Positions 1 through 64,000 of a DNA stretch of 64,000 bases are shown one piece after another (within the stretch, counting starts at the first letter, position 1; each line of letters starts with the position of its first letter). The stretch covers positions 254,902-318,901 of the forward strand of contig CP092081.1 in the NCBI GenBank assembly GCA_022226935.1. The letters are read 5' to 3'. The translations under genes and the position numbers were made by a program. The DNA comes from Nitrospira sp. (GTDB taxonomy: Bacteria; Nitrospirota; Nitrospiria; Nitrospirales; Nitrospiraceae). Under the pieces are notes generated by a model that was not told where the DNA came from, did not search any database, and saw only the letters and a list, made by a program, of their open reading frames with translations.

Positions 1-27
1 CATTCCCCTACGCGATGTCGGAGGCAT
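1..27 (-). CDS. Possible start of the next chemosensory gene (partial)
   Basis: The stop codon of the CheW-like gene (29-27) overlaps an ATG at 27-25 in a TGATG arrangement. From that ATG the frame stays open for nine codons to the window edge, reading MPPTSRRGM. This would fit a translationally coupled next gene in the operon, for example a CheB or CheR, but nothing of a domain is visible. A second ATG sits at position 3. Only the overlap geometry supports this call. Confidence 0.25.
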
Positions 28-503
28 CAAGCAAGGCGCTGTGATGCGACCCCTAAAGTTGCCAGGTTGATGAGAGGCAGTTGTTCGTCGCCTGCGACAC
101 AGGATCCGGCGATGTCCGGATCGAGGCCGTTTTGATACTGCACCTCTGAGCGCGGCACCACATGCAGCGATGGCACTTGAGCATCGATACAAATGGCAAG
201 AGGACCGTCGACATGTTTGACGATCAGGCACAGCGACTCCTCTTCGCCCACCGTGCGGTTGAATTTTGCCGCAAGATCGAAGACCGGAAGGCACGACTCC
301 TCATGGCGAACCAGCGAGGTGACAAACGGCGTGTCACTGGGAACCGCCGTGGTGCCGGGCCATGGCAGGACACCACCGATTTCCTCGGTCCTGGCGGCTA
401 GCCGTTTCCCGGCGACTGAAAACACCACCATATTCTGGACTCGTGCGTGCGTCGCACCCGACGCCGTACTGTGTGACTGCCTGCGTAATTGACTACGTAG
501 CAT
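27..503 (-). CDS. cheW: CheW-like adaptor protein
   Basis: A 158-residue single-domain CheW-like protein expected to bridge the receptor array and CheA in the cytoplasm. The beta-barrel pattern is recognisable: VVFSVAGKRLA at the start of the domain, a central 'LPVFDLAAKF' strand like the 'VIDLR' strand of CheW, and a closing 'LPLINLATL'. The first 24 residues are basic and polar with no domain character, so the true start may be the ATG at 431 (MVVFSVAGKRLA). It is the last complete gene of the cluster on this side and lies 15 bases below the preceding CheW-like gene. It diverges enough from canonical CheW that a dedicated scaffold role is possible. Confidence 0.8.
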   Translation of the reverse strand: MLRSQLRRQSHSTASGATHARVQNMVVFSVAGKRLAARTEEIGGVLPWPGTTAVPSDTPFVTSLVRHEESCLPVFDLAAKFNRTVGEEESLCLIVKHVDGPLAICIDAQVPSLHVVPRSEVQYQNGLDPDIAGSCVAGDEQLPLINLATLGVASQRLA

Positions 504-518
504 GCTGACCCTCGATGC

Positions 519-1091
519 TTAGCTCACAGGGCTCGTGGACATCGACACCGTCTCATCGACAGTCGCCACCGGCACATGCAGCCGGGAGTCACTCTCTCCA
601 GGCTTGCGTTCCGCAAATCGGATCGCAAACATCTCCAATGCGTGCGGTCTGAGCGGAAGCTCGAGCACCCAAAAAGGATTGGCGATCAGCGCGACGGAGG
701 AGGTGTCGACGAAAAATCCCAACAATCGCTCCCGTTCCTTGCCCCGGAACTGAGGGGGTAACGGATGAATCAGCGCGCGCTCGACGTCCAGCAGCCCGAG
801 CACCTTGTCGACCGCAAATGACCGCGACCGTTCTTCATTGCCGTACAGAATCAGTCTGGTATCGGGTGAAGATCCTTTGGAAACGATCTTGAGTCGAACG
901 GACAGATCGGTTCGTTCGTAATCCATACCGGCCCACGTGACGAGCCCGTCAGAGCCGGCCGAGGCGGGCATCACGATGCCGTGAACCCATTGCGCGGGAA
1001 AAGCTATGGAGGAGCCACCGATCAACGCGACAAGAAATCTGACCGCTTGGCCGCTCGATAGGGTGACTGCCCGTTGTCCGCGAAGACCCAT
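519..1091 (-). CDS. Divergent CheW-like domain protein
   Basis: A 190-residue protein with a weak CheW-like fold. 'VRFLVALIGGSSIAFPAQWVHG' corresponds to the first strands of CheW, where a ligand-free sensor adaptor recognises its receptor, and 'RLILYGNEERSRSFAVDKVLGL' corresponds to the second half. A GAAGGA ribosome-binding site precedes the ATG at 1091 by five bases. It sits between the hybrid CheA and another CheW, so it is almost certainly part of the signalling complex. The C-terminal 40 residues lack a recognisable motif. An alternative description is a FrzB/PilI-like coupling protein; the sequence alone does not separate these. Confidence 0.65.
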   Translation of the reverse strand: MGLRGQRAVTLSSGQAVRFLVALIGGSSIAFPAQWVHGIVMPASAGSDGLVTWAGMDYERTDLSVRLKIVSKGSSPDTRLILYGNEERSRSFAVDKVLGLLDVERALIHPLPPQFRGKERERLLGFFVDTSSVALIANPFWVLELPLRPHALEMFAIRFAERKPGESDSRLHVPVATVDETVSMSTSPVS

Positions 1092-1138
1092 ATGTGTCCT
1101 TCATTCTGCCAGGAACAGCAGGAGTCGGCAAAACCTTG

Positions 1139-4100
1139 TTATTTTTCGGCCCGCGCCTCGACACCGGTCCATTTGCGCACTTCTTGAATCAATGCCCGTT
1201 CTTCGACCGGTTTAGCAATGTAACCCGATGCGCCGACACTGACCGCCATCTGGCGATGCTTCTCGCCCGCCCGTGTCGTCATCACGAGAATCGGAATCGC
1301 CTGAGTTTGAGGTCTCGCCCGAAGGGCTTGGATGACTTCGTAGCCGTTCAACTTGGGCATTTCGAGATCGGTGATAATCAGTTGGTAGGCTTGCACCATC
1401 GCTTTGCGGCATCCCTCTTCGCCGTCCGTCGCCGTTTCGACGGTATACCCCGCGGCTTCGAGCATGCGGCCTACGAACTTTCTGATGCTGAGGGAATCGT
1501 CTATCAACAGGAGCGGTAGCGGCGAGGGGGCATCCGGCCGCACGTCGCTGTGTCCCGTCGCGTCTTCAATCAACGACGCCGCCGGAGCCTGCGCGATCGA
1601 CATGGGTTCATGGTACTCGCGCGCGGTCAGGCGGCTGACATCCAACACCAGCACTACACGTCCCTCGGGATCGATCGTGGCGCCACCGAACACGGAGCGT
1701 TCATACGGTTTCAGTCCACCCAGCGACTTGATGACGATTTCCTGCCGGCCCAGCAATTCGTCCACTGCACAACCGAGCGCGCCGGTCGACGTGCGCACGA
1801 TCACCACGGGAGACACTCCGTCTGTTATCCCCGCCTCGCGTCGAATGAGGCTGCCGAGCGGATAGACCTCGATGGCCTCGTCGCCAATTTGGGCTACCTG
1901 CCGATCACCCATCTGTTGCAGCGTTGACGCCGTCGACATGGTCACTTCGCGCACACTCGGCAGAGGAATCGCATAGCGTTCCTTTCCGACCCGCACGAGC
2001 AATGCCGTGGCGATCAACAGCGTGAGCGGCAAATGCATGGTGAACTTCGTGCCCTGCCCGCGCACCGATTCCACCTCGATATGCCCGTTCATCGTCTCGA
2101 TGACGCGCTTGACCACATCCATGCCGACGCCACGTCCCGCTTGGTCGCCGACGGCATCGGCGGTGGAGAATCCCGGCAAGAAGATAAACTTGATGACTTC
2201 GCTCTCGGGAAGGGTTTCAGCCACATCCTGCCTGACGAGTCCCAACTTGACGGCCTTCGCCTTGATCTTGGCGATGTCGAGCCCCGCGCCGTCGTCTTCG
2301 ACCTCGATCAGCACTGAATTGCCGCGATGCGCAGCATGCAGATAAATCGTGCCCGCCGCCGGCTTGCCTTGCGCCCGGCGGACGGCCGCCGGCTCAATGC
2401 CGTGGTAGACGGCGTTCCTGACTAAATGCACCAGGGGGTCCACCAAACGCTCGACGACACCGGTGTCGATTTCGGTGTGTTCACCGGAGGTGACCAAATT
2501 CACGTCTTTTCCCGTGGCCCTGGCCATTTCGCGGGCCGCACGACGAAAGCGGGTAAATGGAGTACCGATCGGCACCATACGGGCGCGAGCGATTTCGTCG
2601 CGCATGCCGAGCGTCAACTGCTGCAGTGATCCCATGTCGTCCTGAGCGCGGTGGATAGATCCTGACAGCTGCGACATGGATTCGCTGATGTCCGCCGTCA
2701 CCTCGCTGATGCGACGGGCCAGAATATTGAAGTCATCGTACTTATCGAATTCCAGACTGCCGAAGTCGCTGACACCGGGAAACCCTTGCGGCAGTGATTC
2801 TCCTTGGGCCGTAGGAGACGGTTGAAAGGAGAAGGTGTGTTTGTCCTCGAATGTCCGTACGGCATCCGTGAGGCGATTCTTATTGGCCAACACTTGAGTA
2901 GCCAGATGATCCAGCGTGCGCAACCGTTGTTCGAGACGCCCGCGATCGATGACCAATTCGCCGACCAGATTGAGCAGGCGTTCCAGCCGGTCGCGGCTGA
3001 CCCGGATTACCTCCCGCTCTTCTCCGGCTTTTCCCTCGCCGGCATTGGCCGGATCAGCCGTTTCAGGCTCATGCAGATCGAGAGGCACGACTGTTTCGAT
3101 CTGCGAGGGAACAGCAGACTCGATGGCCCCTGCCGTTGCGGCGTCACCCAATCCCTTCAATTCCTGAAGCGATGCCGCAAACCGCTGTCGCGTCCTGGTA
3201 AGCATCGAGGGGTCGCGCCGCATCAAGGCACGAATGACATCGATCGCGCGCAGGAGCACATCCGTATGGCCGGGAAGAAACTTCAGACGGCCCTCGCGAA
3301 CCGCGCCCATGAAATCTTCGATGTGGTGCGTGAGGTCACCGATTGATGGGAACCCGACGGTATAGGCAGACCCTTTCAACGTATGAGCCGTACGGAACAG
3401 TTGGTGAACGATGTCCGGGTTGGCCGCATCCTTGTCCACTCGCAACAAGTCGGTCTCGAGACTTTCCAAATATTCCTGCGCCTCGGGAGCGAAATACGAG
3501 ATAACTTCGGCATCCAGCATCGGAATGAGATAGGCTTCCGACAATTCGACCGGATGATGGGGCTCTGCAGACTGAACTGCCGGATCAGCGGGCATGGCCG
3601 CTGAAAGGCTCGCCTCCTCGGCAGACGCGCTTCTGCTTGGTGCGGAAGCCGCATCCGCTTGTTGGACCTGGGGCAGGCTTTGCTCGAGCTCGCGAAGCAT
3701 CGTCGTCATACAGGGCACGTCTTGCCGTAACCGGGACAGCTGCTGCGGGTCTCGCGCCATCAACGAACGCATCAGATCCACCGCATGCCGGATCGTGGCG
3801 ATCCACTGAGGCGTAATGGCGGCCTTGCCTTCGCGAACCGCGATCATGCAGCTTTCGATAGGGAAAGCCACATCCCCCACCACCTGACATCCGACGGTGT
3901 AAGCCGACCCCTTGAGCGTATGGGCGACACGATACAGTTGGTGAATGGTCTCGGCATCCGATAAGTTGAGGTCCAAACGCTGGAGAAGCGTCTGAATTGT
4001 ATTCAGATACTCCTCAGCTTCAGGAGCAAAGTAAGAAAGAACCTCTTCGTCCATCACAGGCAAAAGGTAGTCATCTGCCGGCTCGGTCGAGGTGGTGAGG

Positions 4101-4519
4101 GACTGTGCTGAGCCGTCCTCAGAAACTACCGGCAGGAATTGCGCGCACCGTTGCACGAACCCATCCACGAGAGAGGCATCTTCACCTTCGCCCCGCCCGA
4201 TCCGTGCGACCTGATGCCGGAAGGAGGCGACGATATCGCGGATCACCTCAAAGGCCACCGGCCACTGAGTCGGAGACATTTCCTGCACATGCTCCAGCGT
4301 CTCTTCGAGTAACGCCCCGAGTTGCCCCAGACCGGGAAACCCATACAACAGCGCCGCGCCTTTGAGCTTATGGCCGACGGCATGGAATTCGGCGACATCA
4401 CCCGGTTCAGGACGCGCGTTCCCTTCCGGGTGCAAGGCTTTCCAGAACCGTTCCATGTCGTCGCCGGCTTCGGCCACGAAAATGTCCAGCAGCTGGTCGC
4501 GATCAAAATCAGCGCTCAT
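1139..4519 (-). CDS. cheA: Hybrid CheA histidine kinase with three Hpt domains and a receiver
   Basis: This 1126-residue kinase should phosphorylate itself on Hpt histidines and pass the phosphate to receivers in the operon. Three Hpt domains carry conserved histidines at about H50 (HKLKGAALLYG), H200 and H379 (both HTLKGSAYTVG). Then come the dimerisation helices, a HATPase domain with the N box 'HLVRNAVYHG' and the G boxes 'DDGAGLD' and 'GRGVGMDVVK', a CheW-like regulatory domain, and a C-terminal receiver with 'LIDDS', the acceptor in 'IITDLEMPKLNG' and the lysine in 'YIAKP'. No P2 domain is apparent. Hpt2 and Hpt3 are clearly a duplication, each preceded by an 'EVxSYFAPEAxEYL' helix. The layout resembles PilL/ChpA and FrzE more than Escherichia coli CheA. 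It follows the MCP gene with a gap of about 50 bases containing a 6-bp hairpin (4537-4542 with 4553-4558). Confidence 0.95.
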   Translation of the reverse strand: MSADFDRDQLLDIFVAEAGDDMERFWKALHPEGNARPEPGDVAEFHAVGHKLKGAALLYGFPGLGQLGALLEETLEHVQEMSPTQWPVAFEVIRDIVASFRHQVARIGRGEGEDASLVDGFVQRCAQFLPVVSEDGSAQSLTTSTEPADDYLLPVMDEEVLSYFAPEAEEYLNTIQTLLQRLDLNLSDAETIHQLYRVAHTLKGSAYTVGCQVVGDVAFPIESCMIAVREGKAAITPQWIATIRHAVDLMRSLMARDPQQLSRLRQDVPCMTTMLRELEQSLPQVQQADAASAPSRSASAEEASLSAAMPADPAVQSAEPHHPVELSEAYLIPMLDAEVISYFAPEAQEYLESLETDLLRVDKDAANPDIVHQLFRTAHTLKGSAYTVGFPSIGDLTHHIEDFMGAVREGRLKFLPGHTDVLLRAIDVIRALMRRDPSMLTRTRQRFAASLQELKGLGDAATAGAIESAVPSQIETVVPLDLHEPETADPANAGEGKAGEEREVIRVSRDRLERLLNLVGELVIDRGRLEQRLRTLDHLATQVLANKNRLTDAVRTFEDKHTFSFQPSPTAQGESLPQGFPGVSDFGSLEFDKYDDFNILARRISEVTADISESMSQLSGSIHRAQDDMGSLQQLTLGMRDEIARARMVPIGTPFTRFRRAAREMARATGKDVNLVTSGEHTEIDTGVVERLVDPLVHLVRNAVYHGIEPAAVRRAQGKPAAGTIYLHAAHRGNSVLIEVEDDGAGLDIAKIKAKAVKLGLVRQDVAETLPESEVIKFIFLPGFSTADAVGDQAGRGVGMDVVKRVIETMNGHIEVESVRGQGTKFTMHLPLTLLIATALLVRVGKERYAIPLPSVREVTMSTASTLQQMGDRQVAQIGDEAIEVYPLGSLIRREAGITDGVSPVVIVRTSTGALGCAVDELLGRQEIVIKSLGGLKPYERSVFGGATIDPEGRVVLVLDVSRLTAREYHEPMSIAQAPAASLIEDATGHSDVRPDAPSPLPLLLIDDSLSIRKFVGRMLEAAGYTVETATDGEEGCRKAMVQAYQLIITDLEMPKLNGYEVIQALRARPQTQAIPILVMTTRAGEKHRQMAVSVGASGYIAKPVEERALIQEVRKWTGVEARAEK

Positions 4520-4571
4520 AGCCCTACGTCATATCCGAGCGGAGACTGGGCACCGCTCTTCTAGAATCCTG

Positions 4572-6446
4572 CTACGCCAGCTTGAACTGAGCGACTGAGG
4601 AGTTGAGGCCTTCGGCCAACTTGGCCATATCCTCGATCGTGAGTCGCGTGGAGTCGGTTTGCTTCTGCGTCGCCACGGCGCCGCCGGTGAACTCCTTAAT
4701 TGCGCGGCCGACTTTTTCCGTCGACGAAGTCTGCTCTGACGCCGCGCTGGCGATATTCTGGGCCAATTCGGAAGACCGTTTCGCAATGTCTGAAATTTCG
4801 GCGAACACGTCACCGGTCCGCAGAGCCGAGGCAGACCCGGCTTCCACCGCCTGTGTTTCATGTTCCATCGCGACCACCGCATCCTGCGTTTCCGTTTGAA
4901 TCACTTTGACGAGGTCCGCAATTTCGCGCGTGGCCTGCGTAGAACTTTCCGCCAGCTTTCTCACCTGGTCGGCGACGACGGCGAATCGCGCACCGGCCTC
5001 ACCGGCGCCCGCCGCCTCAATGGCGGCGTTGAGCGCGAGGAGGTTCGTCTGGTTGGCGATATCCCGAATGGTCGACACGATCTGGGAAATTTCGAGCGAA
5101 CGGTCACCGAGGCCCTTCACCTGCTTGGACATGCGTTGCACCGCCGAACGAATACTTTGCATGTCGCGCACCGTTTCCTGCACCGCGACGTTTCCGCGTT
5201 CTGTCGCCGACAACACTTGCTTCGCGGAATCTGAGGAGGCACCCGCCGTGCTGGCGACCTGACGCATACCGGCTGCGAGTTGTTCGACCGCGCCCAGCGT
5301 CCGGACTGATTCTTCCGCCTGCGCGCGGGCCGTTCCGGACATCTGTCCGGCCGAATCCCGGAGCGTACCGGCCGACTTGTTCACACGGTCGGCGGCTTCA
5401 CGCACCTGTTTCAACAACTGGCCGAATCGCGCGATCATGAGATTGAAACCGTCGGCCAGGTTTCCGAACATGTCGGCCGTCACCTCGCCTCGACGGGTCA
5501 AGTCTCCTTTACCCACTTCGGAGACGAGCACGAGGAATTGCATCAGGCGTTTCTGCATCAAGTCGCGTTCTTCCTCCGTCGACACGAGAGCCGTAATACG
5601 ATCGAGCATGGAGTTGAACGCCGTGGCCATCTGCCCCAGCTCATCGTGCGACTCGATTTTCGCACGCGCTTGCAGGTTGCCGCCGGCGGCCTGCGTGGCG
5701 ACATTGGCAATGTGGGTAATGTTTCGCGACAAGAAGGTCGCAAGGAGATATCCGACGAACAATCCCAGGGCCACGGCCACCAGACCACCGGCCACGAGAA
5801 TAAAGGTACCGCTGGCGGCGAGGGATTGAGCGTCGTCGTTCAGATCTTTCGCCACCGCCTCAATACTGGTGACCTGCTCGTTGTGGCGCTTCACGGCGTT
5901 TTCGAATGAAGGCGTCAAGTTCACCGTCAAGGCCAAGATACCGAGCGCCCGCATTTGCTCGGCTTGTACCGCGGACAGCGTGTTGCGATCGAAGCTATCG
6001 GCCATCGCGCTGAGGGCGCCGTCGGCCTCCTGGAAATATTTTTTGAGCGCCGGCTCAAACAGCGTAAGGTCCTTCATTTCGTCGCGGCCTGATCGAGAGA
6101 CCCGCAAGTTGGTGCTCTTGTAGTTGTTGACGGCTTTTTCGATTTCGGCTTTCAACGGAGGAAGCTTCGTGATTTCTTGGGCGAAGTCGCTTTGTTTCGT
6201 GGCAGAGGCGACGTCCAGCAAGATCTGGTGATGCTTGGTGAGCGCCGTTCCCATCTGCGCGAATTCGGCCAGCGGCACCGTATAGTCTCCGTACACGGTT
6301 TGCGACTGGGCACTGAGCTGGCGCAAGGTGAACACACCGACGCTGGCCATGATCATGATGATGAAACTCACCAGACCGAAACTGAGCATCAGCTTCGATC
6401 GTGTTTTCATGTCCTGAAATCGATTGGTAACGCCTTGCCCGATCAT
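4572..6446 (-). CDS. Methyl-accepting chemotaxis protein, PilJ-like
   Basis: A 624-residue inner-membrane chemoreceptor. TM1 spans about residues 19-40, a helical periplasmic region of the four-helix-bundle type runs to about 210, and TM2 spans about 213-238. A HAMP domain follows at 239-291, with a second HAMP-like segment around 305-345 ([10 protein letters not shown]). The long cytoplasmic coiled coil ends in a signalling tip reading '[20 protein letters not shown]', the standard CheA/CheW contact. Two HAMP-like units are typical of PilJ-type receptors linked to type IV pili. The gene lies between cheW and cheA, so it is probably the dedicated receptor of this cluster. The ligand is unknown. 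Confidence 0.93.
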
Positions 6447-6541
6447 GGTGCGCTCCTCCTTGTTACTGCGTTCTCAAGGTTCGATGGCCGGTCGCACAAT
6501 CCCTGGTCGCGCGGGCCCACGAACCGTCATAGCTCTGTCCA

Positions 6542-7087
6542 TTACACGACCGACAATACCGCACTCCCCCCGTCCACCTGCGCGAAGACTTGCGGGACTT
6601 CCAGCACGCCTCCCAGGCGGTGATCCAGACGGAGCACGGCCGACACACAGGGTCTCGCGCCAGCCGGCCCCGCCTGCATGGCAGGCAACAGATGCTCGCG
6701 GGCCACCGTATGAATTTCAGGAACGTGGTCGACCAATACTCCCACCTGCCTTGCGCCGTGACGTATCACCACCGCAAAGGGCAGTGCCGTGTTGCTCACC
6801 GACAAACCGAGGCTCCCGCGCAAATCGACCAGCGTGATCACCGTTCCCCTGAGGTTGGTTACTCCCGTCAGGTAGCTGGGCATGCTGGGCACAGCCGTCA
6901 CCGCTTCCACTTCGAACACTTCACTGACATGACGGAGATCAATGGCGAAGAGTTCTCCTCCCAGCGTCAATACGCACATGCGCAGCACGCCTTCAGTCGG
7001 TGGGGCGGAAGACCTCGATGTACCGGAGGATCCCTGGGTCGGAGAGGAAGCGGAAGGCTGAGACTGGATGATTGGAACGTCGTTCAT
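6542..7087 (-). CDS. cheW: CheW coupling protein
   Basis: A canonical CheW domain of about 140 residues follows a 35-residue serine/proline-rich N-terminus. Diagnostic strands are 'LTLGGELFAIDLRHVSEVFE', 'LTGVTNLRGTVITLVDLR' and 'HTVAREHLLPAM'. It should link the upstream MCP-type receptor to the hybrid CheA. It is the most typical of the three CheW-like proteins here. It ends about 95 bases before the MCP start and lies three bases below the single-receiver gene, so the genes are likely co-transcribed. Confidence 0.93.
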   Translation of the reverse strand: MNDVPIIQSQPSASSPTQGSSGTSRSSAPPTEGVLRMCVLTLGGELFAIDLRHVSEVFEVEAVTAVPSMPSYLTGVTNLRGTVITLVDLRGSLGLSVSNTALPFAVVIRHGARQVGVLVDHVPEIHTVAREHLLPAMQAGPAGARPCVSAVLRLDHRLGGVLEVPQVFAQVDGGSAVLSVV

Positions 7088-7090
7088 GAG

Positions 7091-7453
7091 TTAGTTCAGT
7101 GCCCGTTTCACGGCTGCGACCAAATCTTCTGCCTTGAACGGCTTGACCACGTACCCGTTCGCGCCCTGCTGCTGCCCCCAAAACTTATCGCTTTCCTGCC
7201 CCTTGGAGGTGCACAGCACGATCGGAATGCCTTTGAACCGGTCATCACTCTTCAGGTCGCGGCACGCTTGGAATCCGTTACGCCCGGGCATCACCACGTC
7301 CAACACGATCAGATCCGGTTTATCCAGCGCCAACTTATCTTCAAGCTTGTCGGTATTCGGATAGGACACGACCGTATGATTGGCAGACTTGAGATACCCT
7401 TCGATCAACTGCAGTTCCGCGTACGAATCATCGACCACAACAATTTTGCTCAT
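7091..7453 (-). CDS. Single-domain response regulator, PilH/CheY-like
   Basis: A 120-residue stand-alone receiver with acidic pair D8/D9, predicted phosphoacceptor D52 in 'LIVLDVVMPGRNG', T82/S83, and K104 in 'YVVKPF'. The segment 'SDKFWGQQQGANGYVVKPF' is characteristic of the PilH/PilG group of twitching regulators rather than flagellar CheY. It lies directly upstream of cheW and is probably a target or phosphate sink of the hybrid CheA. The AAGGGGGG ribosome-binding site before the ATG is strong. No output domain is present. Confidence 0.93.
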   Translation of the reverse strand: MSKIVVVDDSYAELQLIEGYLKSANHTVVSYPNTDKLEDKLALDKPDLIVLDVVMPGRNGFQACRDLKSDDRFKGIPIVLCTSKGQESDKFWGQQQGANGYVVKPFKAEDLVAAVKRALN

Positions 7454-7516
7454 GAATCCATCCCCCCTTAAACCGCTAAAATGTGCGACAGACAGGTGCC
7501 GAATCCGTCGCCGTGC

Positions 7517-8251
7517 CTACTTCATAGGAATGACAATGCTGATGGCGCCGGCCAAGTCGCCCTCATGCCAGCCTTCTTTCTTGGCGCCCGTGACATCGCG
7601 CTCGCCTTTCGGATTCCCATGGCAGCTGAGGCACGTGGTCGCGGCATATTCCGGATCCATCATGCGCAGCACCGGTCTTCCGTCCAACATGGTGGCCTTG
7701 CTGTACGGCTGTCCCTTGGGATGGCGTGTGTCCGCAAAAATTCTCAACACTTCGGCTTCGAAATCATCGGGCCGGTTTCCCGGAAACCGATAGTCGATGC
7801 TCGTCAGCTTCACGCGAATGCCGGTCTTGCGGTAAAACCGCTCGCCGGACTTGCGCGCAAACACGGCGGGAATGATGCCTTTGAAGCCGACGCCCTGCTT
7901 GTTGATCACGGGCTGCGCCTCATCGATGACTTCTTTTTCCGACTCCACCATGGCAAGGAACAACGGCGCTTGCGGGACGGTGGCCGGACGACTCAGATCG
8001 ATCTTGGTCGCTTTGCGGAACCGGTCGATGACCTGGTTGGCGACGAAGTCCCCCGTTATCCCCTTATCGCCCTTACTGGCATCATTGATCGTCGCCTGGT
8101 TTTCCGAGAGCACCCCGCGTCCGACTTGCACCAATTTGATAAGCAATTCAGCCGTTTCCACTTCGGTATTCGCCGACGCGGCAACGGGCATGCCCACACA
8201 GGCCACCGCCAGGACAGCCACCACGGTTCTGCTGAGAAAATGATTTGCCAT
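7517..8251 (-). CDS. Secreted DUF3365 family c-type haem sensor-like protein
   Basis: A 244-residue exported protein with a signal peptide (MANHFLSRTVV... ending ASANTE). It has a single c-type haem motif 'CLSCHG' near the C-terminus, which places it in the DUF3365/Tll0287-like family: haem proteins with a PAS-like fold thought to sense redox or small molecules in the periplasm. The start is set at 8251 because a strong AGGAGGAGGGGG site precedes that ATG and the signal peptide begins there; the frame stays open 17 codons further upstream. The gene is the first of the chemosensory operon, 63 bases above the receiver gene, which suggests it feeds redox information into that system (inference). 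Confidence 0.88.
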   Translation of the reverse strand: MANHFLSRTVVAVLAVACVGMPVAASANTEVETAELLIKLVQVGRGVLSENQATINDASKGDKGITGDFVANQVIDRFRKATKIDLSRPATVPQAPLFLAMVESEKEVIDEAQPVINKQGVGFKGIIPAVFARKSGERFYRKTGIRVKLTSIDYRFPGNRPDDFEAEVLRIFADTRHPKGQPYSKATMLDGRPVLRMMDPEYAATTCLSCHGNPKGERDVTGAKKEGWHEGDLAGAISIVIPMK

Positions 8252-8324
8252 GCCCCCTCCTCCTGCCGATCTCGATGTCGCTCGTGAGGAATTCGCTCGC
8301 ACGAACTGCGCTAAACCTCTGTCA

Positions 8325-8352
8325 AAGATAGCGCAAAATCAGCGATTGACAA
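8325..8352 (-). promoter_or_regulatory. Sigma70-like promoter of the haem sensor and chemosensory operon
   Basis: On the minus strand, a -35-like TTGTCA (8352-8347) is followed after 16 bases by a -10-like TATCTT (8330-8325). Transcription would start near 8318, about 65 bases before the ATG at 8251. It is the best promoter-like match in the gap and faces the DUF3365 gene. Confidence 0.5.
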
Positions 8353-8659
8353 TTTTTGACTTCGTGACTGTTTCGTCAGCCCCTGCAGCCCCGGCCTGCC
8401 TCGTGCACGTTCGGTGCCAAACAAAACAATTACTTAGAATCTTCGAAAAGGAAGGAGTCGAACGAAATGAAGTCGGCGATTTTGCGGATGATTAGATGTG
8501 GACGATCCACTATACCCACTATGATCAGTCAGCCTGAGCAGGGTTCTCGATTGTTCAACATTTCGAGCGAAGCGCCAAAGTTTGGTCGATTGACGGTCGA
8601 AGTGTCAAAATTACATGCAGCCGAAACGGCAGGAAACTGTCAGACGAAATCTGATCAGG
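8353..8659. other. Intergenic gap upstream of the chemosensory promoter
   Basis: About 300 bases lie between the end of cobQ (8660) and the promoter. No coding region with family character, strong hairpin with a T run, or repeat was seen. The plus-strand reading frame that crosses it continues antisense into cobQ and looks like a shadow. Confidence 0.5.
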
Positions 8660-10216
8660 TTATCGGAGCCATGCCAAAACGGGAGCAAGATCAAGGTGCC
8701 GATCGATGTGATCAGCCCAGCGGTCCATTGCGTTCAGACGCGTTTCATTCACGCGTTGAGAGTCTTCTAGAGAAACCGCTGATAACCCTTTTCGGCTGCG
8801 CAGCCGGTTCAGCCAAGCCCGGCGAAAAGCTGGTTCATCGAAAAGACCATGGACATAGGTTCCCCACACCAACCCATCATGCCGCACCGCGCCATCCTGA
8901 CATTCCTCATCGCGCAAGATTTCTTTGCTGTCGGTTTTCAGACTCGCCTGCCTGCGCAGGAGCTGGAAACAGGGCCGAAGTCCCGCGCGATCCGTTCTGC
9001 CCATGTGGATGAGGTACCCCCGAACGGCCAATGTCGTCGATTCCTCAATATGCAGAGCCTGCCCCTGAACCTGCTCCGTAATCTTGTCTCGCGCCAACAC
9101 GGTGGTGACCGGCAACATTCCGAATCCGTTATCGTGACCGCCCGTCTCCACTCCATCGGGATCGGCAATTGATTGCCCGAGCATTTGATAGCCGCCGCAG
9201 ATGCCTACCAATTCCCCGCCACGCCGCACATGGTCCTGCAACAACCTTTCAAATCCCCTCTCGCGCAGATAGGCAAGATCGGACAAGGTCGTCTTCGAAC
9301 CGGGAAGAATCATGGCGTTCGCGCCCAGAGCCTCTTCGGGTGTTGCAACATATCGCAACGCGACATCCATTTCTTGAGCGAGCGCATTAAAATCGGTGAA
9401 GTTACTCATGTGCGGTAGGAGCAGCACCGCAACATTGACACGATCAGCTGTGAAAGGAATCTTCGCCCGGGCGTCTACGTCGAGACTGTCTTCTTGATCC
9501 AGTGCGAGATCGCGAAGGTACGGCAAGAGCCCGAGTACCGGGATTCCTGTGCGTGCCGTGAGAAACCGGACGCCATCGTCGAACAGCGTTCTGTCCCCTC
9601 GAAATTTGTTGATCACGATCCCACAGACGCGGGCTCGTTCCTCCGCGGCAATCAGGTCGAGGGTCCCGACGATTTGGGCGAAGACCCCGCCTCGGTCGAT
9701 GTCACCCACCAAGACCACTCGGGCATCCGCCAGTTCCACCGTGGTCCAGTTGACGAGATCACGATCGCGCAAGTTTACCTCGGCAGCGCTCCCGGCCCCC
9801 TCGATCACAATTACCTCATACTGTGATGCGAGCCGTTCATAACTCTCCCGCACCGCGCGCAACAATTGTGAATCCCGCCCCCGCGTGAAATAGGCACGCG
9901 CATCCAATGTCGCAAAGACTTTCCCCTGCACCACAACTTGGGATCTGGCGTTAGATTCCGGCTTGAGCAAGATGGGATTCATGTCCACATGGGGAGCAAT
10001 CCCGCAGGCCTCGGCTTGTAACGCCTGCGCACGTCCGATCTCGCCGCCTTCCAGTGTGGCGAATGAATTGAGCGACATGTTCTGCGCCTTGAAGGGAGCC
10101 ACTCTGATTCCGGCGCGATGCAGCAGGCGGCAGAGGCCCGCCGTCACCAGGCTTTTCCCGACATCGGAGCCGGTCCCGAGAATCGCAATAGCTTTGGCGC
10201 GAGAGAGATGGGACAT
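8660..10216 (-). CDS. cobQ: Cobyric acid synthase
   Basis: A 518-residue glutamine-dependent amidotransferase (CobQ/CbiP) that amidates side chains b, d, e and g of adenosylcobyrinic acid a,c-diamide to give adenosylcobyric acid. The N-terminal synthetase half has the dethiobiotin-synthetase-like nucleotide loop 'GTGSDVGKS' (residues 14-22) and 'PFKAQNMSLNS'. The C-terminal glutaminase half has the nucleophile C340 in 'VGICGGYQML' and a histidine in 'GTYVHGLFD'. The length is normal for the family. It is the last gene of the cobalamin operon, 20 bases below cbiZ. Confidence 0.96.
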   Translation of the reverse strand: MSHLSRAKAIAILGTGSDVGKSLVTAGLCRLLHRAGIRVAPFKAQNMSLNSFATLEGGEIGRAQALQAEACGIAPHVDMNPILLKPESNARSQVVVQGKVFATLDARAYFTRGRDSQLLRAVRESYERLASQYEVIVIEGAGSAAEVNLRDRDLVNWTTVELADARVVLVGDIDRGGVFAQIVGTLDLIAAEERARVCGIVINKFRGDRTLFDDGVRFLTARTGIPVLGLLPYLRDLALDQEDSLDVDARAKIPFTADRVNVAVLLLPHMSNFTDFNALAQEMDVALRYVATPEEALGANAMILPGSKTTLSDLAYLRERGFERLLQDHVRRGGELVGICGGYQMLGQSIADPDGVETGGHDNGFGMLPVTTVLARDKITEQVQGQALHIEESTTLAVRGYLIHMGRTDRAGLRPCFQLLRRQASLKTDSKEILRDEECQDGAVRHDGLVWGTYVHGLFDEPAFRRAWLNRLRSRKGLSAVSLEDSQRVNETRLNAMDRWADHIDRHLDLAPVLAWLR

Positions 10217-10236
10217 AGAAATGCTTGGCGTTCAGG

Positions 10237-10965
10237 TCAATGCTTATCGGCCCACTGTGCTGCGAGGGCCAAGCCTTGCAGGAGACACTCAGCCACGACG
10301 CGTCCGATCATCGAACCGATCTCGGTATGCGTCCCCGCATACGGATGCCAGGTACCATGACCTCGCAGCGCCGAGGCGACAACCACCGCATCCGTTCCCG
10401 TTCCGGTCGCACCGGCCAGACCAGTCCAGCTGGGAACGGCATGATCGCGCAATACGCCGGTTTTGCTCTCCGTCGCCACCTGCACCGCGCCGACCATGGC
10501 AGGAACCGCGAGACAGCCGTTTGTCACCAGGATGAGGTTGATCGTTCCCGCTGTCGCACCGATCCGCTCGCCTTGCCGTCGAAGAACGGGCTCCCCGGCC
10601 CGCACGGCATTCGTGACGCCCACGGTGGCAAACCCCTCCACCCACGTTCCGTCTCGTTCCTCTCGATGGGTCACGAGCTGCGTCATGGGAACCGCGGTCA
10701 TGAGCCCGACACAATCCGAGTCTACGCCGAGCGTCTCCGCAAGCCGCCTGAGGTAGCGGGATGGATGTGCCCAGTTTCGACCTGCTGTGTCCGCCCCTAA
10801 CGGATGTGAAGGCACCTGATGATTCAGGATAAAACGAGTCGTGCGAAGCCCTCCCCCTCGTGGTGCCGAGGACAACACGCGCATGCGTGCCCCCAGATCC
10901 ACGATCAACGTATCGTCGGCGACCCAATGCCTCGTCGAGACGCGGTGTGCACGAAACGCGGTCAT
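10237..10965 (-). CDS. cbiZ: Adenosylcobinamide amidohydrolase
   Basis: A 242-residue CbiZ-family protein. CbiZ removes the aminopropanol arm of adenosylcobinamide to give adenosylcobyric acid, letting cells salvage scavenged corrinoids. Family features visible are 'SSAPRGGGLRTTRFILNHQV', 'VGLMTAVPMTQL' and 'VGVTNAVRAGEP', plus the conserved tail 'RGHGTWHPYAGTHTEIGSMIGR'. The start overlaps the end of cobD by four bases, so translation is probably coupled. Its presence next to cobU is notable, because CobU offers a parallel route for adenosylcobinamide. Confidence 0.92.
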   Translation of the reverse strand: MTAFRAHRVSTRHWVADDTLIVDLGARMRVLSSAPRGGGLRTTRFILNHQVPSHPLGADTAGRNWAHPSRYLRRLAETLGVDSDCVGLMTAVPMTQLVTHREERDGTWVEGFATVGVTNAVRAGEPVLRRQGERIGATAGTINLILVTNGCLAVPAMVGAVQVATESKTGVLRDHAVPSWTGLAGATGTGTDAVVVASALRGHGTWHPYAGTHTEIGSMIGRVVAECLLQGLALAAQWADKH

Positions 10966-12080
10966 GTGCGACTCTTCCCGATGATTTCCGATAAGGAGCT
11001 GAGGAGGCGATCATTGTCGGCGCGCGAGCGAATGGCCAGACGGATTGAACGATCGTTGAGCCCCGGCACCTGCGAACAATCTCGAACCAAAATCCCTTGC
11101 CGTCGAAGGGCCGACACCACGCGCATCGCCTTGAGTCTGGCCGGCAATTCCAGAAGCAGGAAATTGGCTGCGGAAGGGAACGTCGAACAACCTGGTAATC
11201 GCATCAATCCTTGCACACACCGCGATCGCTCTTGCTCCATGAAGCGGAGGCTCCGCCGGCTGTGTCGCTTGTCCTCCAAGGCCAGTTGAGCGGCTCGCTG
11301 AGCCAACATATTCACCGACCAAGGAGGCTGATGCGCGCCCAACCGTTTCATGACCTTGGGATTCCCCACCGCATAACCCACACGGAGTCCGGGCAACCCG
11401 TAAAACTTGGTGAAGCTTCGCAAGACGAGGGTCTGTGCAGGCAGGTCTTCCGGTAAAATCGAGACCTCCTCGCAATATTCGGCAAAGGTTTCATCCACGA
11501 GGCACCATTGCCCAAGACGAGCCGCCCGGCGAGCCCATTTCCTGACCATATCGGCATCGCAGACCTGGCCGGTCGGGCTGTTGGGATTGCACAGCATCAC
11601 CGCATCCACAGGGGGCCTGCTGTTTCTTGTGTTCCGGAACTTGCCCAGATCGTTCATGATCTGCTCAAGCGGCGGCCGGTAGCCATCGTCACGTCGAGCC
11701 ATGATGCTGCTGATCTGCCCACCGACGCGGGCCATCGCCGCAGCATATTCAGAGAAGGTCGGACCAATAACGAGGAGATGCCTGATCTGCAAGGCCTCGG
11801 GAAGCAGGTGGATCAATTCGGTCGATCCATTGCCGATCAGAAACTCTTCCGGTGAACGGTCCCAAAACGTCGCCAGTGCCTGCCGCAGATCCCGACAGGC
11901 CGGATCTGGATAATGGCTCAGCAGTTCACTCCCCTCCTTGATCGCTCGCCACGCTGCAGCGGACGGCCCCAGAGGATTGATACTGGCGCTGAAATCCAGC
12001 AATTGCCGGACATCTCGTTTCAATTCACGGGCCGCCGCGTAGACATCACCGCCATGAACCGGGCGTTTCATGATACCCAT
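10962..12080 (-). CDS. cobD: Threonine-phosphate decarboxylase
   Basis: A 372-residue class I/II PLP-dependent enzyme related to histidinol-phosphate aminotransferase. CobD decarboxylates L-threonine O-3-phosphate to (R)-1-amino-2-propanol O-2-phosphate, the linker joined to cobyric acid by CbiB. Visible features are 'HGGDVYAAAREL', 'LDFSASINPLGPS', 'NPNSPTG' for substrate binding and the PLP lysine K225 in 'SFTKFYGLPGLRVGY'. The gene overlaps cbiB at its start by 13 bases and cbiZ at its end by four. Its place beside cbiB separates it from HisC. Confidence 0.93.
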   Translation of the reverse strand: MGIMKRPVHGGDVYAAARELKRDVRQLLDFSASINPLGPSAAAWRAIKEGSELLSHYPDPACRDLRQALATFWDRSPEEFLIGNGSTELIHLLPEALQIRHLLVIGPTFSEYAAAMARVGGQISSIMARRDDGYRPPLEQIMNDLGKFRNTRNSRPPVDAVMLCNPNSPTGQVCDADMVRKWARRAARLGQWCLVDETFAEYCEEVSILPEDLPAQTLVLRSFTKFYGLPGLRVGYAVGNPKVMKRLGAHQPPWSVNMLAQRAAQLALEDKRHSRRSLRFMEQERSRCVQGLMRLPGCSTFPSAANFLLLELPARLKAMRVVSALRRQGILVRDCSQVPGLNDRSIRLAIRSRADNDRLLSSLSEIIGKSRT

Positions 12081-13024
12081 AGGGAGAGCAAGGCGAAAAA
12101 CAGACCCAGAGCATAGGTGACGATCATGATGCGAGAGGCCTGGCGGATATGCTCTGGAGTGACATCGGCGGTGCCGTCACCGATGGTCGGAGCGTCATGC
12201 GCCACACCATCATAATAGTTTGTTCCACCGAGTTGGACGCCCAAGGCGCCGGCCATCGCTGCTTCCGGCTGCCCACTGTTCGGACTGGCGTGTTTATCCC
12301 CGTCTCGGTGGAGCATGTACCAGCTTTCATGAATCCGATGCCATTGGCCCGTTGAGAGGCCTGCAGCCAGCGCGATGAAGCCGCCCGCCAATCGTGCCGG
12401 AACCCAATTCAGCACATCGTCGAGTTTGGCGGAGGCCCAACCGAAGTGTTCATAGCGGGTATCCAGATGACCGATCATGGAGTCGAGCGTATTGACCGCC
12501 TTATAGGCCAGCGCCAACGGCGCCCCCCCCAGGGACAAATAGACCAGCGGCGCAATGATCCCGTCGGACGTACTTTCCGCGATGGTTTCCACCGTAGCTC
12601 GGGACACGCCAGATTCTGTCAACGTCGCAGTATCACGGCCGACAATCATCGCCACGGCTTGCCGGGCACCAGCCAGATTGCCTGCCGCCAATTCACGGAG
12701 CACTGCCTGAACGTGATCGAACAGATCGCGCCCTGCCAGCGTCGTGTACGCCAATCCCACGCCGACCACCTGCCCAAGCAGAGGAGCGATTGCCGTGGCT
12801 TGCGTAATCGTCCAACTGGCAGCGGCATACGCTGCGGCCGGTAAGCCGATAGCGAGGCAGCCACCCGCAATCTGAAGAGCCTGCTCGCTCTGACAGATGC
12901 GGCGAACACGACCATCCACCCAGGCGATGACGGCCCCCATGCCCTTCACCGGATGGGGCAACCAGCGAGGATCGCCTGCCGCGACATCCAGCGCCGCGGC
13001 GACTGCCAATTCCACGCCGGTCAT
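12068..13024 (-). CDS. cbiB: Adenosylcobinamide-phosphate synthase
   Basis: A 318-residue integral membrane protein of the CbiB/CobD family. It joins adenosylcobyric acid to aminopropanol phosphate. It begins with the family signature 'AAALDVAAGDPRWLPHPVKG' and has several hydrophobic segments plus the conserved cytoplasmic stretch 'DGDKHASPNSGQPEAAMAGA'. The length is typical. Its ATG overlaps the stop of cobS in an ATGA arrangement, and its end overlaps cobD. Together with CobD it supplies the de novo branch of nucleotide-loop assembly. Confidence 0.94.
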   Translation of the reverse strand: MTGVELAVAAALDVAAGDPRWLPHPVKGMGAVIAWVDGRVRRICQSEQALQIAGGCLAIGLPAAAYAAASWTITQATAIAPLLGQVVGVGLAYTTLAGRDLFDHVQAVLRELAAGNLAGARQAVAMIVGRDTATLTESGVSRATVETIAESTSDGIIAPLVYLSLGGAPLALAYKAVNTLDSMIGHLDTRYEHFGWASAKLDDVLNWVPARLAGGFIALAAGLSTGQWHRIHESWYMLHRDGDKHASPNSGQPEAAMAGALGVQLGGTNYYDGVAHDAPTIGDGTADVTPEHIRQASRIMIVTYALGLFFALLSLWVS

Positions 13025-13794
13025 GGGGCCATCACCAACGCCGGAATCAATAAGAGAAAGAGAATCTCGACCGCTTCATTCGTGGCTCCGAGCACATCTC
13101 CGGTCACGCCTCCAAGCAGGGTCAGGCACCGTTGCCTGATCAGGACCAGCAACAGGACGCCCATGCCCATGGTCGCGACCGTCACCCTTCCACCCAAGAC
13201 CATCATCAACGCAACAGCCAATACGAGACTCGAAAGAATCACATGTTGCCAAGATAAATGCGTGAGAAAGGAGGCCGCCAACCCGCCATCGCGTCTGGCT
13301 GAAGGAGAGGCCCATGCCAGGCTGACCATCGCCCAGCGACCCAGTGCCGGCATACAGAGCAGTACCGGCAGCCGCAGCGTGGCAGGCAGTGCGAGTAATC
13401 CCGCATATCGGAGCAACAAGGAAAGACACAAGGCGGTCGCGCCGAATGCACCCACTCGCGGATCGCGCATGATCCGTAAACGATCCTCAACGGTTCGGCC
13501 ACCGGCCAATCCGTCGACCGTATCCGCGAGGCCATCCTGATGCAACCCTCGCGTCAGCAGCACGAGCAGAACAATCAGCAAGGCATTGCCGACCTCCGCT
13601 GCCAGCCATGAGCGCAAGCCCACGTCGGCCAGCGCCACCAGACCGCCGATCAGGAGACCGACGGTGGAATACCAGGCCATCGATGCGGCCAACTCCTGCG
13701 CCGTCGGTGCGTGATGAGTTCGGCTGATCGGGATCGCCGTCAGAAAATGCCAGGCGAACACAAACGGTCTGGTCATGGCGGCCATCTCAGTCAC
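13021..13794 (-). CDS. cobS: Adenosylcobinamide-GDP ribazoletransferase (cobalamin synthase)
   Basis: A 257-residue membrane enzyme that condenses adenosylcobinamide-GDP with alpha-ribazole (phosphate). The family signature is clear: 'RGLHQDGLADTVDGLAGG' followed by 'RIMRDPRVGAFG' holds the acidic residues thought to bind metal. Six or so hydrophobic segments follow. It overlaps cobT by eight bases and cbiB by four, as expected in a compact operon. Confidence 0.95.
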   Translation of the reverse strand: MTEMAAMTRPFVFAWHFLTAIPISRTHHAPTAQELAASMAWYSTVGLLIGGLVALADVGLRSWLAAEVGNALLIVLLVLLTRGLHQDGLADTVDGLAGGRTVEDRLRIMRDPRVGAFGATALCLSLLLRYAGLLALPATLRLPVLLCMPALGRWAMVSLAWASPSARRDGGLAASFLTHLSWQHVILSSLVLAVALMMVLGGRVTVATMGMGVLLLVLIRQRCLTLLGGVTGDVLGATNEAVEILFLLLIPALVMAP

Positions 13795-14839
13795 GTTCCG
13801 TCACACCGGCTTCATCGAACGTCGCCATCTCAGTGAGAATTTTGATCGAAGCCTGCACGAGCCCCATCCCCAGGCAAGCCCCCGTCCCCTCACCCAGGCG
13901 GAGATCCAGATCAAGCAGCGGTTTAAGGGCCAAGCATTCCAGAATCGCCTGATGCCCCTGCTCAACCGAGCGGTGCGATGCGATCAAGTAGTCGCGACAC
14001 AAGGGCTGCAACCCCACGGCAATCAAGGCGGCGGCACCGGCAATAAATCCATCCAGCACCACCGGCACGCGTGCCGCCGCGGCACCGAGCATGAGCCCGG
14101 CCAGCCCGGCGATTTCCAGTCCACCCACCTTGGCCAGCACATCAAGCGCATCACCTTTATCGGGCCGATGCCGATCCAGCGCCTGCTCGATAATCGAAAC
14201 CTTGCGGGCGTGACCGGCTTCGTCGATGCCGGTTCCACGGCCAGTCACGTCAGCCACCGGTCGACCGGTCATGACGGCCGTCATGGCCGCACTCGGGGTC
14301 GTGTTGCCGATGCCCATTTCACCGGTGCCGATAAGCCCGATGCCCTCCCGGGCCGCGGCCGTCGCCAGATCGATTCCAACCTGTAATGCCTGTGCGGCCT
14401 GTGCGCGGGTCATCGCCGGTTCGCGCAACAGATTGTTCGTCCCCTGCATGATTTTCTTCTGAATGAGTCTCGGCACTGATCCGAAATCGTAGGCGACACC
14501 GATATCCACGACTCGAACGTCGACCCCGGTATGTCGCGCCAGCACATTGACCCCGGCGCCGCCCCGGAGGAAATTCAGAACCATCTGCGCCGTGACTTCG
14601 CTGGGATAGGCGCTCACACCTTCGTTCGCCACGCCATGATCGGCCGCAAAGGTGAAGATGACCCCGCGCGGTATATTCGGCTTCACGTCGCCGGTGATCC
14701 TGGCGTAGTGCACGGCCAACTCTTCCAGACGCCCGAGACTGCCCAGCGGCTTGGTGAGCCGATCGAGGCGTCCTTGAGCTTTCACCGCACTCTTACCATT
14801 CACCGGCTGAATCAGGCCCACCACCTCATCGAGCGTCAT
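13787..14839 (-). CDS. cobT: Nicotinate-nucleotide-dimethylbenzimidazole phosphoribosyltransferase
   Basis: A 350-residue CobT that makes alpha-ribazole phosphate from nicotinate mononucleotide and 5,6-dimethylbenzimidazole or a related base. Conserved segments are 'LTKPLGSLGRLEELA', 'FAADHGV' and 'IGTGEMGIGNTTPSAAM'. The catalytic glutamate falls at E317 in 'RLGEGTGA', the same position as in the Salmonella enzyme. The length matches the family. It lies 12 bases below cobU. The lower ligand base cannot be told from sequence. Confidence 0.95.
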   Translation of the reverse strand: MTLDEVVGLIQPVNGKSAVKAQGRLDRLTKPLGSLGRLEELAVHYARITGDVKPNIPRGVIFTFAADHGVANEGVSAYPSEVTAQMVLNFLRGGAGVNVLARHTGVDVRVVDIGVAYDFGSVPRLIQKKIMQGTNNLLREPAMTRAQAAQALQVGIDLATAAAREGIGLIGTGEMGIGNTTPSAAMTAVMTGRPVADVTGRGTGIDEAGHARKVSIIEQALDRHRPDKGDALDVLAKVGGLEIAGLAGLMLGAAAARVPVVLDGFIAGAAALIAVGLQPLCRDYLIASHRSVEQGHQAILECLALKPLLDLDLRLGEGTGACLGMGLVQASIKILTEMATFDEAGVTERD

Positions 14840-14851
14840 CGTCCCTCCTAT

Positions 14852-15409
14852 CTATTTGAGCCTCAGCGACTGACCGCATATGACAACATAGACCTCGTCA
14901 GCCGAGGCGGCGATCTGCTGGTTGACCCGGCCGGCGACATCGCGGAAGGCGCGCGCGCTGCGACTGGTCGGCACCAAGCCGAATCCCAGTTCGTTACTGA
15001 CCAGCACGACACGCGCCGGACTACGTCGAATCGCTTGCACGAGTTCATCGACTCGCGCACTTATGTCTGCGTCGGATATACGGCGGCCGCAGACATTGCT
15101 CAGCCAGAGTGTCAGGCAATCGACGACGATAGTGCGATAGCCCGATCCTTCCGAACGAAACCAGCCCGTTAGATCACGCGGCACTTCAGCCGTCACCCAA
15201 TCGGCGGAACGTGTTGCGCGGTGCCGCGCGATACGCGCCTGCATTTCCTTATCCAGCCCCTGGCCTGTTGCAACGAAGGCCTTCGGTGCTCGGCTGCCCG
15301 CCCGCTCCAATGCCGCCTGACTTTTCCCTGAGGAGGCCCCTCCCAGTACCAGAATGAGACGTGACCGTGAACGCCGGGTCTTTCTCGTCGGTTTACTTGG
15401 TCGAGGCAT
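14852..15409 (-). CDS. cobU: Bifunctional adenosylcobinamide kinase / guanylyltransferase
   Basis: A 185-residue CobU/CobP protein. It phosphorylates adenosylcobinamide and transfers GMP to the phosphate. The P-loop 'GGASSGKSQ', 'VDCLTLWLSN' and 'VSNELGFGLVPTSRSARAF' are standard for the family. The start is put at the ATG at 15409 (MPRPSKPTRK), 33 bases inside the longest frame, because the P-loop then lies at the usual distance from the N-terminus. It still overlaps the end of the PduO-type gene by 17 bases. Confidence 0.93.
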   Translation of the reverse strand: MPRPSKPTRKTRRSRSRLILVLGGASSGKSQAALERAGSRAPKAFVATGQGLDKEMQARIARHRATRSADWVTAEVPRDLTGWFRSEGSGYRTIVVDCLTLWLSNVCGRRISDADISARVDELVQAIRRSPARVVLVSNELGFGLVPTSRSARAFRDVAGRVNQQIAASADEVYVVICGQSLRLK

Positions 15410-15989
15410 CAGTGTCACGCTGCCACAAAAACTCCGGCTCACCTTGGGTCTTGGCCACCCAACGCGCCATCACAAACAACGCATCACTCAGCCGATTGAG
15501 ATACTTGTTGAGTTCGGCGGACACGTCCTCTTCGCGGCTCAGCCGGATGCAGTCGCGCTCGGCCCGCCGGCAGATCGTTCGCGCTTGATGGAGCGTCGCT
15601 GCGACTTTACCCCCTCCCGGCAGGATAAATTCTTTCAACGGCGCCAGGTCTTCCTGGCAGCGGTCGATCATCTGCTCGAGCTTGGTCACATCGCCCGCGG
15701 TGACCGTCGGCATGTTCGGAAAGCTTTGGCTCGGCGCGGTGGCGAGCAAACTCCCGACATCGAACAACTTGTTCTGAATCCAACGCAGATCTGCTTCGAG
15801 TTGCGCGGAAGCGGGAGACGCGCTACCTGCTTCGGCATTCATCGCCCGAACCAAGCCCACAGAGGCATTCAGCTCATCGACGGTGCCATAGGCTTCAACG
15901 CGCAGACAGTCCTTCCACACCTGCTGCCCGCCCGCAAGCCTCGTTTGGCCCGCATCGCCGGTTCTCGTATAGACTTTGGTGATTCGCAT
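15393..15989 (-). CDS. pduO: PduO-type cob(I)alamin adenosyltransferase
   Basis: A 198-residue PduO-family ATP:corrinoid adenosyltransferase, which forms the cobalt-carbon bond of adenosylcobalamin. Diagnostic motifs are 'VYTRTGDAGQTRLAGG' at the N-terminus (ATP binding), 'VEAYGTVDELNASVG', and 'ARTICRRAERD' further on. It is unrelated in fold to the CobA/CobO-type enzyme encoded three genes upstream, so this operon carries two adenosyltransferases. It overlaps cobU by 17 bases with the revised cobU start. Confidence 0.94.
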   Translation of the reverse strand: MRITKVYTRTGDAGQTRLAGGQQVWKDCLRVEAYGTVDELNASVGLVRAMNAEAGSASPASAQLEADLRWIQNKLFDVGSLLATAPSQSFPNMPTVTAGDVTKLEQMIDRCQEDLAPLKEFILPGGGKVAATLHQARTICRRAERDCIRLSREEDVSAELNKYLNRLSDALFVMARWVAKTQGEPEFLWQRDTDASTK

Positions 15990-16055
15990 GCCCTGATCCT
16001 TTCACTCCCGGCCAGCGTTCCTGGCTCACGCGGCACCAGGTCTGCCGGAAACAGT

Positions 16056-16271
16056 CTATCGTTCGTGATTCTGCTGCGGTGTCACCGTTGGTCCAAGCCT
16101 TCCATCCGCCACCTGTTGTAAGCAGGCGGGACAGAGACAATCCTGATAACGCGCCGCAATCCAGTCCATCTGGGTTTCTGTAATGCCGATCTTTCCGCAC
16201 CAGCATTGATATCCAACGCACTCGAACGCCTGCCCGCAATGCTCGCACGTCTTGCTGACCGGTCCTCTCAA
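16056..16271 (-). CDS. Small cysteine-rich CWC-type protein
   Basis: A 71-residue protein with six cysteines arranged as 'CEHCGQAFEC', 'CWCG' and 'CLCPACL', matching the pattern of the cysteine-rich CWC family, presumed metal-binding and of unknown function. Its ATG overlaps the stop of cobO by four bases, so it is translationally coupled inside the cobalamin operon. No signal peptide or membrane segment is visible. A link to corrinoid or cobalt handling is suggested only by position. Confidence 0.75.
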   Translation of the reverse strand: MRGPVSKTCEHCGQAFECVGYQCWCGKIGITETQMDWIAARYQDCLCPACLQQVADGRLGPTVTPQQNHER

Positions 16272-16867
16272 AACTCCACCCCCGCCTGCGCCTTGATTCC
16301 CGCTCGAAAGGGATGTTTGACCTGCTTCATTTCGGTCACCAGATCAGCCGCGTCGATCAGTTCAGCCGGAGCCCCGCGCCCGGTGATGACGACATGTTGC
16401 ATCAGCGGACGCGCCCGCAGGCGAGGTACCACCTCCGTCACCGCTACATAGTGGTGGTGCAGCGCAATATTGAACTCGTCGAGAATCACCATCGCATAGG
16501 AGGGATCGGCCATGAACTCACCGGCTTTTCTCCAGGCCTCCTGAGCGAATCTCGTGTCTCGTTCCCGATCTTGCGTCTCCCACGTGTACCCTTCCCCCAT
16601 GCGCTGAAACGTCACACGGTCCCCGAAGGACGTGAGGACCCGTTCCTCGGCCGTATCGATGGCGCCCTTGATGAACTGCACGATGGCCACCTTCATCCCG
16701 TGGCCGAGGCAGCGAAGCGCCATACCGAGCGCGGCGGTTGTCTTGCCCTTGCCCGCGCCGGTGTAGACCATCAGGAGTCCCTTTTCTTCCTGGGCTGCCT
16801 CGATGCGTCGATCGACGGAAGCTTTCAGGCGCCGCATTCTGGCGGTATGTTCGTCCCGGTCTGTCAT
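16268..16867 (-). CDS. cobO: Cob(I)yrinic acid a,c-diamide adenosyltransferase (CobA type)
   Basis: A 199-residue P-loop adenosyltransferase of the CobA/CobO/BtuR family. It adenosylates reduced corrinoids, typically at the a,c-diamide step and during salvage. The inverted-style P-loop 'YTGAGKGKTTAALGMALR' and the 'VAIVQFIKG' strand are diagnostic, and 'MVILDEFNIALHHHYV' supplies the Walker-B-like region. It starts one base below the cbiA stop, so the two are co-translated steps of one pathway. Confidence 0.94.
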   Translation of the reverse strand: MTDRDEHTARMRRLKASVDRRIEAAQEEKGLLMVYTGAGKGKTTAALGMALRCLGHGMKVAIVQFIKGAIDTAEERVLTSFGDRVTFQRMGEGYTWETQDRERDTRFAQEAWRKAGEFMADPSYAMVILDEFNIALHHHYVAVTEVVPRLRARPLMQHVVITGRGAPAELIDAADLVTEMKQVKHPFRAGIKAQAGVEF

Positions 16868-16868
16868 G

Positions 16869-18269
16869 TCAGCCCTTTCTCATGTCTTGGCGAACGGCTT
16901 TCTCCTGTCGCGCGGTCTGAAGCAGATTGACCGCCATCTCGGGGCGACTCTGGAAATGCTGGTGACTATACAACGCCAGGGTGTTGCCCATCATCAAACC
17001 GTCCTGACCAACCGGCTGGCCCGCCGCATCTGCCAGCCTGCAGGCGTACTCCATGCCACCTTTCGCTTCGAGGAGGGAGTAATGGAACTCATGCCCGCGC
17101 ACTGACGTGCCGGCCGGACCAAGCAGGCAGGCCCGCACCGTTTCAACGGTTCGGTAGCCCAAGGTCATCCCGGATGTCCGCATGACCGCCTCGGCAGGAA
17201 ATACCCCGACCATCTCATATCGTCGGCCTTCTCCGTCACGAATGGCCTGGGTCAAATACATCAAGCCGCCGCATTCCGCATAGATTACTCCGCCGCTGTC
17301 GCTGAACTTTTTCACGGCGGCCCGCATGCTCACGTTGCGCTGCAGCGCCGCGCCAAAGAGTTCAGGATACCCCCCGCCGAGATATAGCAGATCGACCTGG
17401 GGCAGACGCGCATCATGCACCGGCGAAAACTTGACGATTTCAGCCCCGGCCGCTTTCAGCAATTCCAGGTTGTCCTGATAATAAAAGCAAAAGGCGGCAT
17501 CGTACGCCAAACCGACGCGGATCGTTTCCTGATGCCCAACCGAAGCCGGACCAGCCGAATGCGCTTTGAATGATCCTTCGGCGGATCGGGCCAGCGCTTC
17601 CAACCGGTCGAGATCGATCGTCTCCGCGGCGGATTGCGCCAACCGATCGTACAGATCACACGTCCCTGCCTCAATGGCGGTCCTGAGACCGAGATGCCGG
17701 TCAGGAATCGTCACTGCGGCGTCGGGCCGCAGATACCCGACCACGGCGAGTCCCGTCTCAGCCTCTACGGCTTCCTGCAGCAAGCGGTAGTGCCCCTCGC
17801 TTCGCACTCGATTGAACAAAACGCCCTGAACAGAAAGGCCAGGATCGAATCGCGCGTATCCCGCTGCCATCGCCGCCGCCGAGCGCGCCAGGGCGCTGCC
17901 GTCGATCACCAGCAGCACCGGAGCGTGCAGCTGCTTGGCCAATTCAGCCGTGCTGCCTTGATCGTGTATCGCGGAACTCCCGTCGAAGAGGCCCATCATG
18001 CCTTCGATGATGGAAACATCCGCATCGGTCGACGCTTGTGAAAAAATCGACCGATTGACCGCTTGGTTCAACATCCACCCGTCCAGATTACGCGAGGGAC
18101 GCCCGGTCACCAGCTGATGATGACCGGGGTCGATAAAATCCGGCCCGACCTTGAAGGGTTGTACCACCAATCCCCTGGCCTTCAACGCGGCCATCAGCGC
18201 CAGGGTGACGGTGGTTTTGCCGACACCGCTATGGGTGCCGGCAATGACCAGACGAGGGCGTGGCGTCAC
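16869..18269 (-). CDS. cbiA: Cobyrinic acid a,c-diamide synthase
   Basis: A 466-residue glutamine amidotransferase of the CbiA/CobB family, which amidates the a and c side chains of cobyrinic (or hydrogenobyrinic) acid. The N-terminal half has the nucleotide loop 'GTHSGVGKTT' (residues 11-20), 'KVGPDFIDPGHH' and 'IIEGMMGLFDG'. The glutaminase half has 'YLGGGYPELF' and C333 in 'YAECGGLMYLT'. It begins 21 bases after btuB. The presence of CbiA implies that corrin-ring precursors are made elsewhere in the genome, or that early intermediates are scavenged. Confidence 0.95.
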   Translation of the reverse strand: MTPRPRLVIAGTHSGVGKTTVTLALMAALKARGLVVQPFKVGPDFIDPGHHQLVTGRPSRNLDGWMLNQAVNRSIFSQASTDADVSIIEGMMGLFDGSSAIHDQGSTAELAKQLHAPVLLVIDGSALARSAAAMAAGYARFDPGLSVQGVLFNRVRSEGHYRLLQEAVEAETGLAVVGYLRPDAAVTIPDRHLGLRTAIEAGTCDLYDRLAQSAAETIDLDRLEALARSAEGSFKAHSAGPASVGHQETIRVGLAYDAAFCFYYQDNLELLKAAGAEIVKFSPVHDARLPQVDLLYLGGGYPELFGAALQRNVSMRAAVKKFSDSGGVIYAECGGLMYLTQAIRDGEGRRYEMVGVFPAEAVMRTSGMTLGYRTVETVRACLLGPAGTSVRGHEFHYSLLEAKGGMEYACRLADAAGQPVGQDGLMMGNTLALYSHQHFQSRPEMAVNLLQTARQEKAVRQDMRKG

Positions 18270-18290
18270 GATGCAGTTCTCATGAACGTT

Positions 18291-20273
18291 TTACGATTTT
18301 CCTCCGAATGTCACCCGCACGCCGCCGAAGATCGACCGGATCGGCGTGCCGGCACTGGCAATTTCTTCATACTTCTCATTGAACAGGTTCTCGGCACGGA
18401 GATAAGCCTGCATCTGCTTCGTGACATCGTACGTGACAGCGAGGGACCACACATCGAATGCCGGCAACGGTTGCCGATCGCCGGTCGTGTTATAGCGCGA
18501 CCCCACATACCGGCCGATCAACGTAATCCACAGGGGATCGATCGGCTGATAACTGACTGAGGCGCTCCACTGATCGGTCGGCCAGCGAGGCAAGCGCGTT
18601 TGAGTCTCCAGGTCGCGCGTGATCGTATTCGTATACTGCGCCTGGACCACCACACCTTTCAAAAACGGCCGATCGCTGGAATAGGTATACGTGAGCCCGG
18701 CCTCCCAGCCCTTCGTGGATGCCTCCCCCAGTTGCTGCGGACAAAATCCAAAGGTACTGAACGGCGCGCAAAAACCCGGATCGAATGTCGTGACGATGAG
18801 ATTGCGATAATGATTCCAGAAAAATCCTCCGCTCAGTTTCAACTGCTTCGAGAGAAAATACTGGTCGATCCCCGCGTCCATACTTTGATTCTTCTCCGGC
18901 CCCAGATTGGGATTGCCGAAATTCGGAAAGTACAGCTCATTCATGCTGGGTGCCCGGAAACCGGTCGAATAGCCGACCCGCAGTTTCGTATCGGTTTCCT
19001 TCTGGTAGTACCCGCCGGTGAGACGATAGGTGGTGGCATCGCCGAAGACGTTATAGCTGTCATGCCGCACACCGGCCGTCGCGAACACCCGATCCCAGAG
19101 ATTGAACTGCGCCTGCGCAAAGCCGGCATGGGAACTCAGGATGCGATTGATCAGTCCAGTGTCGTTTTCCCCCTGCTGTTCTCGGAATTGATAGCCTGCG
19201 CTGAGCAGGAGCAGCTTCGTAATCTGAACATTATGCTGCCACTCTAGACGATTGGAGAGCACCCGTGTTTCATTGGGAGATCCGAACGGCGTGCTGAAGA
19301 ATCCATCCACCAAGCTCCGTTGTAGGGTTCCTGGCAGAAACAGCGAGGCTTCCTGCGATCGCGCGAGCGTCAGCTTCTGCGACCACCAGCCGGTAATCGG
19401 CTGTTCATAACTCCCGCTGAACACATACTGCTGACTGCGCATCTTCGACCCATAGACATCCGCCGGAAAGGTCGCAGAGACATTGTCGAGTTGGGTATCG
19501 GAATTCATCCAGCGCATGGTGAAGTCGAGCCGGCCGTCACGCGGAAGGTCCACGCCGATGCGGCCCGATCCTTGCCAGTTGCGGAACGAATCTCGCTCGG
19601 TGGCGCCCCGGCGATAATTGACCGCGGAAAAGCTCGAGGTATCCCAGCGGGACAGCGAGAAGCTGTAGTCAACGAGGCCCTGCTTGCCCGACACCGTGCC
19701 GCCCTCGCGCAAAGTCGCGAACGAGCCGTACTCCATAAACCCGGTCGCCGAAAGCGGTCCCTCGCCTCTCTTCGTGACGATGTTGATGACGCCGCCCATC
19801 GCATCCGAGCCCCACAACATGCTTTGCGCGCCGCGCAGAATTTCAACCCGCTCGATGTTGTCGGTGGTCAGGTTGGAAAAATCATAACTGCCGAGCGTTC
19901 CGCTGTTGACGATCGCGCCGTCGATCAGCACCAGCGTCTGGCTGGAACCGCCGCCGCGAATTCGTGCGTTGACCTCGGTTCCCGGTCCGCCGCTCGAAAA
20001 GACGGCCAGCCCCTGGGCCAACCGTAGGGCGTCGGCCACCTGGCGGATATTTTGTTTTTTCATGTCTTGCGCCGTGATCACTTCCACGGCGCTGGTCACC
20101 TGTGTCACAGGCACCGGTGTTTTGGTGGCCGAGACGACGACTTCTTCGGCCTGCACCACCGTTTCTGCTTCAACCGGTTCGTCGGCATAAACGGCCGCCG
20201 TCCAGCTAGGCGGGGCACTCGCGATCAACAGCAACACACCATAGACAGACCATTCCCTGACAATCTTGAACAT
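18291..20273 (-). CDS. btuB: TonB-dependent outer-membrane cobalamin receptor
   Basis: A 660-residue outer-membrane receptor. It has a signal peptide, a TonB-box-like stretch 'EEVVVSATK' soon after, and a plug domain with 'RIRGGGSSQTLVLIDG' and 'VEILRGAQSMLWGSDAMGGV'. The rest is a beta-barrel rich in alternating aromatic strands, including 'YSTGFRAPSMNELYFPN'. Substrate assignment to B12 rests on the cobalamin riboswitch directly upstream and on the following cob genes. The length is slightly above E. coli BtuB. The ribosome-binding site (AAAGGGAA) lies in the 3' arm of a small hairpin (20283-20299), consistent with translational control. Confidence 0.93.
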   Translation of the reverse strand: MFKIVREWSVYGVLLLIASAPPSWTAAVYADEPVEAETVVQAEEVVVSATKTPVPVTQVTSAVEVITAQDMKKQNIRQVADALRLAQGLAVFSSGGPGTEVNARIRGGGSSQTLVLIDGAIVNSGTLGSYDFSNLTTDNIERVEILRGAQSMLWGSDAMGGVINIVTKRGEGPLSATGFMEYGSFATLREGGTVSGKQGLVDYSFSLSRWDTSSFSAVNYRRGATERDSFRNWQGSGRIGVDLPRDGRLDFTMRWMNSDTQLDNVSATFPADVYGSKMRSQQYVFSGSYEQPITGWWSQKLTLARSQEASLFLPGTLQRSLVDGFFSTPFGSPNETRVLSNRLEWQHNVQITKLLLLSAGYQFREQQGENDTGLINRILSSHAGFAQAQFNLWDRVFATAGVRHDSYNVFGDATTYRLTGGYYQKETDTKLRVGYSTGFRAPSMNELYFPNFGNPNLGPEKNQSMDAGIDQYFLSKQLKLSGGFFWNHYRNLIVTTFDPGFCAPFSTFGFCPQQLGEASTKGWEAGLTYTYSSDRPFLKGVVVQAQYTNTITRDLETQTRLPRWPTDQWSASVSYQPIDPLWITLIGRYVGSRYNTTGDRQPLPAFDVWSLAVTYDVTKQMQAYLRAENLFNEKYEEIASAGTPIRSIFGGVRVTFGGKS

Positions 20274-20309
20274 CCTGACATTCCCTTTCGCTCGAAGGGT
20301 TCAGTCGTA

Positions 20310-20545
20310 ACAGCCGTCAGTTGGGTCTCCTGACTTGCGGATCCTGGTTTCCCTGCGCCTTCCCGACCAAAGAAGTTCTCAGCGCTCAGCCTTCAGCGAA
20401 CAGCTTCACGCTGATGGCTGACTGCTGATAGCTCACGGCTTCCTCGAACAGTGGCTTCTTGCAGAGTCACTCCCCGCTTACAGTGGCGGCACCGTGATGG
20501 TTTTGCACCATCTTCCCCGACGCTGACGGCGTCTTCCTGATACTC
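20310..20545 (-). promoter_or_regulatory. Cobalamin riboswitch upstream of btuB
   Basis: Read on the minus strand, the 5' part has the conserved 'GATGGTGCAAAACCATC' stem followed by 'GCCGCCACTGTAAGCGGGGA' (about 20508-20468). A second GCCACTG and 'GGGAAGGCGC' follow, and the 3' B12 box reads 'AGTCAGGAGACC' (about 20336-20325). These are hallmarks of the AdoCbl riboswitch. After the aptamer no T-run terminator appears. Instead a 5-bp hairpin (20283-20287 with 20295-20299) covers the btuB ribosome-binding site. The variable side stem at 20373-20455 is filled with TCAGC-type short repeats. Confidence 0.93.
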
Positions 20546-20622
20546 CATTCTCCAATTGATGACATGCCCCTTCCTGCTACACGGGTGGGCCGGGCACGAA
20601 CCCCTCCCGCAACATTCCGTTC

Positions 20623-21540
20623 CTACGGGTGAACCGGCAAAGAAGGCCCAGGCAGCGTGATGCGCGGCAGCCCTGACTCGGGATGCGCGTCGATCAGCAC
20701 GGTGCAGCCGTAGACCTCTCGCACGTTCTCGACGGACATGACTTCCGACGGAGTTCCCATCGCGGCCACCCGCCCGTCCTTCAACATGGCAATGCGATCG
20801 CAATATTGGCTGGCCAAATTCAAATCGTGCGACACGATCACCACCGTCAACCCCCGCTCATCACGCAACCGGCGCAAGACCGAACAAATGCCGATTTGAT
20901 GCTGGAGATCGAGGAACGCCGTCGGCTCATCCAGCAACAGCACCCGAGGCATCTGGGCCAGGGCACGCGCAATCATGGTTCGCTGGCGCTCGCCGCCGGA
21001 AAGATCGGTCACCAGCCGCGCGGCGAGATGCGCAATATCCATCGTCTCCATGGCCTGCGCGGCCGCCCGGCAATCATCCTGATTCTCCCACCCGAAACCT
21101 AGACTCCAGTTGGACCGCTGCCGATGAGGAAAACGTCCCATCAATACCGTCTCTGCCACGGTGAACGGAAACAGTTGCGCGTTTTCCTGCGGCACGAAGG
21201 CCACGGTTTGAGCCGTTTCTTCCTGAGACAGACCGGTCAGACTGCGGTCGAACAACGCGATGTCCCCCATTTGAGGCGCAGCGAGCTTCGCTAACAGTTT
21301 CAACAGCGAGGTTTTCCCCGATCCGTTGGGGCCGACGATGCCGAGGATTTCACCAGGCTTGACCTGCAGCGTCACATCCTGAAGCACCCACCTGACATCC
21401 TGAGCGCCGGGTCTGCCGTAACAGAAAGACAGCTCGCTCAGATCATAGGCCTGGGCGGCATCGGCACAGGCGCCTGCCGCAGTATCGATACGGCCCCCCT
21501 CACCCTGGCGTCGGCTCATGCCAGCCGGTCCTTTCGCCAC
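20623..21540 (-). CDS. btuD: Cobalamin ABC transporter, ATP-binding protein
   Basis: A 305-residue ABC ATPase of the FecE/BtuD type. Walker A 'GPNGSGKTSLLK', the Q-loop in 'VAFVPQEN', signature 'LSGGERQRTMIARALAQ', Walker B 'VLLLDEPTAFLD' and the switch histidine in 'VIVSHDLN' are all present. It has an N-terminal extension of about 30 residues compared with relatives. It overlaps btuC by 25 bases and is the last gene of the riboswitch-controlled uptake operon. A cobalamin substrate is inferred from that riboswitch and from btuB downstream. Confidence 0.93.
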   Translation of the reverse strand: MAKGPAGMSRRQGEGGRIDTAAGACADAAQAYDLSELSFCYGRPGAQDVRWVLQDVTLQVKPGEILGIVGPNGSGKTSLLKLLAKLAAPQMGDIALFDRSLTGLSQEETAQTVAFVPQENAQLFPFTVAETVLMGRFPHRQRSNWSLGFGWENQDDCRAAAQAMETMDIAHLAARLVTDLSGGERQRTMIARALAQMPRVLLLDEPTAFLDLQHQIGICSVLRRLRDERGLTVVIVSHDLNLASQYCDRIAMLKDGRVAAMGTPSEVMSVENVREVYGCTVLIDAHPESGLPRITLPGPSLPVHP

Positions 21541-22682
21541 ACCAGCAGATAGACAAAGAAGGGACCACCCGCCAACGCCGTAATGACGCCGACCGGAACT
21601 TCCGACGGGACAAATAGGGTGCGAGCCATGGTATCCGCAACCATCAGAAACATGCCCCCGACCAACGCTGAGGCCGGGAGGAGCAATCGGTGATCCGCCC
21701 CCACCACCAAACGCACCGCATGCGGAATGATCATGCCGATAAAGCCGATCATCCCGCTGAAGGACACGACGGCCCCGGTCATCAGAGCCGCTAACAGGAA
21801 GATGACGCGTTTGGTCCGCTCAGTATTGATGCCCAGAGACCGTGCGGGCTCTTCACCCAAGGCGAGAATGTTGAGCACTCGGACCTGTTTCAAGAGCAGG
21901 ACGAGGCCGACGAGCAGATACGCGGACAGCGCGCTCAGGACCGGGTAGGCGGGCGCAGTCAGCGACCCCATCAGCCAGGCCATCATCCCGAACGAGCGGT
22001 TCGGCTCCATGATGGAGGTGATGAACATAATCAAAGCGGAAAAAATCGCATTGAGAATCACGCCGGCCAGCAGCACCGAATGGATCGGCAGTCGGTCATA
22101 GGACGCCGCCATGCGGTAGATGACCAACAGCGCAACCAGGCTGCCCGCAAACCCGCAGACAGGCAATAGCGACAAGGCGAGGACAGTGGTGCCGATCCCG
22201 AATAACACAGCAACGGCGACTCCTAGTGCGGCCCCGCTCGAGACGCCCAGCACATAGGGATCGGCCAAGGGATTTCTCAGCAGCGCCTGCAACGCCACGC
22301 CGACGGCCGCCAGGCAACTTCCCACCAAAAATCCCAGAAACACCCGCGGCAACCGAACCTGCAACAGAATGACCCCCGTCGTCCGAAGCGCATCCGGCTC
22401 GCTCGCCGCCCCGAACAGCGCGGACCACAACAGCCCGACAATCTGCCCCAGGCCGATATACTGGGTCCCCAGCTGCAAGCAGAGCATCGCGAGAATCACG
22501 GACAGCAGCAGCAGTACGGCCATGACGGCCCACCAACGCGAGCGAGTCAGGATCGCGCCCTGAAACGGCCGGTCGGCGACGATAGGGTGTCCGCCGGACG
22601 GCAGGAGATTCGGCGTGAGGGTCGGCGAGGGTGATGTCATCGCAGAGGAGGACGACGTGGGATGGCCGGCGGATGGCATCAT
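21516..22682 (-). CDS. btuC: Cobalamin ABC transporter permease, FecCD/BtuC family
   Basis: A 388-residue inner-membrane permease with about ten hydrophobic helices. FecCD-family signatures include 'RLPRVFLGFLVGSCLAAVG' and 'LRNPLADPYVLGVSSGAALG', and 'SFSGMIGFIGMIIPHAVRLV' followed by 'DHRLLLPAS' near the end. The first 50 residues form a polar cytoplasmic extension longer than usual. The start overlaps the btuF stop by four bases. It pairs with the ATPase and binding protein encoded on either side. Confidence 0.93.
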   Translation of the reverse strand: MMPSAGHPTSSSSAMTSPSPTLTPNLLPSGGHPIVADRPFQGAILTRSRWWAVMAVLLLLSVILAMLCLQLGTQYIGLGQIVGLLWSALFGAASEPDALRTTGVILLQVRLPRVFLGFLVGSCLAAVGVALQALLRNPLADPYVLGVSSGAALGVAVAVLFGIGTTVLALSLLPVCGFAGSLVALLVIYRMAASYDRLPIHSVLLAGVILNAIFSALIMFITSIMEPNRSFGMMAWLMGSLTAPAYPVLSALSAYLLVGLVLLLKQVRVLNILALGEEPARSLGINTERTKRVIFLLAALMTGAVVSFSGMIGFIGMIIPHAVRLVVGADHRLLLPASALVGGMFLMVADTMARTLFVPSEVPVGVITALAGGPFFVYLLVWRKDRLA

Positions 22683-23698
22683 GGTTGAGCCGCCGATTCA
22701 GAGGCGAAGGCCTCCGGGTGGATGACCCTGGCGAGTGCTTCCAGCCCCTGCATGACACGAGGGCCGGGGCGATTGAGCGCATCGGCCGATACTTCGCGAA
22801 GGCGGTTCTGCTGCACTGCCGTCAGCGTGGTCCAGCGTCGCCAAGCTTCCTGTTCCTTTCGCGGCACCGTCTCCACCGATCCTTTTGGAAAGATCAGAAT
22901 TTCGGGATCTTCTTTCAACACCGTCTCCATGGTCAGACGCGGATAGGCCGTAGCCGCTTCCGACGCGATATTGGTCCCCCCGGCCAACCCGATCATCTGA
23001 TGAATGTAACTGCCTGGTCCTACCGTAATGAGGGGCTGGCTATTGATGACGTACAACACCCGGGTGCGCGGCAAGCCTTCTGTTCGGCGGCTGATCTCCG
23101 CCATCTGCTGTCGCATCCCCGCGGTCATTGCATGGGCGGTCGTGGAGCGATCAAAGATCCGTCCCAAGGTATGAATGTGCGCAAACACCTGTTCCAACGA
23201 TGTAGCTTCGAGCAAGAGCACCGGAATCTTCAGTTCCTCGAGCTTGGCCAGTACGTTGGCGCGATGGAACTCGAGCGGCGCCACGATCAATTCAGGCCGG
23301 AGCGCGAGCAGCGATTCCAAGTTGGGATTGCTATAGCCGACTTTCGGCTTGGCTGCAGCCGCCGGCGGGAAATTGCAAAAGTCCGTGACCCCGACGACCT
23401 GTTCATCCAAACCGAGCGCAAACAACATTTCGGTGATGCTTGGGGCCAGCGAGACGACCCGTGCAGGGGCTTTGGCGACATACAGCTTGCGCCCCGCATC
23501 GTCGATGAACGTGCGCGGGGTGATGTTGGCCATGAACGGCATGCCGGTCAGAATGCCCTGTTGGCGGCGTTTCATCACCGTGTCTTCTCCCGGGGGATCT
23601 CCCAATGCCAGCACGAGACAAGGTAGCAAGGCATACCAGACGACTCCGAGACATCCAGCGACAATCCGGCTGAGGAAACCGAGTCGAACGGCGCGCAA
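22679..23698 (-). CDS. btuF: Periplasmic cobalamin-binding protein, BtuF type
   Basis: A periplasmic-binding protein of the BtuF/FepB class (about 340 residues), with 'RVVSLAPSITEMLFALGLDE', 'VGVTDFCNFPP' and 'VGYSNPNLESLLALRPELI'. The frame is open to an ATG at 23776, but that start lies upstream of the riboswitch terminator (23707-23737). A TTG at 23698 directly follows the T tract, has GGGGA nine bases upstream and begins a convincing signal peptide (RAVRLGFLSRIVAGCLGVV...), so it is preferred. The GGGGA lies in the 3' arm of the terminator stem, so the same hairpin could also mask translation. Confidence 0.85.
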   Translation of the reverse strand: MRAVRLGFLSRIVAGCLGVVWYALLPCLVLALGDPPGEDTVMKRRQQGILTGMPFMANITPRTFIDDAGRKLYVAKAPARVVSLAPSITEMLFALGLDEQVVGVTDFCNFPPAAAAKPKVGYSNPNLESLLALRPELIVAPLEFHRANVLAKLEELKIPVLLLEATSLEQVFAHIHTLGRIFDRSTTAHAMTAGMRQQMAEISRRTEGLPRTRVLYVINSQPLITVGPGSYIHQMIGLAGGTNIASEAATAYPRLTMETVLKEDPEILIFPKGSVETVPRKEQEAWRRWTTLTAVQQNRLREVSADALNRPGPRVMQGLEALARVIHPEAFASESAAQP

Positions 23699-23737
23699 AT
23701 AAAAAAATCCCCAGGGCCAACATGGAACCCTGAGGAT
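23699..23737 (-). terminator. Intrinsic terminator of the btuF riboswitch
   Basis: On the minus strand, ATCCTCAGGG (23737-23728) pairs over ten positions, with one G-T pair, with CCCTGGGGAT (23716-23707) across an 11-base loop. Seven T's, then A and T's, follow immediately. It lies between the B12 box and the TTG start of btuF, as expected for a transcription-attenuating expression platform. Confidence 0.9.
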
Positions 23738-23789
23738 TGCACCCGCACACTCATCCTCGCCTATTCCCCAGCCCACGAGGGAATAAAGG

Positions 23790-24025
23790 GTCTCTCCCTG
23801 GGCAGGTCTTCTGGCTCATGGTTCATCCTACTCCCCGCGCCTTCCCAGCTGGCTCGTTATTCGTCCCTCGTGAATCGTATCTCGCGTCAGAAATCCAGAC
23901 GCATCACGCTTCACGAACAACGCTTCACGGCCACGCGAGTGGCATCGGCGGGTTTCGTCCCCATTTACAGCGGCGGGACCGCGAGGGTTTTGCACCCTCT
24001 TCCCTTCACCCAAGGTGTCTGAAAA
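23790..24025 (-). promoter_or_regulatory. Cobalamin riboswitch upstream of btuFCD
   Basis: On the minus strand the conserved core reads 'GAGGGTGCAAAACCCTC', then 'GGTCCCGCCGCTGTAAATGG', then 'GATGCCACTCGCG', 'GGGAAGGCGCGGGGAG', and the B12 box 'AGCCAGAAGACCTGCCC' near 23816-23800. These are diagnostic for the AdoCbl aptamer. It is followed by an intrinsic terminator at 23707-23737. The side stem at 23851-23935 is a long imperfect palindrome made of CGTGAAGCG-type units. Confidence 0.95.
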
Positions 24026-24033
24026 CGCAGCAA

Positions 24034-24063
24034 ACTTTAGGAGAGCGGGACCAAACTTGTCAA
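24034..24063 (-). promoter_or_regulatory. Sigma70-like promoter of the btuFCD leader
   Basis: On the minus strand, a perfect -35 TTGACA (24063-24058) and a -10-like TAAAGT (24039-24034) are separated by 18 bases. The predicted start near 24027 would give a leader that opens at the beginning of the cobalamin riboswitch, which is strong positional support. Confidence 0.7.
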
Positions 24064-24091
24064 GGGGCACCTGCTCTGCTCCGGTCAGGCA

Positions 24092-24349
24092 CTAGGCACG
24101 ATAGCGTACCTTCAGAATGAGAATGGCCAGCGTCAGGACCAACGTGACAAGATTCGCCAGGATGATCGGCAGGGCTCCAAGGAGCAATCCATACACCAAC
24201 CACAGAAACACCCCGATGATGAATGTCAGCAACATGCCCAACGACACATCCTGGGCAGAACGCGTGCGCCAGGTTTGCTGGAGTTGAGGGATGAAGGCAA
24301 TCGTCGTCAGAGTTCCCGCGAGCAAACCGATAAGCGTGACCTGATCCAT
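24092..24349 (-). CDS. SemiSWEET-type small transporter
   Basis: An 85-residue protein with three transmembrane helices and the PQ-loop motif in 'TTIAFIPQLQQTWRTRSAQD', the hallmark of bacterial SemiSWEET proteins. These form dimers that move sugars or other small solutes across the inner membrane. The start is set at the ATG at 24349 (MDQVTLIG), with GGGGAC seven bases upstream; the frame extends to a TTG at 24379 and another ATG at 24355. It is monocistronic and its substrate is unknown. Confidence 0.88.
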   Translation of the reverse strand: MDQVTLIGLLAGTLTTIAFIPQLQQTWRTRSAQDVSLGMLLTFIIGVFLWLVYGLLLGALPIILANLVTLVLTLAILILKVRYRA

Positions 24350-24510
24350 AGCCATGTCCCCAGATGGAATGACGCGCAATGCGAGCGGAAGAGGGTATCC
24401 TGAAAGGAGAATTCACCCCGGCAGCTTGTCTTGGCCCCTAGCGCTATGGTAGCATCCCTTCCCATTCAAGGACTAGTCGTTGAAAGACGCCGCAACAAAG
24501 GAGTAGGGCC

Positions 24511-24702
24511 GTGGCATTTGCCTGTGATCTCTGTGGGAAAAAGCATCAGACCGGTAACAACGTCAGCCACGCAAACAATAAGACCAAGCGCGTCTTCAAT
24601 CCCAATCTGCAACGCGTGAAGGCGCTCGTGAACGGGTCGGCGCTGCGTATTCGCGTCTGCACGCGCTGCCTGCGGTCGGGTCTGGTTAAAAAAGCGGTCT
24701 GA
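24511..24702 (+). CDS. rpmB: Ribosomal protein bL28
   Basis: A 63-residue bL28 of the large ribosomal subunit, read from a GTG start with a GGAG site eight bases upstream. It begins '[20 protein letters not shown]' and retains two CxxC pairs (CDLC and CTRC), so it belongs to the zinc-binding form. It is a single gene on the plus strand with no ribosomal neighbours. The 296 bases after it show no clear terminator with a T run. Confidence 0.96.
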
Positions 24703-24998
24703 TCTTCCCCGCGCGTTTCCTCCCCATCATTCAATTTATGATCTGATTTCACACTCGGGGTGTGCCCGCTCGCCAGGTTTCCCACGTTCCTCGGTGAGGC
24801 AGAATCGCGCCACTCAGCGAGATCGTTCCAGATGGACGCTCCCGCCTCTTCACACGCGATACGCCGGCATTCCTCCCTGCCCTACCAGGCTGCACGCAGA
24901 AAAACGCTGAAAGCAGATGGATCGGTTCGATCGGTGTACAATTCCACGTGTCCAGCAGACCGCGCAGATCGCATCACTGTCGAATCGGGAGGCACCTG

Positions 24999-25370
24999 AT
25001 GAAATACACATGGACCTTCGGCCTGATCGCCATCACCATCGCGATCACCGCCTGCAGTCATTTTCAGAATAGAGAAGCGGCGTATCTGGATTCAGTCAAA
25101 GGGCGGGCAACACAAACGGAGGTGAGGCAGGAACTGGGTGCTCCCAAAGCAGTTCGGAAGAGCGAAGAGGGCGAGACAGTGTGGGTCTATGAAATTCGCG
25201 AACAGCAGGCCGGCAACCGGTATACCGCCCCCGGCATCTGGTGTGAGGAATATCTGCTGACGTTCGACGGGTCAGCCGTGCTTCAGAAATGGAAACAAGT
25301 CTCCCATTTCCACGGAGGCGAACTCATGCCGACGGAATGTATTCCGGGGATGGCGCAAACGAAACCATAG
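24999..25370 (+). CDS. Small lipoprotein, SmpA/OmlA-like
   Basis: A 123-residue predicted lipoprotein. The signal peptide MKYTWTFGLIAITIAITACS ends in a lipobox-like ITAC, and GGGAGG precedes the ATG at 24999, so the open frame upstream to 24948 is not used. The mature part has 'KGRATQTEVRQELGAPKAVR' and a 'VWVYEI' strand, which resembles the SmpA/OmlA (BamE-like) fold: a helix pair followed by a sheet, commonly seen in small outer-membrane lipoproteins. The similarity is by motif only. No operon partner is visible. Confidence 0.75.
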   Translation: MKYTWTFGLIAITIAITACSHFQNREAAYLDSVKGRATQTEVRQELGAPKAVRKSEEGETVWVYEIREQQAGNRYTAPGIWCEEYLLTFDGSAVLQKWKQVSHFHGGELMPTECIPGMAQTKP

Positions 25371-25449
25371 ACCGGCGAGAAATCATGAATGAATACCGTA
25401 AGAGCCCCTCCGGAATTCACATCCCGCAATCTTCGGCTACTTCCGTAGT

Positions 25450-25585
25450 GATGTTCTTTTGAATAAATGCTCGTGCTCCCTTTAGCTGAGAGGAAGCTCT
25501 CACTGCCACCGGTGTTGTTGTTTGTCGCGACGAAGTAGTAATTATTCCCCCACGACAAATTGTTGACCGCCCAGCTGGTCGCATT
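25450..25585 (-). pseudogene. Fragment of a fibronectin-III protein gene
   Basis: On the minus strand the sequence reads 'NATSWAVNNLSWGNNYYFVA' and then 'TNNNTGGSESFLSAKGSTSI'. It aligns by eye with the last Fn3 strands of the intact protein encoded at 27079-27801 ('NVTSYTISNLTLGTTYYFVV', 'GSESSYSNEVSKSIY'). The fragment has no upstream domain and no stop at the matching place. It lies just beyond the left end of the decayed IS3 element, so it is probably a remnant of a second copy. Confidence 0.65.
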
Positions 25586-25740
25586 CCCCCACGCTCAGGA
25601 GCATTTAGCACCATCCCGAGTCAGTCTTCGGATATGCTTTGTGTCCGACCTGTAAGTGCTGCGTAAGCTCCCCTTATTAGATTGAGACAGCCATAAGGAG
25701 AACGTTCTGGCACAATCGCCATCCTAGCCAGGAGGTTGTC

Positions 25741-26007
25741 CTGCGCCAGTCGAAGTTCACCGAAACACAGATCGTATCCATTCTGAAAGAAGCTGATGCG
25801 GGCCGACCGGTCAACGAAATGTGGCGGCACGACGGGATCAGTTCCGCCACCTACTACAAGTAGAAGGCGAAGTACGGCGGACTGGAGGCCTTGGATGTGA
25901 AGCGGCTCAAGGAGTTGGCGCACGAAAACAACCGGCTGAAGCGGATGTATGCCGATCTCTCGCTTGAGAATGCGGCGCTGAAAGATGTCATCGCAAAAAA
26001 ACTGTAA
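25741..26007 (+). pseudogene. IS3 transposase orfA, inactivated
   Basis: The frame reads 'RQSKFTETQIVSILKEADAG' and 'WRHDGISSATYYK', then hits TAG at 25861, where IS3 relatives have tryptophan (YYKWKAKYGG). It then continues 'KAKYGGLEALDVKRLKELAH' to a stop at 26007. A HTH and the start of a leucine-zipper helix are recognisable. No good start codon remains. Confidence 0.88.
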
Positions 26008-26856
26008 GACCTGCTGACCGGCGGGAGGTCGTCACGCATTTGGTGACACACGGGGGCTTCCCGGTTCAGCGGGCCTGTCGTGCAGTGGGTTTGAGGCGGA
26101 CGACATACTATCGGCCGCTCATGGACGGGGCCCGACGGGATGCCCCGATCATCTCGGCACTGACGACGCTCGTCGCGGCGAAGAGTCGCTGGGGCGTTTG
26201 GAAGTGTTGGGGGCGACTCCGATTGGATGGACATCCGTGGAATCACAAGCGCCTCTGGCGGGTGTACTGCCAGCTCCGCTTGAATCTCCCCGGTCGGACG
26301 AAGAAGCGGCTCTCAGCTCGTCTACGACAACCGTTGGCGTGATTCCGTACCTGAACGCCGTGTGGGCCGTGGACTTCATGAGTGACACGCTCTATGGCGG
26401 CCGACGATTCCGGACACTGAATCTACTGGATGAAGGCGTGCGAGAAGGCTTGGCGATTGAGATCGATACGTCGCTCCCGGCTGAACGCGTGATTCACGTG
26501 CTGGAGCAAGTCGTGAGCTGGCGGGGCCAACCACAAGCAATTCGGCTCGATAATGGCCCAGAATTCCTCGCCGACCGATTCATCACCTGGTGTGCGGAAC
26601 GGCGATTCAGCTGTGGCACATCCAACCGGGCAAGCCGGATCAGAATGCCTTGATTGAGCGGTATACCCGGACCTATCGGACCGAGGTGTTGAGCGCCTAT
26701 GTATTCGAGGCATTGGATCAGGTGCGAGAGATCAGTGCCGAATGGTTGCAGAGTTACAATGAAAAGCGGCCCCATGACGCGTTGGCGGGCCTGCCGCCAA
26801 CCACATATCGGGCCCAAGTGGAAGCCGGAAATTCTTCCATGAAACTGTCTCCCTGA
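26008..26856 (+). pseudogene. IS3 transposase orfB, frameshifted
   Basis: Pieces of the DDE integrase lie in three frames: 'VTHGGFPVQRACRAVGLRRT' up to about 26340, 'NAVWAVDFMSDTLYGGRRFR' to about 26620, then 'QLWHIQPGKPDQNALIERYT' to the stop at 26856. The three catalytic residues are still encoded (D in AVDFMSD, D in RLDNGPE, E in ALIERY) but no longer in one frame. The first piece is in the -1 frame relative to orfA, as is normal for IS3. Confidence 0.9.
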
Positions 26857-27078
26857 CGGGGGAGCATACACTCGCAGTACAGCTGATCTACGGAAGATGA
26901 AGCCTGAACCAGGAACTCACGCAGTTCACCAAGTTGATGAGATGGAATCTTGCCCGGCGTCGTCAGTGCCGGGCACAGGGACTCCAAGATCGACACAGTG
27001 ACCGGCGTGCGATACCCAAGGTGGAGAAGACAGTTATACTCGTTCCTAATTTCTCCTGCTCCTCCACCTCTGCTCTTT

Positions 27079-27801
27079 TCAATAGATGCTCTTGCTCACC
27101 TCATTTGAGTAACTGCTTTCGCTCCCACTACTGCCATAGCTCGTCACGACAAAATAATACGTGGTCCCTAGGGTCAGGTTACTTATCGTATAGGAGGTCA
27201 CATTCCCTACATCCAATGGCGTTCCGTAACGTCCCGAGGCTGTCCCCATATAGACCTTATATCCAGCCAGGTTGGTGTCCGATACCGCGCCCCAACTGAG
27301 TGTCGCCTTGGTACTGGATGGCGGTGGTGGTGGTGGCGGCGAAGTCGGTGGCGGTGGCGGCGAAGTCGGCGGCGGTGGCGGCGAAGTCCGCGGCGCGGTC
27401 ACTCTGAGGGTTACAGGGATCGACGTGCGGTCCCCGTCATCCAATGTGACCGTAACCGTCGCTGTGTAAGTGCCCACTGCCATCCCAGCAGCATTTACTG
27501 TCAATACCATCTGTGTAGACGTTGTCATAGATCCTGATCTTGGAGAAATCATGAGCCATGATGCGCTATCCCTCACCGTCCAGCTACGCTGGCGCCGCCC
27601 AGATCTGGACAAGCTCACCGTCTGGCTGGGAGGATTGGTCCCTCGAACGGCTTGAAAAGTCACTGTCGTGGGATTTGCAGTCAACGCCCACGCTTCACAG
27701 GATGTCCAAACTCCAATCATTAGCGCCAGGCTGATACCCCAACGAAGCAACAATGCACCCATCGCCCCTTGTAAAATTGCGTCTTGATGAACTTGATGCA
27801 T
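27079..27801 (-). CDS. Secreted BACON and fibronectin-III domain protein
   Basis: A 240-residue predicted secreted protein. The signal peptide ends near 'SCEAWA'. A BACON-like domain follows ('LTANPTTVTFQAVRGTNPPS', 'SASWLMISPRSGSM', 'GTYTATVTVT'), then a linker of repeated SPPPPPT units, then an Fn3 domain ('ATLSWGAVSDTNLAGYKVYM' to 'SKSIY'). Such proteins usually bind carbohydrates or sit at the cell surface. The ATG at 27801 follows GAGGTG by five bases; a GTG at 27807 is also possible. A truncated relative of its last domain lies at 25450-25585. Confidence 0.8.
   Translation of the reverse strand: MHQVHQDAILQGAMGALLLRWGISLALMIGVWTSCEAWALTANPTTVTFQAVRGTNPPSQTVSLSRSGRRQRSWTVRDSASWLMISPRSGSMTTSTQMVLTVNAAGMAVGTYTATVTVTLDDGDRTSIPVTLRVTAPRTSPPPPPTSPPPPPTSPPPPPPPSSTKATLSWGAVSDTNLAGYKVYMGTASGRYGTPLDVGNVTSYTISNLTLGTTYYFVVTSYGSSGSESSYSNEVSKSIY
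27321..27391. repeat. 21-base tandem repeat encoding the Pro-rich linker
   Basis: Roughly three copies of a 21-base unit (GGCGGCGAAGTCGGTGGCGG as read on the plus strand, plus one base) encode SPPPPPT repeats in the linker of the BACON/Fn3 protein. Copies differ by one or two bases. Copy number could vary by slippage. Confidence 0.8.
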
Positions 27802-27807
27802 ATTCAC

Positions 27808-28200
27808 CTCAATCGTTGTGCTACTGGGATCTCTTCATGTCCATCTTCTCAATGAAATGCCGGTGACCGCTCTCACTTCCTAATGAAGCAACAGCGATGC
27901 CACTTGAAGGCGCGGTCGAAGTCACTGACGATTAATGATTTGTGCCCGATATGAAGAAACCGCAGAAAGGCAGTGACCTACACAGCCGTTCAGTTGTGTA
28001 CACGCACTATTTCACGAAAGACAGAGAAGGTTCAAGAAGAATCAAGAGGGAAAACCATAGCGAGGGCGCATTCTGAGTACTAGGACTTCTCGGCCAGTTG
28101 GAAGATGAAAACCGTTGGCTGAAACAGATGCTAGTGGAACTAGCTGGACATTCTAGATGCTGAAGCCGTCACCGCTGGTCCTCTTTTAGCCATGTTCGTT
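27808..28200. other. Non-coding gap with an IS3 scrap
   Basis: No intact gene is visible between the BACON/Fn3 gene and the PEP-CTERM terminator. It holds only the short IS3 orfA remnant described separately. The remainder has no recognisable repeat or promoter. Confidence 0.5.
28083..28163 (+). pseudogene. Short remnant of an IS3-type orfA
   Basis: The plus strand reads 'GLLGQLEDENRWLKQMLVEL' and then 'AGHSRC' before a stop. This matches the leucine-zipper segment typical of IS3 orfA proteins (LEDENRRLKQ...). It differs from the orfA relic at 25741, so it comes from a second element. Only about 26 codons remain. Confidence 0.55.
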
Positions 28201-28222
28201 TAGTTCCAGCCTCGAAAAGCAA

Positions 28223-28252
28223 AGGGCCAGTCCTCTTGCGAGGACTGGCCCT
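28223..28252 (-). terminator. Strong intrinsic terminator after the PEP-CTERM gene
   Basis: A 13-bp perfect stem, AGGGCCAGTCCTC with its complement, closes over a four-base loop. On the minus strand it is followed by TTTGCTTTT. It lies about 40 bases after the stop of the PEP-CTERM gene and ends the exosortase operon. Confidence 0.88.
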
Positions 28253-28288
28253 GCGCGTAGATACTCTTCTTGAACGAATAAGGAAGAA

Positions 28289-28549
28289 CTAAACCTTCTT
28301 GGACGCCCTTCTCCATGTCCAGAGGCCTAGTCCTGCGAGGCCAGCACCGAGGAGGATTACGGAGGATGGCTCGGGAACGGATGCGCATTTTTTCGGTTGA
28401 TTTCCACTTGGGCCACAGCCGTTGGTATCACTTGCGCCTGGAACATTGCCATTGTCCGGCTTGGCCACTGTAAAATTACCATAGAGCCCCGCAATGACCA
28501 CCGCGCTCCCTAGCAGGATAGAACCGATAAGACTAAATAGTATCCTCAT
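28289..28549 (-). CDS. Small PEP-CTERM sorting-domain protein
   Basis: An 86-residue exosortase substrate. It has an N-terminal signal/anchor (MRILFSLIGSILLGSAVVIA), a short polar middle with two cysteines (CGPSGNQPKKC), and a C-terminal sorting signal: VPEPSSV, a hydrophobic helix (ILLGAGLAGLGLW) and a basic tail (RRASKK). A strong AAGGAGGAG site precedes the ATG. It follows the FemAB-like gene and the exosortase on the same strand and is the nearest evident substrate. The mature part is too short to carry a known enzymatic domain. Confidence 0.9.
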   Translation of the reverse strand: MRILFSLIGSILLGSAVVIAGLYGNFTVAKPDNGNVPGASDTNGCGPSGNQPKKCASVPEPSSVILLGAGLAGLGLWTWRRASKKV

Positions 28550-28636
28550 TTCTGCTCCTCCTTAAGATTAACCTTCCGTACTTAGGCCATGAAGGTGAAA
28601 CGCACATTTCCCGCCCCAGCTCTTCCCTGATGCGGC

Positions 28637-29692
28637 TTATCCGATATGTCGATACAAAAGCCGTCCGGCCAATGTCAGCAGACTGTTTGGCATTCGCGCA
28701 AATACTTCCTTCGCGCAACGAATCTTCAAATCATCTCGGCACCGAGAGGCAGTCTCAAGAGGCGCACGCCAGGTGCTCAAGGTGGAGCGTTCGGCGGACC
28801 AGCGCCCCTTAAACGCGATCAGGCCTGGATTGTCGAGATCCGACCGCCCCCAGTCGAATATCTCGGCCGCTGCTTGCTTAGCATCTTTAATCGCTTCCCA
28901 GAAGAGCATGGCTGTTCCCCCGAGATTATTAAAACGTGTATCGGAACCACCATATTTGTAGACCATGCTCTTTCCATGACGGAGAGTTAAGATGCCTGCA
29001 ACAGGCTGCCCTGCCTTGGAAGCAATCCTGATACAGACATTTTCTCCCAAACAGAACACCAGATTGCGGAACCACTCAATGGGTGGTGGGGGAAGGTGGT
29101 GACGGGACCGGGTCAGTTGAAGCAAGCCATAAAATTGATGGAGCAAGTCGCCGCTGCGGCCCGCTTGATAGCTCAGCTCCTCTCGTTGTGCGCGGCTGAT
29201 CTTTCGCTGGATGCAGTTCTTGTGAAATCCCTGATACAACCGATCTAGCCCTTGCCGAAGATCAAGCCGATGCAGGCAATAGGTCGTAACCTTGCTGAAA
29301 TTTTCGCCAACATTTAGAAGGGAATCAGCGGACCTCAGCTCCACATACTTCCAACGTTCCTGGTTTCTCATTTTCTCTACACAGCTTGACAAAATCGTGA
29401 ACTGCTCGGGCTGCTCCACGAGCGGCTCACAGTGATCTGAAAGGGGTAAAGAGACAAGTCGATTGCCGGTAATCCGGCTGCGGACGACACAAAATAACAG
29501 TGCATTCGTGAGTTTTTCGGAATGGGCGGACGTGGTGAAGGCGACAGGATCGTATCCGTAAGTCTCCTGCAACGCCCGCAGCCACCCGCGAGTATGGAAC
29601 ACCGAGCCCTTCGGATGCCGATCGACAAAATCAGGCCACCGCGAATCGTGAAGCGGATCGATTGCATAGCCTCCACCTAGTGTCGTCGACAT
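28637..29692 (-). CDS. FemAB-like protein associated with the exosortase system
   Basis: A 351-residue GNAT-fold protein of the FemAB/BioF2-like group often found beside PEP-CTERM exosortases. Motifs include 'HPKGSVFHTRGWLRALQETY', 'NCIQRKISRAQREEL' and 'KYGGSDTRFNNLGGTAMLFW', followed by 'FDWGRSDLDNPGLIAFKGRW'. FemAB relatives transfer aminoacyl groups to cell-wall precursors, but the acceptor here is unknown. It lies 24 bases after the exosortase and 87 before the PEP-CTERM gene. Confidence 0.87.
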   Translation of the reverse strand: MSTTLGGGYAIDPLHDSRWPDFVDRHPKGSVFHTRGWLRALQETYGYDPVAFTTSAHSEKLTNALLFCVVRSRITGNRLVSLPLSDHCEPLVEQPEQFTILSSCVEKMRNQERWKYVELRSADSLLNVGENFSKVTTYCLHRLDLRQGLDRLYQGFHKNCIQRKISRAQREELSYQAGRSGDLLHQFYGLLQLTRSRHHLPPPPIEWFRNLVFCLGENVCIRIASKAGQPVAGILTLRHGKSMVYKYGGSDTRFNNLGGTAMLFWEAIKDAKQAAAEIFDWGRSDLDNPGLIAFKGRWSAERSTLSTWRAPLETASRCRDDLKIRCAKEVFARMPNSLLTLAGRLLYRHIG

Positions 29693-29716
29693 GGCTCACC
29701 TTGTTTGGCGTTATGT

Positions 29717-30724
29717 TTAGTGGTTTCCTGCTGCCAACTTCTCGGCCTGCGCTATACGCGCACCATCAATCGCGAAGTGGGATCCGACCTTTATCTCAAG
29801 TCGACGCAATAGCCAGACCAATGAAAAAAGGACAACAAGAGAGATCAGGAAGAGCGGAATTCCCCCATTCCTGTGCAAGGCACTGTTGGTGATATAGATC
29901 GGATCGACGTAATTGGCCACCAGTGTTAAACCGACGATACGGAAGGCGTTCTTAATAATCGCGAAAGGAATGATGAGCGCTACGATACTTATCTTTCCCC
30001 AAAGGGAGTGAAGCAAAAAATGGCCGGCCACGAGACTGGTCAGGACGAGAGCCAGCGTCGAACGGATTCCGCTGCATGCTTCCGCAATATGAATCGTAAA
30101 ATTCGATAATTTGAACAAAAACCCTTCACGAATGACTGGTATTCCGAGAATCGAGAATAGAAAGGCGGTGACTTCGGCGGAGCTACGCTGCAAAAAGCGA
30201 ATGATCGCGTCCAAGAGATGTGATGGTAGCGGGACCAAAAAAAGAAGAAACAGCAGACCAAATGACACTCTGAGACAGCGCACGAGCCCAAAGCAGAACA
30301 AAAAGATGCCCCAGCACATCACCACGAAGGCCAACATTGCCGTAGATAAGTGGTCTGGATCTCCGGTACCTGCATCCGTCACCCAGTAACATGCCCCCCC
30401 CGCCCCCATTAATAGCAATCCGAGCCATGGACTCCATTCTGTCGAACTCGATAATGTTTTGCGGTCACGGTAGAGAACGTAGAGGCTCACCCCTGGTATC
30501 AGGACCATGTGAGAATAATGTTCCTGCTGCTGCGTCAGAGAAATTAATTGGACGAGCGGATGCCAGAACGCTACGCATGTGGTCAGTACCAACAGAGCAA
30601 AAAGAACATTGCGATGGGTCGGGGTGAATGGCAACGTCTTGCTGAAAATTCGAGGGACAGAGGACGACGCAGGCTCGATGGTTCCGCAACAGACCCCGAC
30701 CTGAATTTCTTTTTGATGCTGCAC
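29717..30724 (-). CDS. Exosortase
   Basis: A 335-residue multi-spanning inner-membrane protease of the exosortase family. Exosortases cut PEP-CTERM proteins and are thought to pass them to an extracellular matrix or cell-surface anchor. The three conserved catalytic residues are visible: C217 in 'AEACSGIRS', R262 in 'NAFRIV' and H284 in 'LHRNGG'. The early signature 'YSHMVLIPGVSLYVLY' is also present. There is no fused EpsI domain. The subclass cannot be assigned by eye. It lies downstream of the sugar transferase in one operon. Confidence 0.94.
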   Translation of the reverse strand: MQHQKEIQVGVCCGTIEPASSSVPRIFSKTLPFTPTHRNVLFALLVLTTCVAFWHPLVQLISLTQQQEHYSHMVLIPGVSLYVLYRDRKTLSSSTEWSPWLGLLLMGAGGACYWVTDAGTGDPDHLSTAMLAFVVMCWGIFLFCFGLVRCLRVSFGLLFLLFLVPLPSHLLDAIIRFLQRSSAEVTAFLFSILGIPVIREGFLFKLSNFTIHIAEACSGIRSTLALVLTSLVAGHFLLHSLWGKISIVALIIPFAIIKNAFRIVGLTLVANYVDPIYITNSALHRNGGIPLFLISLVVLFSLVWLLRRLEIKVGSHFAIDGARIAQAEKLAAGNH

Positions 30725-30768
30725 AGTAGTTTGAGAGGCTTGAACGGTTGAAGTGAGCCGATTGGCCC

Positions 30769-31884
30769 CTAGCAGGCCCCCTTGCCGCTGATCATGGCTG
30801 CGGGGGTTGCAACGAGAATTTTGATGTCTCCCCAGAAAGACATGGTTCTTGCGTAGCGGAGGTCCAGACGTACCATCTCATCAAATGTAGTACGGCTTCG
30901 TCCCACCACCTGCCAGAGTCCGGTAATGCCGGGTTTAGCATCCAGCACTCGCCTACGATGCCATGGTTTGTACCGCTCAAGTTCGTACCAAAGCGGAGGC
31001 CGCGGCCCGACGAGCGACATTTCGCCGATCAATACATTCCACAGTTGAGGCAACTCATCGAGACTGGTTCTTCGGAGAAGATGTCCGATTGGAGTGATCC
31101 TTGGATCGTTGGTTAATTTGAAGAACTTGTCCTTCGCTTCATGATCTTTTTTATCGCTGGACGTAATAAACCAGCTGACGTAACTATGGTGCACCCCATG
31201 GTCGGCATTCTCGTACATCGTCCGGAACTTGCACATCATGAAGGGTTTCATCATCTGCCCCACCCGCACCTGGCGAAAGATGACCGGCCCCCGGGACGAC
31301 AATTTGACTAGCCCTGCGATCACCCCGAGCAACGGGGAAAAGACTATCAACAGCAACAGACTCAGTAGGATATCCATCCCCCGCTTGACGATATGAAAAT
31401 CGGCGATCGCCCATTGATCCTGGAGTTCCGGGAAGAAAGACGGGTCCATCTCTTGATGTTCGGCTCTCTCCAGTTTCCAAGGCTCCGGATAAGCATGCAA
31501 ACTGATCGACAGTCGTGGGGCCAATTCTCCCTCCAACTGACAGGTGAATTCTTTCTGAAAATCTGCCTCGAGCCGATTGCAAATCGTGACCATATTCGCA
31601 GTCTCAACCTCAGGAACGAGCAGACCCATGATGGACTGCCGTTCATACCAGCCGAGAATATCGATATCCGACTTGACTGCCGACAAGGCCCCCGTGATCG
31701 CGTCATACACGGTCCGAGACGTAACATGTCCGCTGTCCTCCGCACTAATCAAGAGCATCACCATCGCCTGCCCGGATCGCTCCGTGCGCTGGCGCTCTTG
31801 CCTGATGCTAGCTTTAAAGGACAATTCGTCCAGTATCGTGTGAGCCGTTCCGTGCATCTTCCTTTCCACGCATGAGGAAATCAT
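30769..31884 (-). CDS. Initiating sugar-phosphate transferase with a GGDEF-like N-terminal domain
   Basis: A 371-residue protein. Residues about 1-150 form a GGDEF-like fold lacking the GGDEF motif ('DILGWYERQSIMGLLV'). One hydrophobic helix follows, then the bacterial sugar-transferase domain: 'GPVIFRQVRVGQ', 'MCKFRTM', 'LRRTSLDELPQLWNVLIGEM', 'SLVGPRPPLW' and 'KPGITGLWQVVGR'. Such enzymes load the first sugar phosphate on undecaprenyl phosphate. The start at 31884 has GAGGGGA six bases upstream; a longer frame overlaps the upstream dehydrogenase gene. It is the only priming transferase in the window and presumably starts the polymer built by the 35-62 kb locus. Confidence 0.9.
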   Translation of the reverse strand: MISSCVERKMHGTAHTILDELSFKASIRQERQRTERSGQAMVMLLISAEDSGHVTSRTVYDAITGALSAVKSDIDILGWYERQSIMGLLVPEVETANMVTICNRLEADFQKEFTCQLEGELAPRLSISLHAYPEPWKLERAEHQEMDPSFFPELQDQWAIADFHIVKRGMDILLSLLLLIVFSPLLGVIAGLVKLSSRGPVIFRQVRVGQMMKPFMMCKFRTMYENADHGVHHSYVSWFITSSDKKDHEAKDKFFKLTNDPRITPIGHLLRRTSLDELPQLWNVLIGEMSLVGPRPPLWYELERYKPWHRRRVLDAKPGITGLWQVVGRSRTTFDEMVRLDLRYARTMSFWGDIKILVATPAAMISGKGAC

Positions 31885-31897
31885 ACGGGCTCCCCTC

Positions 31898-32971
31898 TCA
31901 TAACGTCTGAACACAAGACTCATTGCTGGCGAACGTTGAGGCTGCCGCAGCGGGAAGACCGTCGCGACTCTGGGATAGGACGATCTCTTTATGCTGTCTC
32001 AGCGACTGTTCCGCCGCCTCCAGAATCCGCACGACACGTAGTCCCGCCAATCCATCATTGAAGGGCCGTATTCCGCTCTTGATGCAATCCAGGAAATACC
32101 GCGTTTCAAGATGAAGGGCCTCAAGCTCTTCGATCTTGGGCGCCCACATGTCGCCGGTCCGGTAACTGACCAATGCTTTATGGATGCCCTGTTCCGTCCC
32201 CAGATCAGCCCCTTTGTCGTACACACGAACCTTTTCGGCCGGATCCAAATCATTCCATACCAGCATCTTTTTTTGTCCACCGACCAGCGTCGTGCGGACC
32301 TTCACCGGCGACAGCCAGTTGACATTAATATGGGCAAGAACGTTGTTGGGGAAATACACCGCCAAATGCGCGATGTCCTCGAGGCCATTGACATGGGCCG
32401 TACCGGTTGCCACCACCAACTCCGGCTCAAGCCCGATCAGATAATCCATGATGGACAGGTCATGTGGAGCCAGGTCCCACAAGACGTTCACGTCATGTTG
32501 AAACAGCCCTAGATTCACCCGCGTGGAATCATAGTAATAGAGCGGGCCCAAGGTGCCGTCATCGACGAGTTGTTTGATCTTCCGCACGGCGCCTGTAAAC
32601 AGAAACGTATGATCCACCATGATCCGCAGATTCTGGCGTTCTGCCAACTCGACAAGCCTTGCGGCTTGTTCGGCGGTGGCCGTAAAGGGTTTCTCCACGA
32701 ACACATGCTTTCCATTCTCCAAGGCTTTCCTGGCCAGTTCGTAGTGATAGGAGACCGGTGTCACGATAGCGACGGCGTCAATTTCAGCAGAGGTCACGAT
32801 CTCGCTCACATCGACTGTGACACGCACACCAGCGTGCCGGCTCGCCACGCGTGCGAGAGCCTTGGGATTGGTGTCGCAGACAGCCACGACTTTGCAGTCT
32901 TCATGTGCCGAAAAGTTACGCACAATGTTCGGCCCCCAATACCCGTAACCGATCACGCCTAGTTTCACCAT
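31898..32971 (-). CDS. Gfo/Idh/MocA family sugar dehydrogenase
   Basis: A 357-residue NAD(P)-dependent oxidoreductase. The Rossmann motif is in 'KLGVIGYGYWGPNIVRNFSA', the family EKP motif is in 'HVFVEKPFTATAEQA', and 'YYDSTRVNLG' and 'WDLAPHDLSIMDYL' match WlbA-like sugar dehydrogenases. These oxidise UDP-N-acetyl-D-glucosaminuronate at C3, which a DegT aminotransferase and a hexapeptide acetyltransferase then convert to a diacetamido sugar. Both partner types are encoded at 55977-57822, which supports a shared pathway. It heads the exosortase operon. Confidence 0.85.
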   Translation of the reverse strand: MVKLGVIGYGYWGPNIVRNFSAHEDCKVVAVCDTNPKALARVASRHAGVRVTVDVSEIVTSAEIDAVAIVTPVSYHYELARKALENGKHVFVEKPFTATAEQAARLVELAERQNLRIMVDHTFLFTGAVRKIKQLVDDGTLGPLYYYDSTRVNLGLFQHDVNVLWDLAPHDLSIMDYLIGLEPELVVATGTAHVNGLEDIAHLAVYFPNNVLAHINVNWLSPVKVRTTLVGGQKKMLVWNDLDPAEKVRVYDKGADLGTEQGIHKALVSYRTGDMWAPKIEELEALHLETRYFLDCIKSGIRPFNDGLAGLRVVRILEAAEQSLRQHKEIVLSQSRDGLPAAAASTFASNESCVQTL

Positions 32972-33266
32972 GGTGTCACTCCTTTACTCATGTTACGCCG
33001 ATTAATACATCTCACTCGTCACGAACGAGCAAGTTGAACAGAGAACGACTGCAGCGATTGAATTGATCGATCCTCCATGAAGCTTCACGAGCATTGTTTG
33101 TAGGGAATCGCGGAGGGTTTCCCCGCGAGAATCCGGAGCGATGAGGAAAAGTGTCTTAACCGGGATTTCGAATACTGAGCGGAGAGCTGGGCCTTGGAGA
33201 CACTAGCCGAGACCGAAGATTCATAATCTCAACTGAAGTGCGAGCGGAGAGGTGCGGACGAGGTCT

Positions 33267-33668
33267 TCAGATTTGTGCTACCTCATCATGTCGACATACC
33301 CGGATCTGGACGGACCATGTCTCTTCGGGGTAGAGTCGGGCTCGCAAACTTTCTTGCAGGCGTAACTGAAGGCCATTGTGGCCGTCTTCCACAGAATTTC
33401 CCCGCATCGTAGCCAAGAGCGCTCCCACGATGTGCTCATCCCGATACCATCCGATGCAATCCGTAGCCCGGAGATTTCCGGAGAGAGAGTCGATCACCAC
33501 CGTGGAAAGATGTCGCCCCATCGGGACAATGATCCCTTGTGCATTACTACAGTAGACGAGAAGGATTCGGCAGGTTTGTCCGGATCGTGCGGAGCGCCGG
33601 GTTTCACTTTCCAAGAGATGCCGGAAGGCCACTTCTCTGTAGACGTCACCCGGTGTAGATTCCCTCAT
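33267..33668 (-). CDS. Stand-alone GGDEF-like domain protein
   Basis: A protein of about 133 residues. Its core 'RRSARSGQTCRILLVY' and 'CIGWYRDEHIVGALLATMR' aligns by eye with the N-terminal domain of the sugar transferase at 30769-31884 ('RTERSGQAMVMLLI', 'ILGWYERQSIMGLL'). Neither has a GGDEF motif or the residues of an active diguanylate cyclase. The frame is open to 33833, but the ATG at 33668 is preferred because the domain begins three residues later and GGCGGAC precedes it. Its function is unknown; a sensory or scaffold role toward the transferase is a reasonable guess. Confidence 0.6.
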   Translation of the reverse strand: MRESTPGDVYREVAFRHLLESETRRSARSGQTCRILLVYCSNAQGIIVPMGRHLSTVVIDSLSGNLRATDCIGWYRDEHIVGALLATMRGNSVEDGHNGLQLRLQESLRARLYPEETWSVQIRVCRHDEVAQI

Positions 33669-34365
33669 ATCTGTCCGCCGACCATTCAGCCTTATTACTG
33701 CGAGCAGCGCGGTAAAAACGCCGCCCGCCTTCCTGCCCACACGAGACCAATTGAGCAAAGAAAAAATTCCCGGCCCTGGAGTTCCTGGATGCATATAACT
33801 TGCTTGTGCGGCTTCTATAAAGAGATCCCGCAATGTCGGACAGTGTGTTAACGAAGACGGTGCTGTCCCGAGGCCACCGGATGGCGGCTAATCAGAGGAG
33901 TGAGGCGACGGAGCGCATGGGATGAACTTGCGGCACGACATTTAATGCTCTACTAATCGGACTATTCCCAGGCCGTTATTGTAGGGCTCTCCCTACACGA
34001 TTGGACTAACAAGGCCTTACCTTCAGCTAGGGCTGTATAGGCTGTGTTGAGAACCATATGATCTTTCAGCGGGTTAATAGTGCTGGGCGTAGTCCTAAAA
34101 TTCCAGCCGGAACGGGCATCTGTTTTGCGTATCTCGAGAGCAGATGGTATGGTGCTGAATCAGTCAGGGAAATCTTGACGGGATTCTTCACCTTCTCTAA
34201 TTTACTGCTTCGTATGGTGGCGTATGGCTGACAGGGTGTGAGACATGAACACCTCACGTTAGGTGTCGCAGAAGTAACGCAGAGCGTTGGCATCTGGCTC
34301 ATCCCGCTACACAGCGTAACTTCGTAGTTTCTCAGGTTATCGGTACAACACATTGGAGTAAGATT
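33669..34365. other. Divergent intergenic region before the beta-helix gene
   Basis: About 700 bases separate two outward-facing genes; part is an open frame continuous with the downstream gene. It contains a perfect 7-bp hairpin, TGTAGGG CTCT CCCTACA, at 33980-33997. A sigma54-like GGGCAT-N5-TTGC lies at 34114-34128 on the plus strand. No gene of recognisable family was seen. Confidence 0.45.
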
Positions 34366-35580
34366 ATGAAACGATACCGATTCAAAATGTTCATTGTCTT
34401 GGCGATTCTCTGCGGGATGTCTGAACTGGCCAATGCGGCATGTAGTCAGACCCTCAGCCCAGGTGCCGCCGTTGCATCAACGATTGCATCGGCGGCTGCA
34501 GGGTCCACCATCTGCCTGAATCCAGGGAGTTATGGCAGCGTCACTCTCGGCAGCTTTACGAAGAGCCCACCCGTGATAGTTCAATCTGTTACCGCCCTAG
34601 GCGCATCGATGGGGCTACGGGCACAGAATGGGGCGAATGGCGTGACATTTGACGGTATTGACTTTAGCAGTGGTGGAGGCACAATTTCGGGCAGCTCCAC
34701 GAAGAATATTACGATCAAAAATAGCGCATTTGGCGCCAATCAGCTCGTGATTCTGACAACTAACTTTAACAACAATAACATTCTCATCGACCACAATACC
34801 TTCGGAGCATATTTCGCATCAGGATATGAAGGACGACTTCATATTACGTGGGGGGCTGGCGCACCTGGCTCGACCCCTTCTGGCGTGACCGTCTCGAATA
34901 ATACCTTTGGCCCCGGTGGGTGCTCCGATGGTATTCAGATCGGTGCCCGTAACGTCATGGTAGGGCCGGGAAATATCTTCACCGGAATCGTGCAAGGCAG
35001 TTGTGCAGCCCATGTAGATGCCATCCAAGGATACGGGCAAGGCTACACGACCGTCACCGGAAATTATTTCGTGAATAATTCCGTCGATCTCGGTTTCTAT
35101 GATGGCGGTACGAGCGAAGTGTTCACCAACAATGTCATTGAGAATGCCTCGAGCAACGGGGTCTCTGTGCAATGCGGTACCATCAGCGATCCACTTTTCG
35201 AACACAATACCCTTAAGAATTCCACCGCCAATTTCAATGGGAAACCGGAGAACGGCCCATCCACCAACTTGGTCTTGCGGAATAATATATTCTTGGGGTC
35301 TAGCCGTGTGAATTTGACTCAAAACGGGACACCTGCTTGCACCAATTGCACCGTAACAACCAATCTTTTTCAAACCTCGACTATCGCCAGTGGTAGCAAT
35401 AACCTCATCGGATTACCCACCTTCGTGGGCGGCACCTCGCCCAATACCTGGGCGGCTTACCAACTGGCTTCTGGCTCGCTCGGAAAGAATGCAGGTAGTG
35501 ATGGAAAAGATATGGGCATCATGGGTACTGGAACTATCTCCCCTCCCCCGCCGGCACCAACCAATCTGCAAGTGAAGTGA
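34366..35580 (+). CDS. Secreted right-handed beta-helix repeat protein
   Basis: A 404-residue exported protein with signal peptide MKRYRFKMFIVLAILCGMSE ending near ANAA|CSQ. Degenerate beta-helix rungs follow, marked by repeats such as 'ITIKNSAFG', 'ILIDHNTFG', 'VTVSNNTFG', 'FTNNVIEN' and 'LVLRNNIF', as in pectate-lyase-like and other polysaccharide-acting folds. The end 'SPPPPAPTNLQVK' is a proline linker plus the first strand of what would be an Fn3 domain. No catalytic set could be fixed. It lies on the opposite strand to the polymer genes and six bases from the convergent polymerase gene. A role as a lyase, epimerase or polymer-binding protein is inferred. Confidence 0.85.
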   Translation: MKRYRFKMFIVLAILCGMSELANAACSQTLSPGAAVASTIASAAAGSTICLNPGSYGSVTLGSFTKSPPVIVQSVTALGASMGLRAQNGANGVTFDGIDFSSGGGTISGSSTKNITIKNSAFGANQLVILTTNFNNNNILIDHNTFGAYFASGYEGRLHITWGAGAPGSTPSGVTVSNNTFGPGGCSDGIQIGARNVMVGPGNIFTGIVQGSCAAHVDAIQGYGQGYTTVTGNYFVNNSVDLGFYDGGTSEVFTNNVIENASSNGVSVQCGTISDPLFEHNTLKNSTANFNGKPENGPSTNLVLRNNIFLGSSRVNLTQNGTPACTNCTVTTNLFQTSTIASGSNNLIGLPTFVGGTSPNTWAAYQLASGSLGKNAGSDGKDMGIMGTGTISPPPPAPTNLQVK

Positions 35581-35586
35581 TGGCGG

Positions 35587-36924
35587 TTACGTTGAGAACT
35601 CTATAGTTCCTGAACTTTCCCAGTGTTGGGATTCATATGCCGTCTCTGGTCCCGCTTGGGATAGGATCGCATTTGCACCAATGATGAAGTACCAGAAGAG
35701 AACCATTTGGTCAAAATAGGATACGGAAAAAAATGATACAACATGGCCGAGTACTGTGCAGCCCATAGACCAGATAAAGAATCGCTCCTGAATGGAAAAG
35801 CGGGCTTCATCACGAACGGCTGAACCGCTAGCTGTAAAGCATTTAACGATGAGCCAAATGAATAAGAACAATGCGAGAACGCCGCCGCTCACTCCTTGCG
35901 CAACATAGTGGTTGACGATGTCTACCATATTAGGATTACCGGTAATACCGCTCTCCATCCAGTGTCTTGTGTAAGCCGTGCCGCTAAGCCACCACTCGTC
36001 AAAGTGAATGATGGCTGCATTAATCAAGGCTGAGCGATACCAACCTCCTCCTCCCGTTATATCGCTAATACGCGCTATGAAGAACCATACCGGATCCTTC
36101 ATGTAGATATGTAATGCGACGAAGAACACTGCGATTCCCCACCGGATGGCTCTCACATAGGCCCTCAAGTACCAACAGGCTAATCCCACACTCCCTGCAA
36201 GAAAAGCCAGAAAAGGACCACTCGATGATGCGGTAAGAATGATGACCATAGCTGCCCCAAATGCCAACGTTGCGAGTACACGGTTGCGGGTACTGTAAAC
36301 CATCAATCCCACAAAAAGCGGCAAAGCAGTCGCGCCAAATGTTCCTGCGAGGATGGAATGTTTGAAGGGGCCTTGACTACGGATACGCCCATTACGAATC
36401 TCTGAAAATGTCGGCACTCCACCCAGATAAGAAAAAGGGTTTTTGCCGGTCATATGCTCGACCATAAAAATGAATGCAAGAGGAATAATCATGATGCCGA
36501 GCATCTTCACGTTAAGAACAACGTCATCTAAATCTCGTATCAACGCCCGTACAATCAGATAAATACCAAGACCATCGTAAACACTGCCAAGACAACCGAT
36601 GAGGTTTATATTTTCGCCGTTAAATAGGGCCGAAATAAAGGCGCTGCTAAAAAGCCAAGCCAAGAAAACCTTATCGATCGGATTCAGCCTTATACTGAAC
36701 ATCTCCTTTCTGACAAAAATCCTGAGGATGCCCAAAGAGATGAGGATTCTGATGATGTTGAAATGGACCCCGGATATTATTAAGGCCTGTGCCAGTGACA
36801 TGTAGCAACCAGCTATCAGGAGCGGAACAAATGCATACCGTCGCGGCAATACAAACCAGATAAAACCCATACCCAACGTGATGATAAGGCTGATTTCAGT
36901 TATGGTGCTTTCTTGTGGTTCCAT
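35587..36924 (-). CDS. O-antigen polymerase/ligase-like membrane protein
   Basis: A 445-residue protein with about ten to twelve hydrophobic segments and a large soluble loop around residues 300-330, the layout of Wzy polymerases and O-antigen ligases. Local features are 'GRIRSQGPFKHSILAGTFGA', which carries the conserved R and H of the Wzy_C/ligase group, and 'IVNHYVAQGVSGGVLAL'. It probably polymerises lipid-linked repeat units at the periplasmic face. It is the last gene of the exopolysaccharide cluster and faces the beta-helix gene. Confidence 0.85.
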   Translation of the reverse strand: MEPQESTITEISLIITLGMGFIWFVLPRRYAFVPLLIAGCYMSLAQALIISGVHFNIIRILISLGILRIFVRKEMFSIRLNPIDKVFLAWLFSSAFISALFNGENINLIGCLGSVYDGLGIYLIVRALIRDLDDVVLNVKMLGIMIIPLAFIFMVEHMTGKNPFSYLGGVPTFSEIRNGRIRSQGPFKHSILAGTFGATALPLFVGLMVYSTRNRVLATLAFGAAMVIILTASSSGPFLAFLAGSVGLACWYLRAYVRAIRWGIAVFFVALHIYMKDPVWFFIARISDITGGGGWYRSALINAAIIHFDEWWLSGTAYTRHWMESGITGNPNMVDIVNHYVAQGVSGGVLALFLFIWLIVKCFTASGSAVRDEARFSIQERFFIWSMGCTVLGHVVSFFSVSYFDQMVLFWYFIIGANAILSQAGPETAYESQHWESSGTIEFST

Positions 36925-37156
36925 GTAAGTAAAATGGTTTACTCAACGCCCTTTTGGAACTTATTTCTTCTTTATTTGAGAACCAGCACGCAGGTTGGAA
37001 CTGCAATATAATCTAAGTATTTCCAGGGCTCTCCAATTCGCCTCAATACGTGTAGATGAGAATTCCACCTGCCAGAGGCATTTGCCAAGTACACAGATGG
37101 TTAGTGCTGGAACATTCTCTGACCGAGAAGACACCAGATTCTTCAAGGTATGCCAT

Positions 37157-37927
37157 CTACCCGATCTTCGCGAATATATCCCCGTAAATTCGGTGTGGGG
37201 AATGAAATCCAGTTCCGGTTCCGGAAAGTTCAGTCAGTGATTGTTTCAGTACGTCCGCTTCTACCCAGGAGGGAAGTTCAAATCGCTGCGGGTCTTGTAT
37301 TGCATAATTGAATAGCGCACCGCCAAACTGGTCTTTTGCCAAGCATCGAAATGTTGAAGCGAGGTCTCCAGTATTGAATTCAAATGAGAGGAGTTTTGGG
37401 AATACGCTCAGTCCGTCAAGAACCGATTCCTCGAAACCCTCCACGTCTATCTTGATGAAGGCCGGCATGCCGTACTCAGAAACTAGATCATTCAAGGTGA
37501 GCATAGCGACCTGCATTTTTCGAGAAGAGATTGTGTTCGGAATCCAGTCGTTACGCACAGAGGAGATGTCGTCTCTATCATCCGAGACATTTAGCGTAAC
37601 AAGTCCCGCCTTGGGCCCCATGACGGCGTTCAAAACGGTAATTGGCAAATCGTGATAGGAAATCTCGATGTGGCGAATGCAATCTCGGTTCGGTTCGATT
37701 GCGATTACCTGATGGCCGAGTGAAGCGAATAACGCTGACAGCATCCCAACGTGTGCTCCCACATCGAAGACTAGCCCTTCCGGAGGTAAAAGCGCTGCAT
37801 AAAACTCCCTCATATTTCTTAGATGTTCACGCTTTTGAGGGTGCAGCGCAGTATTCATCAATCGTCCAAAGCGGTGCATGCCAAGCACCCAAAGGCCCTC
37901 TTCAACCCTTCTTCGAGATCGTCTCAT
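37157..37927 (-). CDS. FkbM family methyltransferase
   Basis: A 256-residue SAM-dependent methyltransferase of the FkbM family. The SAM-binding loop is 'GLVFDVGAHVGMLSALFASL', followed by 'VIAIEPN' and 'FIKIDVEGFEESVLDGL', all standard for the group. FkbM enzymes commonly O-methylate sugars in polysaccharides. It lies between the asparagine-synthase-like gene and the polymerase, so a glycan substrate is likely. The N-terminus is basic, without a membrane segment. Confidence 0.9.
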   Translation of the reverse strand: MRRSRRRVEEGLWVLGMHRFGRLMNTALHPQKREHLRNMREFYAALLPPEGLVFDVGAHVGMLSALFASLGHQVIAIEPNRDCIRHIEISYHDLPITVLNAVMGPKAGLVTLNVSDDRDDISSVRNDWIPNTISSRKMQVAMLTLNDLVSEYGMPAFIKIDVEGFEESVLDGLSVFPKLLSFEFNTGDLASTFRCLAKDQFGGALFNYAIQDPQRFELPSWVEADVLKQSLTELSGTGTGFHSPHRIYGDIFAKIG

Positions 37928-38152
37928 GGAAACTCCCTTCTAGTTCTCAAAGACCGTCTTCCTAATCTCGATAAGACCACTAGCAGTTCGAAGAACACGC
38001 GAGAGAGGATGCTGGCCGAACCCCAATCAACCATTAAAGCTAAAGCGTGGCGGATCGACGATGAACATCGGTAGGATGAAAACCTGGGAGATTTCACGCC
38101 GGAGGAATGTGCTGACCAGGTGATCACATAAGCTTCGCCCCTACAGGTTTTT

Positions 38153-40045
38153 TCAAGACTGGTCGATGAAGCATCGGTGCCACAGTTCAAGAACTATCAA
38201 CAAGAATATTTCCTTTGAATGTATTCGTCTTTTACTGCTCGCCGCAAGCATGCCGGCAATGGCTCCTCGCTGAAAATATCCTCTATTGAGAGTCCTTTGG
38301 TCGAGTAACAGGTCCTGGACATAATCTTTGAGGTCATTTGCCAGCCAATGTTCATAAGGAATCGGAAATCCTGTCTTCTTACGGCACAGGATCTCCGGAG
38401 GGATCCGTCCTTCAAACGCCTTTTTGAGGATGTATTTTGTGGTAGCCCCTTTAAGTTTGAATTCCGATGGGAGCGATGCAGCATATTCCAACACAGTGTG
38501 ATCTAAAAGAGGAACTCGCAATTCAATCGAGTTTGCCATCGTCATCCGGTCCGCTTTGACGAGCAAGTCGTCTGGCAACCAGGTTTTTGAATCGATATAG
38601 AGCATCTGATTCAAGACATCGAGATTTTTAATGTTGGCAAATAACGCTTTTCGATAATGATCCAGTTCACCGTTATCGGCCGTCAAATTTAAAATGTTCG
38701 AATCATAGAGGTTATTTGTATTTTTATTAAAGAATGTGAATGGGTTTGAAGTCCGGCCGAAATAATATTCTTGAAACTCCATCCTCATAAGCTGACCGTA
38801 CTGATTGAACCTGCCGAAAGTGTCGCCTTGTGCCAGGAATGAAGCGAACTGTCCCAAAATCCGTTTGAAGGGACCTGCTACTTTCTTGATATTTTCCAAC
38901 CAAACGAGATTGCGATAATTCTGGTATCCCGCAAATGCCTCATCGCCACCTTCCCCGGAGATCAGCACCTTGACGTGGTCCTTAGCCAATTTAGAAACAT
39001 AATATAGGGCAATGCCAGGGGGCTCACAGACAGGCTCCTCCATATGCCAAACGTAACCAGGAAGGAATTCTCTGAATTCATTGGCGGTCATGGAAAGGTC
39101 ATAATGATCCGTCCCAAACTTTTTAGCGGCAATTCCCGCATAATACCTTTCGTCCGCGAAACCTGCTCCTTCGAATCCGATGGTAAACGTTTTAATTTGT
39201 CTGTCGGTCTCTTCTACGGCAAAGCTCAGCAACGCAGTGGAATCAACTCCACCACTCAGCAGAAAACCGACCGGCACATCGCTGATCATATGATCCCGCA
39301 CAGATTGCTTTATGATCCCGACCAGCTTTTCCTCAGCCTCCTTTACCGTTAAATTACTTTGTGGCGCTGAGAACGAGAGATCCCAGTATTCTCTGTCAAC
39401 GCACTTACCGCTTCTCACTGTGAGACAGTGACCGGGAAGAAGCCTCTTTACCCCTTTCAGGAGAGTATCCTCACCGGGAATGTAGTAATAGGCCAGGAGA
39501 AGCCTTAGTCCGTTGAGATCGACTTCCCGCGAGACCACATTGTCGGCGAGGATAGATTTGATCTCTGAACCGAATACAAGACACTCATCGTTCATAAAGT
39601 AATAAAGCGGTTTTATCCCCACTCTGTCTCGCGCAAGGATTAGCGTTTCGCTCGTTTCGTCCCAAAGAGCGATCGCAAACATTCCCCGTAGCTTGGAGAC
39701 AAAATCCTCACCATAATCTTCATACAGATGAACGATGACTTCTGTGTCAGTATGGGTTTTGAAAGTATGGCCTCGTCTTAAACATTCATTCCTGAGCTCG
39801 CGAAAGTTATAGATCTCTCCATTGAACACCACCCACACGGTGCCATTCTCATTGGAGAGAGGTTGTTTGCCCGTCTGAAGATCAATAATCGACAGTCGCC
39901 CGTGCCCGAACCCTATTTTACGGGACGTATATATCCCGGAATCGTCGGGCCCTCGATACATCATGGCCGAACTCATTCTGCTGATGAGCGTCGGATCCAC
40001 AGGCGCATCCTCTTTCAGCAGCAATTTTCCGCAAATACCACACAT
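38153..40045 (-). CDS. asnB: Asparagine synthase-like glutamine amidotransferase
   Basis: A 630-residue AsnB-type enzyme. The N-terminal glutaminase has the nucleophile Cys2 (MCGICGKL) and 'MMYRGPDDSG'. The C-terminal synthetase has the pyrophosphate loop 'LSGGVDSTALLS', 'ISGEGGDEAFAGY' and 'RVPLLDHTVLEYA'. Copies inside exopolysaccharide/exosortase loci are thought to amidate sugar acids of the polymer rather than to make free asparagine. The domain order and length match housekeeping AsnB, so that role cannot be excluded. Confidence 0.92.
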   Translation of the reverse strand: MCGICGKLLLKEDAPVDPTLISRMSSAMMYRGPDDSGIYTSRKIGFGHGRLSIIDLQTGKQPLSNENGTVWVVFNGEIYNFRELRNECLRRGHTFKTHTDTEVIVHLYEDYGEDFVSKLRGMFAIALWDETSETLILARDRVGIKPLYYFMNDECLVFGSEIKSILADNVVSREVDLNGLRLLLAYYYIPGEDTLLKGVKRLLPGHCLTVRSGKCVDREYWDLSFSAPQSNLTVKEAEEKLVGIIKQSVRDHMISDVPVGFLLSGGVDSTALLSFAVEETDRQIKTFTIGFEGAGFADERYYAGIAAKKFGTDHYDLSMTANEFREFLPGYVWHMEEPVCEPPGIALYYVSKLAKDHVKVLISGEGGDEAFAGYQNYRNLVWLENIKKVAGPFKRILGQFASFLAQGDTFGRFNQYGQLMRMEFQEYYFGRTSNPFTFFNKNTNNLYDSNILNLTADNGELDHYRKALFANIKNLDVLNQMLYIDSKTWLPDDLLVKADRMTMANSIELRVPLLDHTVLEYAASLPSEFKLKGATTKYILKKAFEGRIPPEILCRKKTGFPIPYEHWLANDLKDYVQDLLLDQRTLNRGYFQRGAIAGMLAASSKRRIHSKEIFLLIVLELWHRCFIDQS

Positions 40046-40147
40046 GCTCGACAGTCCTTTAAACCGATTTTTGCACTGGAAGAATTCACGTGAACTGCTT
40101 GGGGATTGACGGCACTCAAAGGGAAGCAGGAGAAGGTGCGACTAAGT

Positions 40148-40440
40148 TCAGGCAACAGAGTTATGATCGTTCCGCTGAATCTTTCCCTTATATGTTGCCG
40201 CGCAGGCCAAGCCCACGAGGTCAAGGGCGAGAAATAAAAAGGATGGGCCTTCCGGCACGTTAGCGGGTTCTGTCACATTAAAGGTAAGGTTATCAATTGT
40301 CATGAAGTCAAAACCGGTATCCGTACCAAGGACACAGCAGAGATTGGAGTCGATTATGGAAAAAATGACTCCCGAAATGTTAGCCCAACCAGGACCTGAA
40401 AAAGCTAAACTTACCCACGATCCAAGAACGAGATCCTGCT
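40148..40440 (-). pseudogene. Relic of a PEP-CTERM protein gene
   Basis: The minus strand reads 'FDFMTIDNLTFNVTEP', then 'NVPEGPSFLFLALDLVGLAC' and a 'YKGKIQRND' tail. This has the shape of a PEP-CTERM C-terminus (a strand typical of 'FDNLTF', a VPEP-like motif, a hydrophobic helix and a basic end). The motif is damaged to VPEGPS and an aspartate interrupts the helix. No signal peptide or start belongs to it: the frame runs back into the 3' end of the glycosyltransferase gene. It is probably the remnant of a lost exosortase substrate. Confidence 0.6.
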
Positions 40441-41384
40441 CAACGCGCCCATTTTTCAATTCCGAGCGTCCAACGAATGATGCTTTTCCACTTAACAAGT
40501 GAGGATCTGGATGATGATTTACTTTCTCCGAACAGGGAAACCACATACGCCAACGATAACAACCCGCACCTCAGGACACCACTTAGCAGCATCGCCAGTT
40601 TATACATGTGGGCGTAAGGTTTGCCTCTCGTCTTCTTAAGAAATTTGAATATGGACTCCCGCATCTGGATATTGGCGTACGAATTTTCCTTCCGCTGATT
40701 TGAACTTCCCCCGCCGTGATGAACAACTGAAAAAGCACCAGTGTAATAATTTGAATATCCGGCCTCGCGCACCTTGTAACAAAGGTCGAGATCTTCCGTG
40801 TACATAAAATACTCGGAGCTGAATCTTCCAACCTCTTCAAATACTGTCTTCTTAATCATCAGACAGGCTCCCGAAATGACCTGCACCCGCACTGGGTTCT
40901 CACCCATGTAGTTTATTCGTCCAGTAGTGAGAACGGGAAGCCATCGGTTTACCACGTCAGAGTCCAACATCTGATTGAAGACGGTAGGAAACGCTTGCAC
41001 GCAGCTTGTTTGAACCGATCCATCAGAATTAAGCAGTCTGCATCCTAAAACCCCGGCACGCGGGAGATGCCTAATAAGAGACGCCATGCCTTGGATAGCA
41101 CCATCGACGATCTCAGTATCTGGATTTAAAAAGAGAAGATACTCCCCTCTCGACTTCTCCGATCCCAGATTGTTGGCTTTTGCAAACCCTAGATTATCTT
41201 CGCTCTGAATGAAGCATACATTGGGGAATTCGTTAAGAATGATTTCCGCGCAGGAATCAAATGACCCATTATCAATAACGATCGTCTCAAGCTCTATACC
41301 AGGAAGATTCTCAGGTAACGACTGGAGGCACTTCCGGACATATTCGGCTGAGTTCCAATTTATGATAATTATCGAAAGGTCCAT
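40440..41384 (-). CDS. Family 2 glycosyltransferase, WbbL-like
   Basis: A 314-residue GT-A enzyme. It has the N-terminal 'LSIIIINWNSAEYVRKCLQS', 'TIVIDNGSFDS' for nucleotide binding and 'YLLFLNPDTEI' in place of the DXD motif, plus 'YFMYTEDLDLCYKVREAGYS' toward the middle. These are typical of rhamnosyltransferases of the WbbL group. The last 60 residues are hydrophobic and basic. It adds a sugar to the lipid-linked repeat at the cytoplasmic face; the exact donor is not readable. Confidence 0.9.
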   Translation of the reverse strand: MDLSIIIINWNSAEYVRKCLQSLPENLPGIELETIVIDNGSFDSCAEIILNEFPNVCFIQSEDNLGFAKANNLGSEKSRGEYLLFLNPDTEIVDGAIQGMASLIRHLPRAGVLGCRLLNSDGSVQTSCVQAFPTVFNQMLDSDVVNRWLPVLTTGRINYMGENPVRVQVISGACLMIKKTVFEEVGRFSSEYFMYTEDLDLCYKVREAGYSNYYTGAFSVVHHGGGSSNQRKENSYANIQMRESIFKFLKKTRGKPYAHMYKLAMLLSGVLRCGLLSLAYVVSLFGESKSSSRSSLVKWKSIIRWTLGIEKWAR

Positions 41385-41443
41385 TATTGTAGTTCGTCGG
41401 TTCTGCTGATGATTGACCGGGGGTTAGTTTCGTTCGGCCTCTC

Positions 41444-43060
41444 TTAGAGGAATCGTCTGAGAACGGGGGCCAGTCTGTCTCTCGCCTCTGTAAGTTGCCT
41501 TCGCGCCACAGGCCAAAAAGGAAGGCCGGGAGCAGCTTTCTGATCAAAGAGAGGTAAAGCGGGGGGCTTCAGGGAAATTTCGATCTCTTTTCCAGGCCGC
41601 ACAGAGATGGGTTCATCCGTAAGTTGATATGTCCATTCCGAACCGTCACTTTTGGCTTTCCATGCAACAGGCATACATTCCACTTGCTGCCACAGCGGTC
41701 GCTCCACCAATATATGGCTGATCCCATCTGGCATGCGGATCTCTGCGCGTCTCGTGAGCATTCTTATCCGAAGGATATTTCCTTCCACCTTTTGTGCATA
41801 ATGCGCCCTGCAGATTCCCTTCATGTCAGACCAATGAACCGTTCCCAGGGAGTTGATAAATCCTGCCAGTTCTGAAAAAAGCTCAAGCCCATCTGCGAGA
41901 TCATGGTGGTGGCCCACGGGAATAATTGGCTGACCCAGTAAGGCGGCCACGAGTATGCTATTTTGACAAGTCTTCGAAATTCGAAACCTTGGGATCACCA
42001 CCAGCCCTGCAATAATGTCAGCAGGCATCACACCAAGAGTTTGGACCCAGGGAGCCTGCCGGTTATAGTGATATAGCGACCCCGTTGAGATGGAAACAGC
42101 CTCAAATCCCAATTGTGCCATTTGAGCAAGTGCTCTCTCGCTGCATGCTCCGTGTGGAGGAGCCATCACTTTTGAGACGTCCACACCATAACAGCGTTCG
42201 AATTCGGCGATTCGGCTAAGGGCCTGCCCTAAATTATCGCTGATACCTTGGTCGATATAAGGTCTGGCCAATTCCTGTGCTACATGGTTATTCCCATGGA
42301 TCAGCAAGGATAGTTGATGGTGGTACTTCCGAAATAACAACGCTGTCGGTTTGTGGACAAACCACGCATCCAGTGGAATGGTTGCGAAGCTGACGTGGTA
42401 GTTATGCGTTTGCGCGTGTGTCGCGATTTTGGCGAAATCAACGAAACCATAGGTTCGCCAGTGCAAGTTGGGATCGTCAAGCATGAAACAGGCTTGTAAC
42501 GGCGGTTGCTCCCAGCTGTGATCCGCTGTCAACGCACGCAAAAAAATTACAAATGGCAGCAATGACAGGAATTGGTTTCCATGGAACCGTTGAAATAACG
42601 CCTCACCGTCGTTCAATTCTGGAATAGGTGCAACGCTATAGTGATGTTGCACGCCTGCCGTTTCCTGCATCGCCCAGATCGGTGCTCCTTCTTTCGAGGC
42701 GAGCACTTGCATATTGCCTGATAATTGAGGCAAGGCCATCAGGCTACTGGCTTCATTGGCAGCGATCTTCCTAGCGGCTAGTATGCGCGGGAGAATTGGG
42801 TTACGGGAGAATTCAATAACGGATGATTCCCCACAGGGGACGCGCCGGCTGCTTTGTACGACTGTGTAGGAGGGACGGTCTCGAGACGTATTGTCATGGT
42901 AAAGATCACCATCCGCTTCATGGATAAACCATGCATCAATGCCGGCGGCCTCGTCAAAAGTCCGTTCCTCAAAGCGCACGCCGACGACCTCCCCGAGGGC
43001 GTCAAGCATGTTACGAATGCCCGCAGATTTAAGAGGAGTTGAGATTCCTATCGTTCTCAT
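41444..43060 (-). CDS. NodB-fold (polysaccharide deacetylase-like) protein
   Basis: A 538-residue cytoplasmic protein. A central TIM-barrel-like region resembles NodB/CE4 esterases: 'CFMLDDPNLHWRTYG' supplies an acidic pair, 'LLIHGNNH' a histidine pair and 'KVMAPPHGACSERALAQM' the PPHG motif. The N-terminal 150 residues resemble nothing familiar. 'VPVGHHHDLADGLELF' may contribute metal-binding histidines. It starts at an ATG (43060); a GTG at 43096 extends it by 12 residues without a ribosome-binding site. It may deacetylate an intermediate or polymer, but no signal peptide is seen. Confidence 0.65.
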   Translation of the reverse strand: MRTIGISTPLKSAGIRNMLDALGEVVGVRFEERTFDEAAGIDAWFIHEADGDLYHDNTSRDRPSYTVVQSSRRVPCGESSVIEFSRNPILPRILAARKIAANEASSLMALPQLSGNMQVLASKEGAPIWAMQETAGVQHHYSVAPIPELNDGEALFQRFHGNQFLSLLPFVIFLRALTADHSWEQPPLQACFMLDDPNLHWRTYGFVDFAKIATHAQTHNYHVSFATIPLDAWFVHKPTALLFRKYHHQLSLLIHGNNHVAQELARPYIDQGISDNLGQALSRIAEFERCYGVDVSKVMAPPHGACSERALAQMAQLGFEAVSISTGSLYHYNRQAPWVQTLGVMPADIIAGLVVIPRFRISKTCQNSILVAALLGQPIIPVGHHHDLADGLELFSELAGFINSLGTVHWSDMKGICRAHYAQKVEGNILRIRMLTRRAEIRMPDGISHILVERPLWQQVECMPVAWKAKSDGSEWTYQLTDEPISVRPGKEIEISLKPPALPLFDQKAAPGLPFWPVARRQLTEARDRLAPVLRRFL

Positions 43061-43117
43061 ATGCTGTTTGTCATCAGGCCTTGCGTTGTCTGACACTTTA
43101 TAAAACCACGCCTCGTG

Positions 43118-43990
43118 CTATTCCCACATCGTCTCTCTCCGCAATATCTTGTTCATTTGCTGTTTTCTCAGAAACGTAATGAGTGCCCTATCATCCACTT
43201 GCGGTACTCGTTTGAGGTAGCCTGAAACGTAGCCATACCCGATGGCGAAGGCGCCTATAAGGACGGGTTTATGAAAAACCCGCCGCAAGCATTTCAGGGC
43301 CATAAACAATGGATGGTAGCCTGAAATGTAATTTGCTCTTCCGTATTTGATGCAAGACCGCCACTGTCCATCTGCAGCACCCGTATAACGATAATGGGTG
43401 ACCTTGAGATCCCGGAATGTTCGTGATTTCCATCCGAGCATATTCGCCTTTACTTCATCGAGCGTATCCCATCCTGGAGCAACGAGTAAGCCTCCAATCG
43501 CATCCCAGCATTCTCTCTTATAAATTTTCGTCGCCCCTCGAACATGAAAGACTGGATGCTGCTCAGCAAGCAGAGCGCCATTGACCAGGTTGTAAATGAG
43601 ACCTCCCCCAAGACCCAGATCTGGAGAGTGCTCAAAATATCTGAAGACCTTCTCGAAATAATCGCTATCAAAAAAAAGATCACCATCCAGCTTTACAATA
43701 AAGTTCCAATCCTGCTCCTTTAACGCACGATAACCAGCGTAAAATGCTTCTATCACTCCTCCTCCAGCGCTACGAAATCCTCGATTCTCTCTATGCACAA
43801 CATGAATCCAGGGATACCGGGCAACATATGTATCCACTATAGCCCCGGTAAGATCCGTAGACCCATCATTTACGATAACCCACTGCGCAGGGAGGGTTGT
43901 CTGAGAGGTCACGGACTGTATCGTCTTTTCGATGAACGCTTCTTCATCCCGGATAGGCGTAATGATCACATATTTGTGGTTTCGAGACAT
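43118..43990 (-). CDS. Family 2 glycosyltransferase
   Basis: A 290-residue GT-A enzyme with 'YVIITPIRDEEAFIEKTIQS', 'QWVIVNDGSTD' and the metal-binding DGD in 'FIVKLDGDLFFDSDYF'. The frame is open to 44134, but the added residues are low in order and the domain begins right after the ATG at 43990, so that start (or the ATG at 44005) is likely. No transmembrane helix is obvious except a weak one near 'VLIGAFAIGYGYVSGYL'. It belongs to the cluster of glycosyltransferases for this polymer. Confidence 0.87.
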   Translation of the reverse strand: MSRNHKYVIITPIRDEEAFIEKTIQSVTSQTTLPAQWVIVNDGSTDLTGAIVDTYVARYPWIHVVHRENRGFRSAGGGVIEAFYAGYRALKEQDWNFIVKLDGDLFFDSDYFEKVFRYFEHSPDLGLGGGLIYNLVNGALLAEQHPVFHVRGATKIYKRECWDAIGGLLVAPGWDTLDEVKANMLGWKSRTFRDLKVTHYRYTGAADGQWRSCIKYGRANYISGYHPLFMALKCLRRVFHKPVLIGAFAIGYGYVSGYLKRVPQVDDRALITFLRKQQMNKILRRETMWE

Positions 43991-44279
43991 GGGCGCTATT
44001 TCCATTAAATGTGGAGCACCTTCCTGTTGCTCCTGTGCCGAGATTGTTGGCATTACCCTACCCTCCGCATCGGAACCCGGAGTCAGCTGAGATCTTTCCA
44101 GAATACGACCGCCTGACATATGTTGCATCGGCACAGTACGAAGGTTCTGGCTTACATATATAAGAAAGGAACGCGCTGCACACCTGAGGCGGAATGAGTC
44201 TCGCGCCCGGAAACTGAGAATCCTTCATTGCCGACTAGGATGGCGATTGCAGTAAGAGAAGATAATACGTATATTCAGC

Positions 44280-45374
44280 TTAGCGGAAGGACAATAGCAT
44301 TCGTCTTAGATAGTCACCTGTTGTGCCGAGAGAAAGAAGAATCTTTTTAATGTGGACTGATACCATCAAAGGATTAATTCTAAGTGACGCTTCATAGAGT
44401 TCTTTAGCTAAAGCAGAATATCCTGCAAAGTAGTATTCGTTGCCCATATCCACATATGCAAGAGCCCGAACCAAGTTCCGTTCTGACTCATCCGTGATGT
44501 TTCTCCATAGCGATTCCTCAAATTCCTGAAGGGTCATAACTGCCGATTCCCGATACCGCTCTGACGAAATGACTCTCGCATATGTGTGAGCAATGGCCGG
44601 AAGAATATCCTTTGCCAAACGCGCGTATCCGGCGTCCTGAGCTTTCTTTCTCATAATCCAGGGAATCGCAACATCTTCAAAGGCGCAAGCTTCAAGCCTT
44701 TCACGAGTAAGCTTGGTGGTCATGCTCAGTGAATGGTCACGATAGCAAACCATTGGCTCCGCGAAATAGCCAACGTCATAATGCAACGCGAAGAGGCACC
44801 ATAAATACCAATCACCGGCCCACGGCATATCGAGCGGAAAAACACCCAGCTTATCGTAGCATTCGCGGCGCACCAAACCCGAAGCAGCCAGCACAAAGTT
44901 CCACCGCAGAAGCTGTTTAAGCATAACGTGGCCTGGAATAACACTGTCTCGATCCCCGCCACCGGGGTAACGACCGATCACCCCAGACTCCATTCCATTG
45001 CGCACCCCAAGCCCAGCGCAATACGTATATCCTATACGTGAATTGTTATCCAGAAGATCAACGTATCTTTCTAAGACATACGACGCACGCAGATAATCAT
45101 CGGCGGAAATGAGCCAAACATATTTTCCAAGGGCAAAATTGATTCCCTTGTTGTAATTGTGCAGGTGTCCAAGGTTACTGCTATTACGTATGTGTCTTAC
45201 CCGATTGTCATGGAACGACTGGGCAACTTCCACAGTATTATCAGGAGAGCAATCGTCCATGATCAGCACTTCGAAATTGTCATAACTTTGGGCCAGAATT
45301 GAATTGATACATTCCGGCAAAAGGTGCGCGAGCTTGTAACACGGAACAATGAAACTAACGGCTGGAGTTGTCAT
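44280..45374 (-). CDS. Family 2 glycosyltransferase with a TPR-like tail
   Basis: A 364-residue protein. The GT-A domain has 'VSFIVPCYKLAHLLPECINS', 'FEVLIMDDCSPDNT' and 'YVWLISADDYL' (acidic motif), and the later 'RRECYDKLGVFPLDMPWAGD' is typical of GT2 enzymes. The last 60 residues ('YFAGYSALAKELYEASLRIN') look like a single TPR-like helix pair. The ATG at 45374 (MTTPAVS) is chosen over the one 12 codons upstream because the domain starts there. Confidence 0.87.
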   Translation of the reverse strand: MTTPAVSFIVPCYKLAHLLPECINSILAQSYDNFEVLIMDDCSPDNTVEVAQSFHDNRVRHIRNSSNLGHLHNYNKGINFALGKYVWLISADDYLRASYVLERYVDLLDNNSRIGYTYCAGLGVRNGMESGVIGRYPGGGDRDSVIPGHVMLKQLLRWNFVLAASGLVRRECYDKLGVFPLDMPWAGDWYLWCLFALHYDVGYFAEPMVCYRDHSLSMTTKLTRERLEACAFEDVAIPWIMRKKAQDAGYARLAKDILPAIAHTYARVISSERYRESAVMTLQEFEESLWRNITDESERNLVRALAYVDMGNEYYFAGYSALAKELYEASLRINPLMVSVHIKKILLSLGTTGDYLRRMLLSFR

Positions 45375-45474
45375 AGAAACTTCGTTCTCTTGGAGGCCCA
45401 CCCGTGCCAATCAGCCCCAGTGTTAAACCAGAATTCACTATCGAAGGATGGAGGATTAGTGACGTTGGTTCCGT

Positions 45475-46458
45475 TTACGAAGAGATCCCTTGCGATTTGT
45501 AAAAGCTAGGGGAAGAAAGATTGATGCGACTATTTTGAACATAAATTCTTTTATTGAGGCTCTTCTCTAATTGCTTTCTATATGATCGATTATTGAAGAA
45601 CTCTCTACGGTCCTCATGAAGAATCGGTAACATCTTTTTCCATCCGGACTTGTGTGTTGCTCCGAGTGACTTCTCATGAACACGATAACGAATAAGTGGC
45701 TCGTTAATTACTTGCCCTCGATAACCGCATTGAACCATATCAATCCAGAACACCCAATCTTCAAAATATCCATTGTATTTGCTCAAGAAACCAAATCCAT
45801 TTTGCTCCCTTACTTTTTTCCAGGCGTCTTTTCTCATGACGCTTTGCGAAGGAGCTATGCACCGTTGCCTTAGAAGAAATGGGTCCAGATCCTCTGTTTC
45901 CCATATAGAATCAAAATCGCCAAAACAACGAACCCAACTGTAACAACTCCCCAAACTCTCATCGCTTTCCAGGCGAGACAAAGTCTTTTCCAGATATGTG
46001 GGGTCAAACAGATCATCAGGATCTAAGTAGCAGATATATTTCCCCTCAGCCAATGCCGCACCATTATTTCGGGTCTGTGCCAATCCTTGATTGGTCTGAT
46101 GAATAACCTTCGTTCGTTCATAGCAAAAGTTCCGCAATACGTTTAGCGTCATTTCGTCGGTTGAACCATCATTGATCACAAGTATCTCAAACCGTTGAAA
46201 CGTCTGGGCAAGAACCGACTCCACCGCTCCTTTGATGAATGCCCCATAGTTGTAGCAAGGGATGATAACGGATACGAGGGGCCTTTCAGGAGGCCATTCT
46301 TCCTGCTGCTTGTAGTAATATTGCTTTGGTTCAATAACCTTGGACACCTTATGCAGGCGATACTGAACACACATCTCCAATCTTTCAAGAAAAGCAATCC
46401 ATCCGTCCTGCCTGAGGACATCGGCTAACTCTTTTCCTCGTTGCAATATTCTCTTCAC
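45475..46458 (-). CDS. Family 2 glycosyltransferase
   Basis: A 327-residue GT-A enzyme with 'VSVIIPCYNYGAFIKGAVES', 'FEILVINDGSTDEMT' and 'YICYLDPDDLFDPTYLEKTL' (DPDD motif), and a C-terminal 'EDWVFWIDMVQCGYRG' segment common to the family. A GTG at 46458 is taken as the start: AGGA lies eight bases upstream and it avoids the overlap with the previous gene that the longer frame (to 46524) would cause. It belongs to the polymer locus. Confidence 0.85.
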   Translation of the reverse strand: MKRILQRGKELADVLRQDGWIAFLERLEMCVQYRLHKVSKVIEPKQYYYKQQEEWPPERPLVSVIIPCYNYGAFIKGAVESVLAQTFQRFEILVINDGSTDEMTLNVLRNFCYERTKVIHQTNQGLAQTRNNGAALAEGKYICYLDPDDLFDPTYLEKTLSRLESDESLGSCYSWVRCFGDFDSIWETEDLDPFLLRQRCIAPSQSVMRKDAWKKVREQNGFGFLSKYNGYFEDWVFWIDMVQCGYRGQVINEPLIRYRVHEKSLGATHKSGWKKMLPILHEDRREFFNNRSYRKQLEKSLNKRIYVQNSRINLSSPSFYKSQGISS

Positions 46459-46480
46459 CGGTAGGTCCTGCTGTGTCACA

Positions 46481-47608
46481 TTACAGGGATGAAATGGAAA
46501 ACCTTGGCGATGCAGGCAACTCACCGCGCATATTACGATCTATGGCTAGTTGCAATGCCTTTTCAAATCTGTCTGTGGAATCTTCCCAAGTAAATTTTGT
46601 CGCAGTGTTGTAGGCTGCATCCGAAAATTGGCGCCATTCATCCGGCGGCAGTCTCAGTATACGCAACACCCGATCCGCGAGACCATTTACATCATTCACA
46701 TCGACTAAGTAACCGTTTACGCCATCATCGATCACATCCATAGGTCCACCCGCACGAGTGGAGACCACGGGACACCGACAGGCCATCGCCTCGAGTAATG
46801 GCAAGCAAAATCCTTCCAGAATACTTCCATTCAACCAAACATCACATTGCGCATAAAGCTCCCTGAGCTTTTCCTGCTGCGGCCGGTAATGGAATTCCGC
46901 GAAAGGCGGAAGGCGCAACTGCAAGGCTGGATAATCTGCGCCGAAAGAGACAACTCGAAGCGACGGCACCTCCTCCGCAACCAACCGTAGAGCTTTGATG
47001 CTGGCATCACACCCCTTGAGCGGGGAATTATGGTGCAACAGGCCCACAGTGGGAACCGGCCTTTTCCCTCTAGGACCAGCTTGGAACTGGTTTAAATCGA
47101 CACCGTTGGGCACACATGAAACGACTTTATCTCCGAATCTGTCGCGCGCGAGATCCACCAACCACCGAGATACCGCAATTTTGTGCATTGGCATTCGCCA
47201 TGTCTCTTCTAAATCCGGATTGGCCTTGCCTTCAGTTTTCTCGTAGCCTTGAAGGAAAATTACCTTCGCTCCTTTGGAGGGAGAAAGTCGGTTCACGCCA
47301 TTAGCCGTCCGATAATAGGTCGCTACCACCACATCCGCATCCGGCACATCCGCATTTGTTACTGGCCTAATTTGTTCCAACACCCGGTGCTCCACATCAA
47401 TTCCATCAACATGGGAGGGCTCTTTCCTTCTTCCTGGCCATCCTCCACCCCAAAGAAGCGAAATAACCTTCTCGCGCAATGTTGGATTTGTCGGCGTGGA
47501 AATCAGATAAATCTTGTGACCACGTTTCCTCAATCGTTCGGCATAAATCGCGATTACCCGCACACCACCTTGCAGGCCTGCAAATGGAAGTACAAATGTG
47601 ATTCTCAT
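46481..47608 (-). CDS. Family 4 glycosyltransferase
   Basis: A 375-residue GT-B enzyme. The N-terminal Rossmann half starts 'MRITFVLPFAGLQGGVRVIA'. The C-terminal half has 'VGLLHHNSPLKGCDASIKAL', 'CDVWLNGSILEGFCLPLLEA' with the E-X7-E donor motif and 'CPVVSTRAGGPMDVI'. This pattern is typical of retaining GT4 enzymes that use nucleotide sugars. It is followed on the same strand by three GT2 genes. Confidence 0.9.
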   Translation of the reverse strand: MRITFVLPFAGLQGGVRVIAIYAERLRKRGHKIYLISTPTNPTLREKVISLLWGGGWPGRRKEPSHVDGIDVEHRVLEQIRPVTNADVPDADVVVATYYRTANGVNRLSPSKGAKVIFLQGYEKTEGKANPDLEETWRMPMHKIAVSRWLVDLARDRFGDKVVSCVPNGVDLNQFQAGPRGKRPVPTVGLLHHNSPLKGCDASIKALRLVAEEVPSLRVVSFGADYPALQLRLPPFAEFHYRPQQEKLRELYAQCDVWLNGSILEGFCLPLLEAMACRCPVVSTRAGGPMDVIDDGVNGYLVDVNDVNGLADRVLRILRLPPDEWRQFSDAAYNTATKFTWEDSTDRFEKALQLAIDRNMRGELPASPRFSISSL

Positions 47609-47751
47609 TTCCTAATGCGTGTTTCTTTCGAGATTATGGGCTTTATGATCCGAATAGTGCCGCGGGATACAGGGACATATTCAAGCAAGGATGGAAGATA
47701 CAGGTGAGGATGGGAGCTGTCAGATCAAATTGAGATCGGGCATAACTCTTT

Positions 47752-48999
47752 TCATATCACACATTCTTCATCTAATGTTTTGCGGTTACTACCATTTAAA
47801 CTTGAGGTTCTGGTATGTAGCCTGGTCGTTATGGCTCCTCGGTATGCCTGCAGTAATTTCACACCGGCTGCATTCCATGTGATGGCTGGTGCCGCAGCCA
47901 AGCCCCTGGCACGCAATCTTTCCAAAAGCGTGCGATCTTCATGGATCATAGTAATGTGACTTGTAAGGGCCTTCACGTCTCCAACATGATGCACCAATGC
48001 ATTGTCCATATGTTTGCAAATATCTGTACAAGCATCGGAAACCAAAGGGATACACCCACTTCCCATTGCCTCAGTACAGACTAAACCAAACCCTTCTTCA
48101 ATGCTTGGAAGGACGAGAATGTCGCTGCTACGCACGAGTTCCGGCACATCGGTCCGATGGCCGAGAACCCGGACACTGGGATGGGATAACATCGGCGCTA
48201 GTTTTGCCCGGTAGGCCGGAACAAACTCTCCTGCAATTAAGAATGTGCCGTTACGAGATGCAGGGGAGTTCAACCACGCCTCCAAAGCATAGTGGAGTCC
48301 TTTTCTCACCGCGCAGACGCCGACCGAGATGATGGTTAGGCCACGATCCAGTGCCTTCGGCTTTCTGTCAGGATAAAAACGATTTTCATCATATCCATAA
48401 ATGTGCCGGACAAGTTTCTTACGATCAAATCCTTGGTCAAGAAAAGTTTGCACAACAAACTCAGACGGACACAAGAGATAGTCGGCCAGCTCATATTCCA
48501 CTTCCTCCTTGGCAAGGACATCTGGTTTATAGGCGTGCTCATGATCCGGCGGCAAACTTACTCCCAAGCGAGTACACTCTTTGTGCACGACCTCATACGC
48601 GAATCTGGTATGTGCATTAGGTCGTTCCAGAACCGTCGCTATACCCAACCGTGCAGCGGTTTTTAGCGTTCGCAACGAACCTAGCGGCCAGGCATGGACG
48701 ACATCGATCTGTCCGGCGAGTTTCTCAAGCCTGCGTGAGACAATGTAGTCGTGGAGCGCAAAGGCTCTCATCGACCCCAGAAGTGTGTATGGAATTCGAA
48801 ACCTACCTCGCGCCAGGGTCGATTGAACTCTGACATTGACCGGCACCGGTCTGCTGAGGGCACCAGGAAAAACCAACAGATCGGCTCCTGCTGCCGCGAG
48901 ACCATTCACTTGTTGCCAGGCGGTATAACAGATCCTGTCTGCCCCCAGTTTATGCGGAAAACTGTATAGGACCCTGACTGTTCCAGTATTGAGGTGCAT
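47752..48999 (-). CDS. Family 4 glycosyltransferase
   Basis: A 415-residue GT-B enzyme. 'IISVGVCAVRKGLHYALEAW' and 'SSDILVLPSIEEGFGLVCTE' carry the phosphate-binding and E-X7-E parts, with 'AMGSGCIPLVSDAC' following. The N-terminal half ('AWQQVNGLAAAGADLLVF') binds the acceptor. It is encoded 143 bases above the next GT4 gene and 25 below the Alg14-Alg13-like gene. The donor sugar is unknown. Confidence 0.9.
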   Translation of the reverse strand: MHLNTGTVRVLYSFPHKLGADRICYTAWQQVNGLAAAGADLLVFPGALSRPVPVNVRVQSTLARGRFRIPYTLLGSMRAFALHDYIVSRRLEKLAGQIDVVHAWPLGSLRTLKTAARLGIATVLERPNAHTRFAYEVVHKECTRLGVSLPPDHEHAYKPDVLAKEEVEYELADYLLCPSEFVVQTFLDQGFDRKKLVRHIYGYDENRFYPDRKPKALDRGLTIISVGVCAVRKGLHYALEAWLNSPASRNGTFLIAGEFVPAYRAKLAPMLSHPSVRVLGHRTDVPELVRSSDILVLPSIEEGFGLVCTEAMGSGCIPLVSDACTDICKHMDNALVHHVGDVKALTSHITMIHEDRTLLERLRARGLAAAPAITWNAAGVKLLQAYRGAITTRLHTRTSSLNGSNRKTLDEECVI

Positions 49000-49024
49000 A
49001 GGATTCCTACATCCGTCTCGGCTT

Positions 49025-50014
49025 TTATGCTTCCGCTTCCTTCACAAGCTTATGTAGCGTCGATATAGCCCGGCTATTGTCGAAACTGAACCCTACTTTC
49101 AGATCCTCGATGTTCCGGACAGCCCCTTCCAATTCATCAGTATTGTTGATAACTTTGGTATAACCCAACTTCTCAAGCTCATGATGCAAATCTTCGTTCA
49201 TGTCGCGTGGGGTTGGAAGCTCACCATATTGATATTCCCTGGGCATCACGATAAATCTCGTTTGATATCTGAGGCACAGAGTGCCGATACCCGCACTCGC
49301 CTGGTTGATGACATATTTTGCGTTTAAAATAAGCTCGGCTATCTTTCCGGGAGAACAAAAATCAAATACTTCGGCGTAACTGGATTTAAATTTCGTATGT
49401 CCCGCTTGAATGATGACCTTTTCTTTGATGATCCCCTTTTTGGCTAACGCTTCAACTCCTTGAAGCAATCTCGCAAATGGTTCTTCCCTCGTCCCTACTG
49501 CGACAAACACGTAGTTTGAGGTTTTAAGTTTAATCACATCTTCCTGGCGCTTCAAAACCGGGCCGATATAGATGGCATTTTTGTGCCGCCGGTCTTCCCA
49601 TTGCGTGTACACCCTACTACCTGATTTGAGCAACACGGTCGCAAAGATGGAACGAGCGTTCACTCGAGAATAGGTCTCTATGCAAATGAATTTTTTCCTC
49701 AATAGACGGGAAAGCAAAAATGGCACGAAAGCGGTTCGGCCCGATCCGGTCGAGATCACATGGGTTGGCTTTTCTTTAGCGAATATCCTTAGCACCGGTA
49801 TGACCTGGCGCAAATAGGTCCAGGGCTTCTTAAAATGCCCCATCTCTATGTAATAGGCCGTTTCTTGGCTCAGCGGGTCTCTCGTCTGTTTACTTCTATT
49901 GGTGATCCAGAAATGGCGATACTGGTCGTAAAAATCGGATAGGTTGGTCATCTGCTCAAAATGACCACCCATGGTACAAACCAGGGCTATTTTGATTTGA
50001 GAATTTTCACTCAT
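49025..50014 (-). CDS. Fused Alg14-Alg13-type glycosyltransferase (PssD-PssE-like)
   Basis: A 329-residue GT-B protein. The N-terminal half resembles Alg14/PssD, the acceptor and membrane-anchoring subunit: 'IALVCTMGGHFEQMTNLSDF' and 'HVISTGSGRTAFVPFLLSRL'. The C-terminal half resembles Alg13/PssE, the catalytic GT28-like subunit: 'VFVAVGTREEPFARLLQGVE' and 'KYVINQASAGIGTLCLR', then 'FIVMPREYQYGE'. In most bacteria and eukaryotes these are separate proteins. The start at 50014 follows AGGG. It likely adds a glucuronic acid or similar sugar in the second step of repeat assembly (inference). Confidence 0.85.
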   Translation of the reverse strand: MSENSQIKIALVCTMGGHFEQMTNLSDFYDQYRHFWITNRSKQTRDPLSQETAYYIEMGHFKKPWTYLRQVIPVLRIFAKEKPTHVISTGSGRTAFVPFLLSRLLRKKFICIETYSRVNARSIFATVLLKSGSRVYTQWEDRRHKNAIYIGPVLKRQEDVIKLKTSNYVFVAVGTREEPFARLLQGVEALAKKGIIKEKVIIQAGHTKFKSSYAEVFDFCSPGKIAELILNAKYVINQASAGIGTLCLRYQTRFIVMPREYQYGELPTPRDMNEDLHHELEKLGYTKVINNTDELEGAVRNIEDLKVGFSFDNSRAISTLHKLVKEAEA

Positions 50015-50184
50015 CGATTTCCCTTGCCTTCGCTTAATCGCGCGTACAAATTGACCCTCGTGTAGACGAATCAACGACGACGACGGATGAAAGGCCCCTA
50101 TCAGATTGGAAAAAGAGGAATGCTAGTTTAAGGGGAACTCCATTCCATTGACGTCATCGGGGGGCATGCTTAACGGCAACTGAA

Positions 50185-51780
50185 CTAAGAACCCGAAGGC
50201 GCAAGACGGAGTGCAACAAACAATCGCTTTATGAGCGGCGGAATCCGGTCTAGGGAAATAAGGTTGAGGAGGGTTCGCATGGAATAGACACTGCTCAATA
50301 TCATTGCCAATACTCCGATGCTAGTCGCTAAGAGAATTGGCAGTACAAAGAAACCGCAAAAGACCAACGCGATCAAAAAGATGAATATCAATCCTAATTT
50401 GCTATTCGCGAATGACCAGCGGAAATCGCTGAGCCGATGAACAATTGCATAAATCATCACTCCGTGAAAAACGTAGGATCCAAAGAATGCTATGCCAGCG
50501 CCGTTTAAACCAAACGATCGTATACAAATCCACGAAAGCCCAACGTTGACGATGGTCCATGCCAGCTCGGCCAAGAAAAAGATGTTTTGCGAATTCTTCG
50601 CCACAATAATGAAGCCAATCGGCCAGGTCATCACCTGAAGTGTCGCCCCTAGACAAATCCAGCGCAGGACTTCCACCGCCGCTTCGAATTCAGCGCTGTA
50701 GAACAAGGCAATCACCAACGGTGCGCATGTGAGAGTGGCTAACACGCCGGGTCCCGCCAACAGAAGACTGATCTGGGCCTGCTCATTCACCAGGCGGTTG
50801 CAGGCGGCATTGTCTTTGGCGGCAGCAGTCAGACGAGGATAGAAGTCCGCTCCCATTGCCTGGAGAATGAAGCCCACATACAGTCCACCGAGGGTCCAGG
50901 CAGATTGATACAATCCGGCTGCTTCGAGGCCAACCATGCGAACCACCATAATGCGAACCACGTATGCGGCTCCCATCATCAGAAACCCGCTTGCCATGAA
51001 TGCGAACCCGAGTTTCAAGAGTGCGGCTGCTTCCTGCCTGACTTGGGAGGCCGTCATAGCTGGAGATTGAATCTGTACCTTCCTGCTGTACCACCAGGAA
51101 GTGACAATCGACATCGCGGCTATGGCGACGAGGGATGGCACGACACCGTCTTGGCGCAAGAAATAGACGAGAACAATGCTGATTACTGCCCCGAAAAAGG
51201 CACCCAGCGCACCCATCATGGCGAGATCGGAGATACGCCGCATCCCCTGGATCAGCGCCCCTTGACCGGCGGAAACTAAACGAAAAAATACAGCAAGCGA
51301 CAGCAAGGCGACGGCAGCCGCCTGTTGGTCAGTGCCGAATGTGAATGTGGAGATCTGTCCCGAAAACAGGACCAGAACCCCAGCGCCTGTAATTCCCAGG
51401 ACTACTGATGTCCGGCGGAGTATGGATGCAGTTCTGGCAATCCGGTCTGTGTCTCCCGAACCAACGGACTCGGCAATCTGGCGCACGCCACTACTATTGA
51501 TACCCATGCCGACGATACTGACTGCAAGGTCAACGATTGATCCGAACAGGCCCATCAGTCCGAACCCCGCCGGACCCAGCAACAGCGCCATCGCCTTGGT
51601 GCGAACGACCCCAATGGCGATGTTGATCACCGACGAGCCGCCGATCAACGCCGACGACTGCAGAATCTGACTGTAAGAGTTCTTTTCGGCCGCTGGCGAC
51701 TCCGCTGTTTGAGGCGCAGCACATCGCACAGAGTCTTCAGTGGTACCATAAGAATCTGAGGGCACAGAGGCGGTGGTCAT
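50185..51780 (-). CDS. Wzx-type oligosaccharide flippase
   Basis: A 531-residue polytopic membrane protein of the MATE/MOP superfamily with about twelve to fourteen helices. The early signature 'LIGGSSVINIAIGVVRTKAM' and 'LLGPAGFGLMGLFGSIVDLA' is typical of Wzx/RfbX flippases, which turn lipid-linked repeat units over to the periplasm. The ATG at 51780 is chosen because the longer frame runs into the upstream acetyltransferase gene; the first 45 residues are polar and cytoplasmic. It works with the polymerase at 35587-36924. Confidence 0.92.
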   Translation of the reverse strand: MTTASVPSDSYGTTEDSVRCAAPQTAESPAAEKNSYSQILQSSALIGGSSVINIAIGVVRTKAMALLLGPAGFGLMGLFGSIVDLAVSIVGMGINSSGVRQIAESVGSGDTDRIARTASILRRTSVVLGITGAGVLVLFSGQISTFTFGTDQQAAAVALLSLAVFFRLVSAGQGALIQGMRRISDLAMMGALGAFFGAVISIVLVYFLRQDGVVPSLVAIAAMSIVTSWWYSRKVQIQSPAMTASQVRQEAAALLKLGFAFMASGFLMMGAAYVVRIMVVRMVGLEAAGLYQSAWTLGGLYVGFILQAMGADFYPRLTAAAKDNAACNRLVNEQAQISLLLAGPGVLATLTCAPLVIALFYSAEFEAAVEVLRWICLGATLQVMTWPIGFIIVAKNSQNIFFLAELAWTIVNVGLSWICIRSFGLNGAGIAFFGSYVFHGVMIYAIVHRLSDFRWSFANSKLGLIFIFLIALVFCGFFVLPILLATSIGVLAMILSSVYSMRTLLNLISLDRIPPLIKRLFVALRLAPSGS

Positions 51781-51787
51781 CGATTGT

Positions 51788-52447
51788 TTATCCGGACGTA
51801 ATCTTCCTGATTTCTCTCGCAGGATTTCCAACCACGACAATGTCTTCTGGAATGTCGCAAACAACGTTGGAACCGAGTCCCACCAGGGTTCGATCGCCGA
51901 TGTGAACATTTTCCCGTATCTTCACTCCCGAACCGATATAACATTCCACACCCACATTCACACCACCGGACAGCGACACATTCGAACCGATGCAGCAGTA
52001 GTCGCCAATCATCGTATCATGGGCGATCACCGTATTGGGCAGGACAACACAATGATTTCCGATGCGGACTCCACAGCTGACGACCACATGCGGCATAAGG
52101 AGCGTATTATGACCAACCACGGCATCAGGGGCTTTCACAACCGACGGGTGGATAATCGTCGCAAACCGAGATGCCTGAATCCCTAAACTTTCGATGATGA
52201 ATCTGCGCCGCAAATAGCCATTTGGACTGCCGGGTACCGCGAGGACATATGCGTCGCGGTGCGATTGAAACAATTCCCTTCCCCCTAAGACCTTCACGCC
52301 TGAATAATCCTGGCCGTGCAGGGAATGATTGTCGTCGATAAAACCGATCACTTCCCACTCCGGCCTCACTTCGTTGATCGCCAGAATGGAAATGAGAGAT
52401 TCCTTGCCGTTTCCGCCGAATGGAAATATCAGGAGCTTTTTAGACAT
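51788..52447 (-). CDS. NeuD/PglD-type hexapeptide acetyltransferase
   Basis: A 219-residue protein with an N-terminal UDP-sugar-binding Rossmann-like part ('LLIFPFGGNGKESL', 'EVIGFIDDNHS') and a C-terminal left-handed beta-helix of hexapeptide repeats ('VVGHNTLLMPHVVV', 'VRIGNHCVVLPNTVI'), then the typical 'VVVGNPAREI' end. PglD and NeuD acetylate amino groups made by DegT-type aminotransferases. The gene overlaps the DegT gene at 52440-53687 by eight bases, so this pair should act in sequence on one sugar. Confidence 0.92.
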   Translation of the reverse strand: MSKKLLIFPFGGNGKESLISILAINEVRPEWEVIGFIDDNHSLHGQDYSGVKVLGGRELFQSHRDAYVLAVPGSPNGYLRRRFIIESLGIQASRFATIIHPSVVKAPDAVVGHNTLLMPHVVVSCGVRIGNHCVVLPNTVIAHDTMIGDYCCIGSNVSLSGGVNVGVECYIGSGVKIRENVHIGDRTLVGLGSNVVCDIPEDIVVVGNPAREIRKITSG

Positions 52448-53687
52448 GCGTGATCTGCTTGACGACCGTTTCTGCCTCGATCTCCGACATCCCAGTGTAG
52501 AGCGGTAGCAGCAGCACCGAATCTCTCGCCCGTTCTGAGTCAGGCAGCGACCACTTGGCAGTGTACGCAGTCTCCTGGTGTGCGTTCATAATCCCACGGC
52601 GAGTGGAAATCTCCGCGTCGAGCAGGCGCTGCATCAAGGCGTCGCGGCTCACTGGAGCCCGATCGAGCACCCTGACCGGGAAGCTCTGCCAATTCGTCCT
52701 GCAGTCGACAGGCTCCTGAGGCGGCTCAAGCCACGGCACTTCCTTCAAGGTACAAAAGTAGAATTCGGCAATCTTTCTCCGTCCCTCCAGGAAACCTGGC
52801 AATCTCTTGAGCTGTTCGATGCCTATGGCGGCCTGAACATCAGTCATCCGGTAATTGAATCCGGTCGTGACATACTCCTCGAAAATGACCGTACGCGAGT
52901 GATGCCTCACCGTATCGGGCACACTCATGGCATGCTGGCGGAGAAGACGGAATTTCGCATCGTATTCGGGATTGCTCGTCGTAATCATCCCGCCGTCCCC
53001 CGTCGCGACGAGCTTCCGCGGATGAAACGAAAAACACGCGACGTCGCCGTGCGGTTTGCCGATCTTTTCCCACACGCCTGCGATGTTGACTTCACTTGCG
53101 ATCGCGCAGGCCGCATCTTCGACCACCGGGAGGTGAAATTTCTTGGCGAGAGAGAGGATGGAGGTCATATCGCACGGCATCCCCATTTGATGCACCGGCA
53201 TGATCGCAGCGACGCGTCCGAGGGAGTCGTTGTGCGGCGGTTTCTTTCCGCCTATGAAGTGCGTCAGCGGCGATTCTCCGACGGCGAGCCGGGACAAGTC
53301 CCGGTAATACAGCTGACCATCCCGCACTTCACAGGCGTCACACAGGCATCTTTTCAGATCTTCTGCCGACATATTGTAGGTCTGCGGATCGATGTCGACG
53401 AAGATCGGCTCTGCCTGACAATACCGGATGGCATTTGCGGTGGCGATGAACGAGTGGCTGACCGTGATGACCACATCTCCCGGCTTGACGCCGACAGCAA
53501 GCAGCGCGAGATGCAGAGCAGTGGTGCAACTTGATACGGCGCAAGCGTGCGGCGCGCCGACGTACGCAGCGAAGGCTTCTTCAAATTGTTTGACCTTCGG
53601 ACCCTGGGTAAGCCACCCGGAGAGAATCACTTCCCTGACGGCGGCGGCTTCTTCTTCCCCGAGGAATGGTTTCGCAATCGGAATCAT
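52440..53687 (-). CDS. DegT/DnrJ/EryC1-type sugar aminotransferase
   Basis: A 415-residue PLP-dependent aminotransferase for nucleotide-activated keto sugars. It begins 'IPIAKPFLGEEEAAAVREVI', and the PLP lysine is in 'CFSFHPRKLVATGDGGMITT'. The long insertion 'VGESPLTHFIGGKKPPHNDS' in the middle is not usual for PglE/PseC relatives. Coupling to the NeuD-like acetyltransferase gene points to an N-acetylated amino sugar. It differs clearly from the second DegT gene at 55977-57188. Confidence 0.92.
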   Translation of the reverse strand: MIPIAKPFLGEEEAAAVREVILSGWLTQGPKVKQFEEAFAAYVGAPHACAVSSCTTALHLALLAVGVKPGDVVITVSHSFIATANAIRYCQAEPIFVDIDPQTYNMSAEDLKRCLCDACEVRDGQLYYRDLSRLAVGESPLTHFIGGKKPPHNDSLGRVAAIMPVHQMGMPCDMTSILSLAKKFHLPVVEDAACAIASEVNIAGVWEKIGKPHGDVACFSFHPRKLVATGDGGMITTSNPEYDAKFRLLRQHAMSVPDTVRHHSRTVIFEEYVTTGFNYRMTDVQAAIGIEQLKRLPGFLEGRRKIAEFYFCTLKEVPWLEPPQEPVDCRTNWQSFPVRVLDRAPVSRDALMQRLLDAEISTRRGIMNAHQETAYTAKWSLPDSERARDSVLLLPLYTGMSEIEAETVVKQITHV

Positions 53688-53824
53688 CTGCTTCGTCCCT
53701 CAGCGATAAGGTTGGTTCGCATTGCGAGAGGCGCTGTTTACAATTTCGAATCCGTTCAACGCGCTCTCGCTTCAACACCCTACACCCCTACTGGCCCTTC
53801 ATCTGAACGGCCTCCGCCATGACG

Positions 53825-54802
53825 CTAGACTGCGGCTTCCTTGGCGGCCAGCACGTCTTTTCGCCAGGCGATCAGGCGCCTCAGCCCCTCTTCCACACTC
53901 ACCTTTGCCTTGAAGCCGAGGAGGTCTTCCGCTTTCTTGGTATCGGCCAGTCTCCTCGGAACCGGATTCACTGAACGCGCAGGGAGAAACTCGGGCTTGA
54001 GAGCAGAGCCCGTGACGTTGAGGACAGCCGTAAGGAGACCCAGGAGGCTCGTCTCGGTTCCACTGGCAACGTTGAACACCTCGTCGGTGATCTCGGACTC
54101 CATCGCGATAATATTGGCGTCGGTCACATCGTCGATATAGACAAGGTCCATCGTCTGGGAGCCGTCCCCGAAAATCAACGGCGGTTCTCCTGCGCCGATT
54201 CGATCGAGCCATCTGACGAGTACCTCCGTGTACCTGCCGTGAATATCCATGCGTGGCCCATAGACGTTGAAGTACCGCAAGGCGACGTACTGGATGCCGT
54301 ACATATCCGCGAATGAACGGGCCATCCCCTCCCCCGCCATTTTCGCCGTTCCATAGAGGGTCCGATTGTTGAAAGCATGATGATTTTCGCTGGTAGGAAA
54401 GACATCAGCCAACCCGTAGACGGAGGCCGAGGAGGCATAGACCAGCCTGCCGACTTTCTGCTCCGCCACCGTCTGGAGCACATTGTGGGTACCGACCAGC
54501 ATCACCTCCATCGCCTCCCGCGGGTTGTCAGCACAGGCGGTGATCCTCAATGCGGCCATATGAAAGACTCCGTCGACACCGGTTGCAAGCTCCCTCAACA
54601 AATCGAGATCGCGAATATCTCCCTTCACCAGCCTCACCCGACGATCCTTGAGTGCAGACTCGATATTGTGCATGCTTCCTCGCACAAAATTATCGAGCAG
54701 GATGATTTCGGAAGCCCCTTTCGCCAGGAGCCGATCCGTAATATGGGATCCCATCAAGCCGGCGCCGCCCGTAATCAAGAATCTGTGGTTTTTGATTTTC
54801 AT
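53825..54802 (-). CDS. NAD-dependent nucleotide-sugar epimerase/dehydratase
   Basis: A 325-residue extended short-chain dehydrogenase. The N-terminal motif is 'FLITGGAGLMGSHITDRLL' (GxxGxxG) and the active site is 'LYGTAKMAGEGMARSF' (YxxxK), with 'SASVYG' supplying the catalytic serine/threonine. Relatives include UDP-glucose 4-epimerase and UDP-glucuronate epimerase groups; the product cannot be decided. It lies between the two DegT genes, 137 bases from one and with a 62-base gap to the next gene. Confidence 0.92.
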   Translation of the reverse strand: MKIKNHRFLITGGAGLMGSHITDRLLAKGASEIILLDNFVRGSMHNIESALKDRRVRLVKGDIRDLDLLRELATGVDGVFHMAALRITACADNPREAMEVMLVGTHNVLQTVAEQKVGRLVYASSASVYGLADVFPTSENHHAFNNRTLYGTAKMAGEGMARSFADMYGIQYVALRYFNVYGPRMDIHGRYTEVLVRWLDRIGAGEPPLIFGDGSQTMDLVYIDDVTDANIIAMESEITDEVFNVASGTETSLLGLLTAVLNVTGSALKPEFLPARSVNPVPRRLADTKKAEDLLGFKAKVSVEEGLRRLIAWRKDVLAAKEAAV

Positions 54803-54864
54803 ACATCGTCCTCACGCCGCGGTTAGGGATTTACAATACCCCTCAAACCCAGCTACCTTTTCGT

Positions 54865-55899
54865 TTATCCTTCAGCCCTCTTAGCCGCCATAATCGCGCG
54901 CCAAAATCGGGCCATTTCCTTCGGCAACGGATGCCAATACCGCCCTTTATATCGGTCTCTTACATAGTCGAGGAATTCCTCATACAATGCCATCGGATAT
55001 TCTTCGAGCACGGTTCCGCCGCTGCCGTTCATATAATCGGGATGGGTAATCAACAGTGCCATCCCGCCTTTTTCAGCGATCCAATCGAGCTTGTTTTTCC
55101 AGATGTCGATGGTTTTTTCCTGCATCAAGACAAACAAGGTGAAATCCTGCGGGAGCGTGTATGGGAGCTCGATATACCCAGGCTGACCGTTACTTCCAGG
55201 GACCGCAAATGGAAAAATCGTTCCGACACCATCAGGCTGGGGTTCGAAAGGATCGGTGTCGAATGTCGAAGTGTCATATTCAATATTCAGCTTATGCATC
55301 CAATTGAGATTGTGGTGCATCGATGGAGAAACGAACCCGACAGCCCCCCACTCTTTCAAGTACTGATTGATTTGCTCTGCCTGCTGCGCAAACGACTGTT
55401 CAGTCGTAAAGAGCTTTCCGTCATGCTTGAGACCATGCACCCCCACTTCGAACCCCTTGCGCAGGAGATCCTGACGTAGGATCGCGGACACCTGATAATC
55501 TTTCGGCACGAAACTGAAGAGCGATCTGAAGCCTTTCCTCTCTTCGAGCTCCATCAATCCTCTGCACTTGTTTTGGCCTCTCGCGCCGTCTACGTCGTGC
55601 ATGAGCACCAATGCGAATTGATGTTGTTGCGGCCAGCCGGACCAGTTTTTCGGTCTTTTTCCGGCCCCTTGGTGAATGGGCCACAGGCCGGCACCAGCCA
55701 CGCGCTGTCTTTTGACGATTGCCCTTCTTACATAAATTTGTAAGGCCCTCGGCAGGAACGGTTTGATGTCATAAAACACTTTATTCCGGAGAAATCTGAT
55801 ATTTCCCGCCAGGCCGTTCCAGATTAGACGGATCTTTCTAGTTAGGCCTGACTGGTTATCCATCGACCATAACGCCTGCTTTTCAGAAGTACCACTCAT
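54865..55899 (-). CDS. Polysaccharide deacetylase-like protein
   Basis: A 344-residue protein with NodB-like features: 'FALVLMHDVDGARGQNKCRG' with the HDVD acidic pair, 'FEVGVHGLKHDGKL' supplying two histidines, and 'LLITHPDYMN' as the closing histidine motif. The first 90 residues are basic with no clear signal peptide. Such proteins remove N-acetyl groups from polysaccharides or lipid-linked sugars. It lies between the epimerase gene and the second DegT gene, about 80 bases from each. Confidence 0.8.
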   Translation of the reverse strand: MSGTSEKQALWSMDNQSGLTRKIRLIWNGLAGNIRFLRNKVFYDIKPFLPRALQIYVRRAIVKRQRVAGAGLWPIHQGAGKRPKNWSGWPQQHQFALVLMHDVDGARGQNKCRGLMELEERKGFRSLFSFVPKDYQVSAILRQDLLRKGFEVGVHGLKHDGKLFTTEQSFAQQAEQINQYLKEWGAVGFVSPSMHHNLNWMHKLNIEYDTSTFDTDPFEPQPDGVGTIFPFAVPGSNGQPGYIELPYTLPQDFTLFVLMQEKTIDIWKNKLDWIAEKGGMALLITHPDYMNGSGGTVLEEYPMALYEEFLDYVRDRYKGRYWHPLPKEMARFWRAIMAAKRAEG

Positions 55900-55976
55900 G
55901 CTTTCATCTTAAGCCGGGAAACACACCACCAGTTATCAGGAGCCACAGCGTTGTCACGTAAGGAAAGCCGACTTCC

Positions 55977-57188
55977 TTACCTCAGTCCGTTGCTATTGAC
56001 CAATGCAAGAGACTTGAGGACTTCGGATACCACACGCTCCTGTTGGCTAATGGTCAACCCCGGGAACATGGGCAAAGACAAAATCTCTAAGGCCGCCTTC
56101 TCGGCTACCGGGAAATCACCGACATGATAACCAAGTCCCTCATAGGCTTTTGTCAGGTGCAGGGCGATCGGATAGTGGATTCCTGTGCCGATGCCGGCCT
56201 CGTCCAATCGTTTTTGGAGAAGGGCCCGCTCGGCCACCCTCACCACATACAAGTGGTAGACCGAACGTGACCACTCCGGTTGATGAGGCAGCGTGACTTC
56301 AGCTTCTGCCCCGGCAAACAGTTTGTTGTAACGCTCCGCCGCTTCTCTACGCTGTTCATTCCATGTCTTCAAATGACGCAGTTTGACTCGCAGGAAGCCG
56401 GCCTGAATGGCATCAAGCCGGCCGTTGTATCCTTCAACATCGTGAAAATACTTCTTCGATTGACCATGGTCGCGCAGAAGACGGCAGGTTTGTGCCAGCT
56501 GCTCGTCGTCCGTCGTTATTGCCCCAGCCTCTCCACAGGCGCCCAAATTCTTGCCAGGATAAAAGCTGAACGCGGCCGCATGGCCCATGGAGCCGGCCTT
56601 GCGCCACCGGTTTTCCTTTTGAGAAAAATACTCCGCGCCCTGGGCCTGACAGGCATCTTCGATAACTTTGAGGTTGTATTGATTCGCGAGATCCAGAATG
56701 GCGTCCATATCGGCCATCTGCCCATAGAGATGTACCGGAACGAGGGCCGTGACAGGATGGCCTGTTCCTTTGTGGACTGCACGCCCGCCCTTCGAATCCC
56801 ATGTGCACCTGTCCTCCAGGTACTGGCGCAACTTCGCCGGATCCATGGTGTAGGTTTGTTCGTCGATGTCGACAAAATCCGGCCGTCCGCCAGCTTGGGA
56901 AATTGCCTCAGTCGTGGCGATAAAGGTATTGGGAACCGTGAGCACAATGTCGCCGGATCGTGTGCCTGCGGCTATGAGGGCAAACCGCAAGGCATCCGTG
57001 CCGCTGCCCACGCCCACAGAGCATCGCGATTCGCAAAACTTGGCAAAGTCCTGCTCGAACCCCTGGACCATCGGCCCGCCGATGAATCCGGCAGTGCTCA
57101 GCGCCGTCCTGAGAATTGCAACGAGCTCTTCCTCCAGTTCCTGATGGACCGTGACGAGATCAAGAAACGGAATTTTTTCGTTACTCAT
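55977..57188 (-). CDS. DegT/DnrJ/EryC1-type sugar aminotransferase
   Basis: A 403-residue PLP-dependent aminotransferase. It starts 'IPFLDLVTVHQELEEELVAI' and has the PLP lysine in 'AFSFYPGKNLGACGEAGAIT'. The pattern is close to WbpE/FdtB-type enzymes that aminate 3-keto sugars. Its stop-start overlap with the hexapeptide gene (eight bases) and the WlbA-like dehydrogenase at 31898-32971 support a route to a 2,3-diamino uronic acid or a 3-amino-3,6-dideoxyhexose. Which of the two cannot be decided. Confidence 0.93.
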   Translation of the reverse strand: MSNEKIPFLDLVTVHQELEEELVAILRTALSTAGFIGGPMVQGFEQDFAKFCESRCSVGVGSGTDALRFALIAAGTRSGDIVLTVPNTFIATTEAISQAGGRPDFVDIDEQTYTMDPAKLRQYLEDRCTWDSKGGRAVHKGTGHPVTALVPVHLYGQMADMDAILDLANQYNLKVIEDACQAQGAEYFSQKENRWRKAGSMGHAAAFSFYPGKNLGACGEAGAITTDDEQLAQTCRLLRDHGQSKKYFHDVEGYNGRLDAIQAGFLRVKLRHLKTWNEQRREAAERYNKLFAGAEAEVTLPHQPEWSRSVYHLYVVRVAERALLQKRLDEAGIGTGIHYPIALHLTKAYEGLGYHVGDFPVAEKAALEILSLPMFPGLTISQQERVVSEVLKSLALVNSNGLR

Positions 57189-57822
57189 GATTGCCTCGTG
57201 GTTCTAGGTATCGCAACACTTTTCCGGGGTTACCGACAACAATGGCATTTGCAGGTACGCTTCTGGTCACGACGGCGCCGGCGCCAATCAATGCGTTCTC
57301 TCCGATCACCACATTCGACAGGATGGTCGCGCCAGATCCGATCGACACACCTCGTTTCACCAGCGTGACTTCGACCTTCCAATCCGCTTCTGTCTGGAGC
57401 GCACCGGTCGCACAAGTCGCACGAGGCAATGAGTCATTCACGAATGTGACGTTATGCCCGACGAATACCTCATCTTCGATCGTGACACCTTCACAGATGA
57501 AAGTATGACTTGATATTTTGCACCGCCGGCCGACTTTCGCATTCTTCTGAATCTCGACAAACGCGCCGACCTTTGTCTCATCACCCACTTCACAACCATA
57601 GAGGTTGATGAACTTCGAAAACTTTACATTGGTTCCGACCTTCACATCCGCCGCAATGCAGAGGTGGCCATTGGCTTGAACTGCGCTGCCGTTTGAGCGC
57701 ACAACCTGTACAACATTCCTGAGCAGCGACCTCGCCTGCGGTTTGACCGCCCCTCGTTTGAGCTTCTGTTTATCAAGAGCCACACCATTTCCTGCACGTA
57801 CCGTCTTTTTTTTCACGATCAC
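57181..57822 (-). CDS. Left-handed beta-helix N-acyltransferase, WbpD-like
   Basis: A 213-residue acyltransferase built of hexapeptide repeats: 'VKVGTNVKFSKFINLYGCEV', 'DETKVGAFVEIQKNAKVG' and 'FVGHNVTFVNDSLPRA', the last being a WbpD/WlbB signature. It ends 'SVPANAIVVGNPGKVLRYLE'. WbpD acetylates UDP-2-acetamido-3-amino-uronate. A 39-residue basic N-terminal tail is not part of the fold. It is translationally coupled to the DegT gene below it. Confidence 0.92.
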   Translation of the reverse strand: MIVKKKTVRAGNGVALDKQKLKRGAVKPQARSLLRNVVQVVRSNGSAVQANGHLCIAADVKVGTNVKFSKFINLYGCEVGDETKVGAFVEIQKNAKVGRRCKISSHTFICEGVTIEDEVFVGHNVTFVNDSLPRATCATGALQTEADWKVEVTLVKRGVSIGSGATILSNVVIGENALIGAGAVVTRSVPANAIVVGNPGKVLRYLEPRGNHE

Positions 57823-58106
57823 TCCAGCGGGTTATTCGTGATAGGAACCGCTACAAGGCCTTAGGGATGCGGTGACCTGGACCAGCAGTCCGGGACCGAC
57901 CGTCTCTTCTGAGGATGCATTTTTTGTTACGCCTGCGCGGGACAAGGGGCTTCGGCGAATCACTGTTTGAGGTGAAACCGGCTTAGCAGGAGGTCAAAAC
58001 AGAGGGGATTATCAGGCTCGAATCAGGCTGCCACAATTCCAGCATCCTGTATTCACTGCTACCTTATTGCAGGGAGCAACCAATCGCACAAAACCAACGG
58101 AACGGC

Positions 58107-60449
58107 TTATTTTGCTACCACTATTGAACGCTCTCTCCCATACGCCATGGGATACCCGTACATGTAATGCGGCATGCTTTGCAGCTCCACCGCATTGAGG
58201 ATGACCTGCTTTTCGATCGTCAGTCCCAGCGTGGTGAAGGCTCTCTGCATGATATGCTTTGGAGTGGCGCCAGCCCGAACCACCATAATGAGTACCTCTG
58301 CAAGGCTCGCCAGGATTCCCATGGTCGCGCTCGATAACACCGGCGGAGTGTTGATAATGATGTAATCGAAGTTGGTTCGAAGCCTCGGCAACATGGCTCT
58401 CAATTGCTGAATTCTTGTCAACTCATTCTGCTCCCCTCCCGATCCTCCCACAGACATGATGTAGCAGGGGGTCTCATCGATGGAAGAGAGGCAATCTGCC
58501 AGCAAGGCCTGGCCATCCAGCAAGTCGATCAGTCCTGATGGAGCGAACTTATTCACATACTGGTGAAGGGCCGGGCAGCGAAAATCGCAATCGATGAGCA
58601 GCGTCCTTTTCCCAAGGTCCCGGGCGATCGTGTAACCAAGATTCACGACCGTCGTGGTCTTGCCTTCCCCTTTCAACGCACTTGTGATTTCAATGACGGT
58701 TGACTCGCGGCCCTCCGTAGACAGGACCAATCTGGAGGCGGCCATGCGGTATTGCTCTGCGGCGATCGTGAACGGCTGCCATTTCGCGACAAGGCTCAGC
58801 TGCGGCGAGAGTGATGCCTTCCCTTTTCCTGAAGCTATCCGGGAAGGAGGGGTCTGACTCGTTTGCACCGCAGGCAGATGATCCAGAGCATCGCTGTTGG
58901 CGGGGGAGCTTTCGGCCAGCAAATTGTCCTTCAGTTGGTGAGCCATGCTGCCGAAATTCGGGATGACTGCCAGCACTCGCATTCCGGCCAACGTTTCAAC
59001 CTCTTCCCTTCTCTTGAATGTGGGATTCAGTTGATCGAGCCCTACCGCAAGCCCCACTCCAAGTCCAAATCCTCCGATCAGGCCCGCGATCATGATCAGC
59101 AATCGCTTGGGGCTATCGAGTTTCTGCGGTAAATTGGCCGGGTCCAGCACGCGGAACTGTTCGCCCTTTTGACGTTTTTCCAGGTTTCCCGCCACATGCG
59201 CATTCAAACGTTTATCCAGCAACGCCTGATAGTTCTTTTGCCTATTTTCATAATCACGCACGAGGATCATAACTTCCTGCTGTCTCGAGGGAGTCTGCTC
59301 CACGCGCTGCTCATATTCTTTTATGTGCTCCACAAGCCGTTGGCGGCGTTCCTTTATCGAAGACAGTTCGGCACTCAGGTCATTCCGCTGTTTCGTCAGT
59401 TCTCTCAAATAGGGGTCGAATGCCTTAGCCGCGTCCCCTCTCTTCTCATCAGGAAGGTCTCCATATTTCTCCGCCAGTTGCTTCTTAACACTGATGATTT
59501 CCTGCTTAACCTCGCCGATATCCGGATAGGTTTCTTTCCATTCTGCCATCAGACTCGTAAGACGCCGCTCCAACTCTCGCAGTCTCGCTACGAGCGGATC
59601 CATGCCGGCATGAGTTGACGACGGGCTACCGGAATCTGTGCGGGTGGTTCCACTCGCCTCATACTCCTTGATCGATTTCTCCACGATGCCCAGCCTATCC
59701 GTTTGGGCATGAAGCAGATCATCCGTCGCCGTGAGCTCCGATTGCAGGCGATCGAGCGCCCGGAGGTTTGCCTCCATCTGTTCCGGCAACAGGCCCATAT
59801 ACTTTGTCTTATAGTGGCTGATCGCTTCTTCTTGTGCCTCCAAGGCTTTCTTAGCATCAAGCAGTTCTTGTTCCAAAAATTCCGATACTCCCACGACAAG
59901 CTGTTCACGGACCTTTACATTCTCTTCAATGAACAATGAGGCGAGGTTCGCCGTCACTTTCATGGCTGTAGTCGGATCTTCGTGGGCAAAGGAAATCGTC
60001 ACGGCCTCGATGCTTTTCCCGGTCGCTCCCGCGGTTCCAACCGTTTCCACCTTGATCGCTTTGCGCATTTTTTCAATGGCAGATTCCAAACCATCGCGTT
60101 GGACCTGTCCCTCATAGAGTTTAAACTCCTCTATGAGGTGCCCCAGGAGAGTTCGGCTCATCACTTGTTGCTGGATCATCGTCAAGCGCTGCTCGACGCT
60201 AGCTCCACCGATCCCCTTGACGTAGTCATCGGGAATCTTCTGATTCTCAATCAGAATCAAGGTGCTCGAGCGATAACTTTTAGGCAGAACCAGGCATAAC
60301 ACCGCGGCGATCATTACCCCGGCTAAAACCGAACCAATCACAAGCCATTTTCTCCGAACGATGATGGCCCAATACTCTTGGATCATCACCGATACCGGTT
60401 CCCCGGGCTCGACACGCTGGACTGGTTTCAAAGGTTGGTTCGTGTTCAC
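58107..60449 (-). CDS. wzc: Wzc-like tyrosine autokinase and chain-length regulator
   Basis: A 780-residue inner-membrane protein. An N-terminal Wzz domain is anchored by a helix near 'WLVIGSVLAGVMIAAVLCLV'. A long periplasmic coiled coil and a GNVR-like region follow ('DPANLPQKLDSPKRLLI' into the second helix). The C-terminal BY-kinase has Walker A 'SALKGEGKTTTV', 'RTLLIDCDFRCP' and 'DYIIINTPPV'. The tail carries four closely spaced tyrosines at 762, 764, 766 and 770, the usual autophosphorylation cluster. It controls polymer length and export with the SLBB proteins. Confidence 0.94.
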   Translation of the reverse strand: MNTNQPLKPVQRVEPGEPVSVMIQEYWAIIVRRKWLVIGSVLAGVMIAAVLCLVLPKSYRSSTLILIENQKIPDDYVKGIGGASVEQRLTMIQQQVMSRTLLGHLIEEFKLYEGQVQRDGLESAIEKMRKAIKVETVGTAGATGKSIEAVTISFAHEDPTTAMKVTANLASLFIEENVKVREQLVVGVSEFLEQELLDAKKALEAQEEAISHYKTKYMGLLPEQMEANLRALDRLQSELTATDDLLHAQTDRLGIVEKSIKEYEASGTTRTDSGSPSSTHAGMDPLVARLRELERRLTSLMAEWKETYPDIGEVKQEIISVKKQLAEKYGDLPDEKRGDAAKAFDPYLRELTKQRNDLSAELSSIKERRQRLVEHIKEYEQRVEQTPSRQQEVMILVRDYENRQKNYQALLDKRLNAHVAGNLEKRQKGEQFRVLDPANLPQKLDSPKRLLIMIAGLIGGFGLGVGLAVGLDQLNPTFKRREEVETLAGMRVLAVIPNFGSMAHQLKDNLLAESSPANSDALDHLPAVQTSQTPPSRIASGKGKASLSPQLSLVAKWQPFTIAAEQYRMAASRLVLSTEGRESTVIEITSALKGEGKTTTVVNLGYTIARDLGKRTLLIDCDFRCPALHQYVNKFAPSGLIDLLDGQALLADCLSSIDETPCYIMSVGGSGGEQNELTRIQQLRAMLPRLRTNFDYIIINTPPVLSSATMGILASLAEVLIMVVRAGATPKHIMQRAFTTLGLTIEKQVILNAVELQSMPHYMYGYPMAYGRERSIVVAK

Positions 60450-60484
60450 ATCGACTCCACAATGCTCAACAGGCCCTCCATGCT

Positions 60485-61114
60485 CTACGGCACCACGACG
60501 ACGTCACCGGTTTTAAGCTGGAAATTTCTGATTTCCCCGTCTCCCGACATCAAATCATCATACCGGACCGGGATTCTCATCTCTTTGGACTTGCCATCCG
60601 GTGTCACCACTGTCCGGAGCACTTGAATCTTGTTCCAGCCAGCGTAAGGGGCAAAGCCCCCTGCCACAGCAACGGCCTGCAGTACGGTGGCATGTGATTT
60701 GAGCTGATACTTCCCCGGCTTCGTCACTGATCCTAAGACATAGACGTAGTAACTATTGACCTCTTTGACGCGGACCGTGACTGAGGGGTTTTCCTTGAAT
60801 TCTTTCAGCCGCTCCGTAATGTGAGCAGCCAATTGATTGGCGGTCCGGCCACTGGCGACCACCTCGCCGATCAGCGGCATCGAAATCTTTCCGTCAGGCC
60901 TGATAATTTCTTCCTTTTGGGTCAGATCTTGATTTCGCCACACCGCGATTTCAAGCACGTCCTCGGGCCCCAGCAGGAAATCCTTCTGCGCACTGTTGGC
61001 CTCCTCGATGATTTCCGACGATAACCCGTGGCCACAGCCGGCCACAGCGATCAGCAGGGCCGACACCAACATTCTCCCAATCGCCCATGTGCTGCGGGGC
61101 GCCCTCCTATTCAT
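60485..61114 (-). CDS. Polysaccharide export lipoprotein, SLBB/Wza-like
   Basis: A 209-residue outer-membrane-associated protein. Its signal peptide ends in a lipobox (LIAVAGCGHG). The poly-export domain follows ('FLLGPEDVLEIAVWRNQDLT', 'IRPDGKISMPLIGEVVASG') with one SLBB domain ('YYVYVLGSVTKPGKYQLKSH'). The ATG overlaps the end of the next upstream gene, a paralogue, by four bases. It is about half as long as Wza, as in many PEP-CTERM-type loci. It would form or support the export channel with the Wzc-like protein. Confidence 0.92.
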   Translation of the reverse strand: MNRRAPRSTWAIGRMLVSALLIAVAGCGHGLSSEIIEEANSAQKDFLLGPEDVLEIAVWRNQDLTQKEEIIRPDGKISMPLIGEVVASGRTANQLAAHITERLKEFKENPSVTVRVKEVNSYYVYVLGSVTKPGKYQLKSHATVLQAVAVAGGFAPYAGWNKIQVLRTVVTPDGKSKEMRIPVRYDDLMSGDGEIRNFQLKTGDVVVVP

Positions 61115-61776
61115 GGGGTGAGCACCATGTTTTCAGATGGTACGACGATTTGGTCTCCACGCCGCAGTTCAATATTCTGGACGGTTCCATCGCGCAACAC
61201 GATATCGTCGTAGCTGGCTTTGATTTTTATTTGCTGACCGTCTTTTCCGAACCGGAACACCACAATCTTGTTCCGCGCCGCCGTTGGTGTAAGACCGCTG
61301 GCAAGGGTGATCGCTTGCAACAACGTGGTCTTGATCTTTAACGGATACTTGCCTGGCTTGGTGACTTCTCCTAGTACATAAATGGCATAACTGTTCACTT
61401 CTTTCACGACAATAGATACCTGCGGATTCTCTTTGTACTCTTTCAACTTGGCGGAAATATCTCCGGCCAGCTGGCTCGCCGTTTTTCCCATCGCAGAAAC
61501 ATCACCAATGAGGGGAAGCGAAATTTTTCCATCCGGACGTACCGTTACGATCTTGGAGAGATCGGTACTCCGCCACACGGTAATGTCCAACACATCTTCC
61601 GGACCGAGAAGATAGTCGGTCGTGACCCCAAGGGACAATCGCTCGGTTGTGACGCCGAGTGACAATTCTGAGGCTTGTTCGTCCGAGGAAAGCCCCTTGT
61701 CAGCTGCCTCTGGGCCCGCTACCGGTTGCCAAAGCAGTAGCGCGCCAAGAGCCACAATTATTACCCGTCTTTTCAT
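61111..61776 (-). CDS. Polysaccharide export protein, SLBB type (paralogue)
   Basis: A 221-residue exported protein very similar to the next gene, with a cleavable-type signal peptide (MKRRVIIVALGALLLWQPVA, no lipobox). The poly-export domain includes 'YLLGPEDVLDITVWRSTDLS' and 'VRPDGKISLPLIGDVSAMG', and one SLBB domain follows. The start at 61776 follows GGAG by six bases. A short in-frame duplication (LSLGVTT twice) sits just before the domain. It begins the export part of the operon, below the IS3 orfA-like gene. Confidence 0.9.
   Translation of the reverse strand: MKRRVIIVALGALLLWQPVAGPEAADKGLSSDEQASELSLGVTTERLSLGVTTDYLLGPEDVLDITVWRSTDLSKIVTVRPDGKISLPLIGDVSAMGKTASQLAGDISAKLKEYKENPQVSIVVKEVNSYAIYVLGEVTKPGKYPLKIKTTLLQAITLASGLTPTAARNKIVVFRFGKDGQQIKIKASYDDIVLRDGTVQNIELRRGDQIVVPSENMVLTP
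61622..61680. repeat. Short direct duplication inside the SLBB gene
   Basis: Two diverged copies of about 18-20 bases lie next to each other (GTGACCCCAAGGGACAAT and GTGACGCCGAGTGACAAT). They encode LSLGVTT twice just in front of the poly-export domain. The unit is seven codons plus a short spacer. Confidence 0.7.
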
Positions 61777-62029
61777 CGAAGACTCCAACTCATTCTCGCG
61801 TCGTTCATTCACTCACTATGTGGCCACGGAAAAGCTCGTAATTCTTAGCCTTTGTTCGACAGTCTCAATGGACATGACGTGTGTTCCGCTATGAAACTCA
61901 TTAAGGTCATACTCGTATCTTTTGTACTGTGCGTCCAATTCCGGCACTAATATGGCACATGACGCGATACCAGCCTATTGTGCAAGAATGCACTTCTCCC
62001 AGCAACCTGCTTGCCGAAGCCGACGTTGG

Positions 62030-62308
62030 TTAACACTCTTTCGTTCCTTGATCTATCAGGGCAGCTCGGAGCGAGGTATAATCAAGGATCAATTCCGCAA
62101 ATTTTGACTTGAGTCGGCGGTTTTCTATCTGCAGGGAACGAAGTCGGTCCGTCGTCGGCTTATTCTTATCGGCCAGCTTTGCCCGCCACCGATACAAGGT
62201 TCTAGTTGAGACTCCATACTTCTGCGATACATCCTTCAGCGGAAGGCCTGTGTTAATCTCATCAACGACCGCCTTGATTTTATCGCAACTATAACGTGGT
62301 CTCGTCAT
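62030..62308 (-). CDS. Lone IS3 orfA-like helix-turn-helix protein
   Basis: A 92-residue protein with a HTH of the transposase_8 type ('VSQKYGVSTRTLYRWRAKLA') and a leucine-zipper-like helix ('RLRSLQIENRRLKSKFAELI'). It looks like the orfA part of an IS3 element, but no orfB, inverted repeat or second frame follows on the same strand. It lies between the NusG-like gene and the first export gene. It may be a fossil of an insertion or a protein retained for DNA binding. The frame is intact from its ATG at 62308. Confidence 0.75.
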   Translation of the reverse strand: MTRPRYSCDKIKAVVDEINTGLPLKDVSQKYGVSTRTLYRWRAKLADKNKPTTDRLRSLQIENRRLKSKFAELILDYTSLRAALIDQGTKEC

Positions 62309-62373
62309 GGTAGGTTCCTAAGATTTCCTCGTCTTTCATCCAGGGAGAGTGGATGGGACAGACGCGGGGAGAT

Positions 62374-62925
62374 TTACTGCGCTGAGACAACTTCCTCTGC
62401 GTCGATATGAACAGTAGCCGCCTGTTGAATAAGATGAACGCGGATGACTAATGAATGCTGCCCAGCTTTTCTCAGCAATTGTCCCCGAAGTCCGGCCAAG
62501 GGGCCACGTACCACTTGAACCATGGCGCCTTCGGTAAAGTAGCTATGAGACTGGATCGGCCGCTCACTCTCCGCCAATTGTTTTAAGGCTGCAATTTCCT
62601 CATCCGATATTGCCTCGGGCGTAGTAATTCCCACAATTCGGACGATGCCGGGGATTTGCAGAATTCTCAGCTTACTTATGGGTGAAAACCGAGCGAAACA
62701 ATAACTAGGGAAAAGGGGGCTCTCTGTCCATACTCGCCGATCTGACCATTGACTCCTTAATCTGGTCAGCGGCAAAAAGGGCTCGATCCCTACGGCTGCC
62801 AGACGATCCCGGACCTGTTTCTCGTGCCGCGAACGCGTACTGAGCGCATACCAGTGCAGATCTGCGGCCACACCAGGCTGCTCGGGCATCTGAAGCACCG
62901 AACCGTTATTTGTGGTATCTAGCAT
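62374..62925 (-). CDS. NusG/RfaH-like transcription antiterminator
   Basis: A 183-residue NusG paralogue of the UpxY/LoaP/RfaH type. The NGN domain contains 'WYALSTRSRHEKQVRDRLAA' and 'SPLFPSYCFARFS', and 'VQVVRGPLAGLRGQLLR' is the KOW region. Such specialised NusG proteins are encoded at the head of long polysaccharide operons and let RNA polymerase read through the locus. That fits its position as the first minus-strand gene here. The recognition site cannot be located by eye. Confidence 0.92.
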   Translation of the reverse strand: MLDTTNNGSVLQMPEQPGVAADLHWYALSTRSRHEKQVRDRLAAVGIEPFLPLTRLRSQWSDRRVWTESPLFPSYCFARFSPISKLRILQIPGIVRIVGITTPEAISDEEIAALKQLAESERPIQSHSYFTEGAMVQVVRGPLAGLRGQLLRKAGQHSLVIRVHLIQQAATVHIDAEEVVSAQ

Positions 62926-63451
62926 AGCTTCGCCCTCTGAGTCCCATGAACTTGCACGCTCTTTTAAAGATTTTTTCGTTGGTTTACATCGGACAATGGT
63001 GCCGCGATGAAGTCGCTCTCGGAGCGATCATGACTGGTACATTTGTGCCGGCTGATCCGTGCATTAATGTCCAAAGAACCCGCACAAAAATAAGCAAGTA
63101 TTTTTATCTCAAGGATTCGAGGAGAAAGCCCAGGAATACATACACGATCCTGCTTGAGACACGAGGTCAAAACCTCGTACATCAACGAGTGGACACTTTC
63201 GAACACTCACATCTTTCGTATAAGCAATAAGTCAATCTTTGGAAATCCAATACCAGTAACGCTTTATAGCGATTCCATCCTGACATTTACCGATTGCCGG
63301 AAGCTCTCCGGGTGTGAGATTATGCGCCCTCGAAGGTCCCAGGAATCACCTGTTTAACCTAGATTTCATTGCGTAATATTTTCATTAACTACGTAGATGC
63401 ATGCGATCTAGGCCGACAGGCCCTGCGCAGTACGTGTTTTCAGGAGGAGTA
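62926..63451. other. Divergent intergenic region at the head of the polysaccharide locus
   Basis: About 525 bases between the NusG-like gene and the LuxR-type gene. Two small perfect hairpins are seen: TCGCTC TCG GAGCGA at 63013-63027 and CCGGA AGCTC TCCGG at 63297-63311. No convincing sigma70 pair was found on either strand. Short open frames here show no family features. Confidence 0.45.
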
Positions 63452-64000
63452 ATGAGCGGAACTGAAGAAGTAACAACGACGGTGGTAGCAATCGTCAGCA
63501 GCAATTATCTTCTACGCCTTGGTTTGCAGAAGATTGTCGAAGCTGAAAAATGGATCAGGCTGGTCGGTCAAACCGTTCATGGCGCGCATCTCGAGGAGAT
63601 CCTAGCAATCGAGCGGCCGGACATTGTCATCATTGACACGGAAAATGGAGCCACCGCACCCGATCTTATTCAACAGTTCAAAGCAGCCACTCCCGGTGTG
63701 AAGACCATCCTGCTCAGCGGATTTGATGACGTGGAGTGTACACGACAAGCTTTTCAGTCCGGCGTCGATAGCATCGTCTTGAAAGTTCAACCCTCCGCGG
63801 TTCTCATTGCCACAATCGCCTATCTGGCACGATCGCCCCAAGAGGTCATCGTCACGTTAGGGGGGCAATCGGCTCGCCCGGTTCCTGCCATTCAAACAGA
63901 TCTTACATCGTTAAGTTCGCCCCCCGCTCACACGAAACAGCCAGACGGCCTGACCGAACGGGAATGCGAGGTTGTTCGGTTAATTGGGGAAGGGCTTTCC
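63452..64000 (+). CDS. LuxR/NarL-type response regulator with an atypical receiver (partial)
   Basis: A plus-strand gene that runs off the window end after 183 codons. AGGAGGAG lies three bases before the ATG. Residues 1-125 form a receiver with the likely phosphoacceptor D62 ('DIVIIDTENG'), S90 ('ILLSG') and K111 ('SIVLK'), but the acidic pair that binds Mg2+ is replaced by S16/S17 ('VAIVSSNYLLRLGL'). A linker follows, then the start of a LuxR HTH at 'LTERECEVVRLIGEGLS'. It is transcribed away from the NusG-headed locus and may regulate it. Confidence 0.9.
   Translation, partial: MSGTEEVTTTVVAIVSSNYLLRLGLQKIVEAEKWIRLVGQTVHGAHLEEILAIERPDIVIIDTENGATAPDLIQQFKAATPGVKTILLSGFDDVECTRQAFQSGVDSIVLKVQPSAVLIATIAYLARSPQEVIVTLGGQSARPVPAIQTDLTSLSSPPAHTKQPDGLTERECEVVRLIGEGLS

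Follow-up and report, generated by a model that had tools for sequence, protein, structure and literature searches.

A stand-alone haem protein heads a conserved chemosensory operon in Nitrospira and may serve as its dispensable accessory input

A gene for a stand-alone haem protein of the sCache_heme (Tll0287-like, DUF3365) family opens a chemosensory operon in the window, by which we mean the whole 64,000-nucleotide stretch of Nitrospira sp. DNA that was analysed. The operon position of this gene and its link to MCP signalling are well supported. With about even confidence, we regard its product as a soluble periplasmic c-type haem sensor that acts as a separable accessory input subunit. The operon is present in named organisms, and one genus provides a natural deletion series. 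Within nitrifying communities, NO could plausibly act as a signal; a defined NO or redox input to their behaviour would therefore be directly testable.

The haem gene and its product

The haem gene occupies positions 8251-7517 of the minus strand and encodes a protein of 244 amino acids. The ATG at 8251 was taken as the start; the GTG at 8302 is merely the longest mechanical start. A ribosome-binding site, AGGAGGAGGG (8255..8264, minus strand), was read from the sequence just 5′ of this ATG and is similar across the genus alignment. The protein matched Pfam PF11845 at E 2.6e-25 (90 bits; cut-off 24.1) and contains a single haem-c attachment site, CLSCH (C207, C210 and H211; 7619..7633, minus strand), which reads CLSCHG in the sequence. 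The DUF3365 gene with this motif, as reported in the preliminary description, is thus real. The three residues of the site were invariant in 33 of 33 aligned proteins, and so were Q113, N117, K124 and P128, which lie near the column of a missing Cys (see below) and could face the haem. The protein is probably secreted or periplasmic, with a hydrophobic helix at residues 3-20 and an AxA-like site at its N-terminus, both judged by eye.

An AlphaFold model based on the alignment of 33 proteins had a mean pLDDT of 84.5. The closest solved structure was Tll0287 (5b82; Z 13.7; 144 residues aligned at rmsd 2.7), followed by a row at Z 7.3, and Foldseek placed all matches except 5b82 at E > 0.001. A phmmer search of the PDB with the window protein gave no match, nor did a PDB search with one paralog; profile searches of the PDB reached Tll0287 at E 0.019 and 4.6e-07.

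The chemosensory cluster

The haem gene ends at 7517, and 63 bases separate it from the ATG (7453) of a single-domain receiver gene (7091..7453, minus strand; PF00072, E 6.9e-24) whose product is PilH-like by eye. Coordinates and Pfam assignments agree with the earlier statement that the receiver stands at this distance and that the rest of the cluster comes next. The scan listed no terminator-like site between the haem gene and the receiver (7517 to 7453), a point on which the proposed operon had been made to depend. The genes that follow, all on the minus strand, encode a CheW (6542..7087; PF01584, E 5.2e-29), an MCP with a four-helix-bundle sensor, HAMP and signalling domains (4572..6446; 4HB_MCP_1 E 1.1e-17, HAMP 2.4e-11, MCPsignal 9.8e-40), a CheA hybrid kinase in which Pfam finds three Hpt stretches, HATPase, CheW and a C-terminal receiver (1139..4519), a CheW-like protein (519..1091; CheW 22.7 bits, slightly below the cut-off of 23.5) and a further CheW (27..503; PF01584, E 3.5e-12). 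Past the window edge, as read in locus L039, the cluster continues with a long-tailed receiver whose tail resembles a coiled coil, an Hpt-like gene (E 0.00071, below the Pfam cut-off) and, at the end, an HD-GYP-like gene (HD_5 E 3.3e-28; HD-GYP motif by eye).

The MCP had been described as PilJ-type. This assignment was ruled out: at E <= 0.001, Pfam gave 4HB_MCP_1, HAMP and MCPsignal only. There was no CheR match in the cluster; the genome has four, with none between 250 and 264 kb. Surface movement had been put forward as the output, and the genome does hold two PilT matches above the cut-off, but the terminal HD-GYP-like gene points equally to c-di-GMP. The receiver was 77-100% identical over the family loci read by tblastn, above the surrounding kinase or CheW genes.

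Conserved promoter elements upstream of the haem gene

A promoter scan of positions 1-16000 returned one sigma-70-like site, TTGTCA-N16-TATCTT (8352-8325, minus strand; score 9 of 12). Shuffled sequences averaged 4.6 +/- 2.2 such sites, and the lone match carries no significance. A sigma-54-like element (TGGCAC-N6-TGCA, containing GG-N10-GC) is present at 8404..8419 on the minus strand and may form a -24/-12 promoter. Both elements are kept across the genus: as evidence of conservation and not of probability, given that the shuffles preserved base composition only and that the genomes are related, TTGTCA-N16/17-TATCTT was found in 23/23 upstream regions (the window and 22 relatives) at 96-102 bases 5′ of the ATG (shuffle mean 0), and GGCAC-N6-TGC was likewise found in 23/23 at 156-169 bases 5′ of the ATG (shuffle mean 0.17 of 23). 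The sigma-70-like site, which the preliminary description called the only good promoter in the area, is thus conserved in every relative, but it is not the sole promoter candidate, because the sigma-54-like site is equally conserved.

Further blocks conserved in the genus lie 5′ of the promoters at window positions 8400-8600. One of them, AAACTTTG[GA]C[GA]C, was found in 23/23 regions, and the upstream stretch reading GTCCACATCTAATCATCCGCAAAATCGCCGACTTCAT in the window also falls within the blocks of the alignment. They may be sites for an activator of the sigma-54-like promoter, or they may belong to a short reading frame.

Conservation of the gene order

The order haem gene-receiver-CheW-MCP-CheA was kept in all 22 genus relatives whose loci were read, and in 19/20 loci from other genera that had been chosen by their haem gene. 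The exception is a second copy in G044 (L086), which is located away from any such cluster. Among 80 genome_contigs loci, the receiver ortholog lay <=400 bases from the haem gene in 62 and was not found in 13; three loci were too short, and the remaining two had no haem-gene match in this count, one of them (L208) showing the end of a haem gene followed by the receiver. In three of the 13 receiver-less loci (L183, L185, L190), CheW and MCP come directly after the haem gene. The cluster is also present in Nitrospira moscoviensis (L151) and Ca. Nitrospira defluvii (L142). Among 245 sampled genomes of the phylum, MCP orthologs at E <= 1e-100 were confined to the Nitrospira family (57 genomes). 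The link to MCP signalling is supported because no terminator-like site separates the haem gene from the receiver and the family as a whole retains the neighbourhood, as the preliminary description had supposed; further adjacencies of stand-alone haem genes and MCPs occur elsewhere (see below).

CobQ and/or the gene 5′ of CobQ also adjoin the haem gene across the genus and in most other genera read. In L091 and L110, the order haem gene-receiver-CheW-MCP was found without a match to the two cobalamin-side queries.

In 118 genomes of the family, orthologs were counted by hand (haem gene at E <= 1e-70, MCP at E <= 1e-150): 71 genomes had both genes, five had the haem gene only, 19 had the MCP only and 23 had neither. 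In three of the haem-only genomes (G063, G075, G104), the receiver adjoins the haem gene and the MCP is split or cut by contig ends. In G064 (L114), the haem gene is followed by no more than a receiver piece of 25 residues and by weak matches to the long-tailed receiver, the reverse of the losses described below for genus g6, and G047 carries a different subtype of haem gene. Of the 19 MCP-only genomes, 17 represent the g6 losses, including G093 with its broken copy; in G045, two overlapping pieces of the haem gene lie next to the receiver, and in G031, where the contig is short, there was no haem match within 525 bases 5′ of the receiver.

Natural loss of the haem gene in genus g6

The haem gene is missing before the receiver in 16 g6 loci (L093-L108), of which L102 retains a short piece. 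In L109, also of g6, it is interrupted by two stop codons, and L121 is one further locus without it. All 18 loci retain receiver, CheW, MCP and CheA, although the MCP of one haem-less locus (L100, genome G095) has a stop codon inside. Eroded pieces of the haem gene were seen by eye in L099, L102 and L103, that of L102 also by tblastn.

A promoter block of TTGCCA-like and TACACT-like boxes, a pattern drawn from the alignment of g6 loci, lies 841-853 bases 5′ of the receiver in 7/7 loci with the haem gene and 843 bases in the broken L109. In the 17 loci that lost the haem gene, the block lies 100-416 bases 5′ of the receiver. Because the promoter block remains before the receiver after the loss, the haem gene evidently lies downstream of the promoter and ahead of the remaining genes of the unit. 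These findings indicate that the haem gene belongs to the operon yet is dispensable, the pathway being kept without it. An obligatory role of the haem protein is not supported, since the cluster persists in 18 loci where the haem gene is lost or broken.

A reference tree was built from the receiver, the cytoplasmic part of the MCP and CheA, with midpoint rooting and with L060, L111 and L119 excluded because CheA was missing. No haem gene was seen in L111 or L119, and neither enters any of the counts. G084 (L125), which keeps the haem gene, nests among the losers on this tree; as read from the midpoint-rooted topology, there were at least five separate losses if regain is impossible.

The clear losses lie in g6, where a match to AMO (PF02461) was found in 16/26 genomes. 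A clean tie of the loss to ammonia oxidation was rejected: the AMO-positive g6 genomes G084, G097 and G117 keep the haem gene. AMO-positive genomes of g10, e.g. G067 and G078, also retain it, and six haem-less g6 genomes (G099, G101, G103, G109, G111, G115) have no AMO match, which incomplete bins may explain in some cases.

The haem pocket and the likely signal

One invariant extra Cys was present in 6/6 Tll0287-type proteins from plasmid records. We take it to be the axial ligand that a 2026 preprint describes both in Tll0287 and in the P. putida protein, where it is C59 (PMC12889525). In the window protein, this column is V121 (7889..7891, minus strand; alignment A4), and the 13 Nitrospira-family proteins in the alignment with these six have V or I there. 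In alignment A1 (33 proteins), only L110 had a Cys past residue 35 outside CXXCH, at position 108, about 13 residues before the V121 column. The homologs from the order of Geobacter sp. UBA698 have no Cys in the axial-Cys region, and the L203 protein has one near its C-terminus. A tree built from 39 proteins put the 25 long stand-alone members on one side of a branch (86/81) and the six Cys-type proteins on another (93/88); neither branch was starred, and long branches meet in this tree.

In the preprint, stand-alone sCache_heme members are given a redox role on the basis of one Cys-bearing example, and fused members are assigned to NO sensing on the basis of one Cys-less example that binds NO tightly (PMC12889525). 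The NO-sensing subgroup is defined by fusion to a signalling module, lack of an axial Cys, slow NO release and lack of a stable oxy complex. The window protein shares the lack of an axial Cys with this subgroup, but it is a stand-alone protein of 244 amino acids; of the Tll0287-type redox subgroup it lacks the defining axial Cys outside CXXCH. The two criteria of the preprint thus disagree here, because the operon protein is both stand-alone and Cys-less. Since the axial Cys is absent, the equation of stand-alone with redox may not cover the proteins of Nitrospira and of the Geobacter order, and they are a likely exception to the rule that a stand-alone sCache_heme protein is a Cys-ligated redox protein (PMC12889525). 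Our bet is that the haem pocket, rather than the stand-alone state, decides function. The preliminary description had named redox state first as the signal; because the redox-type axial Cys is absent, NO or another ligand is at least as likely.

Divergence of the MCP sensor domain

The sensor domain of the MCP (residues 34-205) was 26-63% identical to its counterparts in other genera, a range that leaves out L073 (82%) and L119 (22%, a different MCP). The cytoplasmic part was 74-85% and the haem protein 54-72% identical. The ratio of sensor-domain to reference branch lengths was 0.91 in haem-less lineages, 0.70 in g6 lineages with the gene, 0.97 in others with the gene and 0.44 in the window's genus. 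Over all branches, a shift in sensor-domain rate after haem loss was not significant (1921/5000 label shuffles as large); within g6, a difference of 0.237 toward relaxation was not significant either (1220/5000 shuffles). Relaxed evolution of the sensor domain after loss, which would favour docking, was therefore dropped. Because the sensor domain diverges faster than the haem protein and its rate does not change significantly, there is no coevolution signal for the direct docking on the MCP that had been proposed. Simple drift of four-helix-bundle domains may be an alternative account of the fast divergence.

Stand-alone relatives beside other MCPs

In G039, the gene for a related stand-alone protein is flanked by two MCP genes, one of which encodes a fused Tll0287-like domain. 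The homolog of Geobacter sp. UBA698 has an MCP directly next downstream. In the order of this organism, which we take to be Geobacterales, 7/141 genomes carry the long stand-alone type, and in five of these seven an MCP is adjacent or one small ORF away. The MCP is directly downstream in L204, L222 and L223. L226 has one directly upstream on the same strand and a second downstream past one small ORF, and in L227 the MCP is upstream on the other strand past one small mechanical ORF; for L224 and L225, no MCP was among the neighbours listed. The holder genomes (4.0-4.7 Mb) have 18-49 MCP matches each. If each genome is assumed to have 4,000 genes, an MCP would be the next neighbour of about 2% of randomly chosen genes, with the reservation that the seven holders are not fully independent.

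These proteins may form a third sCache_heme subgroup (about 240 amino acids, stand-alone, Cys-less; Nitrospirota and the Geobacter order) that binds NO in the periplasm and signals in trans to MCPs with differing sensor domains. We offer this split haem receptor tentatively and consider it, taken as a whole, unlikely. If it were true, one haem module could be plugged into chemosensory pathways and unplugged from them, Nitrospira nitrite oxidisers could sense NO from neighbouring nitrifiers and denitrifiers, and repeated losses of the module would have occurred in a lineage with ammonia oxidisers among its members.

Possible roles of the haem protein

On the accessory-sensor reading, which we prefer, the haem gene and the chemosensory genes would share one transcript. 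The open sixth position of the haem may bind a diatomic ligand, most likely NO, or switch with redox state. Either event would alter the haem protein, which could then affect the MCP in the periplasm or some other partner. Through the MCP-CheW-CheA hybrid, the signal would reach the receivers and perhaps also the HD-GYP-like enzyme, with a change in pili or c-di-GMP as the result. As an accessory, the haem input can be dropped by lineages that keep the pathway.

The haem protein might instead be a periplasmic electron carrier, a peroxide or NO scavenger or a redox buffer that is merely co-expressed with the pathway and sends it no signal. We consider this somewhat unlikely. It would fit the persistence of the pathway after haem-gene loss, the lack of a coevolution signal with the MCP sensor domain, the L086 copy located away from the cluster and the redox-like appearance of the stand-alone member tested in the preprint (PMC12889525). 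However, relatives have other MCPs as neighbours both in the order of Geobacter sp. UBA698 and, within Nitrospiraceae, in a second cluster, the haem gene stays by CheW and MCP where the receiver is missing, and the axial Cys that marks redox-type members is absent.

A reading in which the MCP makes direct contact with the haem protein in the periplasm, reads whether the haem is oxidised or reduced, and so steers type IV pilus movement is improbable: the MCP is not PilJ-type and its sensor domain diverges fast, the cluster has no CheR match, and an HD-GYP-like gene closes it. Its attractions are the conserved gene order, the PilT genes in the genome and the general resemblance of the PilH-like receiver and multi-Hpt CheA to pilus systems. 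It is very improbable that the haem gene stands between cobalamin and chemosensory genes by inherited order alone. The CobQ side also stays linked, and gene order by itself cannot assign the haem gene to a side; but the stretch that separates the haem gene from CobQ carries conserved promoters, the promoter block remains before the receiver after haem-gene loss, L091 and L110 keep the order from haem gene to MCP without cobalamin-side matches, and relatives in another phylum adjoin MCPs.

Comparison with known systems

In the Pil-Chp (type IV pilus) system of Pseudomonas, a single receiver, CheW, MCP and a multi-Hpt CheA with a receiver are clustered. The window cluster likewise has a single receiver, CheW, MCP and a multi-Hpt CheA with a C-terminal receiver. 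It differs in its 4HB rather than PilJ MCP, in having no PilK/CheR match, in its additional CheW-like, long-tailed receiver, Hpt-like and HD-GYP-like genes, and in the haem protein at its head. Maltose-binding protein is a periplasmic binding protein that docks on the four-helix-bundle receptor Tar. Both pairs combine a soluble sensor with a four-helix-bundle receptor, but in the Nitrospira pair the sensor is a haem-c Cache protein and the contact is a proposed one. No receptor is known to use a separate haem protein as its periplasmic input, and among open-licence literature we found no title or abstract opening that describes a haem-headed Nitrospira chemosensory operon.

Tll0287 of Thermosynechococcus (5b82) resembles the window protein in being stand-alone, with one CXXCH haem c and the same fold and Pfam family. 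Unlike the Nitrospira proteins, which have V or I in the column and lie on a separate tree branch, the Tll0287-type proteins have the extra Cys (6/6), and they are shorter than the proteins of about 240 amino acids from Nitrospira and the Geobacter order. The fused sCache_heme proteins (the HAMP protein of P. azotoformans; GSU0582 and GSU0935 of G. sulfurreducens, 3b47/3b42) have periplasmic haem-c sensor domains without an axial Cys, a lack that the window protein shares. The structural match to 3b47 and 3b42 is weaker than that to 5b82 (Z 5.9 and 5.4). Fused domains serve HAMP proteins or MCPs and NO binding is reported (PMC12889525; PMC8396549), and GSU0935 is able to use an axial Met (PMC8396549). 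In contrast to these, the window domain is a separate protein, and its MCP has a four-helix-bundle domain of its own.

Other haem genes of the family

The window genome (4,229,538 bases, single contig) has eight PF11845 matches in all and contains both fused and stand-alone Tll0287-like forms. At about 1.147 Mb of the same genome (L068:8104-9789), an MCP with a fused Tll0287-like domain lies in what seems by eye to be a second chemotaxis cluster. In L120, L206 and L207, the haem gene is in two overlapping frames, which reflects a frameshift or a sequencing error. In Nitrospiraceae bacterium SURF_66 (L203:829-2481), a stand-alone sCache_heme gene is located one ORF before a NosL-like gene, which hints at a nitrogen-oxide setting. 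At L117:2594-4024, a stand-alone relative with 49% identity lies in tail-to-tail orientation to the gene of a sigma-54 activator response regulator, and L118 appears similar by eye.

Follow-up and report, generated by a model that had tools for sequence, protein, structure and literature searches.

The locus lies on the minus strand of the window (the whole 64,000-nucleotide stretch of Nitrospira sp. DNA analysed here), and at its centre is an open reading frame of 384 aa (30769-31923) that fuses a priming transferase to an additional N-terminal domain. The C-terminal part (30769..31398) is a monotopic phosphoglycosyl transferase domain (Bac_transf, PF02397, 1.2e-64), and the N-terminal part (31399..31884) is a degenerate GGDEF-fold domain. 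Translation of this fusion probably begins at the ATG at 31884, giving 371 aa, since that codon comes directly after the stop of the preceding gene and behind a good ribosome-binding sequence. The preceding gene, the third within the range of an earlier note on this DNA, encodes a Gfo/Idh/MocA dehydrogenase similar to UDP-GlcNAc 3-dehydrogenase (31898..32971), and upstream of it stands the gene for a standalone degenerate GGDEF-fold protein (33267..33668; 133 aa counted from the ATG at 33668). Its relatives bear N-terminal extensions of 30-60 residues, frequently with a W/R-rich hydrophobic stretch, so the gene may start at the ATG at 33794 instead, which would add a probable extension (33669..33794) for a total of 175 aa. 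Downstream of the fusion are an exosortase of the EpsH/Xrt family (29717..30724) and then a FemAB-like acyltransferase of the PEP-CTERM/XrtA-associated kind (28637..29692). All of these genes share one strand, as does a 550 aa open reading frame without any Pfam match that lies inside the glycosyltransferase cluster (41444-43096).

The transferase domain of the fusion is intact, with both the PF02397 match and the DE catalytic dyad (D289-E290, positions 31054-31059) in place, and a hydrophobic stretch after KRGMD is a putative re-entrant helix. In its catalytic domain, its dyad and its possession of an extra N-terminal domain, the fusion resembles the bifunctional or large monotopic transferases (WbaP, WcaJ, TIGR03025/TIGR03013). 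Unlike these, it matched only PF02397 at E<=1, the PF13727 DUF was not detected, and the transmembrane bundle is absent from its N-terminus, where the degenerate GGDEF domain stands in its place. In the large transferases, the DUF mediates dimerisation and is responsive to UMP (PMC10942596).

The earlier note had proposed that the first 150 or so residues of the fusion and the standalone protein are alike, and this is borne out: both open reading frames lie on the minus strand where it had placed them, and BLASTP aligns the two with 29/112 identical residues (26%), 42 bits and E=3e-10. The patterns R..RSGQ and (C/I).GWY....I.G occur in both proteins and the GG(D/E)EF motif is missing from both, again as described. 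A search of the complete 4.23 Mb genome recovered two copies of the domain, this pair only, and the similarity between fused and standalone copies recurs in 23 further genomes of the family with identical gene order. That E-value and the recurrence in related genomes rule out chance similarity.

As single sequences, the GGDEF-like regions of the pair have no domain match in Pfam or NCBIfam, and the GGDEF family itself (PF00990) gave no match at E<=5 among 50 aligned members and none at E<=1 for the window proteins. Profiles, structure models and co-occurrence nevertheless agree on the GGDEF-like assignment made in the earlier note. When profiles were searched against the PDB, the best match of both the fused and the free profile was the diguanylate cyclase 3ign, in GGDEF register (E of 0.0021 and 0.021, respectively), and profile-profile alignment (hhalign) with GGDEF domains from the same genome and its relatives gave 93.4% and 92.6% probability. 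AlphaFold (AF2) models reach a pLDDT of 83 for the free protein and 72 for the fused domain, the latter a model of moderate confidence, and their elements run helix-strand-helix-strand-strand-helix-strand. GGDEF structures account for all of the top 50 Foldseek matches of the free model and all of the top 16 of the fused one, with a best E of 5e-6 for each; PAS, PDZ and receiver folds are absent from the top matches. Both regions have a GGDEF fold, rather than unrelated ones, and I regard this as settled.

Neither domain can be an active diguanylate cyclase, because no copy retains the catalytic site. In an alignment that includes true GGDEF domains, 60/60 sequences have a deletion of the guanine-binding loop (PleD N335/D336) and a replaced GGDEF core, and the position of the Arg preceding the core is W in every one; no sequence has GG(D/E)EF. 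In the standalone protein of the window, G73-W74-Y stands where an active site would have R-Y-G-G.

The inhibitory site (I-site), at which c-di-GMP acts allosterically in GGDEF domains, tells a different story in the different copies. Fused copies from nine other Nitrospirota families have both the Arg and the Asp of RxxD in 13/13 sequences, and free copies have both in 22/22, whereas the Nitrospiraceae fused copies keep the Asp in 22/24 and the Arg, mostly replaced by Ser, in only 1/24, a set of counts that is not independent evidence because the loss of the Arg amounts to about one event. Every fused copy has a conserved K/R at +32 (14/14 and 24/24), and 20/22 free copies have one at +36; this residue is a candidate counterpart in space of PelD R402/PleD R390. 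In the window, the standalone protein has R67 (codon 33468-33470), D70 (33459-33461) and a basic R103 at +36 (33360-33362); the fused domain has S85 in place of the Arg (codon 31669-31671), retains D88 (31660-31662) and carries R117 at +32 (31573-31575). The RxxD by which degenerate-GGDEF c-di-GMP effectors are recognised is therefore present, correctly spaced, in the free protein and in the fusions of other families, with the reservation that it can persist without ligand binding, and it is absent from the window's fused copy, for which the loss of the Arg makes PelD-like binding by that half impossible. This pattern of keeping and losing I-site residues makes the earlier suggestion of a nucleotide-responsive pair both sharper and testable.

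The two genes travel together. The fusion is present in 24/175 Nitrospiraceae genomes, and in 23 of these 24 the free gene lies just upstream, with the Gfo/Idh gene invariably between them and the same order throughout. The one exception (G113) lies at a contig edge, and so does the one genome with only a free gene (G019). In other Nitrospirota families the Gfo/Idh gene adjoins the fusion in 12/13 loci (the remaining one is at a contig end), and no free copy is adjacent to the fusion in any of the 13. I say adjacent because six loci in other Nitrospirota (L198-L203) encode small GGDEF-like proteins of 155-185 aa that have RxTD and, after it, IGR/IGL or the like in place of the GGDEF core. I rejected these as standalone copies: they lack the GW and have a more canonical GGDEF C-terminus, and so form a different group of degenerate GGDEF proteins. 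Among 16 named loci, all except one are assigned to Nitrospira or Nitrospiraceae; the other, labelled 'uncultured Nitrosospira' (isolate CMX, L164), holds the Nitrospiraceae module, and its label looks doubtful.

The link to exosortase loci is looser. An exosortase gene lies downstream of the fusion in 15 sampled loci, the window included, and exosortases occur in 23/24 genomes with the fusion vs 92/151 without it (p=0.0004, uncorrected for phylogeny), but adjacency is not constant: six fusion loci with ample flanks have no neighbouring exosortase. The association raised in the earlier note thus stands as an enrichment and not as a fixed arrangement. At one locus in another family (L133) the fusion sits in a full XrtA/PEP-CTERM polysaccharide cluster, between the XrtA export, chain-length and AAA genes and the sugar-modifying genes, which is where a priming transferase is expected. 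The present transferase nevertheless scores far beneath the TIGR03013 cut-off (145 vs 393 bits). At that locus an aminotransferase and a hexapeptide acyltransferase adjoin the Gfo/Idh gene, an arrangement that hints at a 3-amino sugar derivative as the primed sugar.

Tracing the history of the domain gives three clades (free copies, Nitrospiraceae fused copies and fused copies of other families; support 100, 98 and 73), and the free clade groups with the fused copies of other families (support 94) in a tree whose outgroup branch is long. The single Nitrospiraceae fused copy with the Arg belongs to genome G032 and is the first branch of its clade; its free partner is the first branch of the free clade, and both G032 copies retain the Arg. 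The three clades and the early-branching G032 form the pattern expected from a duplication followed by division of labour. Additional copies occur here and there. In another family, an independent free copy on a separate contig (L130:8497-9033, G395) is sister to its own genome's fusion, and G087:C7:3150-3521 holds the remains of a free copy, interrupted by three in-frame stops. Five genomes of one genus carry second, diverged free copies (L061-L064; also G128:C1:133620-133988). These are 16-21 kb away from another exosortase gene, with PhoX and GDSL genes close by in the loci whose neighbours were scanned.

Could the free protein simply be a neighbour left by an old duplication, with some other role such as binding the Gfo/Idh enzyme or the exosortase, and no action on the transferase? 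The Gfo/Idh gene does intervene between the two, and no transferase lies beside those of the second free copies that were sampled. However, the free gene of the module is confined to fusion-bearing loci and always within one block, and RxxD is mostly gone from the distant paralogues (the Arg is missing in 3/4 sampled). Free and fused copies also co-vary beyond what the flanking sequences, the Gfo/Idh gene and the transferase part, account for (partial r=0.30, permutation p=0.003), which weakly supports contact between the two proteins. I therefore consider a mere neighbour very unlikely.

The reading that I prefer, and hold at about even confidence, is that a degenerate-GGDEF module, made up of the pair, regulates the monotopic phosphoglycosyl transferase, and that its duplication moved ligand binding to a partner in trans. 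Both catalytically dead domains would regulate the enzyme that commits the cell to exopolysaccharide. Other Nitrospirota families that possess it have a single fused domain, whose RxxD and basic residue some 32 positions further along would make it a cis-acting c-di-GMP sensor. Nitrospiraceae would have duplicated this domain, the free copy keeping RxxD and the fused copy dropping the Arg while keeping the Asp and the basic residue. The free protein would then bind c-di-GMP and dock onto the fused domain, perhaps completing a composite site across both, and docking would switch polymer priming on or off at the membrane. That activation is the direction of control is a guess by analogy with PelD and BcsE. 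The more specific proposal, in which c-di-GMP directly controls the committed priming step through a split inhibitory site with RxxD from the free protein and the rest from the fused domain, is a tentative one that I think less likely than not.

The genome encodes GGDEF proteins and has 32 PilZ matches, which makes c-di-GMP signalling in the host probable. Within the 64-kb window I found no c-di-GMP riboswitch, only two cobalamin riboswitches a few kb from the exopolysaccharide locus (20302-20542 and 23784-24028, both on the minus strand; 78.7 and 89.2 bits). An intact transferase, a GGDEF-like domain in the place of the DUF and the probable availability of c-di-GMP together favour the role of a c-di-GMP sensor. 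The ligand may instead be another nucleotide (UMP, a UDP-sugar, GTP or (p)ppGpp), with the pair still regulatory. The DUF of WbaP binds UMP/UDP/UTP, and UMP inhibits full-length WbaP (PMC10942596); since the fusion has no such DUF, another domain may have taken over its job. Guanine nucleotides besides c-di-GMP can also bind GGDEF domain proteins, as in the structure of PleD with ppGpp (9g85), which is itself among the Foldseek matches of the fused-domain model. Yet the residues deleted are those of the guanine-binding A-site and the residues retained are those of the c-di-GMP I-site, and I find a different nucleotide unlikely.

It is also improbable, in my estimate, that the domains have a structural role alone and no ligand at all, with dimerisation or anchoring of the transferase as the task of the fused one and the free one pairing with it as a scaffold. 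This would fit with the dimerisation of large transferases through their N-terminal DUF (PMC10942596), with the lost Arg of the fused copy, and with the most conserved feature of the domains being GW(Y/F), which stands in place of the GGDEF core and is no known ligand motif. It does not explain why the Arg and Asp are invariant in the 22 free and 13 other-family fused copies when the remainder of the domain is so divergent, an invariance implying that precisely the RxxD site has to bind a ligand or make a contact.

Sensing of c-di-GMP by the pair would have parallels in PelD, PopA and BcsE, which likewise have a GGDEF fold, a lost active site and a retained RxxD; PelD and BcsE are also placed in exopolysaccharide loci. 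In PelD, the residues at the c-di-GMP site are R367, D370 and R402 (PMC8461298), and the third basic residue is thus at a similar distance to that seen here. These proteins differ in acting on synthase-dependent polymers or proteolysis (PMC8461298, PMC5052742), whereas the present domain forms part of a monotopic priming transferase, has a free duplicate and has GW(Y/F) for the GGDEF core, and its c-di-GMP binding is putative. Control of a priming transferase by a small partner has precedent in Myxococcus xanthus, where EpsW activates EpsZ (PMC12802240). In both cases a small separate protein is the proposed post-translational controller of a Wzx/Wzy-type priming transferase. However, EpsW belongs to the phospho-receivers, and EpsZ is a transferase of the large type, having a transmembrane bundle and DUF, whereas the free protein here, a putative partner by genomic linkage and co-variation, is a GGDEF-like homologue of the enzyme's own N-terminal domain. 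A priming-transferase fusion with a free duplicate had no match in the literature that I searched, and may have been noticed before.

For synthase-dependent systems there are good descriptions of how c-di-GMP controls exopolysaccharides. Post-translational control of Wzx/Wzy-type pathways is described as incompletely understood (PMC12802240), and a sensor-like domain on the priming enzyme, found across Nitrospirota, would give these pathways a direct link to c-di-GMP. Since Nitrospira-like nitrifiers form flocs and biofilms during water treatment, control of their matrix is of practical interest. The duplication also offers a compact natural experiment, in which the Arg has been lost from the fused copy of one family and kept in its free copy.
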